Shown here: one piece after another, positions 1 through 64,000 of the stretch
How positions within the stretch are numbered: the first letter of the stretch is position 1
Layout of the letters: every line of letters begins with the position of its first letter
NCBI GenBank assembly: GCA_016234655.1
Contig: JACRAU010000033.1
Coordinates: 1 to 64,000, forward strand
Source: Betaproteobacteria bacterium
GTDB lineage: Bacteria > Pseudomonadota > Gammaproteobacteria > Burkholderiales > Thiobacillaceae
Reading direction: 5' to 3'
DNA: 64,000 nt
Translations under genes and position numbers: made by a program
Notes under the pieces: generated by a model
What the model was told of the DNA's origin: nothing
Databases searched by the model: none
The model's input: only the letters and a program-made list of their open reading frames with translations

Positions 1-227
1 ACTTGTGTCTTGAATGCCGGCGAGTGGTTCCGCCGCTTCCTTCTTGCCATGCTCTTGCTCCTTCAAAAGACCGCTTTCGCGGCCATCTGTAAAAGCAAGG
101 CTATCACTTATCCCCCTGTCCAATTTCTTGAGGCCGGCTCTCTCGATCAGAGAGTGGCGCCACGGTTCGATAGGCGCCGACCCTGTGAGGAAGAGACCGC
201 GAGTTACTTCGTGCTTGCCAGAAAACA

Positions 228-1676
228 ATGTCGCTAAAACACCAAGCGTTTTCAGCCATCCGGTGGACGACGACCGCGACCGTAGCCAAAACATTGCTAC
301 AAATCGGCCAGGTCGCAGTCTTGGCGAGGCTTCTCACCCCATCGGACTATGGTTTGATGGCCATTGTGAGCTTGGTATTAAGCTTCGCCTTGTTATTTGT
401 CGACTTAGGTTTAAGTAGCGCCTACTTGCAAAGGCAGCAGGTCTCGGATGAAGAGCGTTCCAGCCTATTTTGGCTGAATATCGCGTTGGCTGCGGTGGTC
501 ACCATTTTGGTGATGATTTTAAGCCCGGTGCTGGCTATCTTTTTTGGCGATATGCGGCTAGCGCAGCCACTGGTGTTGAGCTCATTGATCTTCCTAATCG
601 GTGCATTGGGGCAGCAGCCTAGAATTACCATGGAAAAGACGCTGAATTTCAGGCCGTTGGCGGTTCTGGAGATAGTGGTTGCCATATTCGGCTTTGTCGC
701 AGCAACCTTGGCGGCCTTGGCGGGCCTGGGGATCTATGCACTCGTGTTAGGTGGACTTGTGACTGCAGCTGCAAGCACCTTGCTGGCATGGGTTTATCTT
801 TCCGGCGGATGGCGACCCAAGATGTGCTTTAGCATTGCAAATATCCGACCTTTCATTGGGTTTGGCAGCGCTACAATGGTGAACGATGCCATCAATCAGA
901 TAAATATGGGGCTCGATTTGCTGCTGGGTGGTCGATATCTGATGGCATCTCAACTTGGCCTATACAGCATTCCACGCAACCTTGTTTTGCAGATTCAATT
1001 TGCGGTCAATCCCATTGTTACTAGGGTTGGCTTTCCCCTGATTGCACAAATTCAGAGCGATATTCCACGTGTCAAGTCCGTCTATTTGAAGACGTTGAAT
1101 ATGACGGCATCCACGAACGCGCCTTTGTATATTGGCTTGGCTTTTTTTTCGTCTGAAGTCGTACAAATACTTCTCGGGGAAAAATGGGCCGCAGCGGGGG
1201 ACTTAATGCGTATCCTGGCCATATGGGGATATGTGCGGTCGACGGCCAACCCAGTTGGTAGTCTGTTGATGGGAATGGGCCGCGCGAACTTGTCGATGGT
1301 TTGGAACGCGGCAATGTTTGTGATATTGCCGCCCTTGCTTTGGCTGGGTTCAAGCCATGGCCCGGAAGGCTTGGCTTGGGCACTCCTGCTATTTTCCGTA
1401 GTTATGTATATTCCGAACTGGTATTGGCTGGTGCGCCCGGTATGCCAAGCCGGTTTAATCGAATATGCGGCTGCCACAATGTGGCCGCTGCTGGTGGCGT
1501 TGTCGGCAGTGGCGCCCGCTTACCTCATTGCCGACGTGTTCGCGTCTTCGGGCTTGAGGCTGATGGTGGGTTGTGCGGTAGCGGCGCCACTCTATTTTCT
1601 ATTTAGCTATTTAGGCAATCGCGATTGGCTAAGCGCGATAATGGAATTGTTGGGCCGAAAAAAAAGGCTGGCCTGA
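228..1676 (+). CDS. Wzx/WzxC-type polysaccharide flippase (MOP superfamily)
   Basis: Polytopic inner-membrane protein of 482 residues, expected to move lipid-linked glycan repeat units across the membrane for O-antigen or exopolysaccharide assembly. The N-terminus (AIRWTTTATVAKTLLQIGQV, then ARLLTPSDYGLMAI) is typical of the lipopolysaccharide flippase family, and about 12 hydrophobic segments run through the protein. Length is normal for the family. It is followed after 2 nt by a GT2 glycosyltransferase, so the two are probably co-transcribed. The gene is more AT-rich than those from 3 kb onward, suggesting separate acquisition. ATG at 228 is the first plausible start; no strong Shine-Dalgarno is visible. 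Its transported substrate cannot be read from sequence. Confidence 0.87.
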   Translation: MSLKHQAFSAIRWTTTATVAKTLLQIGQVAVLARLLTPSDYGLMAIVSLVLSFALLFVDLGLSSAYLQRQQVSDEERSSLFWLNIALAAVVTILVMILSPVLAIFFGDMRLAQPLVLSSLIFLIGALGQQPRITMEKTLNFRPLAVLEIVVAIFGFVAATLAALAGLGIYALVLGGLVTAAASTLLAWVYLSGGWRPKMCFSIANIRPFIGFGSATMVNDAINQINMGLDLLLGGRYLMASQLGLYSIPRNLVLQIQFAVNPIVTRVGFPLIAQIQSDIPRVKSVYLKTLNMTASTNAPLYIGLAFFSSEVVQILLGEKWAAAGDLMRILAIWGYVRSTANPVGSLLMGMGRANLSMVWNAAMFVILPPLLWLGSSHGPEGLAWALLLFSVVMYIPNWYWLVRPVCQAGLIEYAAATMWPLLVALSAVAPAYLIADVFASSGLRLMVGCAVAAPLYFLFSYLGNRDWLSAIMELLGRKKRLA

Positions 1677-1678
1677 GT

Positions 1679-2587
1679 ATGCAGCGTCCTATCGAGATCA
1701 GCGTAGTCATCCCAGCAAAAAACCGTGCCGGCACCTTGCCGGAATGCCTCGAATCCGTTTTAGCCCAGACCTATCCCGCGAGCGAAATCATCGTCGTGGA
1801 CGACGGGTCAACAGACGATACACACATGATCGTGGAATCGTATGCCCCTCGGGGGGTCAGTTATGTACGCCTAACTGTCGGGAAAGGCGCCCAGGCGGCC
1901 CGTAACTTTGGCATTGGCATGGCTAAATGCGAGTGGATTGCATTCCAAGATTCGGATGATGTCTGGCTCCCTGACAAGCTGGCGTTACAGGTCAAAGCCT
2001 TGAAAGAGTATGGCTTCGATCCGCTTACGGTTGTTCATGGCAATGGGCTGAAATGTTTCACTGCCATGGGCAAGAAAATGCCTTTTTCAGTACCGCATAT
2101 GGCAGGGTGGTGCTACGAAAAGCTATTGCTGCAACCCGCGCCGATGTTCCAATCGATGCTCACATCGAAAACTGCGATTTTACAGGCGGTCGGACTCGAC
2201 AACGATTGCCCGTCCTATCAGGAGTGGGACACTTCAATACGCCTGTCGAGGCATTGCCAATTCATGCATATCGAGCAGCCGCTTTTCGAATGGCACTGGC
2301 ATGACGGCGATACCATCAGCAAAGACCTTCGCCGCGACGTATTGGGATTTAACTATGTAATGAATGCACATAGGTCAGAAATCATGGCGGTGCATGGCAT
2401 GAAGGCGTGGAGAAAGCTAAAGATTACGAATGTCGTACGTGCTCTACGCTGGGGCCTATGGGACGAAGCAATGGCCTTTATGAATGGCGAGCCTACTTGC
2501 CCGGCTTTTATTTTTGCGAGGGCGCTGGCTAAGACTCGCCGTTTCCCCGCAGGGACGGCCACGCTATTAAAGCTGCTTGCCGTTTGA
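1679..2587 (+). CDS. Glycosyltransferase family 2
   Basis: A 302-residue GT-A fold glycosyltransferase, likely cytoplasmic, adding one sugar to the growing glycan. The N-terminus carries the GT2 nucleotide-sugar signature (ISVVIPAKNRAGTL, then IIVVDDGSTDDT), followed by a metal-binding acidic motif in FQDSDDVW. The track starts this ORF at 1625, inside the flippase. ATG at 1679, 2 nt after the flippase stop, is better because the GT2 fold begins at once. Base composition resembles the flippase, so the pair looks like one imported unit. Donor and acceptor sugars are unknown. Confidence 0.87.
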   Translation: MQRPIEISVVIPAKNRAGTLPECLESVLAQTYPASEIIVVDDGSTDDTHMIVESYAPRGVSYVRLTVGKGAQAARNFGIGMAKCEWIAFQDSDDVWLPDKLALQVKALKEYGFDPLTVVHGNGLKCFTAMGKKMPFSVPHMAGWCYEKLLLQPAPMFQSMLTSKTAILQAVGLDNDCPSYQEWDTSIRLSRHCQFMHIEQPLFEWHWHDGDTISKDLRRDVLGFNYVMNAHRSEIMAVHGMKAWRKLKITNVVRALRWGLWDEAMAFMNGEPTCPAFIFARALAKTRRFPAGTATLLKLLAV

Positions 2588-2605
2588 TTTTTGGTGGAGA
2601 CATAC

Positions 2606-3043
2606 ATGGTCGACAGGATTACGCACAACAACAAGGAACTTGCACTGATCATACGATCCACCTTCCACAAGGACGGCATCGAGTTCTTCACGCCCGGCAG
2701 CTATTCCCAGCAGATCGGCTACATGAACCGGCCGGCTGGCTACGTGATCGCGCCGCATGTGCATAACCCGGTGGCGCGCGAGGTGCATTACACCAACGAG
2801 GTATTGTTCATTCGTTCCGGCCGGCTGCGGGTGGATTTCTATTCCGAGGATAGGCAATACCTGGAGAGCGCGATTCTCGGTGCTGGCGACGTGATTCTTC
2901 TGGCCCATGGCGGACACGGTTTCGAGATGCTGGAGCCGACCGAGATCATCGAAGTGAAGCAAGGGCCTTATGCCGGCGATCACGATAAAACCCGTTTCGA
3001 TAGCGCCATACCCGCCAAACTGAAATTGCACGATCAATCATGA
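2606..3043 (+). CDS. Cupin-fold small protein of the sugar cluster
   Basis: A 145-residue protein with a cupin-like beta-rich pattern: an APHVHNP metal-ligand-like motif, a central GRLRVDFY strand and a GDVILLAHGGHGF strand with a second histidine. It is probably cytoplasmic. It overlaps the DegT aminotransferase by 4 nt, so translation is probably coupled, and a role in making or modifying the same sugar is inferred. The track starts at a TTG (2591), but the purine-rich GGTGGAGA directly before ATG 2606 favours the later start. No specific enzymatic activity can be assigned; a sugar isomerase or a regulatory sugar-binding protein are both possible. Confidence 0.7.
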   Translation: MVDRITHNNKELALIIRSTFHKDGIEFFTPGSYSQQIGYMNRPAGYVIAPHVHNPVAREVHYTNEVLFIRSGRLRVDFYSEDRQYLESAILGAGDVILLAHGGHGFEMLEPTEIIEVKQGPYAGDHDKTRFDSAIPAKLKLHDQS

Positions 3044-4152
3044 TTCCGGTCAACGAACCGCTGCTCGACGGCAACGAAAAACAATACCTGCTCGAATGCA
3101 TCGAGACCGGCTGGATTTCGTCCGAAGGCCCCTTCGTCAAGCAGTTCGAGGAGCGGTTCGCCGAGCGAGTCGAGCGCCGGCATGGTATTGCCGTCAGCAA
3201 CGGCACGGCGGCGCTGGATGCCGCCATCGAGGCGCTGGGCATCGGGCCGGGCGACGAGGTGATCATGCCCGCCTTCACCATCATCTCCTGCATCGGTCAG
3301 ATCGTGCGGGCCGGGGCCAAGCCGGTGCTGGTGGACAGCGACCCCGTCACCTGGAACATGGATGTCAGCCAGATCGAGGCCAAGGTCACGCCGCGCACCA
3401 AGGCCGTCATGGCGGTGCATATCTATGGCCTGCCGGTCGACATGGACCCCGTGCTGGCCATTGCCCGCCGGCACGGCCTGAAGGTGCTGGAAGACGCGGC
3501 CCAGATGCACGGCCAGACCTACAAGGGCCGGCCTTGCGGCAGCCTGGGCGACGTCGGCACCTTCAGCTTCTACCCCAACAAGCACATCACCACGGGCGAG
3601 GGCGGCATGATCGTCGCCGACGACGACCGGCTCGCCGAGGTCTGCCGGAGCCTGCGCAACCTGTGCTTCCAGCCCGGCAAGCGTTTCGTGCACGAGCGCC
3701 TGGGCTGGAACCTGCGCATGACCAATATGCAGGCCGCCTTGGGCCTCGCCCAATTGGAACGGCTGGACGAATTCGTCGGCCGCAAGCGTGCCATGGGTGC
3801 GCGCTACAACACCTTGTTGAATGGCTTGGCGGGCGCACAACTACCGCTGCCGCGCACCGACTATGCCGAAAACATCTATTGGGTCTACGGCCTGGTGCTG
3901 GACGACGCCCTGGCGCTGGACGCCGAAGAGGCCATGCGGCGCCTGGCGGCGAAGGGCGTCGGCTGCCGCCCCTTCTTCTGGCCCATGCACGAGCAGCCCG
4001 TGTTGCAACAGATGGGCTTGTTTAAGGGCGAGCGCTATCCGGTAGCGGAGCGCCTGGCCCGGCGCGGTTTCTATTTGCCCAGTGGCCTGGCGTTGCAGCC
4101 CGCGCAACAAGACCAGGTCGCGGCGGCGCTGAAGGAAGTACTGCATGGCTGA
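3040..4152 (+). CDS. DegT/DnrJ/EryC1/StrS-family PLP aminotransferase
   Basis: A 370-residue fold-type I aminotransferase of the sugar aminotransferase family, which converts a nucleotide-linked keto-sugar to an amino-sugar. Visible hallmarks are NGTAALDAAIEALGIGPGDEV near residue 54, the PLP-contacting EDAAQ at 151-155, and the likely Schiff-base lysine K181 in SFYPNKHITTGEGG. Length is usual for the family. It overlaps the upstream cupin gene and the downstream methyltransferase (8 nt), forming a tight module. No 4,6-dehydratase lies in the window, so the keto-sugar must come from elsewhere. Family assignment is firm; substrate is not. Confidence 0.92.
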   Translation: MIPVNEPLLDGNEKQYLLECIETGWISSEGPFVKQFEERFAERVERRHGIAVSNGTAALDAAIEALGIGPGDEVIMPAFTIISCIGQIVRAGAKPVLVDSDPVTWNMDVSQIEAKVTPRTKAVMAVHIYGLPVDMDPVLAIARRHGLKVLEDAAQMHGQTYKGRPCGSLGDVGTFSFYPNKHITTGEGGMIVADDDRLAEVCRSLRNLCFQPGKRFVHERLGWNLRMTNMQAALGLAQLERLDEFVGRKRAMGARYNTLLNGLAGAQLPLPRTDYAENIYWVYGLVLDDALALDAEEAMRRLAAKGVGCRPFFWPMHEQPVLQQMGLFKGERYPVAERLARRGFYLPSGLALQPAQQDQVAAALKEVLHG

Positions 4153-4912
4153 GTCAACTCAAGATAAGGCTGATGAGGGCATCTTCGATGCCTATGCCGC
4201 CTATTACGACCTGCTCTACCGGGACAAGGATTACGTCGGCGAGGCCGCCTACGTGCATGGCCTGATCCAGCGCCACAACCCGGCTGCGCGCGAGGTGCTC
4301 GAACTTGGCTGCGGTACGGGAGCGCATGCCACATGCCTTGCCGGCCATGGCTATCGGATCATCGGTGTCGACCGAAGCGAGGCCATGGTGCGGCGAGCCC
4401 GAGCCCGCGCCGCCGACATCGAGTTCACAACGGGCGACCTGCGTAACTTCCGGGCGGGCAAGACCTTCGACGTGGTCCTGGCCTTGTTCCACGTCATCAG
4501 CTACCAGACCGGCAATGCCGACCTTCAGGCGACGATGGCCACGGCGGCCGCGCATCTACGCCCCGGCGGGCTGTTCATCTTCGATTGCTGGTACGGCCCC
4601 GGCGTGTTGTCGGACCCGCCGGCGACACGGGTGCGGCGCCTGAGCGGCGACGGCATCGCCGTGACCCGTATCGCCGAACCCGAGCATCGCCCTAACGAGA
4701 ACCGGGTGGACGTGCATTACGAGGTGCTCGTGGAAGGCCGGCAGGGGCTGCAACGCATCAACGAGACACATGCCATACGCTATCTGTTCGCGCCGGAAGT
4801 CGATCTGCTGCTAGAGACGGCAGGCTTGCGGCGGCTCGCCCTGCTGAATTGGCTGGAGCACGAGCCGCCACGGCTTGCCAGCTGGAACGCCTGCTTCGTT
4901 GTCACTAAATGA
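4145..4912 (+). CDS. Class I SAM-dependent methyltransferase
   Basis: A 255-residue Rossmann-fold methyltransferase. Motif I is EVLELGCGTGAHA (about residues 50-62), followed by an acidic post-I residue in IIGVDRSEAMV and a GDLRNF motif. The family includes N-methyltransferases acting on amino-deoxysugars. Directly behind a DegT aminotransferase, with an 8-nt overlap, N-methylation of the new amino group is a reasonable inference, though O-methylation is possible. Its stop overlaps the start of the next glycosyltransferase by 4 nt, so the cupin-aminotransferase-methyltransferase-GT genes form one transcription unit. Confidence 0.85.
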   Translation: MAESTQDKADEGIFDAYAAYYDLLYRDKDYVGEAAYVHGLIQRHNPAAREVLELGCGTGAHATCLAGHGYRIIGVDRSEAMVRRARARAADIEFTTGDLRNFRAGKTFDVVLALFHVISYQTGNADLQATMATAAAHLRPGGLFIFDCWYGPGVLSDPPATRVRRLSGDGIAVTRIAEPEHRPNENRVDVHYEVLVEGRQGLQRINETHAIRYLFAPEVDLLLETAGLRRLALLNWLEHEPPRLASWNACFVVTK

Positions 4913-6087
4913 AGCGCATCGGCCTTTATCTAGGATTTCCCCCGGAGGGCGGAGGTGCCTTCCAGTATGCCCAGTCCGTGCTCGATGCCTTGGCAAATCT
5001 GCCCCCGTCCCACTATGAGATCGTAGTGGCCCACGCCCACCCAGCCTGGCCGACGAAGCTGGAAAAATATGGTAGCCGTCTCGCACACATCGAGTTGCAC
5101 GAGGGTGGGATGGAGTTTCTGATACGCACCGCACTGCGCTTCGGTCTACCGCTATCCCTCTGGAGGCGGGCGGGCCGGTACCTGCATCCCTTTACCCAGC
5201 GCCTCCTCGACGAGGCCTGTGACCTCTGGCTCTTCCCCGCCCAGGAAGTCTGGACCTACGCTGTACCGACAACCAACCTTGGGGTCATCCACGACCTGAT
5301 GCATCGCTACGAGGCCAGCTTTCCAGAGGTCTCATCCTTTGGCCTCTTCCGCCGGCGAGAGCGCCACTACCGGCATATCTGCGGCTATGCCCGAGCAGTT
5401 CTGGTGGATTCGGAAGTCGGCAAGCGACAGGTGATGGAGTCCTACGGCCAGAGCGCCGATCGCCTTCACGTCCTGCCTTTCGTGGCCCCGGCCTATATGC
5501 ATTCAGATGGTGTTCCGGCTGGATTCGAGCATCGTTATCGTCTCCCCGCGAGATTTATTTTCTATCCCGCCCAGTTTTGGGGGCACAAGAACCACATCCG
5601 CTTACTGCAGGCCATGGCAGCAGTACGCCCGGTCGTGCCTGATCTCCATCTAGTCCTCGCGGGATCGAAGAAGAATGCTTATCCCCGTGTCCTGGAGGAA
5701 ATCGAACGGCTGGACTTGGTGGAGCAGGTGCATGTGCTGGGCTATGTATCTGACGAGGACATGCCGGTGTTCTACCGGCGCGCGCTAGCCCTGATAATGC
5801 CAACCTTCTTCGGTCCCACCAATATCCCTCCCTTGGAGGCCATGGCCATTGGCTGCCCTATGGCCGTCTCCGGCATTTATGCCATGAGCGAACAGGTAGG
5901 TGACGCAGCACTGCTGTTTGATCCTCGCTCGGTAGACGAGATCGCCCAGGCTGTTCTCCGCCTCGCTACGGAGGAAGACCTCCGCCATCGGCTGGCCGAG
6001 GCTGGCCGGGAGAGGGCAGCCCGCTGGGGGCAGGCCCATTTCAACGAGCGCCTGCGAGGCATTCTCGATACGGTATTAGGGACATGA
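4909..6087 (+). CDS. Glycosyltransferase family 4 (GT-B fold)
   Basis: A 392-residue retaining-type GT-B glycosyltransferase. The N-terminal domain starts with KRIGLYLGFPPEGGGAFQYAQSV, a glycine-rich acceptor-side loop. The C-terminal domain has FIFYPAQFWGHKNH and the donor-binding EX7E-like region PTFFGPTNIPPLEAMAIGCPMAVS, as in mannosyl- and glucosyltransferases of the family. It overlaps both neighbours by 4 nt. Likely cytoplasmic or peripheral at the inner membrane, extending a lipid-linked oligosaccharide. Sugar specificity cannot be read. Confidence 0.88.
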   Translation: MKRIGLYLGFPPEGGGAFQYAQSVLDALANLPPSHYEIVVAHAHPAWPTKLEKYGSRLAHIELHEGGMEFLIRTALRFGLPLSLWRRAGRYLHPFTQRLLDEACDLWLFPAQEVWTYAVPTTNLGVIHDLMHRYEASFPEVSSFGLFRRRERHYRHICGYARAVLVDSEVGKRQVMESYGQSADRLHVLPFVAPAYMHSDGVPAGFEHRYRLPARFIFYPAQFWGHKNHIRLLQAMAAVRPVVPDLHLVLAGSKKNAYPRVLEEIERLDLVEQVHVLGYVSDEDMPVFYRRALALIMPTFFGPTNIPPLEAMAIGCPMAVSGIYAMSEQVGDAALLFDPRSVDEIAQAVLRLATEEDLRHRLAEAGRERAARWGQAHFNERLRGILDTVLGT

Positions 6088-7151
6088 GGCTACTCTGTCT
6101 TTGCAAGCGCCGCCCCCAGGGCCGGGATCTTTTTACCCAACCCTACGGCCGCTTCTATCATCTCCCGCGCCTGCTCGCGGAGCGCGGCCATGAGGTGCAC
6201 ATACTGCTCCTCGGCTATCGGAACGAACCCGCCACCTATCGGCAAGAGGGCAATCTGCATTGGCATGCGGTTTCCGCCTTGCACTGGGGGCCTTGGCCCT
6301 ATCTGGCCAAGGCCGGTCGGTTGGCGGCCGATGTCAAGCCGGACTGGGTGTTCGGCCTGTCCGATACTTGGTATGGCATCCTGGCCGAGCGGCTGGCTAG
6401 GCGGCATGGCGCGCGATCGCTCATCGATGCCTACGACAACTACGAGAGCTACATCCCTTGGCTCAAGCCGCTGCACGGCTTGTGGCGGCGCGCGCTGGCG
6501 CGGGCCGACGCGGTGACCGCAGTGGGGCCGCAGTTGGCGGCATGGATGAGTACCTGCGCCGGAGGCCGGCCGGTCGAGGTGATCCCGATGGCGGCGGACC
6601 CCATCTTTGCGCCGCTCGATAAAGCGGCTTGCCGGCAGCAGCTGGGCCTGCCGGCCGATGCAACTCTGGTTGGCTATGCCGGTGCCCTGCACCCCAGCCG
6701 CGACATGGAATTGTTGTTCCAAACGTATGCCCGGCTGCGCGCGGCCGATCTACGAATCGAGCTTGTCCTGTCCGGTCGCCTGGCCAAGGGCATCGCCTTG
6801 CCGGCTGGCACCCATTGGCTCGGCTATCGGCCCGCCGAAGAAGTGCCGTTGATTCTCAACAGCCTGGACTTGGTGTTCGTGCTCAACAAGCCCGGTGCCT
6901 TCGGCGATTACAGCTATCCGGCCAAGCTCTACGAGGCCCTAGCCTGCGGCGTGCCGGTGGTGGCGGCGGATGTGCCGGGGACGGCTTGGGTGCTGCGCGA
7001 TCGTCCCGAGTCGCTAGCCAGGGCGGGAGATGCGGAGGACATGGCTAGGAAGGCGGGGCAGATGCTGGCCTTGGGCAAAACCGTACGCCCCGTGGCTAGT
7101 GTCAGCTGGCAGGAATCAACCGACAAGTTGGAGGAAATTCTTCAACATTGA
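6084..7151 (+). CDS. Glycosyltransferase, GT4-like
   Basis: A 355-residue GT-B glycosyltransferase. It opens with MRLLCLCKRRP and an ERGHEVHILLLGYR N-terminal strand pattern. The C-terminal donor site includes VGYAGALHPSRDMELLFQTY and YPAKLYEALACGVPVVAADVPG. It starts 4 nt inside the previous GT gene and ends the plus-strand half of the glycan cluster; the next genes converge on it from the minus strand. It is slightly shorter than many GT4 enzymes but has both domains. Likely adds a sugar in the same pathway as its neighbours. Confidence 0.85.
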   Translation: MRLLCLCKRRPQGRDLFTQPYGRFYHLPRLLAERGHEVHILLLGYRNEPATYRQEGNLHWHAVSALHWGPWPYLAKAGRLAADVKPDWVFGLSDTWYGILAERLARRHGARSLIDAYDNYESYIPWLKPLHGLWRRALARADAVTAVGPQLAAWMSTCAGGRPVEVIPMAADPIFAPLDKAACRQQLGLPADATLVGYAGALHPSRDMELLFQTYARLRAADLRIELVLSGRLAKGIALPAGTHWLGYRPAEEVPLILNSLDLVFVLNKPGAFGDYSYPAKLYEALACGVPVVAADVPGTAWVLRDRPESLARAGDAEDMARKAGQMLALGKTVRPVASVSWQESTDKLEEILQH

Positions 7152-7229
7152 AAGCCGTGCTCATATTCGTGCCAAGCGAATAGATGGTACGGGCACACAT
7201 GGCGATCGCGCCGCTGCACGTTATTGCGT

Positions 7230-8300
7230 CTAACGCATATGGCGGGCCAGTGCATTTGTGAACCTAGGCCGATCTCTCTGGTCTAGATGCGATCCATCCG
7301 GGCACACGAAGCCGGCCAAATCAAGATGGTCTTCGAAATGAATGGTCATAGCGAAGGTAGATGTCACGATAGGGTCCCAAAACAATTTGCGTGGATATCG
7401 TTTGTCTTCGATCTTCTTGACCAAGCCACTCATGGGCATAACAACGAATATAACCCGGCCGCCACGCGTTTGAATGTTTCTGACGGCTGTTTCGAGTCTG
7501 GGCAGTGCTTCGAGAAAAGTCTTGTTGCTACTGGGTCTGGCCTGATCAATCCGGGCCGCAAGAAAGCTCTCGATTTGCTCCGGAGAGAATCCCGCAGGGA
7601 TCTTTATCTCTTCGCCGAGATTGCGCATTACCCGTGCCAAATAGAAGCTTGGCATGGGCACCATTTGATAATCGGCTGCCCGCGAGCGATCAGGATAGGT
7701 TACCAGGTACTGACGCACCGGGTTGGGATTCAGTAATCGATGATGCAGTGCATCCCAGGGGCGTGCGCCATCTGAAAAATTACGCAGGTTGTCACTTCGC
7801 AGCTGGCCGAGGCGGGCTTCGATCAACCCATAATTCAGTGGTCGTTGGTAGTTGCCTCGGTCGAAATTCTCCTGATATAGATGGCTGGCATCGCGGCGCG
7901 TGCCGCCAATATCGTCGAATTGAATACCGACCAGTACCGTGCCATTGATCTCGGGATCATTCGCCAGCCCCTCCAAGATAGGCACGAACGAGCTGCCATC
8001 TATGGCGAGCTGCACTGGCTCAAGGCCGGTTGCATCGCGCAGGACGGCAAGATCGAAATCCAGCTGCACGCGGGAGGCGCCGACCAGGATCAGGGCGCGC
8101 CGGCCCAACTCTCGTGCCCTCAGGCGTTCCTGCATCCAACGATCCGGGCCGTCCTGCACGGTGGCCTGATAGCCCTTGGCGGCAAGCACCCCTTCGGTCA
8201 GGAAAACATAGGCTGCCGCGATCGTCAGGCCGCCCAACAGCAGCAGCGCCCAAGGCAGGCACGGGATGCGCTGGCTAGAACTGGAAATAGATAAATGCAC
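7230..8300 (-). CDS. SGNH-like membrane-anchored protein, partner of MBOAT
   Basis: A 356-residue protein with one N-terminal membrane anchor (about residues 15-35) and an extracytoplasmic domain. It has SGNH-hydrolase-like features: VGASR with candidate nucleophile S76 and a C-terminal DGSHLD (D335, H338) matching the DxxH block. Proteins of this type (AlgJ, AlgX, PatB) finish the transfer of acyl groups to polysaccharides after an MBOAT protein passes them across the membrane. It starts with GTG, preceded by a strong GGAGG, and overlaps the MBOAT gene by 26 nt, so the pair is translationally coupled. It is not close enough to a named family member for a gene symbol. Confidence 0.72.
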   Translation of the reverse strand: MHLSISSSSQRIPCLPWALLLLGGLTIAAAYVFLTEGVLAAKGYQATVQDGPDRWMQERLRARELGRRALILVGASRVQLDFDLAVLRDATGLEPVQLAIDGSSFVPILEGLANDPEINGTVLVGIQFDDIGGTRRDASHLYQENFDRGNYQRPLNYGLIEARLGQLRSDNLRNFSDGARPWDALHHRLLNPNPVRQYLVTYPDRSRAADYQMVPMPSFYLARVMRNLGEEIKIPAGFSPEQIESFLAARIDQARPSSNKTFLEALPRLETAVRNIQTRGGRVIFVVMPMSGLVKKIEDKRYPRKLFWDPIVTSTFAMTIHFEDHLDLAGFVCPDGSHLDQRDRPRFTNALARHMR

Positions 8301-9693
8301 GTTGCTGTCCTCCGGAAACCAGGAACAGGGAAATCAAACTGCCCGACACCAAGGCCAGTTGCAAGGCCCGGTTTAGCGCGGGAAACCAATCCTCGAGATG
8401 GCGGTTGCGATTAACCCATTGCGTCCGCACGAGGAGATAAAGGCAAAGCAATAACAGCACCATGCCAATAAAATCGTCCGTAGCCTCTCTGTCGAAATCG
8501 ACCAATGCGCTCATCACACCCAGCATTGTAGGGATATCGGGTGAGCGAAAAGGTATCCAGGTCAGGGTGACGACAACGAAGGTCAGCATGCCGGCGGCCA
8601 AGGCGGGGAGACCCGTCTGCGGCAATTTGCCCTGAAACCAGCGGCGCTCGATGAGCAGGTATAGACCGTGCAGGCCGCCCCAGAGCACGAACAGCCAGGA
8701 AGCCCCATGCCATAAGCCGCCGATCAACATGGTGAGCATGAGGTTGATGCCGGTGCGCCGGGCGCCCAGGCGATTGCCGCCCAGGGGGATATACAAGTAA
8801 TCGCGCAGCCAGGTGGACAAGCTGATATGCCAGCGCCGCCAAAAATCCGAGAAGCCAATTGCCGCGAAGGGATGATGGAAGTTATCGGGCAGCTCAAAAC
8901 CAAAACACAAAGCGATGCCGATCGCGCAAAGCGAATAACCGGCAAAATCGCAGAAGATTTGGCCGGAGAAGGCCGCGACGCCCGCCCAGGCGTCTAGCCA
9001 CCCGGTATCCGCAGGAGCGGCATACAGGTCGTCGACCATGGGGGCGAATAGAAAATCGGCCAGCACCACCTTTTGGAACAGTCCGAAGATCAGCAGCAAG
9101 AGACCCCAGCCAAATTTGGCCATGGTGATCTGGCGGCGTTCCAGCAATTGGGGCAGGAAACTTGCGGCGCGGACGATCGGTCCGGCGACCAGCTGAGGGA
9201 AGAAGCTCACGAACAACGCGAAGTCGCTGAGCGAGGACGTGGCCCGTATCTGGCGCCGGTAGACATCGATCGTGTAAGACAAGGCCTGGAAGGTATAAAA
9301 AGAAATGCCTGCTGGCAGCACGATATCGAAGGCAGGCGGTTCATAGGCCACGCCGAAGCGCCCGGCCAGGTCGACGAAATTATTCAGTAGGAATCCGCCA
9401 TATTTGAAATAGCCCAACAGGCCCAGATTGCTGAGCAGACTCAAGCCAAGCAGCATCTTGCGCTGACGCGGGTCGTTCGCATCATCGAGGCGTCGCGCCA
9501 ACCACCAGTCGACGATGGTGGTGAAGGCAAGGAGTAGCACGAATGGTGGGTTCCATGCTGCATAGAACAAGTAGCTGGCGGCGAGCAATAAATACTTGCG
9601 CTGTTGCCAATCGCGCAGAAGCCCATGCAGGGCAAATACCGTCAGCAGGAACAAGACGAAGGTGAGGGTGTCGAAGGGCATTTTGAAACCCAC
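8275..9693 (-). CDS. MBOAT-family O-acyltransferase (AlgI-like)
   Basis: A 472-residue polytopic membrane protein of the AlgI/DltB/PatA group, which moves acyl groups (usually acetyl) across the inner membrane for O-acylation of exported glycans. Diagnostic stretches are FFPQLVAGPIVR, FWRRWHISLSTWLRDYLYIPLGGNR, and the conserved histidines H329 in GGLWHGASW and H342 in GGLHG. About 11-12 membrane segments are expected. A second ATG four codons in (MPFDTL) is an alternative start and resembles the usual AlgI N-terminus. Together with the overlapping SGNH gene it forms an acylation pair within the glycan locus. Confidence 0.93.
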   Translation of the reverse strand: MGFKMPFDTLTFVLFLLTVFALHGLLRDWQQRKYLLLAASYLFYAAWNPPFVLLLAFTTIVDWWLARRLDDANDPRQRKMLLGLSLLSNLGLLGYFKYGGFLLNNFVDLAGRFGVAYEPPAFDIVLPAGISFYTFQALSYTIDVYRRQIRATSSLSDFALFVSFFPQLVAGPIVRAASFLPQLLERRQITMAKFGWGLLLLIFGLFQKVVLADFLFAPMVDDLYAAPADTGWLDAWAGVAAFSGQIFCDFAGYSLCAIGIALCFGFELPDNFHHPFAAIGFSDFWRRWHISLSTWLRDYLYIPLGGNRLGARRTGINLMLTMLIGGLWHGASWLFVLWGGLHGLYLLIERRWFQGKLPQTGLPALAAGMLTFVVVTLTWIPFRSPDIPTMLGVMSALVDFDREATDDFIGMVLLLLCLYLLVRTQWVNRNRHLEDWFPALNRALQLALVSGSLISLFLVSGGQQRAFIYFQF

Positions 9694-9778
9694 TTCTCAT
9701 GTGTTTGCGTTTGGCGAACCATTTAGTTCCCGGTGGCGGATGTGAAGGTTACCCTGCCATTTAGTCTCGGCATCAAAA

Positions 9779-10537
9779 TCAAGCAACCCGTTCGAGCCGG
9801 TAAACCAAGGTTGGGTTGATCACGGCCAGGCGGTCGAGGAACCAATCCGGCAACGTGGCTACCAGTGTAGCCAGGGCGCCTTTCCCACCTTCAATGGCCA
9901 GAATTTCACGTAGCGCATGAGTGCCCATATATTCGAATTGGAGCCCGCTTTCGCGTAGCAGCCTTTCCACCGAAGATAGCGTCAACGGGCTGCAATCGTA
10001 GCGTGTTCCTCGCCTCATCAAGCGCAAGTAAGGGGTGCGCCAGCATTTGGGCAGCCAACTCAGGAAGGCCAGTCGGTAATGCGGCTCGATCAACATCCAG
10101 CGGTTTGGCACAGCCAAGTAGCCTATGCCGCCAGGCTTCAGTACCCGGCGTAATTCGCTCAGGTGCCGCCGCTGGTCATTTTCCTCGCCGACATGTTCGA
10201 TGACATGGTTGCTCAGCACCACATCGAAGCTTGCTTCGTCGAACGGCAGACGGGTGTCGGCAACTTGCACGAAACGGTAACCCTCTCTGATTTGGCGCTG
10301 ATCGATGACATCCACCGCAGTGACATCACAGTTCAAGGAGTGGTGGGTGGCGAAGTAATGTGCAATACCGCCCGAGCCTGTGCCGATTTCAAGCAGGCGT
10401 AGCGGCTGATGGCGGGTGGATAGCCCCAGCAGCCGCTCGATCTTCAACGCCTTGCCAAAACGGGACGGCAAGTCGAGCACGGCGTGCGGTTGCAAATGCT
10501 CATCAGTCGCCGATTCCATGTCTTCCCGAGCCCCCAT
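9779..10537 (-). CDS. Class I SAM-dependent methyltransferase (Methyltransf_11 type)
   Basis: A 252-residue methyltransferase. Motif I is LLEIGTGSGGIAHYF, followed by VTAVDVID, then FDVVLSNHVIEHVGEE and LKPGGIGYLAVPNRW, the classic order of the ubiquinone/menaquinone-methylase-like fold. The C-terminal third is a variable substrate cap. It overlaps the 3' end of the upstream glycosyltransferase by 35 nt; an internal ATG at 10519 would shorten the overlap. The context points to methylation of a glycan or its lipid carrier rather than small-molecule metabolism. Confidence 0.83.
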   Translation of the reverse strand: MGAREDMESATDEHLQPHAVLDLPSRFGKALKIERLLGLSTRHQPLRLLEIGTGSGGIAHYFATHHSLNCDVTAVDVIDQRQIREGYRFVQVADTRLPFDEASFDVVLSNHVIEHVGEENDQRRHLSELRRVLKPGGIGYLAVPNRWMLIEPHYRLAFLSWLPKCWRTPYLRLMRRGTRYDCSPLTLSSVERLLRESGLQFEYMGTHALREILAIEGGKGALATLVATLPDWFLDRLAVINPTLVYRLERVA

Positions 10538-11783
10538 GTTGGATGATCGAACTCAACAAACGGTGATAAGCCTCTGCAACCGTTGCCCAGCCCATGATCG
10601 AATTCAGACGGTCACGCATGTTCAGGGTGCGGGCATAGGCCGCTTCGGAATTGAGTAAGGTTTCAACGATGCGCCGCGCGAGCTGATCGACCTGCCTTGG
10701 ATCAACCCTCAAATCGGCCTCCGAGGGTTCGAAGATGCTGTCCTGCATCGGCATGTCGCCCACGATCACCGGACAGCCGCAGGCGATGGCCTCCACCGTG
10801 ACTAGGCCCAGCCCTTCCCGGTCGCCACCAGCGGCTTCGACGAAGGGGGCAACGAAAACGCTGGCCCGTCGATACAGTGGCGGTATCTCGGTTTGCGGCA
10901 AGGACCCGATAAATTCGATGTGTCCGGTCATATCCAACTGGGCTGCCAATGTCCGCAGCCGCGCCTCTTCCGGCCCATGGCCGACAATCTTGAGGCATGC
11001 AGCAGGTATCCGCTCGACGATGGCGGGCATGGCCTCGATCAAATAACGCAGGCCCTTTTTCTCCACCAGCCGGCCGACGAACAGAATCTCTCCGGGGCGC
11101 CGATCTTCGACCGGGTCGGCGGCGAACAGCCCGTCGAAGTCGACGCCCATCGGCATGACATGCACCCGCTCGGGCGTGGCCCCCAAACGGATGGCCTCGT
11201 CGACCATGGCCCGGCTGACCACGGTGATGGCGGCGGCGCGCCGGATCACGGCGCGTTTTAGCCATTCGAACAGCCGGCCGCGCAAACCGAACAGGTCGCC
11301 GCCATGCGAGGTGAGCAGAAAGGGCGCGGGCCGCCGCAGGACCAGCCCGAGGCCGGCGGCGACCAAGCCTTGCGGCACGATCCAGTGGGCATGCAGACAG
11401 GCCGGGCGCAAGCGCCGGCTTAGGTGCCAAGTCTTCCAGCCAAGGCCGGCGAAGAACAGCGGCACCAGCAACCATTTCCATCGGTAATGCTTGAGGTTGT
11501 TGAGGATACCGCCATCCTGCACAAGGCTCTCCAGCCGGCCCGGCGCGTAGCGGAAACGGTGCACTTGCACCCCATCCAGCATTTCTTCTGGCAGCGCACC
11601 GGGGGCATGGGGGCAGACGACATGCACCTCGAAGGCGGGGATCAGCCGCCGGCACAACGCATGCACGAAGTTGGGCTCGGGGTCGCCTGCCCAACGAGGA
11701 TAGGTCGAGGCCATGACCAGAAGGCGTGGCTGTTCGCGGGCGGTGGCGTGGATCATCTGCTGGCTCGGCATCGACTGGCGCAA
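10503..11783 (-). CDS. Glycosyltransferase family 4
   Basis: A 426-residue GT-B glycosyltransferase. The N-terminal domain has MASTYPRWAGDPEPNFVHAL and the HAHWIVPQGL acceptor-side motif. The C-terminal domain has EILFVGRLVEKKGLRYLIEAM and the donor EX7E region PFVEAAGGDREGLGLVTVEAIACGCPVIV. These features are typical of mannosyl- or galactosyltransferases in exopolysaccharide synthesis. The first 15 residues (MRQSMPSQQMIHATA) look dispensable, so an internal start is possible. It lies 22 nt downstream of the minus-strand GT2 gene and overlaps the methyltransferase, forming a minus-strand operon. Confidence 0.9.
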   Translation of the reverse strand: MRQSMPSQQMIHATAREQPRLLVMASTYPRWAGDPEPNFVHALCRRLIPAFEVHVVCPHAPGALPEEMLDGVQVHRFRYAPGRLESLVQDGGILNNLKHYRWKWLLVPLFFAGLGWKTWHLSRRLRPACLHAHWIVPQGLVAAGLGLVLRRPAPFLLTSHGGDLFGLRGRLFEWLKRAVIRRAAAITVVSRAMVDEAIRLGATPERVHVMPMGVDFDGLFAADPVEDRRPGEILFVGRLVEKKGLRYLIEAMPAIVERIPAACLKIVGHGPEEARLRTLAAQLDMTGHIEFIGSLPQTEIPPLYRRASVFVAPFVEAAGGDREGLGLVTVEAIACGCPVIVGDMPMQDSIFEPSEADLRVDPRQVDQLARRIVETLLNSEAAYARTLNMRDRLNSIMGWATVAEAYHRLLSSIIQHGGSGRHGIGD

Positions 11784-11805
11784 TGTCGTCGGAGCTACCG
11801 CGGCA

Positions 11806-12669
11806 TCACTGCCTATGGTCCTTGTACAGCAGCGTCGTGATCTGCTCCGACACCAGGCCGATCAAGAACACCAATATCGAGGTGATGAACATGAGCGCGC
11901 TCATGTTGGTGAAGCGCCCTAGATGGAGGTAAGTGTAAAAGTAATAGCTCAGCCCGGTCAGAAAGAACGCCAAGCTGATCGGCGCGAACAACTTGAGCGG
12001 CGAATAGAGCGAGCCGATCTTGAAGATGATGAGCAGAAAACGGATTCCGTCCTTCATCGGCCGGATATGGCTCTTGCCTTCGCGCCTGGCCGCCACAATG
12101 GGGATGTAGGCCACCGAATAGCCGGCCCGGAAGAAGGCCATGGTGCTGGTGGTGGGGTAGGAAAAGCTGTTGGGCAAGAGATAAAGGAATTCCCGGAACT
12201 TGTCGGCACCCACCGCGCGGAAGCCGGAGGTCAGGTCGGCCACCTTCTGGTTGACCATCCAACTCGCCAGCCTGTTGTAGACGGTGTTGGCCAAGCCACG
12301 GCCGAGCGTGGCCTGCGAGGCGAAGCCGCGCGCGCCCACGACCATGTCGTGGCCTTCTTCCAATTTGCCAAGCAGGCGGGGGATATCGGCCGGGTCGTGT
12401 TGGCCGTCTCCGTCCATGAACACCAGGATATCGCCCGTGGCGGCACGGGCGCCGGTCTTGATGGCGGCGCCGTTGCCCTTGGCATAGGGGTGCGCGATGC
12501 GGCGCACGCCGTGCCGGCCGCAGACGGCGGCGGTGTCGTCGGTGGAACCGTCGTCGACGACGATGATCTCCGCCGCCGGCATCGTGGTCCGCAGCCGGCC
12601 CAGTAGCGGGTCGAGATTCGCGGCCTCGTTCTTGGCCGGCAGGACGATGGAAATGCGCTGCGCTTTCAT
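11806..12669 (-). CDS. Membrane-anchored GT2, dolichyl/undecaprenyl-phosphate sugar synthase type
   Basis: A 287-residue GT2 enzyme with two C-terminal membrane helices (about residues 218-245 and 252-275). The catalytic domain has ISIVLPAKNEAANL, IIVVDDGSTDDTA and the metal-binding FMDGDGQHDPADI. This architecture matches dolichol-phosphate-mannose synthase-like and GtrB/ArnC-like proteins, which load a sugar onto a polyprenyl phosphate. That product is the kind of donor used by GT-C glycosyltransferases, and the next gene upstream (9 nt away) encodes a GT-C-like polytopic TPR protein. Functional pairing of the two is an inference. Confidence 0.87.
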   Translation of the reverse strand: MKAQRISIVLPAKNEAANLDPLLGRLRTTMPAAEIIVVDDGSTDDTAAVCGRHGVRRIAHPYAKGNGAAIKTGARAATGDILVFMDGDGQHDPADIPRLLGKLEEGHDMVVGARGFASQATLGRGLANTVYNRLASWMVNQKVADLTSGFRAVGADKFREFLYLLPNSFSYPTTSTMAFFRAGYSVAYIPIVAARREGKSHIRPMKDGIRFLLIIFKIGSLYSPLKLFAPISLAFFLTGLSYYFYTYLHLGRFTNMSALMFITSILVFLIGLVSEQITTLLYKDHRQ

Positions 12670-12678
12670 CCGGTTTCC

Positions 12679-14652
12679 TTAGTGCGGCCGTTGATCGGGC
12701 GTTGTCAAGACTTGGGCCTTGTATGAGGCTTGGGCATTAATCGTATTCTTGATGGTAGAGCGCAGCCGGTTCAACTCCTGCCGCCATCTTTTCGGGCTTA
12801 TGCCTTTATAGGGCGGCATGCCGAGGTAACGGTCTATCCTTTGCAGTGCCAGGTCGGGTAGCTCCGCGCTTAAAAAGAGCGGCGGGATCAGCAGCGCGAG
12901 ATCCAGCCTGGGATCCAGTTCAAAGGCCTGCTCGTAATGGACCATGGTGTGGTTGAAGTCACCCGCGCGCAGGTGCAGCCTGGCCTTCAATTCATGCAGG
13001 CTGGCCATGTATTGGTTCGAGGCCCGATACCGCTTATTCGACATCAGGGCGTCGAGCACCTTGTGGATGTGCGCGGGCGTGAGTCCTGGGCAGTCTGTCG
13101 TGCCGAGACCCAAAATCATCTGATGGATAGCATCGATCGAGGCGGTGGTCCTACTGCCATATTTAAGCGTGCTGTCGATGGTGGCGACAAAATCATCGAC
13201 CTGCGCCGCGTCGAGCTTGGCGCAGCCGAGGCCCAGCGCCTGCAAGGCGAGGGCCGTGTCCCTGGGTATGCGTTGATGGGCGTCCTGGATGACTTGTATG
13301 GATTGTTCTCTTTCCCCGGCGTGATACAGCATCCGCGCATGGCTCTGCGCGGCCCTCGCCGATAGTGGGTGTTGGTCGTACGCCAATTTTGCGCCAATGA
13401 AGGGGTTGGCCCAAGTGCTTGCCGTCTGGGATAGCACCCAAAGGAGCAAGGCGCCATACACGCCGGCGACATAGGCCAGATTGATCTTGGTCCTGTGTTG
13501 CATGGCGGCCAAGCCGACGACCAGAAACAGGATCGGGCCGACGGCGGGCAGATAATTGCGGTGCTCGAAATAAAGCTCCAGCGGGACGATGGTCGATTCG
13601 AGCAGATGACCGCCCAGAAACCACAAGACCGCCGCCGCGAACAAGGGGTATTTCTTATGCCAGATCGCGACGGCTACGATCACCCCCAGCCAAGACGCTA
13701 CCGCCACCAGCGTCGTCATCGGTTCGGTCCAGCCGGTCGAGATCGGGTAGTCGTCGCCGAAGATGGAAATGGCGGAGGTGCGGGGCAACACGAGCAACTG
13801 GACGTAGGACCACAGCACCCGCGCCTGCGTCAGCAGTCGCTCGGAAAGGGTGAAATCGCGAACCGCATAAAGCGATTCGGGATCGCCCAACACCAGTTTC
13901 GATAGGTACGCGACGATCAGCAAGATCGGCAGGTACAAAAACAGCGCCTTCCAATAACGCCACGCCCGATCGAGCCGGCCAAGCGCGGGTTGGATCAGCA
14001 CCCATTCCAAGGCCAAGGCATAGACCGGCAGCAGGGCGCCGTTTTCCTTGCTAAGCACGGCCAGCACACCGCCCAGCAGCAGGCTGGCGCTCATGCCGGC
14101 CAATGCGGCCCGAGGGCGCCTTGCCAAATAAGCGCGTGCCTTCAGGTAGCCGACCAGGCCCGCGAGCGAGAAGAGCGCGGCCAGTTCGGTCATGCGTTGT
14201 ACCGGCAAATGCACCGTGGTTATCCATAGCGGGTGAACCAGCCACAGGCCGCAGGCCGCCAACGCGACCCATTCCAGCTTGTCCACCGGCTTCGGCAGTT
14301 GCCTGCCGACCAGCCAGGCCAGCCAGAACAACAATAGGCCGTTGATCAGGTGGATCAGGGTGTTGGTGTAATGGAAATCCTCGGGCGCGTTAGGCCACGA
14401 CGGTGCGTTGACGACAAAAGAGGCCAGGCTCAACGGCCGCCCGGCCGGCCCGGTGTCGCCGCTCTGAATGTATTCCAACGCCGAACCCAGATTGGTGACA
14501 TGGCCCAGGCCGCTCAGGGTGTGTTCGTCGTCGTAGTAGTAGCCGGCGGTAAATGCTGGCTGGTGGACGGAAAAAACGACAGCCAAGACGGCGGACAGCA
14601 CCGCCATGACTGCTAGCGATGGTGTCTTGGCCATTTTGAAAAGGGGAAACAT
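12679..14652 (-). CDS. Polytopic GT-C-like membrane protein with C-terminal TPR region
   Basis: A 657-residue protein. Residues 1 to about 430 contain roughly 11 hydrophobic segments; the rest is soluble and helical with TPR-like repeats (for example ELKARLHLRAGDFNHTMVHYEQAFELDP). The first external loop has an acidic YYYDDEHTL motif, and a SIFGDDYPIS-type loop follows. This resembles the GT-C group of protein O-mannosyltransferases, TMTC-like proteins and the pilin-modifying TfpW of Pseudomonas, which use polyprenyl-phosphate sugars. It sits between a polyprenyl-phosphate GT2 and the pilin gene, so pilin or glycan glycosylation is plausible. A strong terminator separates it from pilA, so it probably has its own promoter. 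Confidence 0.65.
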   Translation of the reverse strand: MFPLFKMAKTPSLAVMAVLSAVLAVVFSVHQPAFTAGYYYDDEHTLSGLGHVTNLGSALEYIQSGDTGPAGRPLSLASFVVNAPSWPNAPEDFHYTNTLIHLINGLLLFWLAWLVGRQLPKPVDKLEWVALAACGLWLVHPLWITTVHLPVQRMTELAALFSLAGLVGYLKARAYLARRPRAALAGMSASLLLGGVLAVLSKENGALLPVYALALEWVLIQPALGRLDRAWRYWKALFLYLPILLIVAYLSKLVLGDPESLYAVRDFTLSERLLTQARVLWSYVQLLVLPRTSAISIFGDDYPISTGWTEPMTTLVAVASWLGVIVAVAIWHKKYPLFAAAVLWFLGGHLLESTIVPLELYFEHRNYLPAVGPILFLVVGLAAMQHRTKINLAYVAGVYGALLLWVLSQTASTWANPFIGAKLAYDQHPLSARAAQSHARMLYHAGEREQSIQVIQDAHQRIPRDTALALQALGLGCAKLDAAQVDDFVATIDSTLKYGSRTTASIDAIHQMILGLGTTDCPGLTPAHIHKVLDALMSNKRYRASNQYMASLHELKARLHLRAGDFNHTMVHYEQAFELDPRLDLALLIPPLFLSAELPDLALQRIDRYLGMPPYKGISPKRWRQELNRLRSTIKNTINAQASYKAQVLTTPDQRPH

Positions 14653-14660
14653 ATACGTAT

Positions 14661-14692
14661 TAAAACAAAAGCCCCGCCGAAGCGGGGCTTGA
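14661..14692 (-). terminator. Rho-independent terminator of pilA
   Basis: A hairpin with stem GCCCCGC/GCGGGGC and a 4-nt loop is followed on the minus strand by a T-rich tail (GCTTTTGTTTTAA). It lies 20 nt after the pilA stop and just before the next minus-strand gene, so it should end the abundant pilin transcript there. Confidence 0.88.
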
Positions 14693-14711
14693 AAGCCATA
14701 GGGCCACTAGA

Positions 14712-15146
14712 TCAGTTGCACTTGGGCTGGTATTTGGCCGGTGCCAGTTGATCGGCGTTGCAGTTCCACGTAATTGAACCGGCACTCGCAACGGGCTGAT
14801 AGGAATAATCGAACTTCGTCAGGCCAGTAAGGCCGCTGGTATAGGCGACGGTGATTTTGCCGTTTGCACCGACCGTGATGCTCTTAACATGGTTGCCCTT
14901 GATATCGGTCGCAGCGGCAAGGCCGGCCGTGGTGTTGGAGGTCGGGAAGGTACCGTTGCTCTGGTAAAAAGCGGCAACGGTGGTTTTCACCGCGCCAACC
15001 AGGCTCGGGCCTTCCGAGATCTTGGCCTTGATGGTGTAGTCCTGATAGGCGGGAATAGCAACGGCGGCGAGGATGCCGATGATGGCCACCACGATCAAGA
15101 GTTCGATCAGGGTGAAGCCGGCTTGAACTTTGCGCATGGCTTGCAT
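14712..15146 (-). CDS. pilA: Type IV major pilin
   Basis: A 144-residue prepilin. The leader [10 protein letters not shown] ends with the prepilin-peptidase glycine, followed by [24 protein letters not shown] with the conserved Glu5. The C-terminal domain has a disulfide-loop cysteine pair (WNC...PKC), as in PilA of Neisseria and Pseudomonas. The track ORF begins at 15314, but ATG 15146 has a good AAGGAG-type ribosome site and gives a standard short leader. A -24/-12 promoter lies upstream and a strong terminator downstream, so it is a monocistronic gene. Pilin assembly genes are not in the window. Confidence 0.95.
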
Positions 15147-15195
15147 GGTGTATCTCCTTGAGAAATTAAACTCCGCTGAGCGGCCTGTCCCTTGT

Positions 15196-15211
15196 TGCGA
15201 GAACCGTGCCA
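15196..15211 (-). promoter_or_regulatory. Sigma-54 (-24/-12) promoter of pilA
   Basis: On the minus strand the sequence reads TGGCAC-N5-TCGCA, close to the RpoN consensus TGGCAC-N5-TTGCA, with the essential GG and GC in place. It is about 50 nt upstream of the pilA start. PilA promoters of other proteobacteria are RpoN- and PilR-dependent, so this is the likely control here. Confidence 0.82.
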
Positions 15212-15337
15212 GGCCTGTTTTTAGCAGACAAAACAATATGCTGCAAAGTATTTCGAGCGCTGGCATGGGCGCGGGCTGACGTTTTTCGTCACTTATGTTG
15301 CCCTGTCGCGTCACTCAAGCCTCGTTACAATCCGGCC

Positions 15338-18300
15338 ATGGAACCCAACCCCCTGCTCGCCGCTCTCGACCCGCATACCAACGTCGTGGTCGAGGCTTGC
15401 GCCGGCAGCGGCAAGACCTGGCTCTTGGTCTCGCGCATGATCCGCCTGCTCTTGGCCGGGGCCGCGCCGTCGGAGCTGCTGGCGATCACCTTCACCCGCA
15501 AGGCGGCGGGCGAGATGCGGGCGCGGTTGCTCGAATGGCTGGAGCTGCTGGCGCTCGGCAGCGAGGCCGAGGTCGTCGAATTTCTCGCCCAGCGCGGGCT
15601 CGGCGCGGCCGAGGCGAGGCGGCTGATTCCGCAAGCGCGCGGCCTGTTCGCCGCCGTGGCCAACGCCCGGCCGGGGCCGGAGATCACCACCTTCCACGGC
15701 TGGTTCCTGAAGTTGCTGGCCCATGCCCCATTGGCGCAAAGGCCACCGGGCAACCTGATCGAGAGCACGGCGCTGTTGCTGGACGAGGCCTGGCTGGGCT
15801 TTGCCGAGTCGCTGCGGGCCAAGGCCGGCGGCCCGGAGGAGCAAGCCTTTAAGGCGCTGATTACCGAACTGCCGCTGGCCAGCGTGCGTCAGTTGCTGGA
15901 AGGCTTTGTCCACAAGCGAGCCGAGTGGTGGGCCTGGGCCGAGGGCCGGGCCTCGCCGCTGGCCGAGGCCGCCGCCGAGCTGAGCACGCTGGCCGGGGTG
16001 GGCGAAGAGGACGATGTCCTGGCCCCACTGTTGGCCGATGAGATTTTTGCGGCGCATGTGCGCGACTACCTCATCCTGCTGGCCAAGAACGGCGAGGGCA
16101 TCAAGAAGGCAGCGGAGCGGGCGGTCATTCTTGAAGCCGCTCTGCTGGAAACCGGCCAGGCGAAATTCGAAGGCCTGAAGGCGGCAATGCTAACCCAGGC
16201 TGGGGCGCCGCTGGCCTGGCCAATGTCCAAGGCCCTGGAACAACGCCTCGGTGCCAACGATGCCCAGCGCTTTGTCGATCTGCATGCTCGGCTGAGTCAG
16301 CGCGTGGCGGAAACCCAGGCCCAGCTCGACGAGCAGGCCGCGCTCCGGCTCAACCGCTGGGGCCTGACCGCCGGCCTTGGCTTCCTCGAGTTCTATCAAC
16401 GGCTCAAGGCCGAGCGCGACGGCCTCGACTTCACCGATGCCGAGTGGGAGGCCTGCCGCCTGCTGGGCGACGAGGAGACCTCGGCCGCGATCCAGATGAA
16501 GCTGGACGCCCGTTACAAGCATCTGCTGCTCGACGAGTTTCAGGATGCCAACCCGCTGCAATGGCGCATCCTGCGCCAGTGGCTGGCGGCCTATGGCGTC
16601 GATGGCGAGCGGCCGACGGTGTTCGTGGTCGGCGACCCCAAGCAGTCGATCTACCGCTTTCGCCGGGCCGAGCCGCGCGTGCTCTTGGAGGCACGCGGCT
16701 TTCTCGAGCGGCATTTCGATGCGCGGTATTTTCCGCAGAACGAGACCCGGCGCTGCGCCCCGGCAGTGGTGGCTTGGCTCAACGCCGCGCTTGGCGGCCG
16801 TGAGGATTACCCAAGCTTCGCCGAGCATCTGGCGCACAGGACGCGGTTGCCCGGTTGGTGCGAATTAATCGCTGTCCCCACCCCAACCCTCCCCGCAAGC
16901 GGGAAGGGAGCGAGCACCTCCCCCACAAGTGGGGGAGGCTGGGAGGGGGAATTCCGCAATCCGCTGACCACGCCGCCGCCGGAGGAGCCGGAAAAACGCG
17001 AGGCCGAAGCCAGGGCGGTGGCCGAACGGATTCAATCCCTTGTTGGCCATCTGCAAGTCGGCGAGCCGCCCCGGCCGGCGCGTTACGGCGACATCCTGGT
17101 GTTGTCCGCCACGCGCTCCGATCTCGATGTGTTCGAGGCCGCATTCAAACGGGCCGGCATCCCCTTCGTCGGCAACCGGCGCGGCGAATTGCTCAACACC
17201 CTGGAGGCGTCCGACCTCACGGCCTTGCTGACCTTCCTGACCATGCCGTTCGACGACCTGGCCCTGGCCCAGGTGTTGAAAAGCCCGATCTTCGCCTTGA
17301 GCGACGGCGACCTGATGGCGCTGGCCAAGCGGGACGAAGGGGCGTGGCACGAACGCCTGCAAGCCTGGGGCGGCGAACCGGCGGCGCCCGCATCTATCCG
17401 GCGCGCGCAACGCCTGTTGGCCGCATGGCTGGCCGATGCCGGCCGGCTGCCGGCGCACGATCTGCTCGACCGCGTCTTCCACGAGGCCGAGGTCGAGCCG
17501 CGTTATGCCGCCGCCGTGCCCGAACGCCTGCGCGCCGGGGTGCTGGCCAATCTACAGGCCTTTCTCGGTCTGACCCTGGAAGTGGGCGGCGGCCGCTATC
17601 CCAGCCTGCCGCGCCTGCTCGACGAGCTCAAGGCCTTGCGCGACAAGGCCGGCGGCGATGCGCCGGACGAGGCGGCGACCGACCACGGCGATGCCGTGCG
17701 CATGCTGACCATCCATGCCGCCAAGGGCTTGGAGGCGCCGGTAGTATTCCTGATCAAGGCCGACGAAGAAGGCGGCGACCGCGAGCACTATGGCACCCTG
17801 ATCGACTGGCCGGCGACCGAGGATCGACCGCGCCACTTTTCCTTGTTCGGTACCAAGAACTGGCGCGGCCACGGCCGCGATGCCCTGTTCGATCAAGAGC
17901 GGCAAATAGCCGCGCGCGAGCGGCTCAACCTACTTTACGTGGCGATGACGCGGGCCGAACAGGCCTTGTTCGTCACGGGTCTCGATACGAGCACGGGTTG
18001 GCTGCCGCCGTTACAAGAGGCATTGGAGCCGCTTGCGGCAGCGCAGCCGCCGTGGATGGTTTGGCGGGAATCGGCCGAGACGGCACCATCGACCGAAGTA
18101 ACGACGGCGCCGCCGCCGTCGTCTCGCCCGGTTGGCCAGTTGCGCGCCACGGCGGGCGCGGAGGCGAGCTTCGGCATCCTGGTGCATCGCTATCTCGAAG
18201 CGCTGACCGGCGGCCAGGCCTTGGCGCCGGACGAACAGACCAGCGCGCCGGCCGTGCATGAGCAGGCCCGCGCCACGGCCGAGCGCTTGATCGCCCGGCC

Positions 18301-18595
18301 CGATCTGGCGCGCTTCTTCGATGCCGGCCGGTTCCGGCGCGCGCGCAACGAACTGGAATACCTCGGCGCGGACGGCGAGCTGCGCCGCATCGACCGTCTG
18401 GTCGAGTTCGACGACGAGGTCTGGCTGCTCGATTACAAGACCGGCGGACTGGACGAGGCTGACCTCGCCCGCCGCGCCGCGCCGCACCTCAAGCAGATCG
18501 CCGACTACCGCCAAGCGGTGGCGGCGCTTTACCCCGAGCACGCCGTGCGTGCCGCCCTGATCTTCACCGACGGCCAGCTCTACGTCGCGCCTTAA
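15338..18595 (+). CDS. addA: UvrD-family helicase with C-terminal nuclease (AddA/RecB-like)
   Basis: A 1085-residue ATP-dependent 3'-5' helicase/exonuclease for double-strand-break repair. Motifs in order: Walker A ACAGSGKTWLL (residues 20-30), Ia AITFTRKAAGEM, Walker B LLLDEFQDANP, III VVGDPKQSIYRFRRAEP, V LTIHAAKGLEAPVVFL, VI LLYVAMTRAEQAL, and a C-terminal PD-(D/E)XK nuclease motif (RIDRLVEF...WLLDYKTG). The start at 15338 is chosen because the helicase fold begins at once; the track start adds 44 unlikely residues. No addB lies beside it, which is unusual. Around residues 510-545 a low-complexity PTLPASGKGASTSPTSGGG segment is encoded by a REP-like element inserted in frame. Confidence 0.88.
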   Translation: MEPNPLLAALDPHTNVVVEACAGSGKTWLLVSRMIRLLLAGAAPSELLAITFTRKAAGEMRARLLEWLELLALGSEAEVVEFLAQRGLGAAEARRLIPQARGLFAAVANARPGPEITTFHGWFLKLLAHAPLAQRPPGNLIESTALLLDEAWLGFAESLRAKAGGPEEQAFKALITELPLASVRQLLEGFVHKRAEWWAWAEGRASPLAEAAAELSTLAGVGEEDDVLAPLLADEIFAAHVRDYLILLAKNGEGIKKAAERAVILEAALLETGQAKFEGLKAAMLTQAGAPLAWPMSKALEQRLGANDAQRFVDLHARLSQRVAETQAQLDEQAALRLNRWGLTAGLGFLEFYQRLKAERDGLDFTDAEWEACRLLGDEETSAAIQMKLDARYKHLLLDEFQDANPLQWRILRQWLAAYGVDGERPTVFVVGDPKQSIYRFRRAEPRVLLEARGFLERHFDARYFPQNETRRCAPAVVAWLNAALGGREDYPSFAEHLAHRTRLPGWCELIAVPTPTLPASGKGASTSPTSGGGWEGEFRNPLTTPPPEEPEKREAEARAVAERIQSLVGHLQVGEPPRPARYGDILVLSATRSDLDVFEAAFKRAGIPFVGNRRGELLNTLEASDLTALLTFLTMPFDDLALAQVLKSPIFALSDGDLMALAKRDEGAWHERLQAWGGEPAAPASIRRAQRLLAAWLADAGRLPAHDLLDRVFHEAEVEPRYAAAVPERLRAGVLANLQAFLGLTLEVGGGRYPSLPRLLDELKALRDKAGGDAPDEAATDHGDAVRMLTIHAAKGLEAPVVFLIKADEEGGDREHYGTLIDWPATEDRPRHFSLFGTKNWRGHGRDALFDQERQIAARERLNLLYVAMTRAEQALFVTGLDTSTGWLPPLQEALEPLAAAQPPWMVWRESAETAPSTEVTTAPPPSSRPVGQLRATAGAEASFGILVHRYLEALTGGQALAPDEQTSAPAVHEQARATAERLIARPDLARFFDAGRFRRARNELEYLGADGELRRIDRLVEFDDEVWLLDYKTGGLDEADLARRAAPHLKQIADYRQAVAALYPEHAVRAALIFTDGQLYVAP
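16871..16951. repeat. REP-like palindromic element, double unit, inside addA
   Basis: Two adjacent GC-rich hairpins (CCCTCCCCGC/GCGGGAAGGG and CCTCCCCCAC/GTGGGGGAGG), each with its flank, form a roughly 80-bp element. The same unit occurs at 20016 and 26131. It is translated in frame within the helicase gene without a stop codon, adding a Pro/Ser/Gly-rich loop. Confidence 0.8.
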
Positions 18596-18596
18596 C

Positions 18597-18616
18597 GTCG
18601 GCACGGTAGTGCCGAC
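18597..18616. repeat. Hairpin repeat after addA
   Basis: Perfect hairpin GTCGGCAC-GGTA-GTGCCGAC, starting 2 nt after the addA stop codon and followed by CTAC. No T-run follows, so it is a weak terminator candidate, or a REP-class palindrome of the kind dispersed in many proteobacterial genomes. Confidence 0.6.
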
Positions 18617-18681
18617 CTACATTCGGCCCGAGGATTTATGCCCTTTAGGGTACGGCCCTCCCACAGCCCACCTACCCCTTC

Positions 18682-18706
18682 TGTGGGAGCGGCGTCCTCG
18701 CCGCGA
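18682..18706. repeat. REP-like sequence, TGTGGGAGCGGC family
   Basis: TGTGGGAGCGGCG-TCCT-CGCCGCGA carries the GCGGCG/CGCCGC stem and conserved TGTGGGA head of a REP family widespread in Pseudomonas and relatives. It lies in the 157-bp gap between addA and argJ, upstream of the argJ start. Confidence 0.6.
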
Positions 18707-18752
18707 ACAAACCACGTAAAATGACGCCTTTCCATCCGAAAGCGTAGCGAAC

Positions 18753-19982
18753 ATGCCGGTCAAACTCACCGCTCCCGATCCCGCCAAACTCCTGCCCGTG
18801 CCCGGTGTCGAGCTGGGCATCGCCTCCGCCGGCATCAAAAGGCTGGGCCGCAAGGACGTGCTGGTCATGCGCATCGCGCACGACTCGGAGGTGGTCGGCG
18901 TGTTCACCCAGAATCGCTTCTGCGCCGCGCCGGTCACCGTGTGCAAAGAACATCTGCATTCTGAGGCTGGCATCCGCGCCCTGGTGGTGAACACCGGCAA
19001 TGCCAATGCCGGCACCGGCGAGGACGGCCTGCGCCGAGCGCGCGAGACCTGCGCCGCGCTGGCACAGCAACTGGCCTTGAAGCCCGAGCAGGTGCTGCCC
19101 TTCTCCACCGGCGTCATCCTCGAACCCTTGCCGCATGACAAGATCGTCGCCGCCATGCCGGCCGCCATCGCCGATATGAAGTCGGCCAACTGGGCCAACG
19201 CCGCCGAGGCGATCATGACCACCGACATCGTGGCCAAGGCCGCCTCGCGCAAGGTAAAACTAGACGGCGTGGAGTTCGTGGTGACCGGCATCGCCAAGGG
19301 CTCGGGCATGATCCACCCCAACATGGCGACCATGTTGTCCTATGTCGCGACCGACGCCCCAGTCTCCTGCGAGGCGCTGGAGGCCATCCTGCGCCATGCG
19401 GTGAACAAGTCGTTCAACTGCATCACCGTCGACGGCGATACCTCGACCAACGATTCCTGCATCCTGATCGCTACTGGAGTGACGGAAGCCCCGGTGCTGA
19501 TGGACGACGGCGACCCGCGCTTCGTGCCGCTGCGCAACGCGGTGACCGACCTGATGATCGAGCTGGCCCAGGCCATCGTGCGCGACGGCGAAGGCGCCAC
19601 CAAGTTCATGACCGTGCAGGTCGAGGGCGGGCGTAGCGAGGCCGAATGCAAGCAGGTCGCCTATGCCGTGGCCAAATCGCCGCTGGTCAAGACCGCTTTC
19701 TTCGCCTCCGATCCCAACCTCGGCCGCATCCTCGCGGCCATCGGTTATGCCGGCGTCGACGATCTCGACGTGAGCAAGATCAAGTTGTTCCTGGGCGATG
19801 TCGTGGTCGCCGAGAACGGCGGCCGCGCCGCAAGCTATCAAGATGAAGACGGCCGCCGGGTGATGGCCGAGTCGGACATCCTGGTGCGGGTCGAACTGAA
19901 TCGCGGTAGCGCCAGCGCCACGGTGTGGACCTGCGACTTCTCCTATGACTATGTGAAGATCAACGCCGAGTACCGCACGTGA
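18753..19982 (+). CDS. argJ: Bifunctional ornithine acetyltransferase / N-acetylglutamate synthase
   Basis: A 409-residue arginine-biosynthesis enzyme that transfers the acetyl group from N-acetylornithine to glutamate, recycling acetyl in the cyclic pathway. ArgJ self-cleaves at a conserved Ala-Thr bond; here the site is in [14 protein letters not shown] with T193 as the new N-terminal nucleophile. The C-terminus [16 protein letters not shown] is canonical. Length matches the family. The downstream DUF815 gene starts at a GTG overlapping its stop codon, so argJ, the ATPase and the Nudix-ThiE gene form an operon. Confidence 0.97.
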
Positions 19983-20935
19983 GCGATCGATCAAAAACAG
20001 CGCGCCCGGGGCGCGCCCCGTCCCCCTCCCCCGCAAGCGGGGGAGGGTTAGGGGAGAGGGAAGGCGAAGCGCAGCGGAGCCTCGATCACTTCCTTCTGCG
20101 CGCCGGCGACCTGCTCGCGCGGCTCGATGCCTGGCTGCCGCCGGCAGCCAAGGACATCGACTGGAAGCAGGTGCAGGCCGCGCGTTGGCAGCGGCAGTTC
20201 AATCACGGCGTGCTGTTGCCGGTGCATGAGCCGCAGATCGTGGCCTGGAAAAGCCTGCGCGGCATCGACGAGCAGAAGATGGAACTCGACCGCAACACCA
20301 AGCAGTTCGTTGCGGGCCTGCCGGCGAACAACGCGCTGCTCTCGGGCAGCCGGGGTTGCGGCAAGTCCTCGCTGGTGCGGGCCGTGCTCGGGCGCCATGC
20401 CAAACAGGGCCTGCGCCTGATCGAGGTCGAGCGCTCGGATCTGGTGCACCTGCCGGAGATCGCCGACGGCATTGCCAAACAAGCTTATCGCTTCATCGTG
20501 TTTTGCGACGACCTCTCCTTCGAGGCGGACGACCCGGCCTACAAGGCCTTGAAGGCCGTGCTCGACGGCAGCATCGCCGGCGCGCCGGAGAATATGCTGA
20601 TCTATGCCACCTCGAACCGACGCCACTTGATGCCGGAGTTTTTCAGCGAAAACGACGAGGCCACGCGGCGCGGCGGCGAGGTGCATCCGGGCGAGAGCAC
20701 CGAGGAGAAGCTGTCGCTGGCCGACCGCTTCGGCCTCTGGCTCTCCTTCTTCCCCTTCGACCAGGACGCTTACCTCGACATCGTCGGGAGTTGGGTCACC
20801 GCGCTCGGTGGTTCAATCGACGACACCATGCGCACCGAGGCCCTGCAATGGGCGATCTTTCGCGGTGGCCGTAGCGGCCGGGTGGCGCGCCAGTTCGCCG
20901 CCGACTGGGTCGGTCGCCAGGGCCTGAAGAAATGA
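19979..20935 (+). CDS. DUF815-family AAA+ ATPase
   Basis: A 318-residue ATPase of the DUF815 family. Walker A is [18 protein letters not shown] (about residues 119-136), Walker B is [11 protein letters not shown], and a sensor-like [15 protein letters not shown] follows. Cellular role is unknown. The GTG start overlaps the argJ stop. Codons 12-28 are encoded by a REP-like palindrome, giving a Pro/Ser/Gly-rich N-terminal tail ([18 protein letters not shown]) that is not part of the fold. No better start follows the repeat before [14 protein letters not shown], so the repeat is probably translated. Confidence 0.85.
20016..20061. repeat. REP-like palindrome in the 5' end of the DUF815 gene
   Basis: CCCCCTCCCCCGC-AA-GCGGGGGAGGG palindrome followed by TTAGGGGAGAGGG, the same unit as at 16871 and 26131. 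It is read in frame near the start of the ATPase gene. Confidence 0.8.
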
Positions 20936-21864
20936 ATCAACGCCTTGAAGTGGCCGCCGCCGTGATCGAGCGGCCGGACGGCAGCTTCCTCATGGCCTGC
21001 CGGCCCGAGGGCAAGGCCTATGCCGGCTGGTGGGAGTTTCCCGGCGGCAAGGTCGAGGCCGGCGAGACCGCGCGCGAGGCCCTGGTGCGCGAATTGCAGG
21101 AAGAGCTGGGCATCGCCGTGACCGGCGCCTATCCCTGGATCAGCCGCTTCTACGATTACCCGCATGCTCAGGTGAACCTGCGCTTCTTCCGGGTGACCGG
21201 CTGGCAGGGCGAGCCGCATCCGCACGAGGGCCAGCAGTTGGCCTGGACTCACGCCACCGCGCCCGAAGTCGATCCCATCCTGCCGGCCAACGGCCCCATT
21301 CTGCGCGGGCTGTTGTTGCCCCTGGTCTATGCGATCTCGGATGTCGAACACCTCGGGATCGAGGTGTTTCTCCAGCGCTTGGATGAACGCCTGGCCGCCG
21401 GCCTGCGCCTGGTGCAGCTGCGCGAGAAAGCGCTGCCGGTCGGGGACTTTCAGAGACTGGCCCGTGCCGTGGCCGAGCGCTGCCGTGCCGCCGGGGCGCA
21501 GCTGCTGATTAACGGCGATATCGAGCTAGCGCGTGAATTGAATGTCGGCGTCCACCTCAGCTCGAAACAATTGGCCACATTGAAACAACGGCCCGAGCTG
21601 AGCTGGGTCGGCGCCTCGTGCCATGACGCCGCCGAACTCGCCCGCGCGGTCGAGCTCGGCGCCGACCTCGCGGTGCTGTCGCCGGTGCTGCCGACCGCCT
21701 CGCATCCGGGTGCGCCGACTTTGGGTTGGCCGCGCTTCGCCGGGCTGGTGGCGCATTGCCCGATCCCGGTATTCGCGCTTGGGGGGCTGACCGAGGCCGA
21801 CCTCGACCTTGCCCGCCGCCACGGCGCCCACGGCGTCGCGCTGAAAGGCCAGGCATGGCGCTGA
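20932..21864 (+). CDS. Nudix hydrolase fused to ThiE-like domain
   Basis: A 310-residue fusion. Residues 1 to about 130 form a MutT-type Nudix domain with the full Nudix box GGKVEAGETAREALVRELQEELGI, expected to hydrolyse oxidised nucleotides such as 8-oxo-dGTP. Residues from about 140 to 310 form a thiamine-phosphate-synthase-like barrel (LVQLREKALP, LLINGDIELARELNVGVHLSS, PVFALGGLTEADL). This fusion is known in beta- and gammaproteobacteria, where the ThiE half may not make thiamine phosphate. It overlaps its neighbours by 4 and 10 nt. Confidence 0.92.
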   Translation: MNQRLEVAAAVIERPDGSFLMACRPEGKAYAGWWEFPGGKVEAGETAREALVRELQEELGIAVTGAYPWISRFYDYPHAQVNLRFFRVTGWQGEPHPHEGQQLAWTHATAPEVDPILPANGPILRGLLLPLVYAISDVEHLGIEVFLQRLDERLAAGLRLVQLREKALPVGDFQRLARAVAERCRAAGAQLLINGDIELARELNVGVHLSSKQLATLKQRPELSWVGASCHDAAELARAVELGADLAVLSPVLPTASHPGAPTLGWPRFAGLVAHCPIPVFALGGLTEADLDLARRHGAHGVALKGQAWR

Positions 21865-22289
21865 GCCCGCGCCGGCTTTATCTGGCCATGCCCTGGCTCG
21901 CGGTCGGCCTGGTCGTGGCGCTGCTCGCGTGGTGGCAAACGCGCGCGCCGGTTCCGGCGCGCGCGGCTAGCTGCCCGGACTTGCATGCGGGCTGCACGGT
22001 GCAACTCGATGGCGTTCGCGTCACCGTGCGCATCGACGGCCCTTTGCAAGTGCTCAAACCGTTCCGGCTCTCGGTCGATGCGCCCGGCGCGCGCAAGGTG
22101 CAGGCCCAGTTCAGCATGGCCAGCATGGACATGGGCTTCAATCTCTATCCCTTGCAGCCGGATGCCCAAGGTGTCTTTCGAGCGCGTATCGTGTTGCCGG
22201 TCTGCGTCAGCGGTCGGCGCGATTGGTTGATGTCGCTGGAAATCGACGGCCGGCGGATTGAGCTGCCTTTCGTCACGGAGCTGTCATAA
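21855..22289 (+). CDS. Small membrane-anchored protein of unknown function
   Basis: A 144-residue protein with one N-terminal transmembrane helix (LAMPWLAVGLVVALLAWW) and a periplasmic domain with a CPDLHAGC cysteine pair, a VRIDGPLQVLKPF strand and an MASMDMGFNLYPL stretch. Two cysteines eight residues apart and the MDMG segment may bind metal or form a disulfide, but no family is recognised. The start at 21855 overlaps the Nudix-ThiE stop by 10 nt; the longer track ORF reads back through that gene in another frame and is rejected. Likely last gene of the argJ operon. Confidence 0.68.
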   Translation: MALSPRRLYLAMPWLAVGLVVALLAWWQTRAPVPARAASCPDLHAGCTVQLDGVRVTVRIDGPLQVLKPFRLSVDAPGARKVQAQFSMASMDMGFNLYPLQPDAQGVFRARIVLPVCVSGRRDWLMSLEIDGRRIELPFVTELS

Positions 22290-22355
22290 TTTCGTCCTAA
22301 GGGCTGCTTATAATGGATGACCGGCCGCGTCATTGGCCGAAGGAGAGGAAGAGAG

Positions 22356-23054
22356 ATGCCTGCGGAACATACCTATAAGCAATTCGATACCGAGTTGGAA
22401 GCGGTGCGCGCCCGCGTGCTGGAGATGGGCGGCCTGGTGGAAGAACAGATCAACCGCGCGGTCGATGCCCTGGTGAGCGGCGACGTGGAGCTGGCCGATC
22501 AGGTCATGGCCATGGACCACAAGGTCAATGCCTTGGAAGTGGCCGCCGACGAGGATTGCACCCATATCATCGCGCTGCGCCAACCGGCGGCGAGCGACCT
22601 GCGCTTGATCCTCACCATCATCAAGACCGTGACCGACCTGGAGCGCATCGGCGACGAGGCCTCCAAGATCGCGCGCATGACCAAGCAGATCTACCAGGGC
22701 GATCGCCTGACCGGCCCGCGCTACAGCGAGATCAAGTACATGGCCGGCCTGGTCATCAAGATGCTGCACAACGCGCTGGACGCCTTCGCCCGGCTCGACA
22801 CCTCGGTCGCGGCGCAACTGGCCCGGGCCGACATCGAGGTGGACGAGGAATTCCATCTGATCACCCGCCACCTGATCACCTTCATGATGGAAGACCCGCG
22901 CACCATCTCTACCGTGATCGACCTCTTGTTCGTGGTCAAGGCGTTGGAGCGCATCGGCGACCACTCGAAGAACATGTCGGAATACGTGGTCTATATGGTC
23001 AAGGGCAAGGACGTGCGCCACACCTCGATCGAGGAGTTGGAAAGAGAGGCCTAA
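22356..23054 (+). CDS. phoU: Phosphate signalling protein PhoU
   Basis: A 232-residue all-helical protein with two PhoU three-helix repeats, each carrying the metal-binding E/D-rich motif (LTIIKTVTDLERIGDEASKIA and DLLFVVKALERIGDHSKNMSEYVVY). PhoU couples the Pst phosphate transporter to PhoR/PhoB signalling, keeping the Pho regulon off when phosphate is ample. ATG 22356 follows AAGGAGAGG; the upstream track start lacks a site. No pst or phoBR genes are adjacent, so here phoU stands alone. It converges on the LysR gene with a 4-nt overlap. Confidence 0.95.
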   Translation: MPAEHTYKQFDTELEAVRARVLEMGGLVEEQINRAVDALVSGDVELADQVMAMDHKVNALEVAADEDCTHIIALRQPAASDLRLILTIIKTVTDLERIGDEASKIARMTKQIYQGDRLTGPRYSEIKYMAGLVIKMLHNALDAFARLDTSVAAQLARADIEVDEEFHLITRHLITFMMEDPRTISTVIDLLFVVKALERIGDHSKNMSEYVVYMVKGKDVRHTSIEELEREA

Positions 23055-23956
23055 GCGCCTGCCTGATGTAGGGCTTGCCCGGCCTCTTGCATGAAATCGA
23101 CGAAGGCGCGCACCTTCGAGGCGAGGTGGGGTCCGTTCGGGTAGACCACGTAGAGGCCGGAAGCGGGGCGGGCGAAATCGGCCAAGGCCGGCGCCAGTTC
23201 GCCGGCGGCCACGGCCTCGGCATACATGAAGGCCGGCCCCATCGCCACGCCCTGGCCCAGCCTGGCGGCGGCCAGCAGCAGCGAGGCATCGTCCGACACC
23301 AAGTTGCCGTTGATCGCCACCCGGAATTCCCGGCCGTCCTTTTCGACAAACCCCCATTGCCTGGCCTGTTGCCGTTCGCTGTAGATCAGGCAGTTGTGCG
23401 CCGCCAAGTCGCGCGGATGCGCGGGTTGGCCTTGGCGCCGCCAATAGTCGGGCGCGGCCAGGACCTGCGTGCGAACCGGGGCCAAACGCCGCGCGATCAA
23501 GCTCGAATCTTCCAGCTCGCCGATGCGCAGGCCGACATCGAAACCCTCTTTCACCAGATCGACATAACGGCCGCTGATCGAAAGGTCCAGGACGATCTTC
23601 GGATAGCGGGCCTGGAAGGCGGGCAGGGCCTCCTTGAATAGCGACAGCGCCAGGCACTGCGGCGCCGAGATGCGCAACTGGCCCTGCGGCTCGGCCTGCA
23701 AGGGCGCCACCGCCTGTTCCGCCTCCAGCGCCTCGTCCAAGGCCCGGCGGCAATGGCGGTAGAACTGCTCGCCGGCCTCGGTCAGGTGCATGCGCCGGGT
23801 GGTGCGATTGAGCAGACGCGCGCCCAGGCGCAGCTCCAGCTGGCCGAGCTGCTTGCTGATGGCGGGCTTGGACAGGCCCAGCCGCTCGGCGGCGGCGGTC
23901 ACGCTGCCGCATTCGACCACGGTGGCGAAGTACTCCATATAGGCCAGCAAGCTCAT
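23051..23956 (-). CDS. LysR-family transcriptional regulator
   Basis: A 301-residue LysR regulator. The N-terminal winged helix is YFATVVECGSVTAAAERLGLSKPAISKQLGQLE (residues about 9-41) followed by RLLNRTTRRMHLTEAG, typical of the AaeR/YafC-like group. The C-terminal periplasmic-binding-like domain senses an unknown effector. It is divergent from the DsrE2 gene, and a near-perfect palindrome touches its start codon, fitting autoregulation plus control of the neighbour. It lies 3' to 3' with phoU. Confidence 0.94.
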   Translation of the reverse strand: MSLLAYMEYFATVVECGSVTAAAERLGLSKPAISKQLGQLELRLGARLLNRTTRRMHLTEAGEQFYRHCRRALDEALEAEQAVAPLQAEPQGQLRISAPQCLALSLFKEALPAFQARYPKIVLDLSISGRYVDLVKEGFDVGLRIGELEDSSLIARRLAPVRTQVLAAPDYWRRQGQPAHPRDLAAHNCLIYSERQQARQWGFVEKDGREFRVAINGNLVSDDASLLLAAARLGQGVAMGPAFMYAEAVAAGELAPALADFARPASGLYVVYPNGPHLASKVRAFVDFMQEAGQALHQAGA

Positions 23957-23957
23957 G

Positions 23958-23980
23958 ATTGTTTACCCCTGGTTAACAAT
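23958..23980. promoter_or_regulatory. Palindromic LysR operator between lysR and dsrE2 genes
   Basis: Inverted repeat ATTGTTTACC-CCT-GGTTAACAAT, 10-bp arms with one mismatch, begins 1 nt beyond the LysR start codon in the divergent intergenic region. It contains the T-N11-A pattern of LysR operators. Binding here would repress the regulator gene and could activate the DsrE2 promoter. Confidence 0.72.
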
Positions 23981-24058
23981 TATTTTCCGCTGGGGCGGAT
24001 TATCTACGATTTCTTGTTCTATAGAGTGAGGGCCGTTGCCACCCACGGAGGAAATCGC

Positions 24059-24667
24059 ATGAACGCCGTCGACACCCCCTTGCCGCCCTATAGCCTGTTC
24101 GAGCTCGATGCCTGGCTGGACAAGCGGCTGGAGGCCAAGCTGCGGGAACGGGAAGCGGCGCGCACGCCGCGCCTGACCCTGATCGCCACCAAGGGCACGC
24201 TGGACATGGCCTATCCGCCGTTCATCCTGGCCTCCACCGCCATCTCGCTCGACTGGGAGGTCGAGATATTCTTTTCCTTCTATGCGCTCAATCTGCTGAA
24301 GAAGGACCTGGACCTGGCCATCAGCCCGCTGGGCAACCCGGCCATGCCGATGAAGCTGCCGCTCGGCCCGGACTGGCTGCGCGGCATCGATTGGCCGATG
24401 CCCAACCTGTTGATGGCCGGCATCCCCGGCTTCGAACGGGCCGCCACCGCGATGATGAACAAGACCCTGGCCGACAAGGGCGTCGCCTCGATCCAGGAAC
24501 TGCGCGCGCTGTGCATCGAGGCCGGGGTCAAGCTGTCGGCCTGCCAGATGACGGTGGACCTGTTCGGCTGGCGGCGCGACGACTTCATCCCGGAGATCAA
24601 CGAGTGGCTGGGCGCGGCCTCGGTCATGCCACGGGCCCAGAAATCGGATGTCTGCCTGTTTATCTAA
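24059..24667 (+). CDS. DsrE/DsrF/DrsH-like family protein (DsrE2 type)
   Basis: A 202-residue protein of the DsrE2 group, sulfur-carrier or sulfur-transfer proteins often found with TusA and rhodanese in sulfur-oxidising bacteria. The fold is marked by LTLIATKGTLDMAYPPFILASTAISLDWEVEIFFSFYAL, the NPAMPMKLPLGPDW loop, and a candidate sulfur-binding cysteine in LSACQMTVDLFGW. ATG 24059 follows CGGAGGAAA. The longer track ORF starting at 23753 reads through the LysR gene and is rejected. Partners tusA and rhd are not in the window. Confidence 0.86.
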   Translation: MNAVDTPLPPYSLFELDAWLDKRLEAKLREREAARTPRLTLIATKGTLDMAYPPFILASTAISLDWEVEIFFSFYALNLLKKDLDLAISPLGNPAMPMKLPLGPDWLRGIDWPMPNLLMAGIPGFERAATAMMNKTLADKGVASIQELRALCIEAGVKLSACQMTVDLFGWRRDDFIPEINEWLGAASVMPRAQKSDVCLFI

Positions 24668-24685
24668 CCTGGACTTGGGCAAATA

Positions 24686-24710
24686 GAAAAGGGGCCGCAT
24701 GGCCCCTTTC
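24686..24710. terminator. Bidirectional terminator between dsrE2 and cyclophilin genes
   Basis: Hairpin AAAGGGGCC-GCAT-GGCCCCTTT in the gap between two convergent genes. The T-tract is better on the minus strand (CCCCTTTTCTATTT), so it chiefly ends the cyclophilin transcript. Confidence 0.8.
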
Positions 24711-24730
24711 GCATCGGCGTCGGCGCGCGC

Positions 24731-25360
24731 TTACTTCTTCTTCGCCGGCTCTGCCTTGGCCGATTCAGGCTTGGCCTCGGCCAGGCGCTCCATCTTGGCG
24801 ATCACCACGTCCTGCTTGGGCACGTCGCCGAACGGGCCGACCGAGCCGCGCGGCGCGTCGGCGATCTTCATCGCCACGTCCATGCCCTTGCTTACCTTGC
24901 CGAACACGGCATAACCCCAACCGTTCAGGCTCTTTTGCGTGTGGTCGAGAAAACCGTTGTTGGCGACGTTGATGAAGAACTGCGCCGTGGCCGAGTGCGG
25001 GTCCATGGTGCGGGCCATGGCCAAGGTGCCCACGGTGTTCTTCAGGCCGTTGTCGGCCTCGTTCTGCACCGGCGGCCGGGTCGGTTTTTGCTGCATGCCG
25101 GCGGTGAAGCCGCCGCCCTGGATCATGAAGCCGGGGATCACCCGGTGGAACAGGGTGCCGTTGTAGAAGCCGGCATCGACGTACTTCAGGAAGTTGTCCA
25201 CGGACAAGGGCGCCTCGTCCGGGTAGAGCTCGATCTCCACTTCGCCTAGATTGGTGGTCATCTTCACCATCGGGTTGGCGGCGAGGGCGGGCAAGGCGAG
25301 CAGGGCGCAAGCTGCGAGCAGGGCGCGCAAGGGCCGCAAGATTGAGGTTCGGGCGATCAT
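24731..25360 (-). CDS. Periplasmic cyclophilin-type peptidyl-prolyl isomerase
   Basis: A 209-residue precursor with a signal peptide ([23 protein letters not shown]) and a cyclophilin domain ([51 protein letters not shown]). It assists folding of exported proteins by cis-trans proline isomerisation; PpiA is the closest named type. The start at 25360 has AAGGAAG upstream and gives a clean signal peptide; the 12-codon-longer track start would translate the parS site. A Lys/Ala/Glu tail follows the domain. It converges on the DsrE2 gene. Confidence 0.9.
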
Positions 25361-25375
25361 GGTCTTCCTTCTGTG

Positions 25376-25391
25376 GGTTTCACGTGAAACA
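25376..25391. promoter_or_regulatory. parS: parS site 1
   Basis: GGTTTCACGTGAAACA matches the bacterial parS 16-mer (TGTTNCACGTGAAACA) at all but the first base, with a perfect 14-bp palindrome core. It lies between the SDR gene and the cyclophilin start, about 19 kb from parB. Confidence 0.9.
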
Positions 25392-25408
25392 GGCAAAGCG
25401 ATTATCGC

Positions 25409-26095
25409 TCAGTCGCCCACGGTGAGCGACTGGCCGTTGTCCTTGGGGCCGAGCTTGAGCAGCCAGGGCACCGCATCCTCGGCCCACTGCTCGGCCGTGG
25501 GGTAGGCGGCGACGTCGGTGCCGAAGCAGCTTTGCAGCATCTCGGTGTTGATGATGCCGGGCGAGAGCGGGATAGCCGCCATGCCCTTGGGCAGTTCCTG
25601 GGCCAAGGCCTGAGTGAGGCCTTCCATCGCCCACTTGCTCGCGCAGTAGGGGGCAACGAAGGCATCGGTCGAACGGCCCCAGCCCGAGCTGAAGTTGCAG
25701 ATCACGCCATGCTTTCGTGCCACCATAGCCGGCACAAAGTGACGGATGACGTTGGCTACGCCCTTGATGTTGACGTCGATCAGGACGTCGAACTCGGCCT
25801 GCGGCACCTCCCACAAGGGGGCGAGCCGGTTGATCAAGGCGGCGTTGTTAAGCAGCAGATCGGGCGGGTCATGGTCGGCCAGAACCACCTCGGCCCAGTG
25901 CTTGACCTGTGCATCGTCGGCTACGTCGACCGCGTCGAAGCGGTGGGGCGGGCCGTACTGTTTTTTAAGTGCGGCGATGGCCTTGGGGTCGCGGCCGCAG
26001 CCGATCACCGTGTGGCCGAGCGCGATGAACTTCTCGGTCAGCGCCCGGCCCAGGCCGCGGCTGACGCCGGTGATGAGGATGGTCTTTTTGCTCAT
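25409..26095 (-). CDS. Short-chain dehydrogenase/reductase
   Basis: A 228-residue classical SDR. The cofactor motif is ITGVSRGLGRALTEKF (TGxxxGxG, residues 8-23), DVADD is the second cofactor contact, LLNNAAL is the structural NNAG-like motif, and the catalytic triad includes S (FSSGWG) and Y-x-x-x-K in PYCASKWAMEGL. Cytoplasmic NAD(P)H-dependent oxidoreductase of unknown substrate. Upstream lies a REP-like repeat, downstream a parS site. No operon partner is evident. Confidence 0.92.
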   Translation of the reverse strand: MSKKTILITGVSRGLGRALTEKFIALGHTVIGCGRDPKAIAALKKQYGPPHRFDAVDVADDAQVKHWAEVVLADHDPPDLLLNNAALINRLAPLWEVPQAEFDVLIDVNIKGVANVIRHFVPAMVARKHGVICNFSSGWGRSTDAFVAPYCASKWAMEGLTQALAQELPKGMAAIPLSPGIINTEMLQSCFGTDVAAYPTAEQWAEDAVPWLLKLGPKDNGQSLTVGD

Positions 26096-26130
26096 TGCCG
26101 AATATTACCGCCAATGAAATCCGAACACCT

Positions 26131-26193
26131 TTCCCTCTCCCGCGCTGCCGCGCACCCCTCCCCCGCATGCGGGGGAGGGGCTGGGGGAGAGGG
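26131..26193. repeat. REP-like palindrome between SDR and yaiI
   Basis: CCCCTCCCCCGC-AT-GCGGGGGAGGGG palindrome with flanking CCCTCTCC and GGGGGAGAGGG arms; same family as the units at 16871 and 20016. It occupies the middle of the 115-bp intergenic gap. Confidence 0.82.
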
Positions 26194-26210
26194 CAGCGGC
26201 AATGGATAGA

Positions 26211-26663
26211 TCACGAAACCTTGTGCTTAACCAAAAACCGATCCAACTGGTTGGCAAAGGCCTGGCGGTCGGCCTGCGACAGCGGCGGCGGGCCGCCGGT
26301 CTGCACCCCGCTGGAACGCAGGCCGTCCATGAAGTCGCGCAGGTTCAGCACCTCGCGGATGTTCTCTTTCGAGTAGAACTCGCCCCGAGGGTTGAGGGCG
26401 TGGCCGCCTTTCTCGATCACCTGGGCGGCAAGCGGGATGTCGGCGGTGATCACCAGGTCGCCCGGCTCGCAGCGGCGGGCGATCTCGGCATCGGCCACGT
26501 CGAAGCCGCCGGGTACCTGCAGGGCGGTGAGCCAGGGGGAGGGCGGCACCCGCAAGAGCTTGTTGGCCACCAGGGTCAGCGGGCACTGGATGCGCTCGGC
26601 GGCGCGGAACAGGATGTCCTTGATCACCGCCGGGCAGGCGTCGGCGTCGACCCAGATGTGCAT
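26211..26663 (-). CDS. YaiI/YqxD family protein (DUF188)
   Basis: A 150-residue protein of the conserved UPF0178 family, related to PIN-like nuclease folds. The N-terminus [24 protein letters not shown] and the central [30 protein letters not shown] are diagnostic; the conserved acidic residues (D6, D8, D66-type) fit a metal-dependent nuclease fold. Function is unproven. Ends with a basic tail. Likely monocistronic, reading away from the AT-rich lipoprotein gene. Confidence 0.92.
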
Positions 26664-26692
26664 GTAATGGCCTGTGGCTGGCGTTGTTTAAT

Positions 26693-27601
26693 TTACTGTT
26701 GCTGACGCAAATATTTACTGCGAAAAGCCATTGAATCGAACTCGCAAACTTCTTGTGGCATCAAAGTAAGATTCTTGATTGATACGCAAGACCCCACTGA
26801 GTGGCCAAAGGCAGAGCTTGAGCTTTCTACCTGATACGAGCGAGAACCATCAAGGTGGCGAATAGCGTAGTGCGCGGTATATGCGCTAGTTGCAGATGTG
26901 TCTGCAAGGGCGCCACCGATAACCGCCCCTAGAACTTGGGCACCAACATGCCCTTTCGCAGAGTAATTCCAGTCTGATGGATTCCCTGCAAATGCGCGGT
27001 CCACATAAACCGCCGACCCAACGGCGGTGCCTAGCTGAGATCCTGCCGAAGAGCCCTGAGCACCCGTATTCGCCACTTGTCTATCAACCACTTGGCCAAC
27101 CTCTTTTGCTGAGACTGTTCGTACAAAATATTTTTCTTTTAGTGTTGTTACTTCTTTCGGGGAAAGTTGCTCATAGATCAGCGCACTAACATATAGTGCC
27201 TTTCCCTTACTTTGCATCTGCTGGATTTCAGCCCGAATCTTTTCTATTTCTTCCTTCGGAAGTAACGCGGCCAATGCGGTTATTGATTCTGCGATATCAG
27301 ACTTGGCACGGTCCCCACCATACTTTTCTGTATTGAAAACATAGCTGTCTGGGGTTACAGAATCTTTTCCTGCTGCTAATACGTCTTTGTTCGCGCGGAC
27401 AAATTCTATTGCCTTTGCCCTGTACTGCGCGTCCTCTGGCCGTGTTGTCGCCAAGGTGCTTTTGATAAAGTTAAAAGCGCCTAAATATTCACCGTTGGAA
27501 GCAAAGCGTTCTGCATAGTGAAGCGCAGAAGCGTGGCGGTCCGTGGGTACTGTTGCACAACCTGTTAGCAACATCGCTACTGCGATAAAGGCCTGTCTCA
27601 C
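26693..27601 (-). CDS. Putative lipoprotein, AT-rich, unknown function
   Basis: A 302-residue protein starting at GTG 27601 with AGGGG upstream. The N-terminus VRQAFIAVAMLLTGCATVP is a lipoprotein signal with lipobox LLTGC, so the mature protein is tethered to a membrane by Cys15. The middle is helical (EEIEKIRAEIQQMQSKGKA). The C-terminal part has a glycine-rich hydrophobic segment (HVGAQVLGAVIGGALADTS) that could insert in a membrane, and a SYQVESSSS stretch. The track ORF runs 96 codons further upstream through a gyrB remnant and is rejected. Lower GC than all neighbours points to recent acquisition. Confidence 0.75.
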   Translation of the reverse strand: MRQAFIAVAMLLTGCATVPTDRHASALHYAERFASNGEYLGAFNFIKSTLATTRPEDAQYRAKAIEFVRANKDVLAAGKDSVTPDSYVFNTEKYGGDRAKSDIAESITALAALLPKEEIEKIRAEIQQMQSKGKALYVSALIYEQLSPKEVTTLKEKYFVRTVSAKEVGQVVDRQVANTGAQGSSAGSQLGTAVGSAVYVDRAFAGNPSDWNYSAKGHVGAQVLGAVIGGALADTSATSAYTAHYAIRHLDGSRSYQVESSSSAFGHSVGSCVSIKNLTLMPQEVCEFDSMAFRSKYLRQQQ

Positions 27602-27630
27602 CGCTATACCCCTGTCGATTCTTTTGAACT

Positions 27631-27709
27631 TCAAACGTCCAGGTTGCGCGCACCCAGCGCATTGGTCTCGATGAACCTCCGGCGCGGCTCGACCGCTTCG
27701 CCCATCAGG
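27631..27709 (-). pseudogene. Duplicated 3' end of gyrB (remnant)
   Basis: About 79 bp match the last 24 codons of gyrB: the translation [24 protein letters not shown] plus stop differs from the intact [24 protein letters not shown] at two residues. At DNA level about nine positions differ, mostly at third codon positions. There is no upstream gyrB sequence attached. The two tails bracket the DUF6883/DUF4926 pair, like a recombination or integration scar. Confidence 0.85.
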
Positions 27710-27920
27710 CGGCTCGGCGCTGCTGGTCGATGGAATGATGCAGCAGCAGGAGATCGGTTTCCTTGAGCGCGGCTCGGGCATAGGCGCGCCCGTCGAGGTC
27801 GGCGAACTCGACCTCGAACACGCCGGGTTCCCATTCCTCGACCAGCACGCCGACCAGACCTTCGGGCAGGGATTGCTCGGGCAGGGCATGCTTGAGGGCT
27901 ACGGTATCAAGCAACTTCAT
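27705..27920 (-). CDS. DUF4926 domain protein
   Basis: A 71-residue protein matching the DUF4926 pattern: KLLDTVALKHALPEQSLPEGLVGVLVEEWEPGVFEVEFADLDGRAYARAAL. Function is unknown; such genes commonly follow DUF6883 genes, and the pair has the compact, overlapping layout of toxin-antitoxin modules, though no toxin activity is established. It overlaps DUF6883 by 14 nt. Its last residues (HSIDQQRRAA) run into the gyrB remnant and the stop lies within it, so the tail may be non-native. Confidence 0.75.
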   Translation of the reverse strand: MKLLDTVALKHALPEQSLPEGLVGVLVEEWEPGVFEVEFADLDGRAYARAALKETDLLLLHHSIDQQRRAA

Positions 27921-28257
27921 TGGGCGACCTCACGAAACAGGTGGCAAGACGGGGTGCGTTCTCGGTTTTCCGGACCAGCCAGCCGGTGCGCACCGTGGCC
28001 GATTTGCCGCCGTGCGCCAGCACGACATCCACATCATAGCGCCAACCGTAGGGGGTTTCCTCGGCCGATGCAACATCTGCTTCCGCCACGGCAGCGAGGA
28101 TCGCCTCGCGCAGCCAGTCGGCCTGTTCTTGACCGAGGCCCAAGGCCGAGCGGAAGACCCTGGCCTTGTGCCGCCCCTCCGGGTGGGCGGGGTTCAGGCA
28201 ATACTCCCTCAGCTTTGCCGCCTCGACGATGGCCTTGTCGGCATTGGCCAGCTTCAC
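27907..28257 (-). CDS. DUF6883 domain protein
   Basis: A 116-residue protein with the DUF6883 pattern: KLANADKAIVEAAKLREYCLNPAHPEGRHKARVFRSALGL at the N-terminus and a TVRTGWLVRKTENAPRLATCFV C-terminal strand region. Function is unknown. Starts at GTG 28257, 15 nt after the gyrB stop, and overlaps the DUF4926 gene, so it could be read from the gyrB transcript. Base composition is like the chromosome average, unlike the AT-rich lipoprotein next door. Confidence 0.75.
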   Translation of the reverse strand: MKLANADKAIVEAAKLREYCLNPAHPEGRHKARVFRSALGLGQEQADWLREAILAAVAEADVASAEETPYGWRYDVDVVLAHGGKSATVRTGWLVRKTENAPRLATCFVRSPNEVA

Positions 28258-28272
28258 GATCCGTCGGCCGGT

Positions 28273-30756
<2,484 letters not shown>

Positions 30757-30825
30757 TTAATATCTAGTTGGCAGTCAGCCGCAGACAGTCCACAGAAATT
30801 TTCTGCATACCGCCTGCTTACTGCT

Positions 30826-31929
30826 TTAAATCCGCATCGGCATGACGACGTAGCGGAAGTTCTCTTCGCCCGGCACCGTGATCAACAGGCTGCTGCTGGG
30901 GTCGCCGAAGGAACAAACGATCGACTCGCCGTCGAGGTTGTTCAGCACGTCTTGCAGGTACTGGACATTGAAGCCGATGTCGAGCGGCCCCTTGTCGTAC
31001 TCGATGTCCAGTTCTTCCTGCGCTTCTTCTTGCTCGTTGTTGCTACAGGCGATGCGCAGGCTGCCGGAAGTAAGCGCTAACCTTACGCCACGATATTTCT
31101 CGTTGGTCAGGATCGCGGCGCGGGTGAGCGACTGGTTGAAGGTCTGCCGGCCGATACTGAAATCCTTGTCGTGGCCGACCGGGACAACCCGCTGGTAATC
31201 GGGAAACTTGCCGTCGACCACTTTGCTGCGCAGCTCGAAATGGCTGCCGCGCACGACCACCTGGTTCGGGCTGACCTGAACCTCGACCGCTTCGTCGCCG
31301 TCGCCCAGCAGCTTGATCAGCTCGACCACGGCCTTGCGCGGCAGGATGACTTCCAGGTCCTTGGCCAGATGGCCGTCCAACTTGGCCGAATCGACCGCCA
31401 GGCGATGGCCGTCGGTCGCGGCCACGGTGACTTGGCCGTCTTTCAATTGCAGCAGCATGCCGTTCAGGTAGAAGCGGATGTCTTGCACGGCCATGGCGTA
31501 TTGCACCCGGGCCAGCAGGTGGCGCAGCACGCGTTGGGGCAGGCTAAAACTCACGCCTTCGCCCTCGGGAATCTGCAAGCGCGGAAAATCGCGCGCCGGC
31601 AAGGTTTGCAGGTTAAACCGGCTCTTGCCGGCGGCCAGCTTGAGCTGCTCGCCGGCCAGCTCCAGGCCGATATCGGTCTCCGGCAGCGAGCGGCAGATGT
31701 CGAGCAGCTTGCGGGCCGAAACGGTGAAGGCGGTGTCCTTGGCCCCGGCTTCGTCGGCCCAGGCGGTCAATTGCAACTCCAGGTCGGTGGCGACGAATGC
31801 GGCCTTGCCGTCCACCGATTCGATCAGCACGTTGGACAGGATGGGCAGGGTGTGTTTGCGCTCGACAACGCCGATCACGGCCTGCAAGGGTTTGAGGATT
31901 GCCTCTTTGCCGGTTTTCAGAACAAGCAT
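30826..31929 (-). CDS. dnaN: DNA polymerase III beta subunit (sliding clamp)
   Basis: A 367-residue three-domain sliding clamp that dimerises around DNA and tethers polymerase III. Recognisable stretches: LKPLQAVIGVVERKHTLPILSNVLIE (domain 1), GLELAGEQLKLAAGKSRFNLQTLPARDFP, AVQDIRFYLNGMLLQL, ATDGHRLAV, and the C-terminal FRYVVMPMRI, which forms part of the peptide-binding pocket. Length is standard. It lies downstream of dnaA across the origin, and gyrB follows after about 80 nt. Confidence 0.97.
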   Translation of the reverse strand: MLVLKTGKEAILKPLQAVIGVVERKHTLPILSNVLIESVDGKAAFVATDLELQLTAWADEAGAKDTAFTVSARKLLDICRSLPETDIGLELAGEQLKLAAGKSRFNLQTLPARDFPRLQIPEGEGVSFSLPQRVLRHLLARVQYAMAVQDIRFYLNGMLLQLKDGQVTVAATDGHRLAVDSAKLDGHLAKDLEVILPRKAVVELIKLLGDGDEAVEVQVSPNQVVVRGSHFELRSKVVDGKFPDYQRVVPVGHDKDFSIGRQTFNQSLTRAAILTNEKYRGVRLALTSGSLRIACSNNEQEEAQEELDIEYDKGPLDIGFNVQYLQDVLNNLDGESIVCSFGDPSSSLLITVPGEENFRYVVMPMRI

Positions 31930-32129
31930 AAGAAATCTTCCTGATGTTAATGATTAGGGGCTTACGTTTCTCTGGATAAGCTCTAAAAACACTTCAAAAT
32001 TATACAGTTAACTTGTTGACAAGTCTCTGGGCCAACTTGTGGATAGCGGTGAATAGCTGTGGATAGATTTTGGCTCCATACCCGACTTGTCCACTTTGTC
32101 CACATTTCATCCTTGGTTTGTCCACAGGG
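31930..32129. other. oriC: Putative chromosomal origin oriC
   Basis: The 200-bp dnaN-dnaA gap is AT-rich in its left half (TTCAAAATTATACAGTTAACTTGTTGAC) and holds a cluster of DnaA-box-like 9-mers: TGTGGATAG at 32038-32046 and 32058-32066 (reverse of CTATCCACA), TTGTCCACT at 32087-32095, TTGTCCACA at 32096-32104 and 32118-32126, and TCTGGATAA at 31971-31979. An AT-rich unwinding segment beside a box array next to dnaA is the usual oriC layout. Confidence 0.82.
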
Positions 32130-33479
32130 TTATCCCGTCAAAACTTGCACCAAAAGGTTGTAATCCCGTCGGATGGTGAGGTCCGACCCCTTCAATTCCT
32201 CGATCTTGCGGCAGGCATGGATGACCGTGGTGTGATCGCGTCCGCCGAAGGCCTGGCCGATCTCGGGCAAGCTCATATCGGTGAGTTCCTTGGCCAAATG
32301 CATCGCAACCTGCCTGGGGCGCGCCAAATTCCGGGTGCGCTTCTTCGTGTACATATCGGCGACCTTGATTTTATAGAAATCGGCCACGGTTTTCTGGATG
32401 TTTTCAATCGATATCTGCCGATTTTGCACGGCAAGCAAATCCTTCAAGGCCTCCTTGGCCAGCTCGACCGAGATCGGCTGCTGGTGGAAGCGGGCATAGG
32501 CCATCACCCGCTTGAGCGCGCCTTCCAATTCGCGCACGTTGGAGCGGATCTGCTTGGCGATGAAGAAGGCCGAGGCCTCGTCCAGGGTTTCGACCTCTTG
32601 CTTGGCCTTGTTGAGCAGGATGGCGACGCGCATCTCCAACTCGGGCGGCTCCAGCATGACAGTCAGGCCCCAGCTGAAGCGCGACTTCAAGCGCTCCTCG
32701 ATGCCTTCCAGGTCCTTGGGGAAGGTGTCGCTGGTGATGATGACCTGCTTGCCCGATTCGATCAGGCTGTTGAAGGTGTAGAAGAATTCTTCCTGGGTGC
32801 GGTCCTTGCCGGCGAAGAACTGGATGTCGTCGATCAAGAGCAGGTCGAGCGAATCGTATTTGCGCTTGAAGTCCTCGAACGACTTGGTGCGGATCGCGCG
32901 CACCATATCGGAGAAATAGCGTTCGGCATGGATGTAGCGCACGATGTTGCGCCGGTTGTTGGCCAAGACCTGGTTGCCGATGGCCTGGATCAAATGGGTC
33001 TTGCCCAGGCCGACACCGCCGTAGACGAACAGCGGGTTGTAGCCGGCGCCGGGATTGTCGGCCACCTGCAGGGCGGCCGCGCGGGCCAATTCGTTGGCCT
33101 TGCCGCGCACGAAGCTATCGAAGTTGAACAAGGGGTTAAGCCGGCTGTCGTCGATGACGACGGGGCCGCTACGGGGCGGCGGCGCGACCTCGCTCGGTTT
33201 GGCCTCGGCCTGCGCGGCCGGGGTCGGCGCACTGCTGGCCTTGGCCTCGGAGATGACCAGCTCGATCGGATAGCCTTGCTCGAAGTAGGCGCGGGCCAAT
33301 TGCTCGATCTGATTGATGTAACGGTCTTTCACCCATTGCGCGACGAATCGGTTCGGCGCCTTGACCACGACCTTTTCCGTCTCCACGTCCACCGCCAGGG
33401 GTCGAATCCAGGTGTTCAACTGCTGGTCGGTGAGAGTGCCTTGAAAGTGGTCCAGGCAATGGGTCCAGAAATCCGCCAT
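32130..33479 (-). CDS. dnaA: Chromosomal replication initiator DnaA
   Basis: A 449-residue AAA+ initiator that binds DnaA boxes and opens oriC. Domain I is [25 protein letters not shown]; domain III has Walker [16 protein letters not shown] and Walker [14 protein letters not shown]; domain IV has the signature [40 protein letters not shown] 33479 gives the usual N-terminus (MADFWTH), but no clear ribosome site precedes it; the upstream ATG at 33533 (18 more residues) remains possible. It is divergent from rpmH and is followed by the origin. Confidence 0.96.
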
Positions 33480-33566
33480 GTGGGGTGCTAAACGCTCGAA
33501 GACGATCTCGGATCGGGACCGCCATTCTAACATCGCCCGACGCCCCCGGTCGTGGCGACAAAAGGT

Positions 33567-33595
33567 TTGACAAAATAGGGGTTTACCTGTTTAAT
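33567..33595 (+). promoter_or_regulatory. Sigma-70 promoter of rpmH-rnpA
   Basis: TTGACA (33567-33572), a 17-bp spacer, and TTTAAT (33590-33595) form a near-consensus promoter in the dnaA-rpmH gap. The rpmH start is 39 nt after the -10. Confidence 0.82.
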
Positions 33596-33633
33596 ACGCG
33601 CCTTTTCTTCGAACCGAATTCGGGTAATAAAAA

Positions 33634-33768
33634 ATGAAACGCACCTATCAGCCTTCCAAGATTCGTCGCGCGCGTACCCATGGCTTCCGCGCCCGCATGG
33701 CCACCCGGGGCGGTCGCGCTGTCATCAACGCCCGTCGCGCCAAAGGCCGTAAGCGCCTGGCCGTTTGA
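33634..33768 (+). CDS. rpmH: 50S ribosomal protein L34
   Basis: A 44-residue, strongly basic ribosomal protein, below the ORF-track cut-off. The translation [44 protein letters not shown] is the canonical L34 sequence in length and order. It has its own strong promoter upstream, and its stop codon overlaps the TTG start of rnpA, so the two are translationally linked, as in most bacteria. Confidence 0.97.
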
Positions 33769-34133
33769 GCGCAACGCCGACTCGGCCGCATGCCTTCGGC
33801 CGAGAAAAAAAGCTTCACGAAACGGATGAATTTTCATCCGTTTTTCGTTTCAGGTGTGCCCAGCGCGGCACCATTCTCGATGTCTTGGCCCGGCCCAACC
33901 GCTTGCAGCACCCCAGGCTGGGCATGGTGGTCGCGCGCAAGATATTGCGCAGGTCGGTGGATCGAAACCGCTTGCGCCGCATCCTAAGAGAAATATTCCG
34001 GCACACGCAGCACGATTTGGCCGCGCTCGACATCGTGGTTCGGCTCAAGCGCGCCGCGCCGGAACACGATCTTAAAGAAGAATTTCACCGATTGCTGCTA
34101 GCATGCCGGTCTTGTGCCAACACTTCTGCCTAG
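33765..34133 (+). CDS. rnpA: Ribonuclease P protein component
   Basis: A 122-residue basic protein that assists the RNase P RNA in 5' tRNA processing. Landmarks are FRRCAQR-like strand [39 protein letters not shown] containing the RNR motif, and [12 protein letters not shown]. The TTG start overlaps the rpmH stop. yidD, usually located between rnpA and yidC, is missing: only 14 nt separate the two. Confidence 0.94.
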
Positions 34134-34147
34134 ATTACTAAGTAAAC

Positions 34148-35788
34148 ATGGACACCCAGCGCCTCATCGCCTTTGCCGTCTTCTCCTTCTCTTTATTGAT
34201 GCTGTGGGAGGCTTGGCAGAACTACAACCAGCCTAAACAGCCGGCCGCCGCCGTCGCCCAGCAAGGCACGCCCGCCGATGCCGGCCTGCCCACGCCCGGC
34301 CAGGCGCTCAAGGCGGGCACCGAGGCCGCCGCCGCGCCGGCCGGCGGCGCGGCCAAGGGCGCGCGCGCCGTGGTCAAGACCGATGTGCTGACCGCCACGA
34401 TCGACGCCAACGGCGGCGACATCCGCGAGCTGGCGCTCAGCCAATACCGCCAGGATGAGGACAAGACGCAGCCGTTCAAGCTGTTCGAAGAGCGCCAGGG
34501 CCGCAACTATTTCGCCCAGTCCGGCCTGATCGGCAAGGACCTGCCCAATCACAAGACGGCATTCGAACTGGTGCCGGGCGAGCATGAGCTGAAGCCGGGC
34601 CAGGACGCGGTCAAGCTCAGCCTGCGCGCCCGCGTCGGCGATGCCGAGCTGGTGAAGACCTACACCTTCCGGCGCGGCAGTTATGTGGTCGAGCTCGAAC
34701 AGACCGTGCGCAACCTGGGCCAGGCCCCGGTCGAGGGCTTCCCCTATTACCAAATTCTGCGCCACGGCCAGGCGCCCGAAGGCGAGTCGGCCTTCATGGT
34801 CACCTTCACCGGCCCGGCCCAGTACACCGAGGCGGGCAAGTTCAACAAGATCGATTTCGCCAAGATCGCCGAGGGCAAGGCGGAACTGACCAAGCAGGCC
34901 CAGGACGGTTGGATCGGCATGGTCCAGCACCACTTCGTCTCCGCTTGGCTGACGGCCAAGCCCGACGGTACCGAGCACCGGGAGTTCTACACCCGCGCCC
35001 TGGGCAACGACGAATACGCCGCCGGCATGATCCTGCCCGCGATCAAGCTGGCGCCGGGCGAGAGCAAGGGCGCGACTACCCGCCTCTATGCCGGCCCGCA
35101 GGAACAGGACAAGCTGAAGGAACTGGCCCCCGGCCTCGACCTGGTGGTCGACTACGGCTGGCTGCACGTGCTGGCCTATCCGCTGTTCATGCTGCTGAAC
35201 TGGCTGAACAAGCTGGTCGACAACTGGGGCGTGGCCATCATCCTGCTGACTGTGTTGATCAAGGCCGCCTTCTATCCGCTGTCGGCCGCCAGCTACAAGT
35301 CCATGGCCCAGATGCGCAAACTGGCGCCGCGCCTGCAAAGTCTGAAGGAGAAGTTCGGCGACGACCGGCAGAAGCTGCACGAAGCGATGATGAAGATCTA
35401 TCAGGAAGAGAAGATCAATCCGCTCGGCGGCTGCCTGCCCATCCTGGTCCAGATCCCGGTGTTCATCGCGCTGTACTGGGTGCTGCTCGGCGCCGTCGAG
35501 CTGCGTCAGGCGCCGTTCGCGCTGTGGATCACCGATCTGTCGGCGCAAGACCCCTATTACGTGCTGCCGATCGTGATGGCGGCCACCATGTTCATTCAGC
35601 AGAAGCTGTCGCCGACGCCGCCGGACCCGGTGCAGGCCAAGGTGATGATGGCCATGCCCATCGTGTTCTCGGTCTTCTTCTTCTTCTTTCCGGCCGGTCT
35701 GGTGCTGTACTGGCTGGTCAACAACGTGCTGTCCATCCTGCAGCAATGGCGGATCAACACCGTCATCGAGCGTGGCGGCAAGAAATAA
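34148..35788 (+). CDS. yidC: Membrane protein insertase YidC
   Basis: A 546-residue inner-membrane insertase working alone or with SecYEG. It has an N-terminal helix ([18 protein letters not shown]), an Ala/Pro-rich linker, a large periplasmic beta-domain (residues about 75-320), and a C-terminal Oxa1-type core with [33 protein letters not shown], including the hydrophilic-groove Arg-type region, and [24 protein letters not shown]. The C-terminal end overlaps the mnmE GTG start by 17 nt. Length is standard for gram-negative YidC. Confidence 0.97.
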
Positions 35789-37112
35789 GCAAGACACCAT
35801 CGCCGCCGTCGCGACCGCGCCCGGCCGCGGCGGCATCGGCGTGGTCCGGGTGTCCGGGCCGGACCTTACTCAACTCATCGAAGGCATTGTCGGTCGCGCG
35901 TTGACCCCGCGCCTGGCCAGCTTCGCCCGCTTTCGCGATGCGGACGGCGCGACGCTGGACGAGGGCATCGCCCTCTATTTCCCCGCCCCCTATTCCTTCA
36001 CCGGCGAGCACGTCCTGGAACTGCAAGGCCACGGCGGCCCGCAAGTCCTGCAATTGGTGCTCGAGCGCTGCCTGGCGCTGGGCGCGCGCCTGGCCGAGCC
36101 GGGCGAGTTCTCGCGCCGCGCCTTCCTCAACGGCAAGATCGACCTGGCCCAGGCCGAGGCCATCGCCGACCTGATCGACGCCCACAGCCGCGAGGCGGCC
36201 CGCTCGGCGGTGCGCTCGCTGGCCGGCGAGTTTTCGCGCCGGGTGCGCGAGCTGGTCGACGGTCTGATCCACCTGCGCATGCTGGTCGAATCGACCCTGG
36301 ATTTCCCCGAGGAAGAGATCGATTTTCTGAAGCAGGCCGATGCCTGGGGCCAGCTCGGCACGATCCAGGCCAAGCTGGCGGCCGTGCAGCAAGAGGCGCG
36401 CCAGGGCGCCTTGCTGCGCGAGGGGCTGAACGTGGTGCTGATCGGCCAGCCCAACGTCGGCAAGTCCAGCCTGCTCAACCGCTTGGCCGGCTATGAGGCG
36501 GCCATCGTCACCGAGATCGCCGGCACCACGCGCGACACGGTGCGCGAGGCGATCCAGATCGAGGGCGTGCCGCTGCACGTGATCGACACCGCCGGCCTGC
36601 GCGAGACGGTCGATGCGGTGGAAAGGATCGGCATCGAGCGCACCTGGGCCGCCATCGCAAAGGCCGATGTCGCGCTGTTGCTGGTCGATGCCGCCCACGG
36701 CGTCGGCGAGCAGGAACGGGCCATCCTCGGCCGCCTGCCGGCCATCCCTTTGATCACCGTGCACAACAAGATCGACCAGACGGCCGAGGTGCCGCGCTGC
36801 GCCGACGACTCTCGCGAGATATGGCTCTCGGCCAAGACCGGCGCCGGCATCGAGCTGTTACGTAAACAACTGCTCGCGGCCGCCGGCTGGCAGGCGGCGG
36901 GCGAGGGTGCCTTCATGGCGCGTGGCCGGCACCTGGAGGCGCTGCGCGGCGCGCGCGACCACCTAGCCGGCGCCGAGGCGGCGGGCGAGCGGCTGGAGCT
37001 GTTCGCCGAGGAGCTGCGCCTGGCGCAGGAGGCCCTGAACCTGATCACCGGCGAGTTCACCGCCGACGACCTCTTGGGCCGCATCTTCAGCCAGTTCTGT
37101 ATCGGTAAGTAA
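35772..37112 (+). CDS. mnmE: tRNA modification GTPase MnmE
   Basis: A 446-residue GTPase which, with MnmG, adds the aminomethyl/carboxymethylaminomethyl group to U34 of certain tRNAs. The N-terminal folate-binding domain has [13 protein letters not shown] and [15 protein letters not shown]. The G domain (about residues 215-370) has [35 protein letters not shown] and HNKID. The C-terminal FSQFCIGK contains the catalytic cysteine. GTG start lies inside yidC. Its partner mnmG is about 4 kb downstream. Confidence 0.97.
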
Positions 37113-37115
37113 GCC

Positions 37116-38894
37116 ATGCATGAGACCCCGCTGACCTGGCGCGACATCTTGTTGTCCGTGCGCTCGCACAAGCCGGCGCTGATCAAGGCCAACGCCATTG
37201 CCTTGTTGGCGGTGATCTGCGCCGTGCCGGTGCCGCTGTTCCTGCCGCTCCTGGTCGACGAGGTGCTCTTGCACCAGCCGGGCGTCTTTGTCGCCACGGT
37301 CGGCCCTTGGTTCCCCCAGGCCTGGCACGGGCCAACGCTGTTCATCACTGCGGCGCTGCTGATCACCGTCGTGCTGCGACTGCTGGCGATCTCGTTCAAC
37401 GTCTGGCAGAGCCGCACCTTCTCGCTGATCTCGAAAGAGGTGGTGTTCCGCATCCGCCGGCGCATGCTCGACCGCCTGTCCCGGATCGCGCTGTCCGAAT
37501 ACGAGACCCTGGGCAGCGGCGCGGTGACCTCGCGTTTCGTCACCGACCTCAATGCGGTGGATAGCTTCCTCGGCGCGTCGATCTCCGGTTTCCTGGTCGC
37601 CGCGCTGTCCCTGGTCGGGGTGTCGGTGGTGCTGTTGTGGATGCACTGGCAATTGGCCCTGTTCATCCTGCTGCTCAACCCCGTGGTGATCCTGTTCTCG
37701 ACCAAGCTGGGCAAGCGGGTGAAGGAGCTGAAGGGGCGCGAGAACAGCGCGTTCGAGCAGTTCCAGGCGGCCCTGGCCGAGACCCTGGACGCCCTGCAGC
37801 AGATCCGGGCGATGAACCGCGAGCGCCACTATCTGGCGCGGGTAGCCGACCTGGCCGGCGACATCCGCCGCCATGCTGCCGCCTATGCCTGGAAGTCGGA
37901 CGCGATGAACCGGGTGTCGTTCTTTGTCTTCCTGGTCGGCTTCGACGGCTTCCGCGCCCTGGCCATGTTCATGGTGGTCTATTCCAACCTGACCGTGGGC
38001 GAGATGATGGCGGTGTTCGGCTATCTCTGGTTCATGATGTCGCCGGTGCAGGAGATCATCAACATCCAGTACGCCTGGTATGCGGCCAATGCCGCGCTGG
38101 GCCGGGTCAACAGCCTGCTCGACCTGAAGCTGGCCCAGGCCTGGCCGGCCCGGGCCGACCCGTTCGCCGGCCAGACCACGGTCGGCGTGATCCTGGAGGA
38201 CCTGAGCTTCGCCTATGACGACGGCGAGCCGGTGCTCGACCACGTCGACCTCGACATCCAGCCGGGCGAGAAGGTGGCCCTGGTCGGCGCCTCGGGCGGC
38301 GGCAAATCGACCCTGGTCCAGGCCTTGCTCGGCCTCTATCCGGCCCAGGGCGGCAGGGTTTTATACGGCGGCGTGCCGGTGACCGAGATCGGCTGGGAGC
38401 AGGTGCGCGATCACGTCGGCGTGGTGTTGCAGCACCCGGTGCTGTTCAACGACACGGTACGGGCCAACCTGAGCATGGGCCGCGAGCGTGGGGATGCCGA
38501 GCTGTGGCAGGCGCTGGAGATCGCCCAATTGAAGGATGTCGTGGCCGAGCTGCCCAAGGGCCTGGACACCGTGGTCGGCCGCCAGGGCGTACGCCTGTCC
38601 GGCGGCCAGCGCCAGCGCCTGGCCATCGCCCGCATGGTGCTGGCCGCGCCGCAGGTGGTGATTCTGGACGAGGCGACCTCGGCGCTGGATGCCGAGACCG
38701 AGCGCCACCTGCATCAGGCCTTGGCGGGGTTCCTGGCCGGCCGCACCACCCTGATCATCGCCCATCGCCTGTCGGCGGTGCGCCAGGCCGACCGCATCCT
38801 GGTGTTCGAGAACGGCCGGGTGGAGGAGGAGGGCAGCCACGACAAGCTGATGGAACGGGGCGGCCTTTATCGCAAGCTATATAGCCACGCATGA
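37116..38894 (+). CDS. ABC transporter, fused permease and ATPase (exporter type)
   Basis: A 592-residue half-transporter. Residues 1 to about 320 hold six membrane helices; the ATPase domain has Walker A LVGASGGGKSTLVQ (near residue 392), Q-loop VLQHPVLF, signature LSGGQRQRLAI, Walker B VVILDEATSAL and H-loop IIAHRLSAV. It resembles lipid- or peptide-exporting homodimers such as MsbA-like proteins, but the substrate is unknown. It follows mnmE after 3 nt, an insertion into the usual mnmE-mnmG order, and is followed by a parS site. Confidence 0.93.
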   Translation: MHETPLTWRDILLSVRSHKPALIKANAIALLAVICAVPVPLFLPLLVDEVLLHQPGVFVATVGPWFPQAWHGPTLFITAALLITVVLRLLAISFNVWQSRTFSLISKEVVFRIRRRMLDRLSRIALSEYETLGSGAVTSRFVTDLNAVDSFLGASISGFLVAALSLVGVSVVLLWMHWQLALFILLLNPVVILFSTKLGKRVKELKGRENSAFEQFQAALAETLDALQQIRAMNRERHYLARVADLAGDIRRHAAAYAWKSDAMNRVSFFVFLVGFDGFRALAMFMVVYSNLTVGEMMAVFGYLWFMMSPVQEIINIQYAWYAANAALGRVNSLLDLKLAQAWPARADPFAGQTTVGVILEDLSFAYDDGEPVLDHVDLDIQPGEKVALVGASGGGKSTLVQALLGLYPAQGGRVLYGGVPVTEIGWEQVRDHVGVVLQHPVLFNDTVRANLSMGRERGDAELWQALEIAQLKDVVAELPKGLDTVVGRQGVRLSGGQRQRLAIARMVLAAPQVVILDEATSALDAETERHLHQALAGFLAGRTTLIIAHRLSAVRQADRILVFENGRVEEEGSHDKLMERGGLYRKLYSHA

Positions 38895-38905
38895 GGCCGG
38901 TCCCG

Positions 38906-38921
38906 GGTTTCACGTGAAACA
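38906..38921. promoter_or_regulatory. parS: parS site 3
   Basis: GGTTTCACGTGAAACA, identical to site 1 at all 16 bases, lies between the ABC transporter and the GGDEF-EAL gene. Confidence 0.9.
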
Positions 38922-38962
38922 ATCGGGGGGTATGGTGGACAAGCTAGACGACAACCCGGCAC

Positions 38963-40954
38963 ATGAAACGGTTGATATCCTTGATCGAACGGCTCAGCAC
39001 CCAGCGCGTGATCGCTATCGGTTTTCTGCTGGTGTTGTTGCTGATGGGCCTGCTGATTGGCGGTGCCTTGTCGCGCATGATCGCGATCAAGGCGCGCATG
39101 CAAGGCATCGTGGAGCAGCAGAACGTCAAGCTTGAGAGTGTCTACCAGATGCGCGGCCTGGCGCGTGAGCGTTACATCAGCCTGATGCAGATGGCCGTGG
39201 CGACCGACCCGTTCGAGCAGGATGAGGAGTTCCTGCGCTTCAACCAGCATGCCGCCGATTTCATCGTGGCGCGAGATGCCTTGATCCGGGCCGGTATGTC
39301 CGAAGGCGAGCAACAGGTTTGGGCTAGTGCCCGATCGCTGGTACGGGAAGACGAAGAGCTGCATAACCGGGTGCTGGGTTTGGCCCAATCAGGGCAACGG
39401 GACCGGGCCATTCGCTTGCTTTTGCGCCAGGTGTGGCCGATGGAGGCGCTCATCCTGGCCGAGTTCAACAGCCTGATCGCGATGCAGCGCGAGGCCAGCC
39501 ACCAAGCCCTGGCCGAGGCGCAAGACGAGTATCGCCGGGCGCTGGTCTTCATGCTGGGCTTGGCGCTGCTGGCGCTACCATTCAGCTTTTTCATCGCCCG
39601 CGCGGTCATTCGCCGCTCCCGGCGGAGCGAGAACGAACTGGCCGAACAGAAAGAGAGGGCGCTGGCGGTGGCCGATCAGTTATCCTGGGCGGCCGGCCAC
39701 GACGGCTTGACCGGCTTGGCCAGCCGCCTGGCATTCGAGCGGCAGTTGACGGAGTTGATCCAGGATGCGCAACTGCGCGGCAGCCATCATGTCCTGCTTT
39801 ATGTCGATCTCGACCAGTTCAAGGTGGTCAACGACACCTGTGGCCATATCGCCGGTGACGCGTTGCTCAAGCAGGTCGCCCTGTTGATGCCGCGCCATGT
39901 CCGCAGCGGCGATACCGTGGCGCGGCTGGGCGGCGACGAATTTGGCCTGCTACTTGCTGGTTGTCCGCCGGCCAAGGCGGTCGAGATCGCCGAGGCGCTG
40001 CTGGCGGACATCAACGGCTTTCGCTTTGCCTGGCAAGATAAATTGTTCCACGTCGGCGCGAGTGTCGGCCTGGCCGGGATTACTCGGGATGTCCGGGATA
40101 TGGCCGAGGTATTGAGCGCGGCGGATACGGCTTGTTATCTCGCCAAGGATAAGGGGCGGAATCGGATTTGGGCCTACCAGGCGGACGATAGCGAGACGCT
40201 TCAGCGGCAAGGCGAGATGCAGTGGTTACCCAGGCTGAGCCAAGCCCTGGAGCACGAGCGGTTCGAGTTGTATTTTCAGAACATCGTGTCGGTCGCCGAC
40301 CCGAGGTCCGGCCCGGCCCTATGCGAAGTGCTGGTGCGGATGAGAGAGGAGGGCGGCCAATTGACGCCACCGATGGCCTTCATCCCGGCCGCCGAGCGCT
40401 ATGGCTTGATCCAAACCCTGGATCGCTGGGTGGTGCGGCAAACTCTGGATTGGCTGGGCCGCCAAATAGAGGGCCATTGCACGACCTTGATGGTCAACGT
40501 TTCGGCGCCGAGCATGGCCGACGAATCCTTCCTCGATTTCGTCGTGGGCGCGCTCGACGCGTCCGGCATCGTGCCGAGCCGGATCGGTTTCGAGATCACC
40601 GAAACCGCCGCAGTCTCCAATTTGGCCAAGGCCACGCGCTTTATCCAGGTGCTGCGCGGCATGGGCTGCCAAGTGGCATTGGACGATTTCGGCAGCGGCA
40701 TGGCCTCGTTCGCCTACCTGAAGAACCTGCCGGTCAGTCTGATCAAGATCGACGGCAGCTTCGTCGCCGACATGATGGACGACCCGCTCGACTTCGTCAT
40801 CGTCGAATCGACCTGCCGCATCGCCAGGCAGATGGGCCTTAAGGTCATCGCGGAGCATGTCACCTGCCAGCCGGCCATGGCCAGCTTGCTCGGCATGGGG
40901 GCGGATTACGCCCAGGGCTATCTGCTGCATCACCCCGAGCCGCTCATCGCCTGA
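38963..40954 (+). CDS. Membrane-bound GGDEF-EAL protein (c-di-GMP turnover)
   Basis: A 663-residue protein. Two membrane helices (about residues 13-35 and 190-212) flank a helical periplasmic sensor region. A GGDEF domain follows with an intact LGGDEFG motif (near residue 323) and an RSGD inhibitory site five residues before it, so it can make c-di-GMP with product feedback. The EAL domain has EVL in place of EAL but keeps the catalytic E, the ETE, DDFG, KID and AQGY motifs, so hydrolysis is plausible too. Lies between two parS sites, interrupting the usual mnmE-mnmG order. Signal unknown. Confidence 0.92.
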   Translation: MKRLISLIERLSTQRVIAIGFLLVLLLMGLLIGGALSRMIAIKARMQGIVEQQNVKLESVYQMRGLARERYISLMQMAVATDPFEQDEEFLRFNQHAADFIVARDALIRAGMSEGEQQVWASARSLVREDEELHNRVLGLAQSGQRDRAIRLLLRQVWPMEALILAEFNSLIAMQREASHQALAEAQDEYRRALVFMLGLALLALPFSFFIARAVIRRSRRSENELAEQKERALAVADQLSWAAGHDGLTGLASRLAFERQLTELIQDAQLRGSHHVLLYVDLDQFKVVNDTCGHIAGDALLKQVALLMPRHVRSGDTVARLGGDEFGLLLAGCPPAKAVEIAEALLADINGFRFAWQDKLFHVGASVGLAGITRDVRDMAEVLSAADTACYLAKDKGRNRIWAYQADDSETLQRQGEMQWLPRLSQALEHERFELYFQNIVSVADPRSGPALCEVLVRMREEGGQLTPPMAFIPAAERYGLIQTLDRWVVRQTLDWLGRQIEGHCTTLMVNVSAPSMADESFLDFVVGALDASGIVPSRIGFEITETAAVSNLAKATRFIQVLRGMGCQVALDDFGSGMASFAYLKNLPVSLIKIDGSFVADMMDDPLDFVIVESTCRIARQMGLKVIAEHVTCQPAMASLLGMGADYAQGYLLHHPEPLIA

Positions 40955-40977
40955 ATGGGCGTGGCGCCACCGGCGCA

Positions 40978-40993
40978 AGTTTCACGTGAAACC
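40978..40993. promoter_or_regulatory. parS: parS site 4
   Basis: AGTTTCACGTGAAACC has the perfect 14-bp GTTTCACGTGAAAC core, with only outer bases differing from the consensus. Located upstream of mnmG, about 3.4 kb before parB; the nearest site to parAB. Confidence 0.88.
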
Positions 40994-41086
40994 ATGGAAT
41001 GTTTGCCGTATGATTGGCGGCCTTTCAGCGGCCTCGGTTTGCGGTAAACGAATGATTTTTAACGAAGCGGAGCGCGGGGCTTAGCC

Positions 41087-42985
41087 GTGTCCTACTCTTT
41101 TCCCGACCGATTCGATGTGATCGTGGTGGGTGGCGGCCATGCCGGCACCGAGGCCGCGCTCGCCTGCGCCCGCATGGGGGTGAAGACCCTGCTGCTGACG
41201 CACAACATCGAGACCCTGGGCGCAATGTCGTGCAACCCGTCCATCGGCGGCATCGGCAAGGGCCATCTGGTGCGCGAGGTCGACGCCCTGGGCGGCGCCA
41301 TGGCCATCGCCACCGACGAGGCCGGCATCCAATTCCGCACCCTGAATTCGTCGAAAGGCCCGGCCGTGCGCGCCACCCGCGCCCAGGCCGACCGCGTGCT
41401 GTACAAGCAGGCGATCCGCGGCCGGCTTGAGAATCAGCCCAACCTGACCCTGTTCCAGCAGGCGGTCGACGACCTTGTGCTCGAAGGCGACCGGGTGGCC
41501 GGGGTCAAGACCCAACTCGGCATCGTGTTCCATGCCCGCGCCGTGGTGCTCACGGCCGGCACCTTCCTCGCCGGCCTGATCCATGTCGGCTTGGAGAACT
41601 TCCAGGCCGGGCGCATGGGCGACCCGCCGTCGGTCTCGCTGGCCGCCCGTCTGCGCGAACTGAGGCTGCCGGCCGGCCGCTTGAAGACCGGCACGCCGCC
41701 GCGCCTGGATGCGTGCAGCATCGATTTTTCGGTCATGCAGGTGCAAGCGGGCGACGAGCCGGAGCCGGTGTTCTCCTTCCTCGGCGACCGGGCCATGCAC
41801 CCCAAGCAATTGCCGTGTTGGATCGCCGGCACCAACGAGCGTACGCACGAGATCATCCGCGCCGGCCTCGACCGCTCGCCGATGTACACCGGGGTGATCG
41901 AGGGGGTGGGGCCGCGCTATTGCCCGTCGATCGAGGACAAGATCCACCGCTTCGCCGACAAGGCCTCGCACCAGATATTCCTGGAACCGGAAGGCCTGGC
42001 TACCCACGAGATCTATCCGAACGGCATCTCCACCTCGCTGCCCTTCGACGTGCAATTGGAGCTGGTGCGCTCGATCCATGGCCTGGAGAATGCCCACATC
42101 CTGCGCCCCGGTTATGCCATCGAATACGACTATTACGACCCGCGTGGCTTGAAGCCCAGCCTGGAGATCCAGGCCATTCAGGGCCTCTTCTTCGCCGGCC
42201 AGATCAACGGCACCACCGGCTACGAAGAGGCGGCGGCGCAAGGTCTCTTGGCCGGCCTCAATGCCGGTTTGCAGGTGCAAGACAAAGAGGCCTGGTGGCC
42301 GCGCCGCGACGAGGCCTATCTCGGGGTGCTGGTCGACGACCTGATCACTCGGGGCGTGTCCGAACCCTATCGCATGTTCACCAGCCGGGCGGAATACCGC
42401 CTCTCGCTGCGCGAGGACAATGCCGACCTGCGGCTGACCGAGACCGGCCGTCGCCTGGGGTTGGTCGACGACACGCGCTGGGCGCGGTTCGAGGCTAAGC
42501 GCGAGGCCATCGCCCGCGAGAGCGAGCGGCTGAAGGCGACCTGGGTCAATCCCGCCAACCTGCCCGAGACCGAGGCGGTGCGTGTGCTGGGCAAGGCGAT
42601 CGAGCACGAGTACTCGCTGTTCGAGCTGTTGCGCCGGCCCGAGGTGGATTATGCCAAGCTGCTTAGCCTGCCCAATGCCGGCGAGGCCTTGGCCGACATC
42701 GAGGCGCGCGAACAGGTGGAGATCCAGGCCAAGTACGCCGGCTACATCGAGCGCCAGCGCGAGGAGATCGAGCGCCAGCGCCATTACGAGGAACAGCGCT
42801 TGCCGGCGGACTTCGACTACATGCAACTGACCGGCCTGTCGATCGAGGTGCGGCAAAAACTGAACCAACAGCGGCCGGCCACCGTGGGCCAGGCGGCGCG
42901 CATCCAAGGGGTGACCCCGGCTGCGGTCTCGGTGCTGCTGGTGTATTTGAAGCGCGGCGAGTTGTTGGACAAGAAGCGCGCATGA
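41087..42985 (+). CDS. mnmG: tRNA uridine-5-carboxymethylaminomethyl modification enzyme MnmG
   Basis: A 632-residue FAD-dependent enzyme, partner of MnmE in U34 tRNA modification. The FAD fingerprint is [21 protein letters not shown] near the N-terminus; [22 protein letters not shown] and [20 protein letters not shown] are signature stretches. The GidA-associated C-terminal domain includes the [30 protein letters not shown] pattern. GTG start with GCGGGGC upstream. Stop overlaps the rsmG start by 4 nt, so these two plus parA form an operon. Confidence 0.97.
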
Positions 42986-43614
42986 ACCTGGCTGAACAAT
43001 TCTCCAAGGCCCTGGACCAGATGGGTCTGGCCATCGACGCGGCGACCCAGGCCCGGCTGCTCGACTATCTCGCGCTGCTGGCCAAGTGGAACAAGACCTA
43101 TAACCTGACCGCGATCCACGAGCCGGAACGGATGCTGACCCATCACCTGCTCGACAGCCTGGCGCTGTTGCCGCATGTCGGCGGCGAGCGCCTGCTCGAT
43201 GTCGGCAGCGGCGGCGGCCTGCCCGGCATTCCGCTGGCGATCGCGCGGCCGGGCTTGCAAGTGACGGTGCTCGACTCGAATCACAAGAAGGCCGCCTTCA
43301 TGCAGCAGGCGGTGATCGAATTGCGCTTGGCCAATGTCGAGGTGGTGTGCGACCGCTCGGAGGCCTATAGTCCGGCGGCGGCCTACTCGCAGATCGTGTG
43401 CCGGGCCTTCAGCGACTTGAGCGACTTTGTTCGCGCCACGCGCCATGCCTTGGCCCCGGGCGGCGAATGGCTGGCGATGAAGGGCGTCTATCCGAACGAA
43501 GAGATCGCCCAATTGAAAGGGGCGCGGCTCAAGCGCGATGTCGTCTTGCACGTGCCGGGCCTGGAGGCGGAACGCCATTTGATCGTGCTGCAAGCAGAGG
43601 AGGAGACCGCCTGA
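42982..43614 (+). CDS. rsmG: 16S rRNA (guanine527-N7)-methyltransferase RsmG
   Basis: A 210-residue SAM-dependent rRNA methyltransferase that modifies G527 of 16S rRNA; its loss confers low-level streptomycin resistance in other species. Landmarks: [24 protein letters not shown], motif [18 protein letters not shown], and [11 protein letters not shown]. It overlaps mnmG and parA, whose ATG lies within its TGA stop. Conserved order mnmG-rsmG-parA-parB supports the call. Confidence 0.96.
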
Positions 43615-44399
43615 TGGCGCGCATCTTTGCAATTACCAACCAGAAGGGCGGGGTGGGCAAGACCACGACCACGGTCAACCTCGCGGCCGGCCTGGCCATG
43701 CTCGGCAAGCGCGTCTTGCTGATCGACCTCGATCCGCAAGGCAACGCGACCATGGGCAGCGGGGTCGACAAGCGCGAGCTGAGCCACACGGTGTACCACC
43801 TCCTGCTCGGCCAAGCCAAGCTGGCGGACGTGGTGCGCCATTCGGAGACCGCCGGCTATGCCGTGTTGGCCGCCAACCGCGACTTGGCCGGCGCCGAGAT
43901 CGAACTGGTCGGCGAGCACGGCCGCGAGTTCCGCCTGCGCGAGGCCCTGGCCGAGGTCGGCGAGCACTACGACTATGTGCTGATCGATTGCCCGCCGGCG
44001 CTGAACCTGCTCACGGTCAACGCCCTGGCCGCCGCCCATGCCGTGATCATTCCGATGCAGTGCGAGTATTACGCGCTCGAAGGCCTGACCGATCTGGTCA
44101 ACACGGTGAAGAAGGTGAAGGCGGGCCTCAATCCGGCCATCGAGATCGAGGGCCTGCTGCGGGCGATGTTCGACCCGCGCAATACCTTGGCCCAGCAGGT
44201 CTCGGATCAACTCAAGGGGCACTTCGGCGACAAGGTCTACGACACGGTCATCCCGCGCAACGTGCGGGTGGCCGAGGCGCCCAGTTACGGCCTGTCGGCC
44301 CTGGCCTACGACAAGGCCTCCAAGGGCGCGCAGGCCTATCTGCAACTGGCGCAGGAAATCATCCGCAGGGAAGAAGGACGTCAACATGGCAAAGCTTAA
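43614..44399 (+). CDS. parA: Chromosome-partitioning ATPase ParA (Soj)
   Basis: A 261-residue deviant-Walker ATPase that binds DNA non-specifically and pulls ParB-parS complexes to segregate the origin. KGGVGKTTTTVNLAAGLA holds the deviant Walker A with its signature lysine; LLIDLDPQGNATMGSG is the A' motif and LIDCPPALNLLTVNAL the Walker B. The track ORF begins 72 codons earlier inside rsmG; ATG 43614, overlapping the rsmG stop, is correct. parB starts 14 nt before its end. Confidence 0.96.
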   Translation: MARIFAITNQKGGVGKTTTTVNLAAGLAMLGKRVLLIDLDPQGNATMGSGVDKRELSHTVYHLLLGQAKLADVVRHSETAGYAVLAANRDLAGAEIELVGEHGREFRLREALAEVGEHYDYVLIDCPPALNLLTVNALAAAHAVIIPMQCEYYALEGLTDLVNTVKKVKAGLNPAIEIEGLLRAMFDPRNTLAQQVSDQLKGHFGDKVYDTVIPRNVRVAEAPSYGLSALAYDKASKGAQAYLQLAQEIIRREEGRQHGKA

Positions 44400-45228
44400 A
44401 GGATTGGGTCGGGGCCTGGATGCCCTATTGGGCAACGCGGAAGTCAAAGAGGGTGAGCGCTTGCTCACGTTGCCGGTCGAGAGCCTGCAACCGGGTAAAT
44501 ACCAGCCTCGGACGCACATGGACGAGACCGCCTTGGTCGAGTTGTCCGACTCGATCAAATCCGAGGGCCTGATGCAGCCCATTCTGGCCCGGGCCATCCC
44601 CGGCGGCCGCTACGAGATCATCGCCGGCGAGCGCCGCTGGCGGGCGAGCCAGATGGCCGGCCTGCGCGAAGTGCCGGTGCTGGTGCGCGAGGTGGCCGAT
44701 GCCTCGGCCTTGAAGATGGCGCTGATCGAAAACATCCAGCGCGAAAACCTGAATCCGCTGGAAGAGGCGCACGGCATCCAGCGCCTGATCCAGGAATTCG
44801 CGATGACCCATCAGACCGCAGCCGAGGCCGTCGGCCGTTCGCGTACCGCGGTGACCAACCTGCTGCGCTTGCTCAATCTGGCCAAGCCGGTGCAAGCCTT
44901 GTTGATGGAAAACCGGATCGACATGGGCCATGCCCGCGCGATCGTGCCGCTGACGCATGCCAAGCAAACCGAGGCGGCGAACGAGATCGTGCGCCGAGGC
45001 CTCTCGGTGCGCGAGTCCGAGCACCTGGCCGGCCGCATGTTGCAGCCGAAAGAGGCACAGAAAAAACCGGCGGCCAAGGACCGGGATGTGCAGCGTTTGG
45101 AAGAAGGCCTGGCCGAGAAATTGGGCGCAAAGGTGAGCATTCACTCTAACCAGAAAGGCGTCGGCAAGCTGACCATAGAATTTGCCAGCCTGGATCAACT
45201 CGACGGCATCCTCAAGCGCATACGCTAA
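44386..45228 (+). CDS. parB: Chromosome-partitioning protein ParB
   Basis: A 280-residue parS-binding CTPase clamp. N-terminus KLKGLGRGLDALLG interacts with ParA; the CTP-binding motifs are in SIKSEGLMQPILAR and RYEIIAGERRWRASQMAGL; ENIQRENLNPLEEA precedes the helix-turn-helix MTHQTAAEAVGRSRTAVTNLLRLLNL; the C-terminal dimerisation domain ends with LDQLDGILKRIR. Four parS sites within 20 kb upstream are its expected targets. Confidence 0.97.
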   Translation: MAKLKGLGRGLDALLGNAEVKEGERLLTLPVESLQPGKYQPRTHMDETALVELSDSIKSEGLMQPILARAIPGGRYEIIAGERRWRASQMAGLREVPVLVREVADASALKMALIENIQRENLNPLEEAHGIQRLIQEFAMTHQTAAEAVGRSRTAVTNLLRLLNLAKPVQALLMENRIDMGHARAIVPLTHAKQTEAANEIVRRGLSVRESEHLAGRMLQPKEAQKKPAAKDRDVQRLEEGLAEKLGAKVSIHSNQKGVGKLTIEFASLDQLDGILKRIR

Positions 45229-45254
45229 ACGGGAGCCGGCTTTATCGGGGCTAG

Positions 45255-45283
45255 TACAACCATCAATCACATTGATGGTTGTA
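45255..45283. promoter_or_regulatory. Perfect inverted repeat overlapping the atp promoter
   Basis: TACAACCATCAAT-CAC-ATTGATGGTTGTA, 13-bp perfect arms with a 3-nt centre. Its right arm overlaps the proposed -35 of the atp promoter, as an operator would. No T-run follows, so it is a poor terminator for parB. Confidence 0.7.
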
Positions 45284-45308
45284 TCAATCCCCCTAATCTA
45301 TATATAAT
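45279..45308 (+). promoter_or_regulatory. Promoter of the ATP synthase operon
   Basis: TTGTAT (45279-45284), an 18-bp spacer, and consensus TATAAT (45303-45308). The expected transcription start is 1-5 nt before the atpI ATG, so the message may be leaderless. Confidence 0.68.
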
Positions 45309-45317
45309 TGTCCGCTT

Positions 45318-46528
<1,211 letters not shown>

Positions 46529-46559
46529 CAGATTTTGCTTTTAATTGATTTTTCTTTAG

Positions 46560-46808
<249 letters not shown>

Positions 46809-46847
46809 GCGTCACTTTTCCAAGGCTTAACCGCAAGAGGTTCGGGC

Positions 46848-47318
46848 ATGAACATCAATATGACCCTGATTGGGCAGTCCATCACGTTTTTTCTGTTCGT
46901 GTGGTTCTGCATGAAGTTCGTGTGGCCGCCCGTGGTCACCGCGCTGGAGGCCCGTCGCAAGCAGATCGCCGACGGCCTGGCCGCGGCCGACCGCGGCAAG
47001 CACGAGCTGGAGCTGGCCGCCAAGCGCGCCACCGAGGCCTTGCAAGAGGCCAAGCAGAAGGCCGCCGAGATCATCGCCCAGGCCGAAAAGCGCGCGGCCC
47101 AGGTGGTCGATGAGGCCAAGGACGCCGCCAAGACCGAGGGCGATCGTCAGATCGCCGCCGCCAAGGCCGAGATCGAGCAGGAAACCCACCGCGCCCGCGA
47201 GCAGTTGCGTGGCGAAGTGGCCGCCCTGGTCGTGGCCGGTGCCGAGAAGATCCTGCGCCGCGAGGTGGATGCCAAGGCGCACGGCGATCTGCTCGAGGCC
47301 GTCAAGAACGAGCTCTGA
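46848..47318 (+). CDS. atpF: ATP synthase Fo subunit b
   Basis: A 156-residue peripheral-stalk subunit: one N-terminal membrane helix ([24 protein letters not shown]) and a long helical coiled-coil ([26 protein letters not shown] and onwards). It links the Fo a-subunit to F1 via delta. Standard length; starts 39 nt after atpE and ends 2 nt before atpH. Confidence 0.97.
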
Positions 47319-47320
47319 CC

Positions 47321-47857
47321 ATGGCCGAAGTCGTCACTATTGCACGCCCCTACGCCGAGGCCCTCGCACGCCTGGCCAAGGAGCAAAACACTTGGGCCGC
47401 CTGGTCCGACATGCTGGGCCTGGCCGCCGCCGTCGCGGCGGATGCACAGGTGGCGGCATTGGTCGCCAATCCGTCCGTGCCCGCCGAGCGCGCGGCCGAA
47501 CTGATCCTGGCGGTCTGTGGCGGCAAACTCAATGCAGAGGGTGTCAACACCGTCAAGGTGCTGGCCGAGAACAAGCGTCTTGCCGTGCTGCCGGAAATCG
47601 CCCGGCTGTTCGAGGAGATGCGCGCGGTCGCCGAAGGTGCGCTGGAAGCCAAGATCACCAGCGCCTTCCCGCTGAGCGATGCGCAAGTGACCGCCCTGGC
47701 CGACAAGCTGAGTGCAAAATATGGCCGCAAGGTCAGCACCACTCAGGAAGTGGATGCCAGCTTGATCGGCGGCGTCATGATTACGGTGGGCGACGAGGTG
47801 CTCGATGCATCGGTCCGCGCCAAGCTGGCCGAGATGGCCGTCACCCTGCAAGCTTGA
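47321..47857 (+). CDS. atpH: ATP synthase F1 subunit delta
   Basis: A 178-residue stator subunit joining the peripheral stalk to the top of F1. N-terminal helical domain [19 protein letters not shown]-like start, C-terminal strand [35 protein letters not shown] is the typical OSCP/delta ending. Position between atpF and atpA confirms the call. Confidence 0.96.
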
Positions 47858-47879
47858 TCTGAAAGAATCTGGAGTCGAT

Positions 47880-49421
<1,542 letters not shown>

Positions 49422-49452
49422 GCCGGGACCTGAGTAGAGAGTCGAGAGCAAT

Positions 49453-50319
49453 ATGGCTGCCGGAAAAGAGATCCGCACCAAGATCAAGAGCGTCGAGAAC
49501 ACGCGCAAGATCACCAAGGCCATGGAGATGGTGGCCGCCTCCAAGATGCGCAAGGCACAAGAGCGCATGAAGGCGGCCCGTCCCTACGCCGAGAAGATCG
49601 CGCAGGTCATGGCGCACCTGAGCCTGTCGCATTCCGAGTACAAGCACCCGTTCTATGTCGCGCGCGACAAGGTCAAGCGCGTCGGCCTGATCGTGGTGTC
49701 GACCGACAAGGGCCTGTGCGGCGGCTTGAACACCAACGCCCTGCGCATGGTGCTGAACAAGCTGAAGGATTGGGAAGCGAAGGGCGTCGAAGTCGATGTG
49801 ACCGCCATCGGTAACAAGGGCATGGGTTTCATCCAGCGCCTGGGCGGCAACGTCGTGTCCGAGGCCACCGGCCTGGGCGACCGGCCGCACCTGGAAAAGC
49901 TGATCGGCCCGGTGAGCGTGATGTTGGAGGCCTACAAGGCCGGCAAGATCGATGCCTTGTATCTGGTCTACAGCCGCTTCATCAACACCATGAAGCAAGA
50001 GGCCCAGTTCACCCAGTTGCTGCCGCTGTCGGCCGAGGCCGCCGTGGAAAAGAGCACTGCGCACTGGGACTACATCTACGAGCCCGAGGCCAAGGGCGTC
50101 ATCGACGGCCTGATGATCCGCTACATCGAGGCGCTGATCTACCAGGCGGTCGCCGAGAACATGGCCTGCGAGCAGTCGGCGCGCATGGTCGCCATGAAGG
50201 CGGCATCGGACAACGCCAAGGACGTGATCGGCGAACTCAAGCTGGTCTACAACAAGACCCGCCAGGCGGCCATTACGAAAGAGCTGTCGGAGATCGTTTC
50301 CGGCGCGGCGGCGGTTTAA
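49453..50319 (+). CDS. atpG: ATP synthase F1 subunit gamma
   Basis: A 288-residue central rotor shaft. N-terminal coiled-coil [35 protein letters not shown] and C-terminal helix [37 protein letters not shown] are diagnostic. The middle Rossmann-like part includes [16 protein letters not shown]. Gene order alpha-gamma-beta is canonical. Confidence 0.97.
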
Positions 50320-51726
<1,407 letters not shown>

Positions 51727-51803
51727 GGAGTGAGGAGTGAGGCGGAAATCGTACCGACTCGCGCGCCTCACGCCTTACACCTCGCGCCTTACAAGGATTT
51801 GAA

Positions 51804-52229
51804 ATGGCAATGACCGTACATGTCGACATCGTGAGCGCGGAGGCCGCCATCTACGCCGGCTCGGCGGAGTATGTGATCGTCCCCGCCGAAATGGGCGAGG
51901 TGGGCATCCACCCGCGCCATGCTCCGATGCTCAGCCGCATCAAGCCCGGCTCGGTGCGCATCAAGCGGCCGCAGGAAGACGGCGAAGACGTGATCTTCGT
52001 CTCCGGCGGCATCCTCGAGGTGCAACCGCACGTGGTTACCATCCTGTCCGACACCGCCGTGCGCGGCGCCGACCTGGATGAGGCCCGTGCGCAAGAGGCC
52101 AAGCAGCGCGCGGAAGAGGCGATGAATAATCGCACCTCCGCCATGGAATACGCCCAGGCCGAGGCCGAGTTGGCGGTCGCCATCGCCCAGTTGCAGACCA
52201 TCGAGAAGATGCGCCGGCTGAAGGCTTGA
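51804..52229 (+). CDS. atpC: ATP synthase F1 subunit epsilon
   Basis: A 141-residue rotor subunit that regulates ATP hydrolysis. The N-terminal beta-sandwich ([44 protein letters not shown]) and C-terminal helices ([33 protein letters not shown]) are typical. AAGGA precedes the ATG at 51804. A strong terminator 22 nt after the stop ends the operon. Confidence 0.96.
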
Positions 52230-52250
52230 CGACGGCACCACGGCAATCAG

Positions 52251-52279
52251 AAAAAGGCAGCCCGACGGCTGCCTTTTTT
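52251..52279 (+). terminator. Rho-independent terminator of the atp operon
   Basis: Stem GGCAGCC-CGAC-GGCTGCC flanked by five A and six T residues, a textbook intrinsic terminator, 22 nt after atpC. Confidence 0.95.
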
Positions 52280-52361
52280 ATTGCCCATTGCCGCGCCGGC
52301 CGGGCGATTTGTTTATACTTCCAGGCCATACGCGCAGGGCTTGCGCCGCCATGAAATTCGA

Positions 52362-53729
52362 ATGAACAAACCGCTGAACGTCGTCATCCTCGCCGCTGGC
52401 AAGGGCACCCGGATGCACTCCGATCTGCCCAAGGTCCTGCACCCGCTGGCCGGCCGGCCCCTGATCGAGCACGTCATCGCCGCCGCCGACAGCCTGGCGC
52501 CGGAGCGCATCTGCGTAGTCTATGGCCATGGCGGCGATGTCTTGCCGCAGGCGGTCGGCCGCGACGACCTGGCCTGGGTGAAACAAGAACCGCAACTCGG
52601 CACCGGCCACGCCGTGCAGCAGACGGTGTCGCGCTTGAACCCCGATGCGGTGGCCTTGATCCTCTACGGCGACGTGCCGCTGATCCGTTCGGAGACCTTG
52701 CAGGAACTGGTCTTGCTCGCGCGTGAAGACGCCCTGGCCCTGCTCACCGTCAGCCTGGCCAATCCCACGGGCTACGGCCGCATCGTGCGCAACGCGCAAG
52801 GCGGCGTCGAGCGCATCGTCGAACACAAGGATGCGACGCCGGAAGAGCTGACCCTCCACGAGGTCAACACCGGCATCATGGCGCTGCCGGTCAAGCGCCT
52901 GAGCGCCTGGCTCGCCCGGCTGTCCAACGACAACGCCCAAGGCGAGTATTACCTGACCGACATCATCGCGATGGCGGCGGCCGAACGGGTGCGCGTGCTG
53001 CCCTGCCACCCCGGCGCGGTGTGGGAGGTGCTCGGCGTCAACAGCCGCATGCAATTGGCCGAGCTGGAGCGCGCGCATCAACACAATCTGGCCGAGGCCT
53101 TGTTGCACCGGGGCGTGACCTTGATCGACCCGAAGCGGCTGGATATCCGCGGCGAGCTGGCCTGCGGCCGCGACGTGCTGATCGACGTCAACTGCGTGTT
53201 CGAGGGCCGCGTCGACCTGGCCGACGGCGTGAAGATCGGCGCCAATTGCGTGCTGAAGAACGTCGAGGTCGCGGCCGGGGTCGAGATCCTGCCGTTCAGC
53301 CATATCGAGGGCGCGCGTATCGGCACCGGCAGCCGCATCGGCCCCTATTCGCGTATCCGCCCCGGCACCGAGCTGGCGGCCGAGACGCACATCGGCAACT
53401 TCGTCGAGATCAAGAACAGCCGGATCGGTTTCAATTCCAAGGTCAATCACCTGAGCTACGTCGGCGACGCCAGCGTGGGCAGCAAGGTCAACATCGGCGC
53501 CGGCACCATCACCGCCAACTACGACGGCGCCAACAAGCATCGCACCGAGATCGAAGATCGCGCCTCGATCGGCTCGAACTGCGTGCTGGTGGCGCCGGTC
53601 CGCATCGGCGCCGAGGCCACCATCGGCGCCGGCTCGGTGATCAACAAAGATGCGCCGGCCGGCGAATTGACCGTGGCGCGCGCGAAAGCGGTGACCGTGC
53701 CGGGGTGGAAGCGGCCCGTCAAGAAGTGA
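52362..53729 (+). CDS. glmU: Bifunctional GlcNAc-1-P uridyltransferase / glucosamine-1-P acetyltransferase
   Basis: A 455-residue enzyme making UDP-GlcNAc for peptidoglycan and LPS. N-terminal pyrophosphorylase: [25 protein letters not shown] and LYGDVPLI. The C-terminal left-handed beta-helix has hexapeptide repeats ([44 protein letters not shown]). ATG 52362 fits the family; the upstream track extension crosses the region between the atpC terminator and the start. glmS follows 145 bp downstream. Confidence 0.97.
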
Positions 53730-53874
53730 AGCGTGAGGAGTTGGGCGTGAGGCGCAAAAATGTATTGGATCGAAAGCGGGGCATGAAGATGCAAGCCAAG
53801 AATGCAAGCCGGGCAATGGGGGTTTTCCGCTCGCCGCTCGCCGCTCGCCGCTCGCCCAGCGCGGAGCGCTGATT

Positions 53875-55701
<1,827 letters not shown>

Positions 55702-55715
55702 ACGAAGGAGACAAC

Positions 55716-56477
55716 ATGGCAGTCGTTGCAGTCTTCAACCAGAAGGGCGGGGTCGGCAAGACCACCACCACCCTGAACGTGGCCGCCGCCCTGATGTTGC
55801 TGGAACGCCAGCCCATCCTGATCGACCTCGATCCGCAGGCGCACCTCAGCCTGGCCCTGGGGGTCAAGAGCCTGCATGGCGATGCCTGCGTGTCGGCCTT
55901 CTTCCTGCGCGACAAGCCGCTGGCCAGCCTGGTGCGGACCTTGCCCAACGGCCTACGCCTGATCCCCGGCCACCCCGACCTGTCCAAGGTCGATTCCATG
56001 CTCGGCGGCGTCAAGGGCGTGGCCGCCAGATTGAAAAACGGCCTGAGCGAGTTGGTCGGCGCCAACAGTCCGGTGCTGATGGATTGCGCGCCGTCGCTGT
56101 CGGTGTTGACCTTGAACGCGTTGTTCGCCTCCGACCGGGTGCTGATCCCGGTCACCTCCGATTACCTGGCCATGCAGGGCCTGCACCGCACCGAGATCGC
56201 CTTGCGCGTGCTGGAAAAACCGCTAGGCCGGCCGATCGAGCGGCGCATGGTGGTCACCCGCTATGCCGAGGACAAGCCGCAATGCCGCGACGCCCTGGCC
56301 ACCCTGAAGCAACGCTACGCGAGCGAGCTGGCCGAGGCCAAGATCGCCGACGACCTGGCCCTGGCCGAGAGCCCCGCCCACGGCATGGACATCTTCGCCT
56401 ATGCCGCCGATTCCACCGGCGCGCACGATTATCGGGTGCTGACCATGGAACTGCTGTCCAAGGGCTTCTTCAAGTAA
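55716..56477 (+). CDS. Second ParA-family ATPase (orphan)
   Basis: A 253-residue deviant-Walker ATPase distinct from ParA at 43.6 kb. Motifs: FNQKGGVGKTTTTLNVAAALM, ILIDLDPQAHLSLALG, and VLMDCAPSLSVLTLNALFASD. It begins 14 nt after glmS and has no ParB-like partner; the MFS gene converges from the other side. Orphan ParA-like proteins position chromosomes, plasmids, or cargo such as chemotaxis arrays. Its cargo is not evident here. Confidence 0.9.
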   Translation: MAVVAVFNQKGGVGKTTTTLNVAAALMLLERQPILIDLDPQAHLSLALGVKSLHGDACVSAFFLRDKPLASLVRTLPNGLRLIPGHPDLSKVDSMLGGVKGVAARLKNGLSELVGANSPVLMDCAPSLSVLTLNALFASDRVLIPVTSDYLAMQGLHRTEIALRVLEKPLGRPIERRMVVTRYAEDKPQCRDALATLKQRYASELAEAKIADDLALAESPAHGMDIFAYAADSTGAHDYRVLTMELLSKGFFK

Positions 56478-56488
56478 GGCCGGCGCGC

Positions 56489-57982
56489 CTAGCGGTGCGC
56501 GCCTATGCCGGCGATCGTCCGGCGCATCCACCACACCATGGCCAGGCCGGGTAAGGCGGCCAGGGTCGAGAACACGAAGAACATCGGCCAGCCTATGGCT
56601 TCCGACAATACGCCCGACAGCGGGCTGACATAGATGCGGCCCACCGCCGCCAGGGCCGAGAGCAGGGCGTAGTGGGTGGCGCTGAAGCGGTGATTGCACA
56701 TGCCCATCAACAGCGCGACGAAGGCGGCGGTGCCCATGCCGCTGGCGACGTTCTCGAAGGCGATGGCGGCCATCAACAGGCCGTCGATCTCGCTGGCTTT
56801 GTCCAAGGCCACGAAGCCCAAATCGAACGGCGGCAACATGAAGCTGCCCCAGGCCCCCTTGCCCGATACCGCCAATAGCCAGAACCCCAGGTTGGACACC
56901 AGTTGCAGCACGCCGAAGGCCAACAGAGCCTGATACAGGTTGATTCGCAGCATCAGCGCGCCGGCGGCCAGGGCGCCGAAGATGGTCAGCCAAATGCCGA
57001 TCACCTTGTTGACGATGCCGACCTCGGATTGCAGGAAGCCCATGCCCTTGATCAGGAAGGGCGTGGTCAGGGTGCCGGCAAAGGCATCGCCCAGCTTGTA
57101 CAGCACGATCAAGAACAGCAAGGCCCAGGCATTCTGTTGCGAGAAATAACTGTCGAGCGAGCGGTTCAAGGTTTCGAAACCCACCCGGCGCGCGGCCCAC
57201 CAGGCCAGGGGCAGCGCGCCGGCGATGCCGGCCAGGATGAACAGCAACTGGATCCACTTGTTCGGGTCCTGTGGGTCGAGGCCGATCAGCGTGAGCAGGC
57301 CGCGGGCGAGGAACCAGCCGACGATCACGCCAACAATCATCGCGCCAAAGCCGGCGAGCTCCTCCTTCGGGTCGGAGGCGAGCGGCTTGGATGCGCTGTT
57401 GACCCGAGGCAGGGTGAGCAGCGACACGCCGGCCGCGGCCAGCATGATGCCGGCCATCACCATATAGACCCGCGACCAGCTGCCCCATTGCTCGGCCCAG
57501 ATCAGCGCGACGCCGCCGGCCAGGATCATCGCCAGCCGATAGCCGAACACCGACAGCGAGCCGCCCAGGCCGCGCTCGCGCGGGTCAAGCACGTCGGTAC
57601 GGTAGGCGTCGATCACCACGTCCTGCGAGGCGGAGAGGAAGGCGATGCACAATGCGGCCAGCGCGAACAGGCCGGGCGCGCCGCTCGGCGACAGCCCGGC
57701 CATCCAGGCCAGCGCGGCGGCCAGACCCACCTGGCTCAGCACCAGCCAGCCGCGCCGCCGGCCCAGGAGCGGCGGCTCGAAGCGGTCCATCAGCGGCGCC
57801 CAGAGGAACTTGAAGGTGTAAGGCACGCCGACCAGGCCGAGGAAGCCGATGGTCGCGATGTCCACCCCGTCGACCGACAGCCAGGCCTGCATCGCCTGGC
57901 CGGTCAGCGACAGCGGCAGGCCGGAGGCGAAGCCGAGAAAGAGGACGGCGGCGAGGCGGTGGAAGGCGGTCAGGCGGTTCAT
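56489..57982 (-). CDS. AmpG-type MFS permease
   Basis: A 497-residue membrane protein with about 14 segments. FLGFASGLPLSLTGQAMQAWL, GLVGVPYTFKFLWAPLMDRF, and SASQDVVIDAYRTDVL are diagnostic of the AmpG group, which imports anhydro-muropeptides for cell-wall recycling. The region is typical of the family in length. It converges with the ParA-like gene (11 nt between stops). With glmU and glmS nearby the area has a cell-wall precursor theme, but co-regulation is not shown. Confidence 0.88.
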   Translation of the reverse strand: MNRLTAFHRLAAVLFLGFASGLPLSLTGQAMQAWLSVDGVDIATIGFLGLVGVPYTFKFLWAPLMDRFEPPLLGRRRGWLVLSQVGLAAALAWMAGLSPSGAPGLFALAALCIAFLSASQDVVIDAYRTDVLDPRERGLGGSLSVFGYRLAMILAGGVALIWAEQWGSWSRVYMVMAGIMLAAAGVSLLTLPRVNSASKPLASDPKEELAGFGAMIVGVIVGWFLARGLLTLIGLDPQDPNKWIQLLFILAGIAGALPLAWWAARRVGFETLNRSLDSYFSQQNAWALLFLIVLYKLGDAFAGTLTTPFLIKGMGFLQSEVGIVNKVIGIWLTIFGALAAGALMLRINLYQALLAFGVLQLVSNLGFWLLAVSGKGAWGSFMLPPFDLGFVALDKASEIDGLLMAAIAFENVASGMGTAAFVALLMGMCNHRFSATHYALLSALAAVGRIYVSPLSGVLSEAIGWPMFFVFSTLAALPGLAMVWWMRRTIAGIGAHR

Positions 57983-58147
57983 ATTTCGTCCACGGGTGGG
58001 ATGGCGGGGCCTAACCCAGGTTGGGCACCGGTTAGCTTTGCTAACTGGCTGTTAATAAAGGGCCAGACATAACACACTGATATAAATGAATAATTTTCCA
58101 TCTTTACTTGCTGAGAGACAGATTTTGGCGGATTGCTAATTGGGTGT

Positions 58148-58312
58148 TTATTCCTGCCTGGATCGCAAGGCATAGCGCCTGCTGTTGCTATGTCCGTCGG
58201 CATCCAAGAAGGCCTTCTCACCTGTGGACCAGCTTCTCAAATAGCGGGAAACCTCGACTTTGGCCGACTGCGATTCGCCCAAACCGAGTAACTCTCGATA
58301 CTCCTTGGCCAT
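58148..58312 (-). CDS. Small unknown protein after the AlbA_2 gene
   Basis: A 54-codon ORF not in the track. Translation begins MAKEYRELLGLGESQSAKVE and ends RRYALRSRQE. It starts 3 nt after the upstream AlbA_2-gene stop, which suggests a co-transcribed real gene. It is charged and probably soluble; no family is recognised. The same base composition as the AlbA_2 gene supports common origin. Confidence 0.5.
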   Translation of the reverse strand: MAKEYRELLGLGESQSAKVEVSRYLRSWSTGEKAFLDADGHSNSRRYALRSRQE

Positions 58313-58315
58313 GAT

Positions 58316-60316
58316 CTATGCCCCGCCTTCGGAAGTGGGGGGCAAAGAGCTTGTGGTGCAGTAGGCTTGCCTCTCATGAGTTGGCGTTGTCGGAAAAGCC
58401 AAGCTCAATGAGCGTGTGCGGACCATCCTGCTCAGGTATCCATTGCGCAAGGACTCAGGGCGGCGATTTACCAGCTCTGCCAAACATTGCAGCGTTAGAT
58501 AGTGTCCCTTGCAGATATCTAGCAATACCCTTTCTAGAACCTCCCGCTCCACCTTCTTTTTATCGCGCGGCACGCGAGCCAGTGCTTCCAGAGCGGCTCT
58601 TAGCGCCGGGTCAAGGAGGCCCAAGTCGTTAATGACCGGCAGAGGAAGCTGCTCGCTCAACAGGCAACCCTGGGCATCCCTTAGGTGGGGGAAAACTTGG
58701 GAGCTGGCCGGCAAAACTGGGGAGCTAGCCCCCAAATCTGGGGAGCTGGGAATCAAATCTTGGCGGGGTAGCAAACTTGCTAAGGGCGGTCCAAATACAT
58801 CCTCAGGAGTAGGTAGTGCCATCCCCGGTAAGTGATAGATGGCTCCCCGACCACCGGTGGACTCGAGCATTCCCATCTGGGTCAAATGCTGCAAGGTCCG
58901 GGAAATATCTACCGGGTGGGCACTCGATACGGCACACAAGCGGGCATGATTGACAGTCCCCTCGCTAGCCGCAAGTGCCAATGCCACGCGCTCCTCGTAG
59001 GGCATAGGGTCAAAGTCGCCTCCGAAGCGAGCCCTTAAACCCTGGATGACTTGCTCAGGGAACAAATCGATCATTCGGAGTTCAAGCAAGGTTTGGTTGT
59101 AGGGAGTGGTGCTCTCATAAAGCTTGGGGGGATTCCAGTGTTGGGCTTTCCAGCCCTGAAGAATCCTCGGTATGCCTGTGCCGGCTTGTTCACCGACGCC
59201 CACCAGGCGAAACATCTTGTGTAATGTGCGATTACGACAATCGGGCTCACCCCCTTGCAGGGCAACTTCTACAGGGATTCGCATCAACCCCGGATTGCGA
59301 AAGCCGAACATATCCGGCCGTTTGACTACTAATACAGAAGCTCTGTCGGTGTAATCCGCATGCACCAGTACATTGGCCAAGGCCTCGCGAAGAGCGACGT
59401 GTACTGGTGTTTCGTCCTGCCGTTCTCCCTTTTCGAGTTGAAAGGGCACTTTCAGATCGGCGGTGAGCTTGAGATAGACCTTGCGGTAGAAGTCGTAGAG
59501 ATTGCCCGACCATTTACCGTCTAATGTTAGGCGGTCAATCCAGCGCCGTTCTGTTTTTGCCTCGGGGCGCTCCTGGTAATCCAACATGTAATGAGGCAGT
59601 GCCTCCTGAATGGTCACCATTTGTCCGAACATCAGCAGTCCGGCTAAAGTCAATCCGGCCTCGTTTGTCTCGCGGTCACGTCGCCAGCCGCCGATCTGGC
59701 GCAAAAACTCTTGGTCGTCCAGAGAATTCCAAGGGTGGCCAGGGTCACGATTTGAAAAAACTTGACGATAGGCACGGAAGGTCTCGACATCCAGGTCGCC
59801 AATGCCATAACCCACAAGAATTCGGTCATCGCGGCTGTCCTCAACCTGTTCCGCCAGCATGCGTTTGACCTCTTCATCGGGCAACGTATGATCGCCCTCA
59901 TTAAAGCGGCGGTAGGTGTGGCCTGCGAGAGGGTTTAGCGTCAAGAATACCGGCCTCTGCTGTCGACTGGCACGAGGTATCTCAATCAGCAGCAGGGTTT
60001 TGCCTTCTAGCGTGAACTCTTGTACATCGGAATCCACGAGGAGATTGGCGCTCACCTTCTGACGGTTATTCAGGTTGTTGAATAGCTCGGTGCGGATTTT
60101 GTCAGGCGTTTGCACACCCTCTAAAACAAAGCCGCCATTCTTTTCACGTACGCCGAGTAGAACTACGCCGCCATTTGTGTTGGCAAAAGCACTGTAAGTG
60201 GGCCAAAAGTCATCTGGCAATGCACCCTTGCCATCGCGTCCTGCGGCAAGCTTGCATTCCAGTGCGACAGACTCACGGAGTAGCAACAGGTCTTCGAGTG
60301 TTTGTATGGCAATCAT
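58316..60316 (-). CDS. AlbA_2/Schlafen-type DNA-binding protein with ATPase-like domain
   Basis: A 666-residue protein. Residues about 10-130 form an AlbA_2 (Schlafen-like) domain: SVALECKLAAGRDGKGALPDDFWPTYSAFANTNGGVVLLGVRE. The middle (residues about 290-400) has a GHKL-like ATPase pattern, LREALANVLVHADYTDRASVLV and FGFRNPGLM, as in RecG-like putative transcriptional regulators. The C-terminal third has a winged-helix-like region. Family members act as regulators or in phage defence; here the role is unknown. Lower GC than neighbours indicates acquisition. Confidence 0.82.
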   Translation of the reverse strand: MIAIQTLEDLLLLRESVALECKLAAGRDGKGALPDDFWPTYSAFANTNGGVVLLGVREKNGGFVLEGVQTPDKIRTELFNNLNNRQKVSANLLVDSDVQEFTLEGKTLLLIEIPRASRQQRPVFLTLNPLAGHTYRRFNEGDHTLPDEEVKRMLAEQVEDSRDDRILVGYGIGDLDVETFRAYRQVFSNRDPGHPWNSLDDQEFLRQIGGWRRDRETNEAGLTLAGLLMFGQMVTIQEALPHYMLDYQERPEAKTERRWIDRLTLDGKWSGNLYDFYRKVYLKLTADLKVPFQLEKGERQDETPVHVALREALANVLVHADYTDRASVLVVKRPDMFGFRNPGLMRIPVEVALQGGEPDCRNRTLHKMFRLVGVGEQAGTGIPRILQGWKAQHWNPPKLYESTTPYNQTLLELRMIDLFPEQVIQGLRARFGGDFDPMPYEERVALALAASEGTVNHARLCAVSSAHPVDISRTLQHLTQMGMLESTGGRGAIYHLPGMALPTPEDVFGPPLASLLPRQDLIPSSPDLGASSPVLPASSQVFPHLRDAQGCLLSEQLPLPVINDLGLLDPALRAALEALARVPRDKKKVEREVLERVLLDICKGHYLTLQCLAELVNRRPESLRNGYLSRMVRTRSLSLAFPTTPTHERQAYCTTSSLPPTSEGGA

Positions 60317-60373
60317 TTGAAAAGAAATGCCGTATCTGTTAAGTAATCCGATTATCCCTCGAATAACCTCGCC

Positions 60374-61153
60374 TTACAGGGTGGCATCGTAGTCCACGAT
60401 CAACGGCGCATGGTCGCTGAAGCGTTCGGCCTTGTACACCGAGCCGGCCTGCGCCTTGGCCGCGATGCCCGGCGTGGCGATCTGGTAGTCGATGCGCCAG
60501 CCGACGTTCTTGGCCCAGGCCTGGCCGCGGTTGCTCCACCAGGTGTAGGCCTCGCCCTCGTGTTCCGGGTAGAGGTGGCGGTAGGTGTCGACGTAGCCGA
60601 GCTGATCGAACAGCGCCGTCATCCAGGCCCGTTCCTCGGGCAGGAAACCGGAGTTCTTCAGGTTGCCCTTCCAGTTCTTCAGGTCGATCTCGCGGTGGGC
60701 GATGTTCCAATCGCCGCAGACGATGACCTCGCGGCCGGATTGTCGCAGTTTTTCCAGGTGCGGCCAGAAGCGGTCCATGAAGCTGAACTTCATTGCCTGG
60801 CGCTCCTCCGAACTGGAACCCGAAGGCAGGTAGACCGAGACGATGGAAGTATTGCCGAACCGCGCTTCGATGTAGCGGCCTTCCATGTCGATATCGGCGA
60901 TGTCCAGGCCTTCGATGATTTCATCCGGTTGGCGCTTGCAGTAGAGGCCGACCCCGCTGTAGCCCTTCTTCTCGGCGTAGTGGAAATAGCCGAAATAGCC
61001 CTCGGGGTTGAGCATATGCCTGGTCATGTCGCCGACCTGGGCCTTGAGCTCTTGCAGACAGATCACGTCGGCGTCTTGTCGGGGCAGCCAGTCGAAAAAG
61101 CCCTTGCGGCCGGCGGAGCGGATGCCGTTCAAATTGGCGGTTACAATTCGCAT
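60374..61153 (-). CDS. xth: Exodeoxyribonuclease III
   Basis: A 259-residue AP endonuclease and 3'-5' exonuclease of the ExoIII/APE1 family for base-excision repair. Motifs in order: MRIVTANLNGIRSAGRKGFFDWL, ICLQELKAQ, KKGYSGVGLYCK, VCGDWNIAHREIDLKN, RIDYQIATPG, and SDHAPLIVDYD with the catalytic His. ATG 61153 is the standard start; the track ORF adds a 17-residue extension through the palindromic repeat. Divergent from pyrE. Confidence 0.95.
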   Translation of the reverse strand: MRIVTANLNGIRSAGRKGFFDWLPRQDADVICLQELKAQVGDMTRHMLNPEGYFGYFHYAEKKGYSGVGLYCKRQPDEIIEGLDIADIDMEGRYIEARFGNTSIVSVYLPSGSSSEERQAMKFSFMDRFWPHLEKLRQSGREVIVCGDWNIAHREIDLKNWKGNLKNSGFLPEERAWMTALFDQLGYVDTYRHLYPEHEGEAYTWWSNRGQAWAKNVGWRIDYQIATPGIAAKAQAGSVYKAERFSDHAPLIVDYDATL

Positions 61154-61170
61154 ATTGTCGATTCTATTTA

Positions 61171-61231
61171 ATCCGCAGATGACGCAGATTTTTCTGTTGT
61201 TCATCTGTGTAAATCTGCGTCATCTGCGGAT
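61171..61231. repeat. Perfect inverted repeat between xth and pyrE
   Basis: Two 21-bp arms (first ATCCGCAGATGACGCAGATTT at 61171-61191, its exact reverse complement at 61211-61231) around a 19-nt spacer. The arm sequence resembles short palindromic repeats of the TCTGCGTNATCTGCGGAT type dispersed in many proteobacteria. It occupies most of the divergent intergenic gap. Confidence 0.9.
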
Positions 61232-61251
61232 ACGGTTCTTAAGGTTTTGCC

Positions 61252-61893
61252 ATGCAGGATTACAAAAAGGATTTCATCGAATTCGCCATCGCGCAGCAGG
61301 TGCTGCTGTTCGGCGAGTTCAAGACCAAGGCCGGGCGCCTGAGCCCGTATTTCTTCAATGCCGGCCTGTTCAACGACGGCGTGGCGCTGAAGCGTCTCGG
61401 CGAATTCTACGCGAAAGCCATCCTCGATTCCGGCGTTGCCTTCGACGGCCTGTTCGGCCCGGCCTACAAGGGCATTCCGCTGGTCGCCACCATCGTCGTG
61501 GCGATGGCCGACTTGGGCCGCAACGTGCCGTTCAGCTTCAACCGCAAGGAGGCCAAGGACCACGGCGAGGGCGGCAGCATCGTCGGCGCGAAACTGCAGG
61601 GGCGGATGCTGATCGTCGACGACGTGATCTCGGCCGGCACCTCGGTGCGCGAATCGGTGCAGCTGATCCAGGCGGCCGGCGCCACGCCCTGCGGCGTCGC
61701 CATTGCGCTCGACCGCATGGAGCGCGGTCAGGGCGAGTTGTCGGCGGTGCAGGAGGTCGAGCGGCAACACGGCCTGCCGGTGATCAGCATCGTCAATCTG
61801 GACGACTTGACGAGCTATTTGATCGACAAGCCGGAGTGGCAGGGTACCTTGGCGGCGATCGAGGACTATCGGGCGCGCTACGGCGTGCGCTGA
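61252..61893 (+). CDS. pyrE: Orotate phosphoribosyltransferase
   Basis: A 213-residue pyrimidine-biosynthesis enzyme joining orotate and PRPP to make OMP. The start [40 protein letters not shown] is characteristic, and the PRPP loop is [14 protein letters not shown] (near residue 121). [10 protein letters not shown] and [12 protein letters not shown] supply further active-site residues. Standard length. Divergent from xth; ends 15 nt before the convergent response-regulator gene. Confidence 0.97.
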
Positions 61894-61908
61894 TGCACGG
61901 AGCCGGCC

Positions 61909-63600
61909 TTAGCCTTCCAACGGCTCGGGCAAGTGCAGGCCGTAGCCCTGGGCGTGGTCGACGCCGATCTCGCGCAACTGGGCGCGCACGGCGTCGTTTT
62001 CCACGAACTCCGCGATGGTCTTGAGGCCGACGACATGACCGACTCGGTTGATCGATTCGACGATGGCGCGGTCGAGCGGATCGTCGATGATGTCGCGGAC
62101 GAAGGTGCCGTCGATCTTGAGATAATCGACCGGGATGGTCTTCAGGTAGGAGAACGAACTGAGGCCCGCGCCGAAGTCGTCCAGGGCGAAGGCGCAGCCC
62201 TCCGCGCGGATGCCTTGCATGAAACTGACCGCCCGGCCCAGGTTGCCGATGGCGGCCGTTTCGGTGACCTCGAAGCAAAGCATGCTCGGGGGGACCTCCG
62301 ACCTGCGTAACTCGTCGCGCAGGAAGTCGTAGAAGCCATCGTCGTTGATGGTCATGCCGGAGAGGTTGATGAAGACGCGCCGCACCGCACCGTCGAAGCG
62401 CGCGCGCTTTTGCGCCAGCGAGGACAGGAAGCGGCGGATGACCCAACGATCTAGGGCGGGGGCCAGGTTGTAGCGCTCGGCCGCCGGCAGGAAGGCGCCC
62501 GGGCTGGTGATCTGGCCGTTCTCGTCGAGCATGCGGACCAGCAACTCGCAGTTGGCGCCGTCATCGCCGTTCGCTTGCAGCGGCACGATGTTCTGGCGAT
62601 ACAGGACGAAGCGGTCATGCTCCAGCGCCCACTGGAGGCGCGAGACCCAGTGCATCTCGACGCGGCGGCGCTGCAAGTCGGCATCGTCCTCGGTATAGAC
62701 ATGGATGCGGTTGCGGCCGAGGTCCTTGGCGGCATAGCAGGCGATGTCCGCGTTGCGCATCAATTCGTCGACGCCGGTGCTGTGCGCGCCGATCGGGGCG
62801 ACCCCGATGCTGCCGCCGATGGCGTAGACCTTGCCGTCCCAGTTGAAGCGGAAACCTTGGATGGCCGCCAGCAGCTGCTCCGCCAGTTGCACGGCCCGCT
62901 CCGGCGGGCAGTTCTCCAGCAGCAGGCCGAACTCGTCGCCACCCAGCCGGGCCAGGGTGTCGTGCTCGCGCACCTGGCTCTGCATCAGGGCGGCCAGCTG
63001 CTTGAGCAGCTCGTCGCCGGCGAGATGGCCGCAGGTGTCGTTCACGACCTTGAACTGGTCCAGGTCCAGATAGAGCAGGGCGTGTTCGGTGTTCCAGTCA
63101 TTGGCATTGCACAGGGCCAGGGTCAGCCGCTGCTCGAAGCGGTGGCGGTTCATCAGGCCGGTCAGCGTGTCGTGCTGGGCCAGATGACGAATGGTCTCCT
63201 CCGCCTTGCGGTGCTGGCGCCGGACCGCGGACTCGCGCAACTCCCGCTCGATCGCGGGGGCCAGGCGGGCCAGGTTGCCCTTCATGATGTAGTCGCTGAC
63301 GCCGGCCTTCATCGCGTCGACGGCGGCCCCGTCGTCGATGGTGCCGGACACGATGATCACGGGCACGTCGGCGGCGGTCTGGCGGACCCGGGCCAAGGCC
63401 GCCTCGAAGCCGAAGCCGGGTAGGTTGTGATCGGCGATCACCAGGTCCCAGTCGTCCTGGCACAAGGCCGACTCCAGGCGGTCCGGGGTGTCGACCCGCT
63501 GGACCGTCAGGCTGAAGCCGTTGCGCTGCAATTCGCGCTCCACCAGCAGCGCGTCGTCTTCGGAATCCTCGATCAGCAGGATGCGCAAGACCGGACCCAT
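61909..63600 (-). CDS. REC-GGDEF-EAL response regulator
   Basis: A 563-residue soluble c-di-GMP enzyme. The receiver (residues 1-125) has IEDSEDDALLV and phospho-acceptor D in LVIADHNLPGFG. GGDEF has intact LGGDEFG (near residue 221) with an REHD inhibitory site five residues before. EAL has ELL in place of EAL and keeps the other catalytic motifs (FEVTETAA, DDFGAGLSSFSYL, LKIDGTFV, AQGYGLHLPEPL). It is 2 nt downstream of a partial receiver-only gene, so the two likely share a phosphorelay; no histidine kinase is in view. Confidence 0.93.
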   Translation of the reverse strand: MGPVLRILLIEDSEDDALLVERELQRNGFSLTVQRVDTPDRLESALCQDDWDLVIADHNLPGFGFEAALARVRQTAADVPVIIVSGTIDDGAAVDAMKAGVSDYIMKGNLARLAPAIERELRESAVRRQHRKAEETIRHLAQHDTLTGLMNRHRFEQRLTLALCNANDWNTEHALLYLDLDQFKVVNDTCGHLAGDELLKQLAALMQSQVREHDTLARLGGDEFGLLLENCPPERAVQLAEQLLAAIQGFRFNWDGKVYAIGGSIGVAPIGAHSTGVDELMRNADIACYAAKDLGRNRIHVYTEDDADLQRRRVEMHWVSRLQWALEHDRFVLYRQNIVPLQANGDDGANCELLVRMLDENGQITSPGAFLPAAERYNLAPALDRWVIRRFLSSLAQKRARFDGAVRRVFINLSGMTINDDGFYDFLRDELRRSEVPPSMLCFEVTETAAIGNLGRAVSFMQGIRAEGCAFALDDFGAGLSSFSYLKTIPVDYLKIDGTFVRDIIDDPLDRAIVESINRVGHVVGLKTIAEFVENDAVRAQLREIGVDHAQGYGLHLPEPLEG

Positions 63601-63602
63601 GG

Positions 63603-64000
63603 TCAGGGTCGAATGCTTGGTGGCGGTTCGTTCAACAACAGCCAGTACATGCCGAGCTGGCGGACCGCTTCGATGAACTGGTCGAACTCCACCGGCTTGC
63701 GGATATAGCTGTTGGTGCGCAATTCGTAGCCGGCGGTGATGTCGTTGTCTTCGTTCGAGGTGGTGAGGATGACCACGGGCAACAGCTTGGTCCGCTCGTC
63801 TTCGCGGATGCGGCGCAAGACCTCCAGGCCGTCGATTTTAGGCAGCTTGAGATCGAGCAGCACCACCTGCGGTTGGACGCCGAGGTCGCGGCCGGCATAG
63901 CCGCCGGTGCCGAACAAGTAGTCCAAGGCCTCGACGCCGTCGCGGGCGACCACGACCTCGTTGAGGATGTTGCATTTTTTCAGGGCGCGCAGGGTGAGAA
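63603..64000 (-). CDS. Receiver-domain response regulator (5' end beyond the window)
   Basis: A partial single-domain response regulator, reading in from the right edge. The visible part has ALDYLFGTGGYAG, the phospho-acceptor region QVVLLDLKLPKIDGLEVL, VVILTTSNEDNDI and the conserved lysine in SYIRKPVEFDQF. This is the Rcp1/CheY-like class often paired with phytochrome or hybrid kinases. The track starts it at an internal GTG (63953), but the frame is open to the window end (LTLRALKKCNILNEVVVARDG), so the true start lies outside. Confidence 0.88.
   Translation of the reverse strand, partial: LTLRALKKCNILNEVVVARDGVEALDYLFGTGGYAGRDLGVQPQVVLLDLKLPKIDGLEVLRRIREDERTKLLPVVILTTSNEDNDITAGYELRTNSYIRKPVEFDQFIEAVRQLGMYWLLLNEPPPSIRP

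Follow-up and report, generated by a model that had tools for sequence, protein, structure and literature searches.

Two genes that follow the type IV pilin gene pilA raise the question of whether they encode a pilin glycosylation system. The earlier note on this DNA had described a DPM1-like glycosyltransferase of family 2 with C-terminal membrane helices, and a polytopic protein with an acidic first-loop motif and a TPR tail. It proposed that they may act together on the adjacent pilin and thereby link the glycan locus to pili. Both open reading frames were found, at 11806-12669 and 12679-14652 of the window, by which we mean the whole stretch of 64,000 nucleotides analysed here. They are called GT2 and GTC below.

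The pilA operon and its surroundings

The minus-strand genes running from 15146 to 7230 are closely packed in the order pilA, hairpin, GTC, GT2, GT4, methyltransferase, MBOAT and a protein without a family (Table 1). The spacers are 59 bp between pilA and GTC, 9 bp between GTC and GT2, and 22 bp between GT2 and GT4. PilA has the prepilin cleavage site G/FTLIE and a C-terminal pair of cysteines, and a Shine-Dalgarno-like AAGGAGATA lies just 5' of its gene. The cluster of Ser/Thr residues formed by T56, T59, S60, T62 and T63 (mature numbering) contains candidate modification sites, and is located close to the region modified in Pa5196 pilin.

Table 1. Features of the minus-strand cluster, with positions in the window
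Feature	Position	Strand	Profile match
pilA, major type IV pilin, 144 aa	14712..15146	-	PF00114 E=6.5e-16; N_methyl E=1.2e-9
Intrinsic-terminator-like hairpin between pilA and GTC, 9 bp stem, T-rich tail; candidate attenuator	14669..14690	-	
GTC, GT-C transferase with TPR-like tail, 657 aa; putative pilin O-glycosyltransferase	12679..14652	-	
GT2, 287 aa; putative polyprenyl-phosphate sugar synthase, donor maker for GTC	11806..12669	-	PF00535 E=2e-30
GT4 glycosyltransferase; possible extender of the lipid-linked sugar	10503..11783	-	PF00534 E=3e-34
SAM methyltransferase, gene overlapping that of GT4; may modify the glycan	9779..10537	-	PF08241 E=5e-18
MBOAT (DltB/AlgI-like) O-acyltransferase; possible glycan acylation	8275..9693	-	PF03062 E=2e-34
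MBOAT-partner protein, AlgJ/SGNH-like by position only	7230..8300	-	no Pfam match

In 52 of 64 related loci, the gap that separates pilA from GTC contains a strong hairpin with a T tail, as compared to 11% of shuffled gaps. This arrangement matches the attenuated layout of pilin accessory genes in other bacteria, which are preceded by such terminators (PMC11841053).

The genes at 228-7151 on the plus strand encode a MOP flippase, a GT2, a DegT aminotransferase, a methyltransferase and two GT4 proteins. They converge on the pilA operon and form a separate unit, and the link between this glycan locus and the pili that the earlier note had drawn is no more than a possible one, as the two do not share an operon. 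The Wzx-type flippase lies here, at 228-1673; the minus-strand operon contains no flippase gene, and a Pfam scan of its genes identified none of the GtrA type.

The genes for MBOAT and its partner (7230-9693) also occur after GT2 at a locus from another family (L070), where the MBOAT homolog directly follows GT2 and is 55% identical to the window protein, and is itself followed by a homolog of the partner with 50% identity. O-acylation of the pilin glycan is a possible role for the two. Divergent from pilA is a gene for a UvrD/RecB-type helicase-nuclease (15206-18595), and in three genomes belonging to the same family (L016, L018 and L019) the cassette is flanked by homologs of it, so that the cassette occupies a fixed chromosomal site there.

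Predicted fold and conserved residues of GTC and GT2

GTC contains about ten strong hydrophobic stretches within its first 410 residues. Its sequence matched no Pfam or NCBIfam family beyond weak TPR matches near residues 553-586, and a profile search against PDB chains gave no sequence-level match; the PDB and Pfam searches returned TPR noise or nothing. An AlphaFold model built from 37 homologs had a pLDDT of 92 and a pTM of 0.90. TPR solenoids swamped the fold search when the full-length model was used, and the core alone (pLDDT 92.2) was then compared to the PDB with Foldseek. Ranks 1-15 were all GT-C-fold proteins, comprising AglB, Pmt4, PglB, ArnT, STT3-type oligosaccharyltransferases (some in translocon complexes) and a GPI transamidase subunit, with probabilities of 0.99-1.00 and TM-scores of up to 0.55, but with modest E-values of 0.006-0.06. 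By its modeled structure, GTC is a GT-C fold enzyme with a predicted transferase activity.

Eleven residues are invariant in all 37 aligned homologs, namely D41, D42, R72, N97, R153, K202, Y283, D300, E363, R365 and Y367, and E203 next to K202 is nearly so. In the TMTC proteins, the motif map places a DD pair in loop 1, followed by R-P, R and K-E motifs, and the last loop carries an E/R/Y motif (PMC7801869). The order D41 D42, R72, R153, K202, D300 and E363-R365-Y367 in GTC corresponds to that of M1 to M5 and M7 among the TMTC motifs, in a mapping done by eye. The acidic first-loop motif noted earlier is the invariant pair D41-D42, and the GT-C fold and catalytic residues agree with the likeness to TfpW and TMTC proteins that the earlier note had pointed out. 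The TPR tail was also borne out: TPR_19 matches 27 of the 37 members at E<=1, and the tail is modeled as helical pairs.

The description of GT2 as DPM1-like agrees with its PF00535 domain, its relatives in the PDB, which are DPM synthase and ArnC, and its two hydrophobic C-terminal helices at residues 211-229 and 256-274. The residues D86, D88 and G89-Q90-H91 in the DGDGQH region are near-invariant among 56 sequences. The best NCBIfam profile is AglJ (residues 6-280), at 117 bits against a cut-off of 325, and the protein falls far below every NCBIfam equivalog cut-off, giving it no named equivalog membership. As judged from its sequence, GT2 is similar to enzymes charging polyprenyl phosphate with a sugar, although the profile does not tell which sugar. 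Where a same-strand reading frame adjoins GT2, the next gene is a GT4 in 30 of 57 loci, so that many species probably extend the glycan in the manner of the AglJ pathway.

Association with pilin genes and GT2 across genomes

Homologs of GTC were identified in 12 of 101 relatives and in 28 of 399 genomes of the order, and a profile search identified relatives in 89 of 274 genomes of the class. Among 91 loci not located at contig ends, pilA is directly upstream in 75, GT2 directly downstream in 68, and both in 62, by a neighbor criterion that misses some true neighbors. The adjacency of pilA, GTC and GT2 is found again in dozens of genomes that represent many gammaproteobacterial families, which is far beyond chance. 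The position beside the pilin gene to which the earlier note had drawn attention is thus not peculiar to the window. That note had also named the occurrence of the pair in genomes without type IV pili as evidence against its proposal; PilQ scored over the cut-off in 34 of 34 genomes. GTC and GT2 occur together in 27 of the 399 genomes of the order, as compared to one with GTC alone and two with GT2 alone (Fisher p 2e-38, a value that ignores relatedness). GT2 is a dedicated partner of GTC. A scan of genome contigs with the protein as query added one remote Bryobacterales locus only, with no pilin nearby. One GTC match contains a single TGA stop (G031:C11:43669-45510), and another contains several stops and is likely a decayed copy (G623:C1:1406327-1407898).

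The median identity is 59% for GT2, 33% for the GTC core and 29% for the globular part of the pilin. The conservation of GT2 while the GTC core and the pilin diverge is consistent with a constant donor and a varying acceptor. Once the GT2 background is taken into account, pilin and GTC co-diverge weakly (partial r 0.13, p 0.02). The co-divergence of the pilin and the TPR tail is weak as well. Two or more tandem copies of GTC are present at 17 of 103 loci, and these may have different target sites on the pilin or attach one sugar after another. Two or three copies stand beside pilA and GT2 at L018, L051, L054, L071, L133, L146, L156, L161, L168 and L179. Sixteen of the 91 loci are located away from pilA, three of them beside genes for MSHA-type minor pilins, which suggests that the GTC family also serves MSHA pili. 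The minor pilin genes that directly adjoin GTC at these loci (L145, L155 and L189) are MshO-like by eye.

In a family labeled Pseudomonadaceae, as inferred from the P26 RNA of one genome (G504), there are three kinds of pilA-adjacent GT-C/TPR genes, here called clades A, B and C. Clade A proteins are like that of the window and always accompanied by GT2, whereas the proteins of clades B (about 620-640 aa) and C (about 540 aa) are not; GT2 was found in 11 of 11 clade A genomes versus 0 of 34 others. D41, D42, R72, R153, K202, E203 and Y283 are common to all three. TfpW is the pilin arabinosyltransferase of Pseudomonas group IV pilins, and DPPR synthase is the entry enzyme to D-arabinofuranose. 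DPPR synthase was identified in 7 of 7 genomes with clade B, 0 of 4 with clade C, 2 of 11 with clade A and 2 of 12 controls, and in three genomes (G871, G940 and G910) it lies within about 5 kb of the clade B gene on the same contig. The combination of DPPR synthase in every genome with the absence of GT2 makes clade B the probable TfpW clade. Clade A would use a donor other than D-arabinofuranose, most simply the product of its own GT2. In the genome of the window, which is 92% complete, the best match to DPPR synthase (E=2.3e-4) was far below the cut-off and at the generic UbiA level. We rejected the possibility that the GTC of the window is TfpW itself, given that its genome lacks DPPR synthase and that the probable TfpW clade lacks GT2 (0 of 7).

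Clade C proteins of about 540 aa are encoded directly behind pilA at L202, L206, L207 and L211, and similar proteins occur in relatives of the window genome (L235, L236, L237, L240 and L241). Neither GT2 nor, where searched, DPPR synthase accompanies them.

A second GT-C/TPR gene in the genome of the window encodes a protein of 717 aa with a PMT_2 match (E=2.6e-4; L190:10981-15594, G000 contig C13). It is located 135 bp behind a gene for a 774-aa, cysteine-free, S-layer-like secreted protein with 26% Ser+Thr and no Pfam match, and the pair is followed by genes for a GT4, a DPM-like GT2 and ManC. The same pair is present in a genome from another family (L072:6597-10752, G332) with a gap of 148 bp, and the two S-layer-like proteins share 41% identity (E=2e-122). 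These genes possibly represent an S-layer glycosylation pair.

Proposed role, alternatives and comparison with known systems

The fold, the catalytic residues, the linkage to pilA, the terminator layout and the strict co-occurrence of GTC and GT2 all agree with the pilin glycosylation pair that was proposed at the outset as a predicted activity. We consider it likely, with a probability of about 0.78, that pilA, GTC and GT2 form a cassette for pilin O-glycosylation that is fed by the polyprenyl-phosphate sugar of its own GT2, in parallel to TfpW. On the cytoplasmic side, GT2 would load a sugar onto undecaprenyl (polyprenyl) phosphate, and in the genome of the window, GT4, the methyltransferase and MBOAT may lengthen or decorate the lipid-linked sugar. 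The charged lipid would be flipped across the membrane, and GTC would move the glycan in the periplasm onto Ser/Thr residues of PilA before pilus assembly, probably helped by its TPR tail in binding the pilin. The terminator after pilA would allow only part of the transcripts to run on into the enzyme genes.

A serious contender, to which we give a little less than even odds, departs from this explanation in glycan size only. Here, GTC would be an oligosaccharyltransferase that transfers a whole chain initiated by an AglJ-like GT2 and built by GT4 and others. The enzyme behind the AglJ profile starts a phospho-linked oligosaccharide in haloarchaea, oligosaccharyltransferases (AglB, PglB and STT3) are among the top fold matches, roughly half of the loci that have a gene after GT2 carry a GT4 there, and the operon in the window adds a methyltransferase and MBOAT. 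However, GT4 is absent next to GT2 at about one locus in two, implying that a monosaccharide suffices or that the extenders are encoded elsewhere. It is unlikely that GTC is a general O-glycosyltransferase with a role like that of PglL, acting on many periplasmic proteins including the pilin. The copies away from pilA and the relatives adjoining other surface-protein genes would fit such an enzyme, but the fast divergence and the tandem duplications beside pilA fit a dedicated one, and TfpW is reportedly restricted to pilins. More unlikely still is a three-component decoration system of the Gtr type for LPS or exopolysaccharide, whose position next to pilA would be due to chance or to regulation. 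The combination of a polyprenyl-phosphate sugar synthase and a GT-C protein is a hallmark of periplasmic glycan modification (PMC11127046), and glycan genes lie near the cassette. Yet this would leave the adjacency to pilA in dozens of families, the pilA attenuator and the TPR tail unexplained, and the operon contains no GtrA-like gene.

If GTC glycosylates pilin, as the preferred explanation holds, pilus glycosylation would be far commoner than assumed, which would bear on pilus-specific phages, adhesion and twitching: about a third of the sampled gammaproteobacterial genomes carry a relative, mostly beside pilA, that is unnamed in the family databases searched. The cassette would further offer a bacterial model of the TMTC-type architecture of core plus TPR, in which the genes for the donor enzyme, the transferase and the acceptor adjoin each other, and the available enzyme-pilin pairs could be used to study how such enzymes recognize one protein. 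A broader proposal, which we hold to be possible rather than probable, is that the cassette represents another pilin glycosylation system, spread across the class and different from TfpO/PglL and TfpW, within a larger family of TMTC-like GT-C/TPR proteins encoded behind their own acceptors (type IV pilins, MSHA pilins and S-layer-like proteins). No description of the pilA-GT-C-GT2 unit was identified in the open-access literature searched, and an earlier mention elsewhere is possible.

TfpO, PglL and TfpM, the Wzy_C-type O-oligosaccharyltransferases, share a role in pilin or general O-glycosylation but belong to another protein family, and GTC has no Wzy_C match. AglJ, DPM1, GtrB and ArnC have in common with GT2 a catalytic domain acting on polyprenyl phosphate and, in several, the C-terminal helices, whereas GT2 of the window lies far below the equivalog cut-offs of NCBIfam. 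PMT/Pmt4, ArnT, PglB and AglB share the fold, being the top core matches with a probability of 1.00, but differ in having other acceptors and no profile-level match to GTC in the PDB. The TMTC1-4/GT105 O-mannosyltransferases resemble GTC in combining a GT-C core with a TPR tail and in the matching series of motifs. However, the last-loop motif is EHRNY rather than ERxxY, and GTC is bacterial and linked to pilins. TMTC_DUF1736 (PF08409) had no match in the GTC members scanned, and a search of 150 genomes with this profile found nothing, which carries little weight since no control matched either. TfpW differs in its donor route but is similarly a GT-C enzyme encoded directly after pilA, with a terminator between pilA and the accessory gene and a lipid-phosphate sugar as donor, and the proteins of the probable TfpW clade, through which the comparison was made rather than through the sequence of TfpW itself, share with GTC the seven residues common to clades A, B and C.
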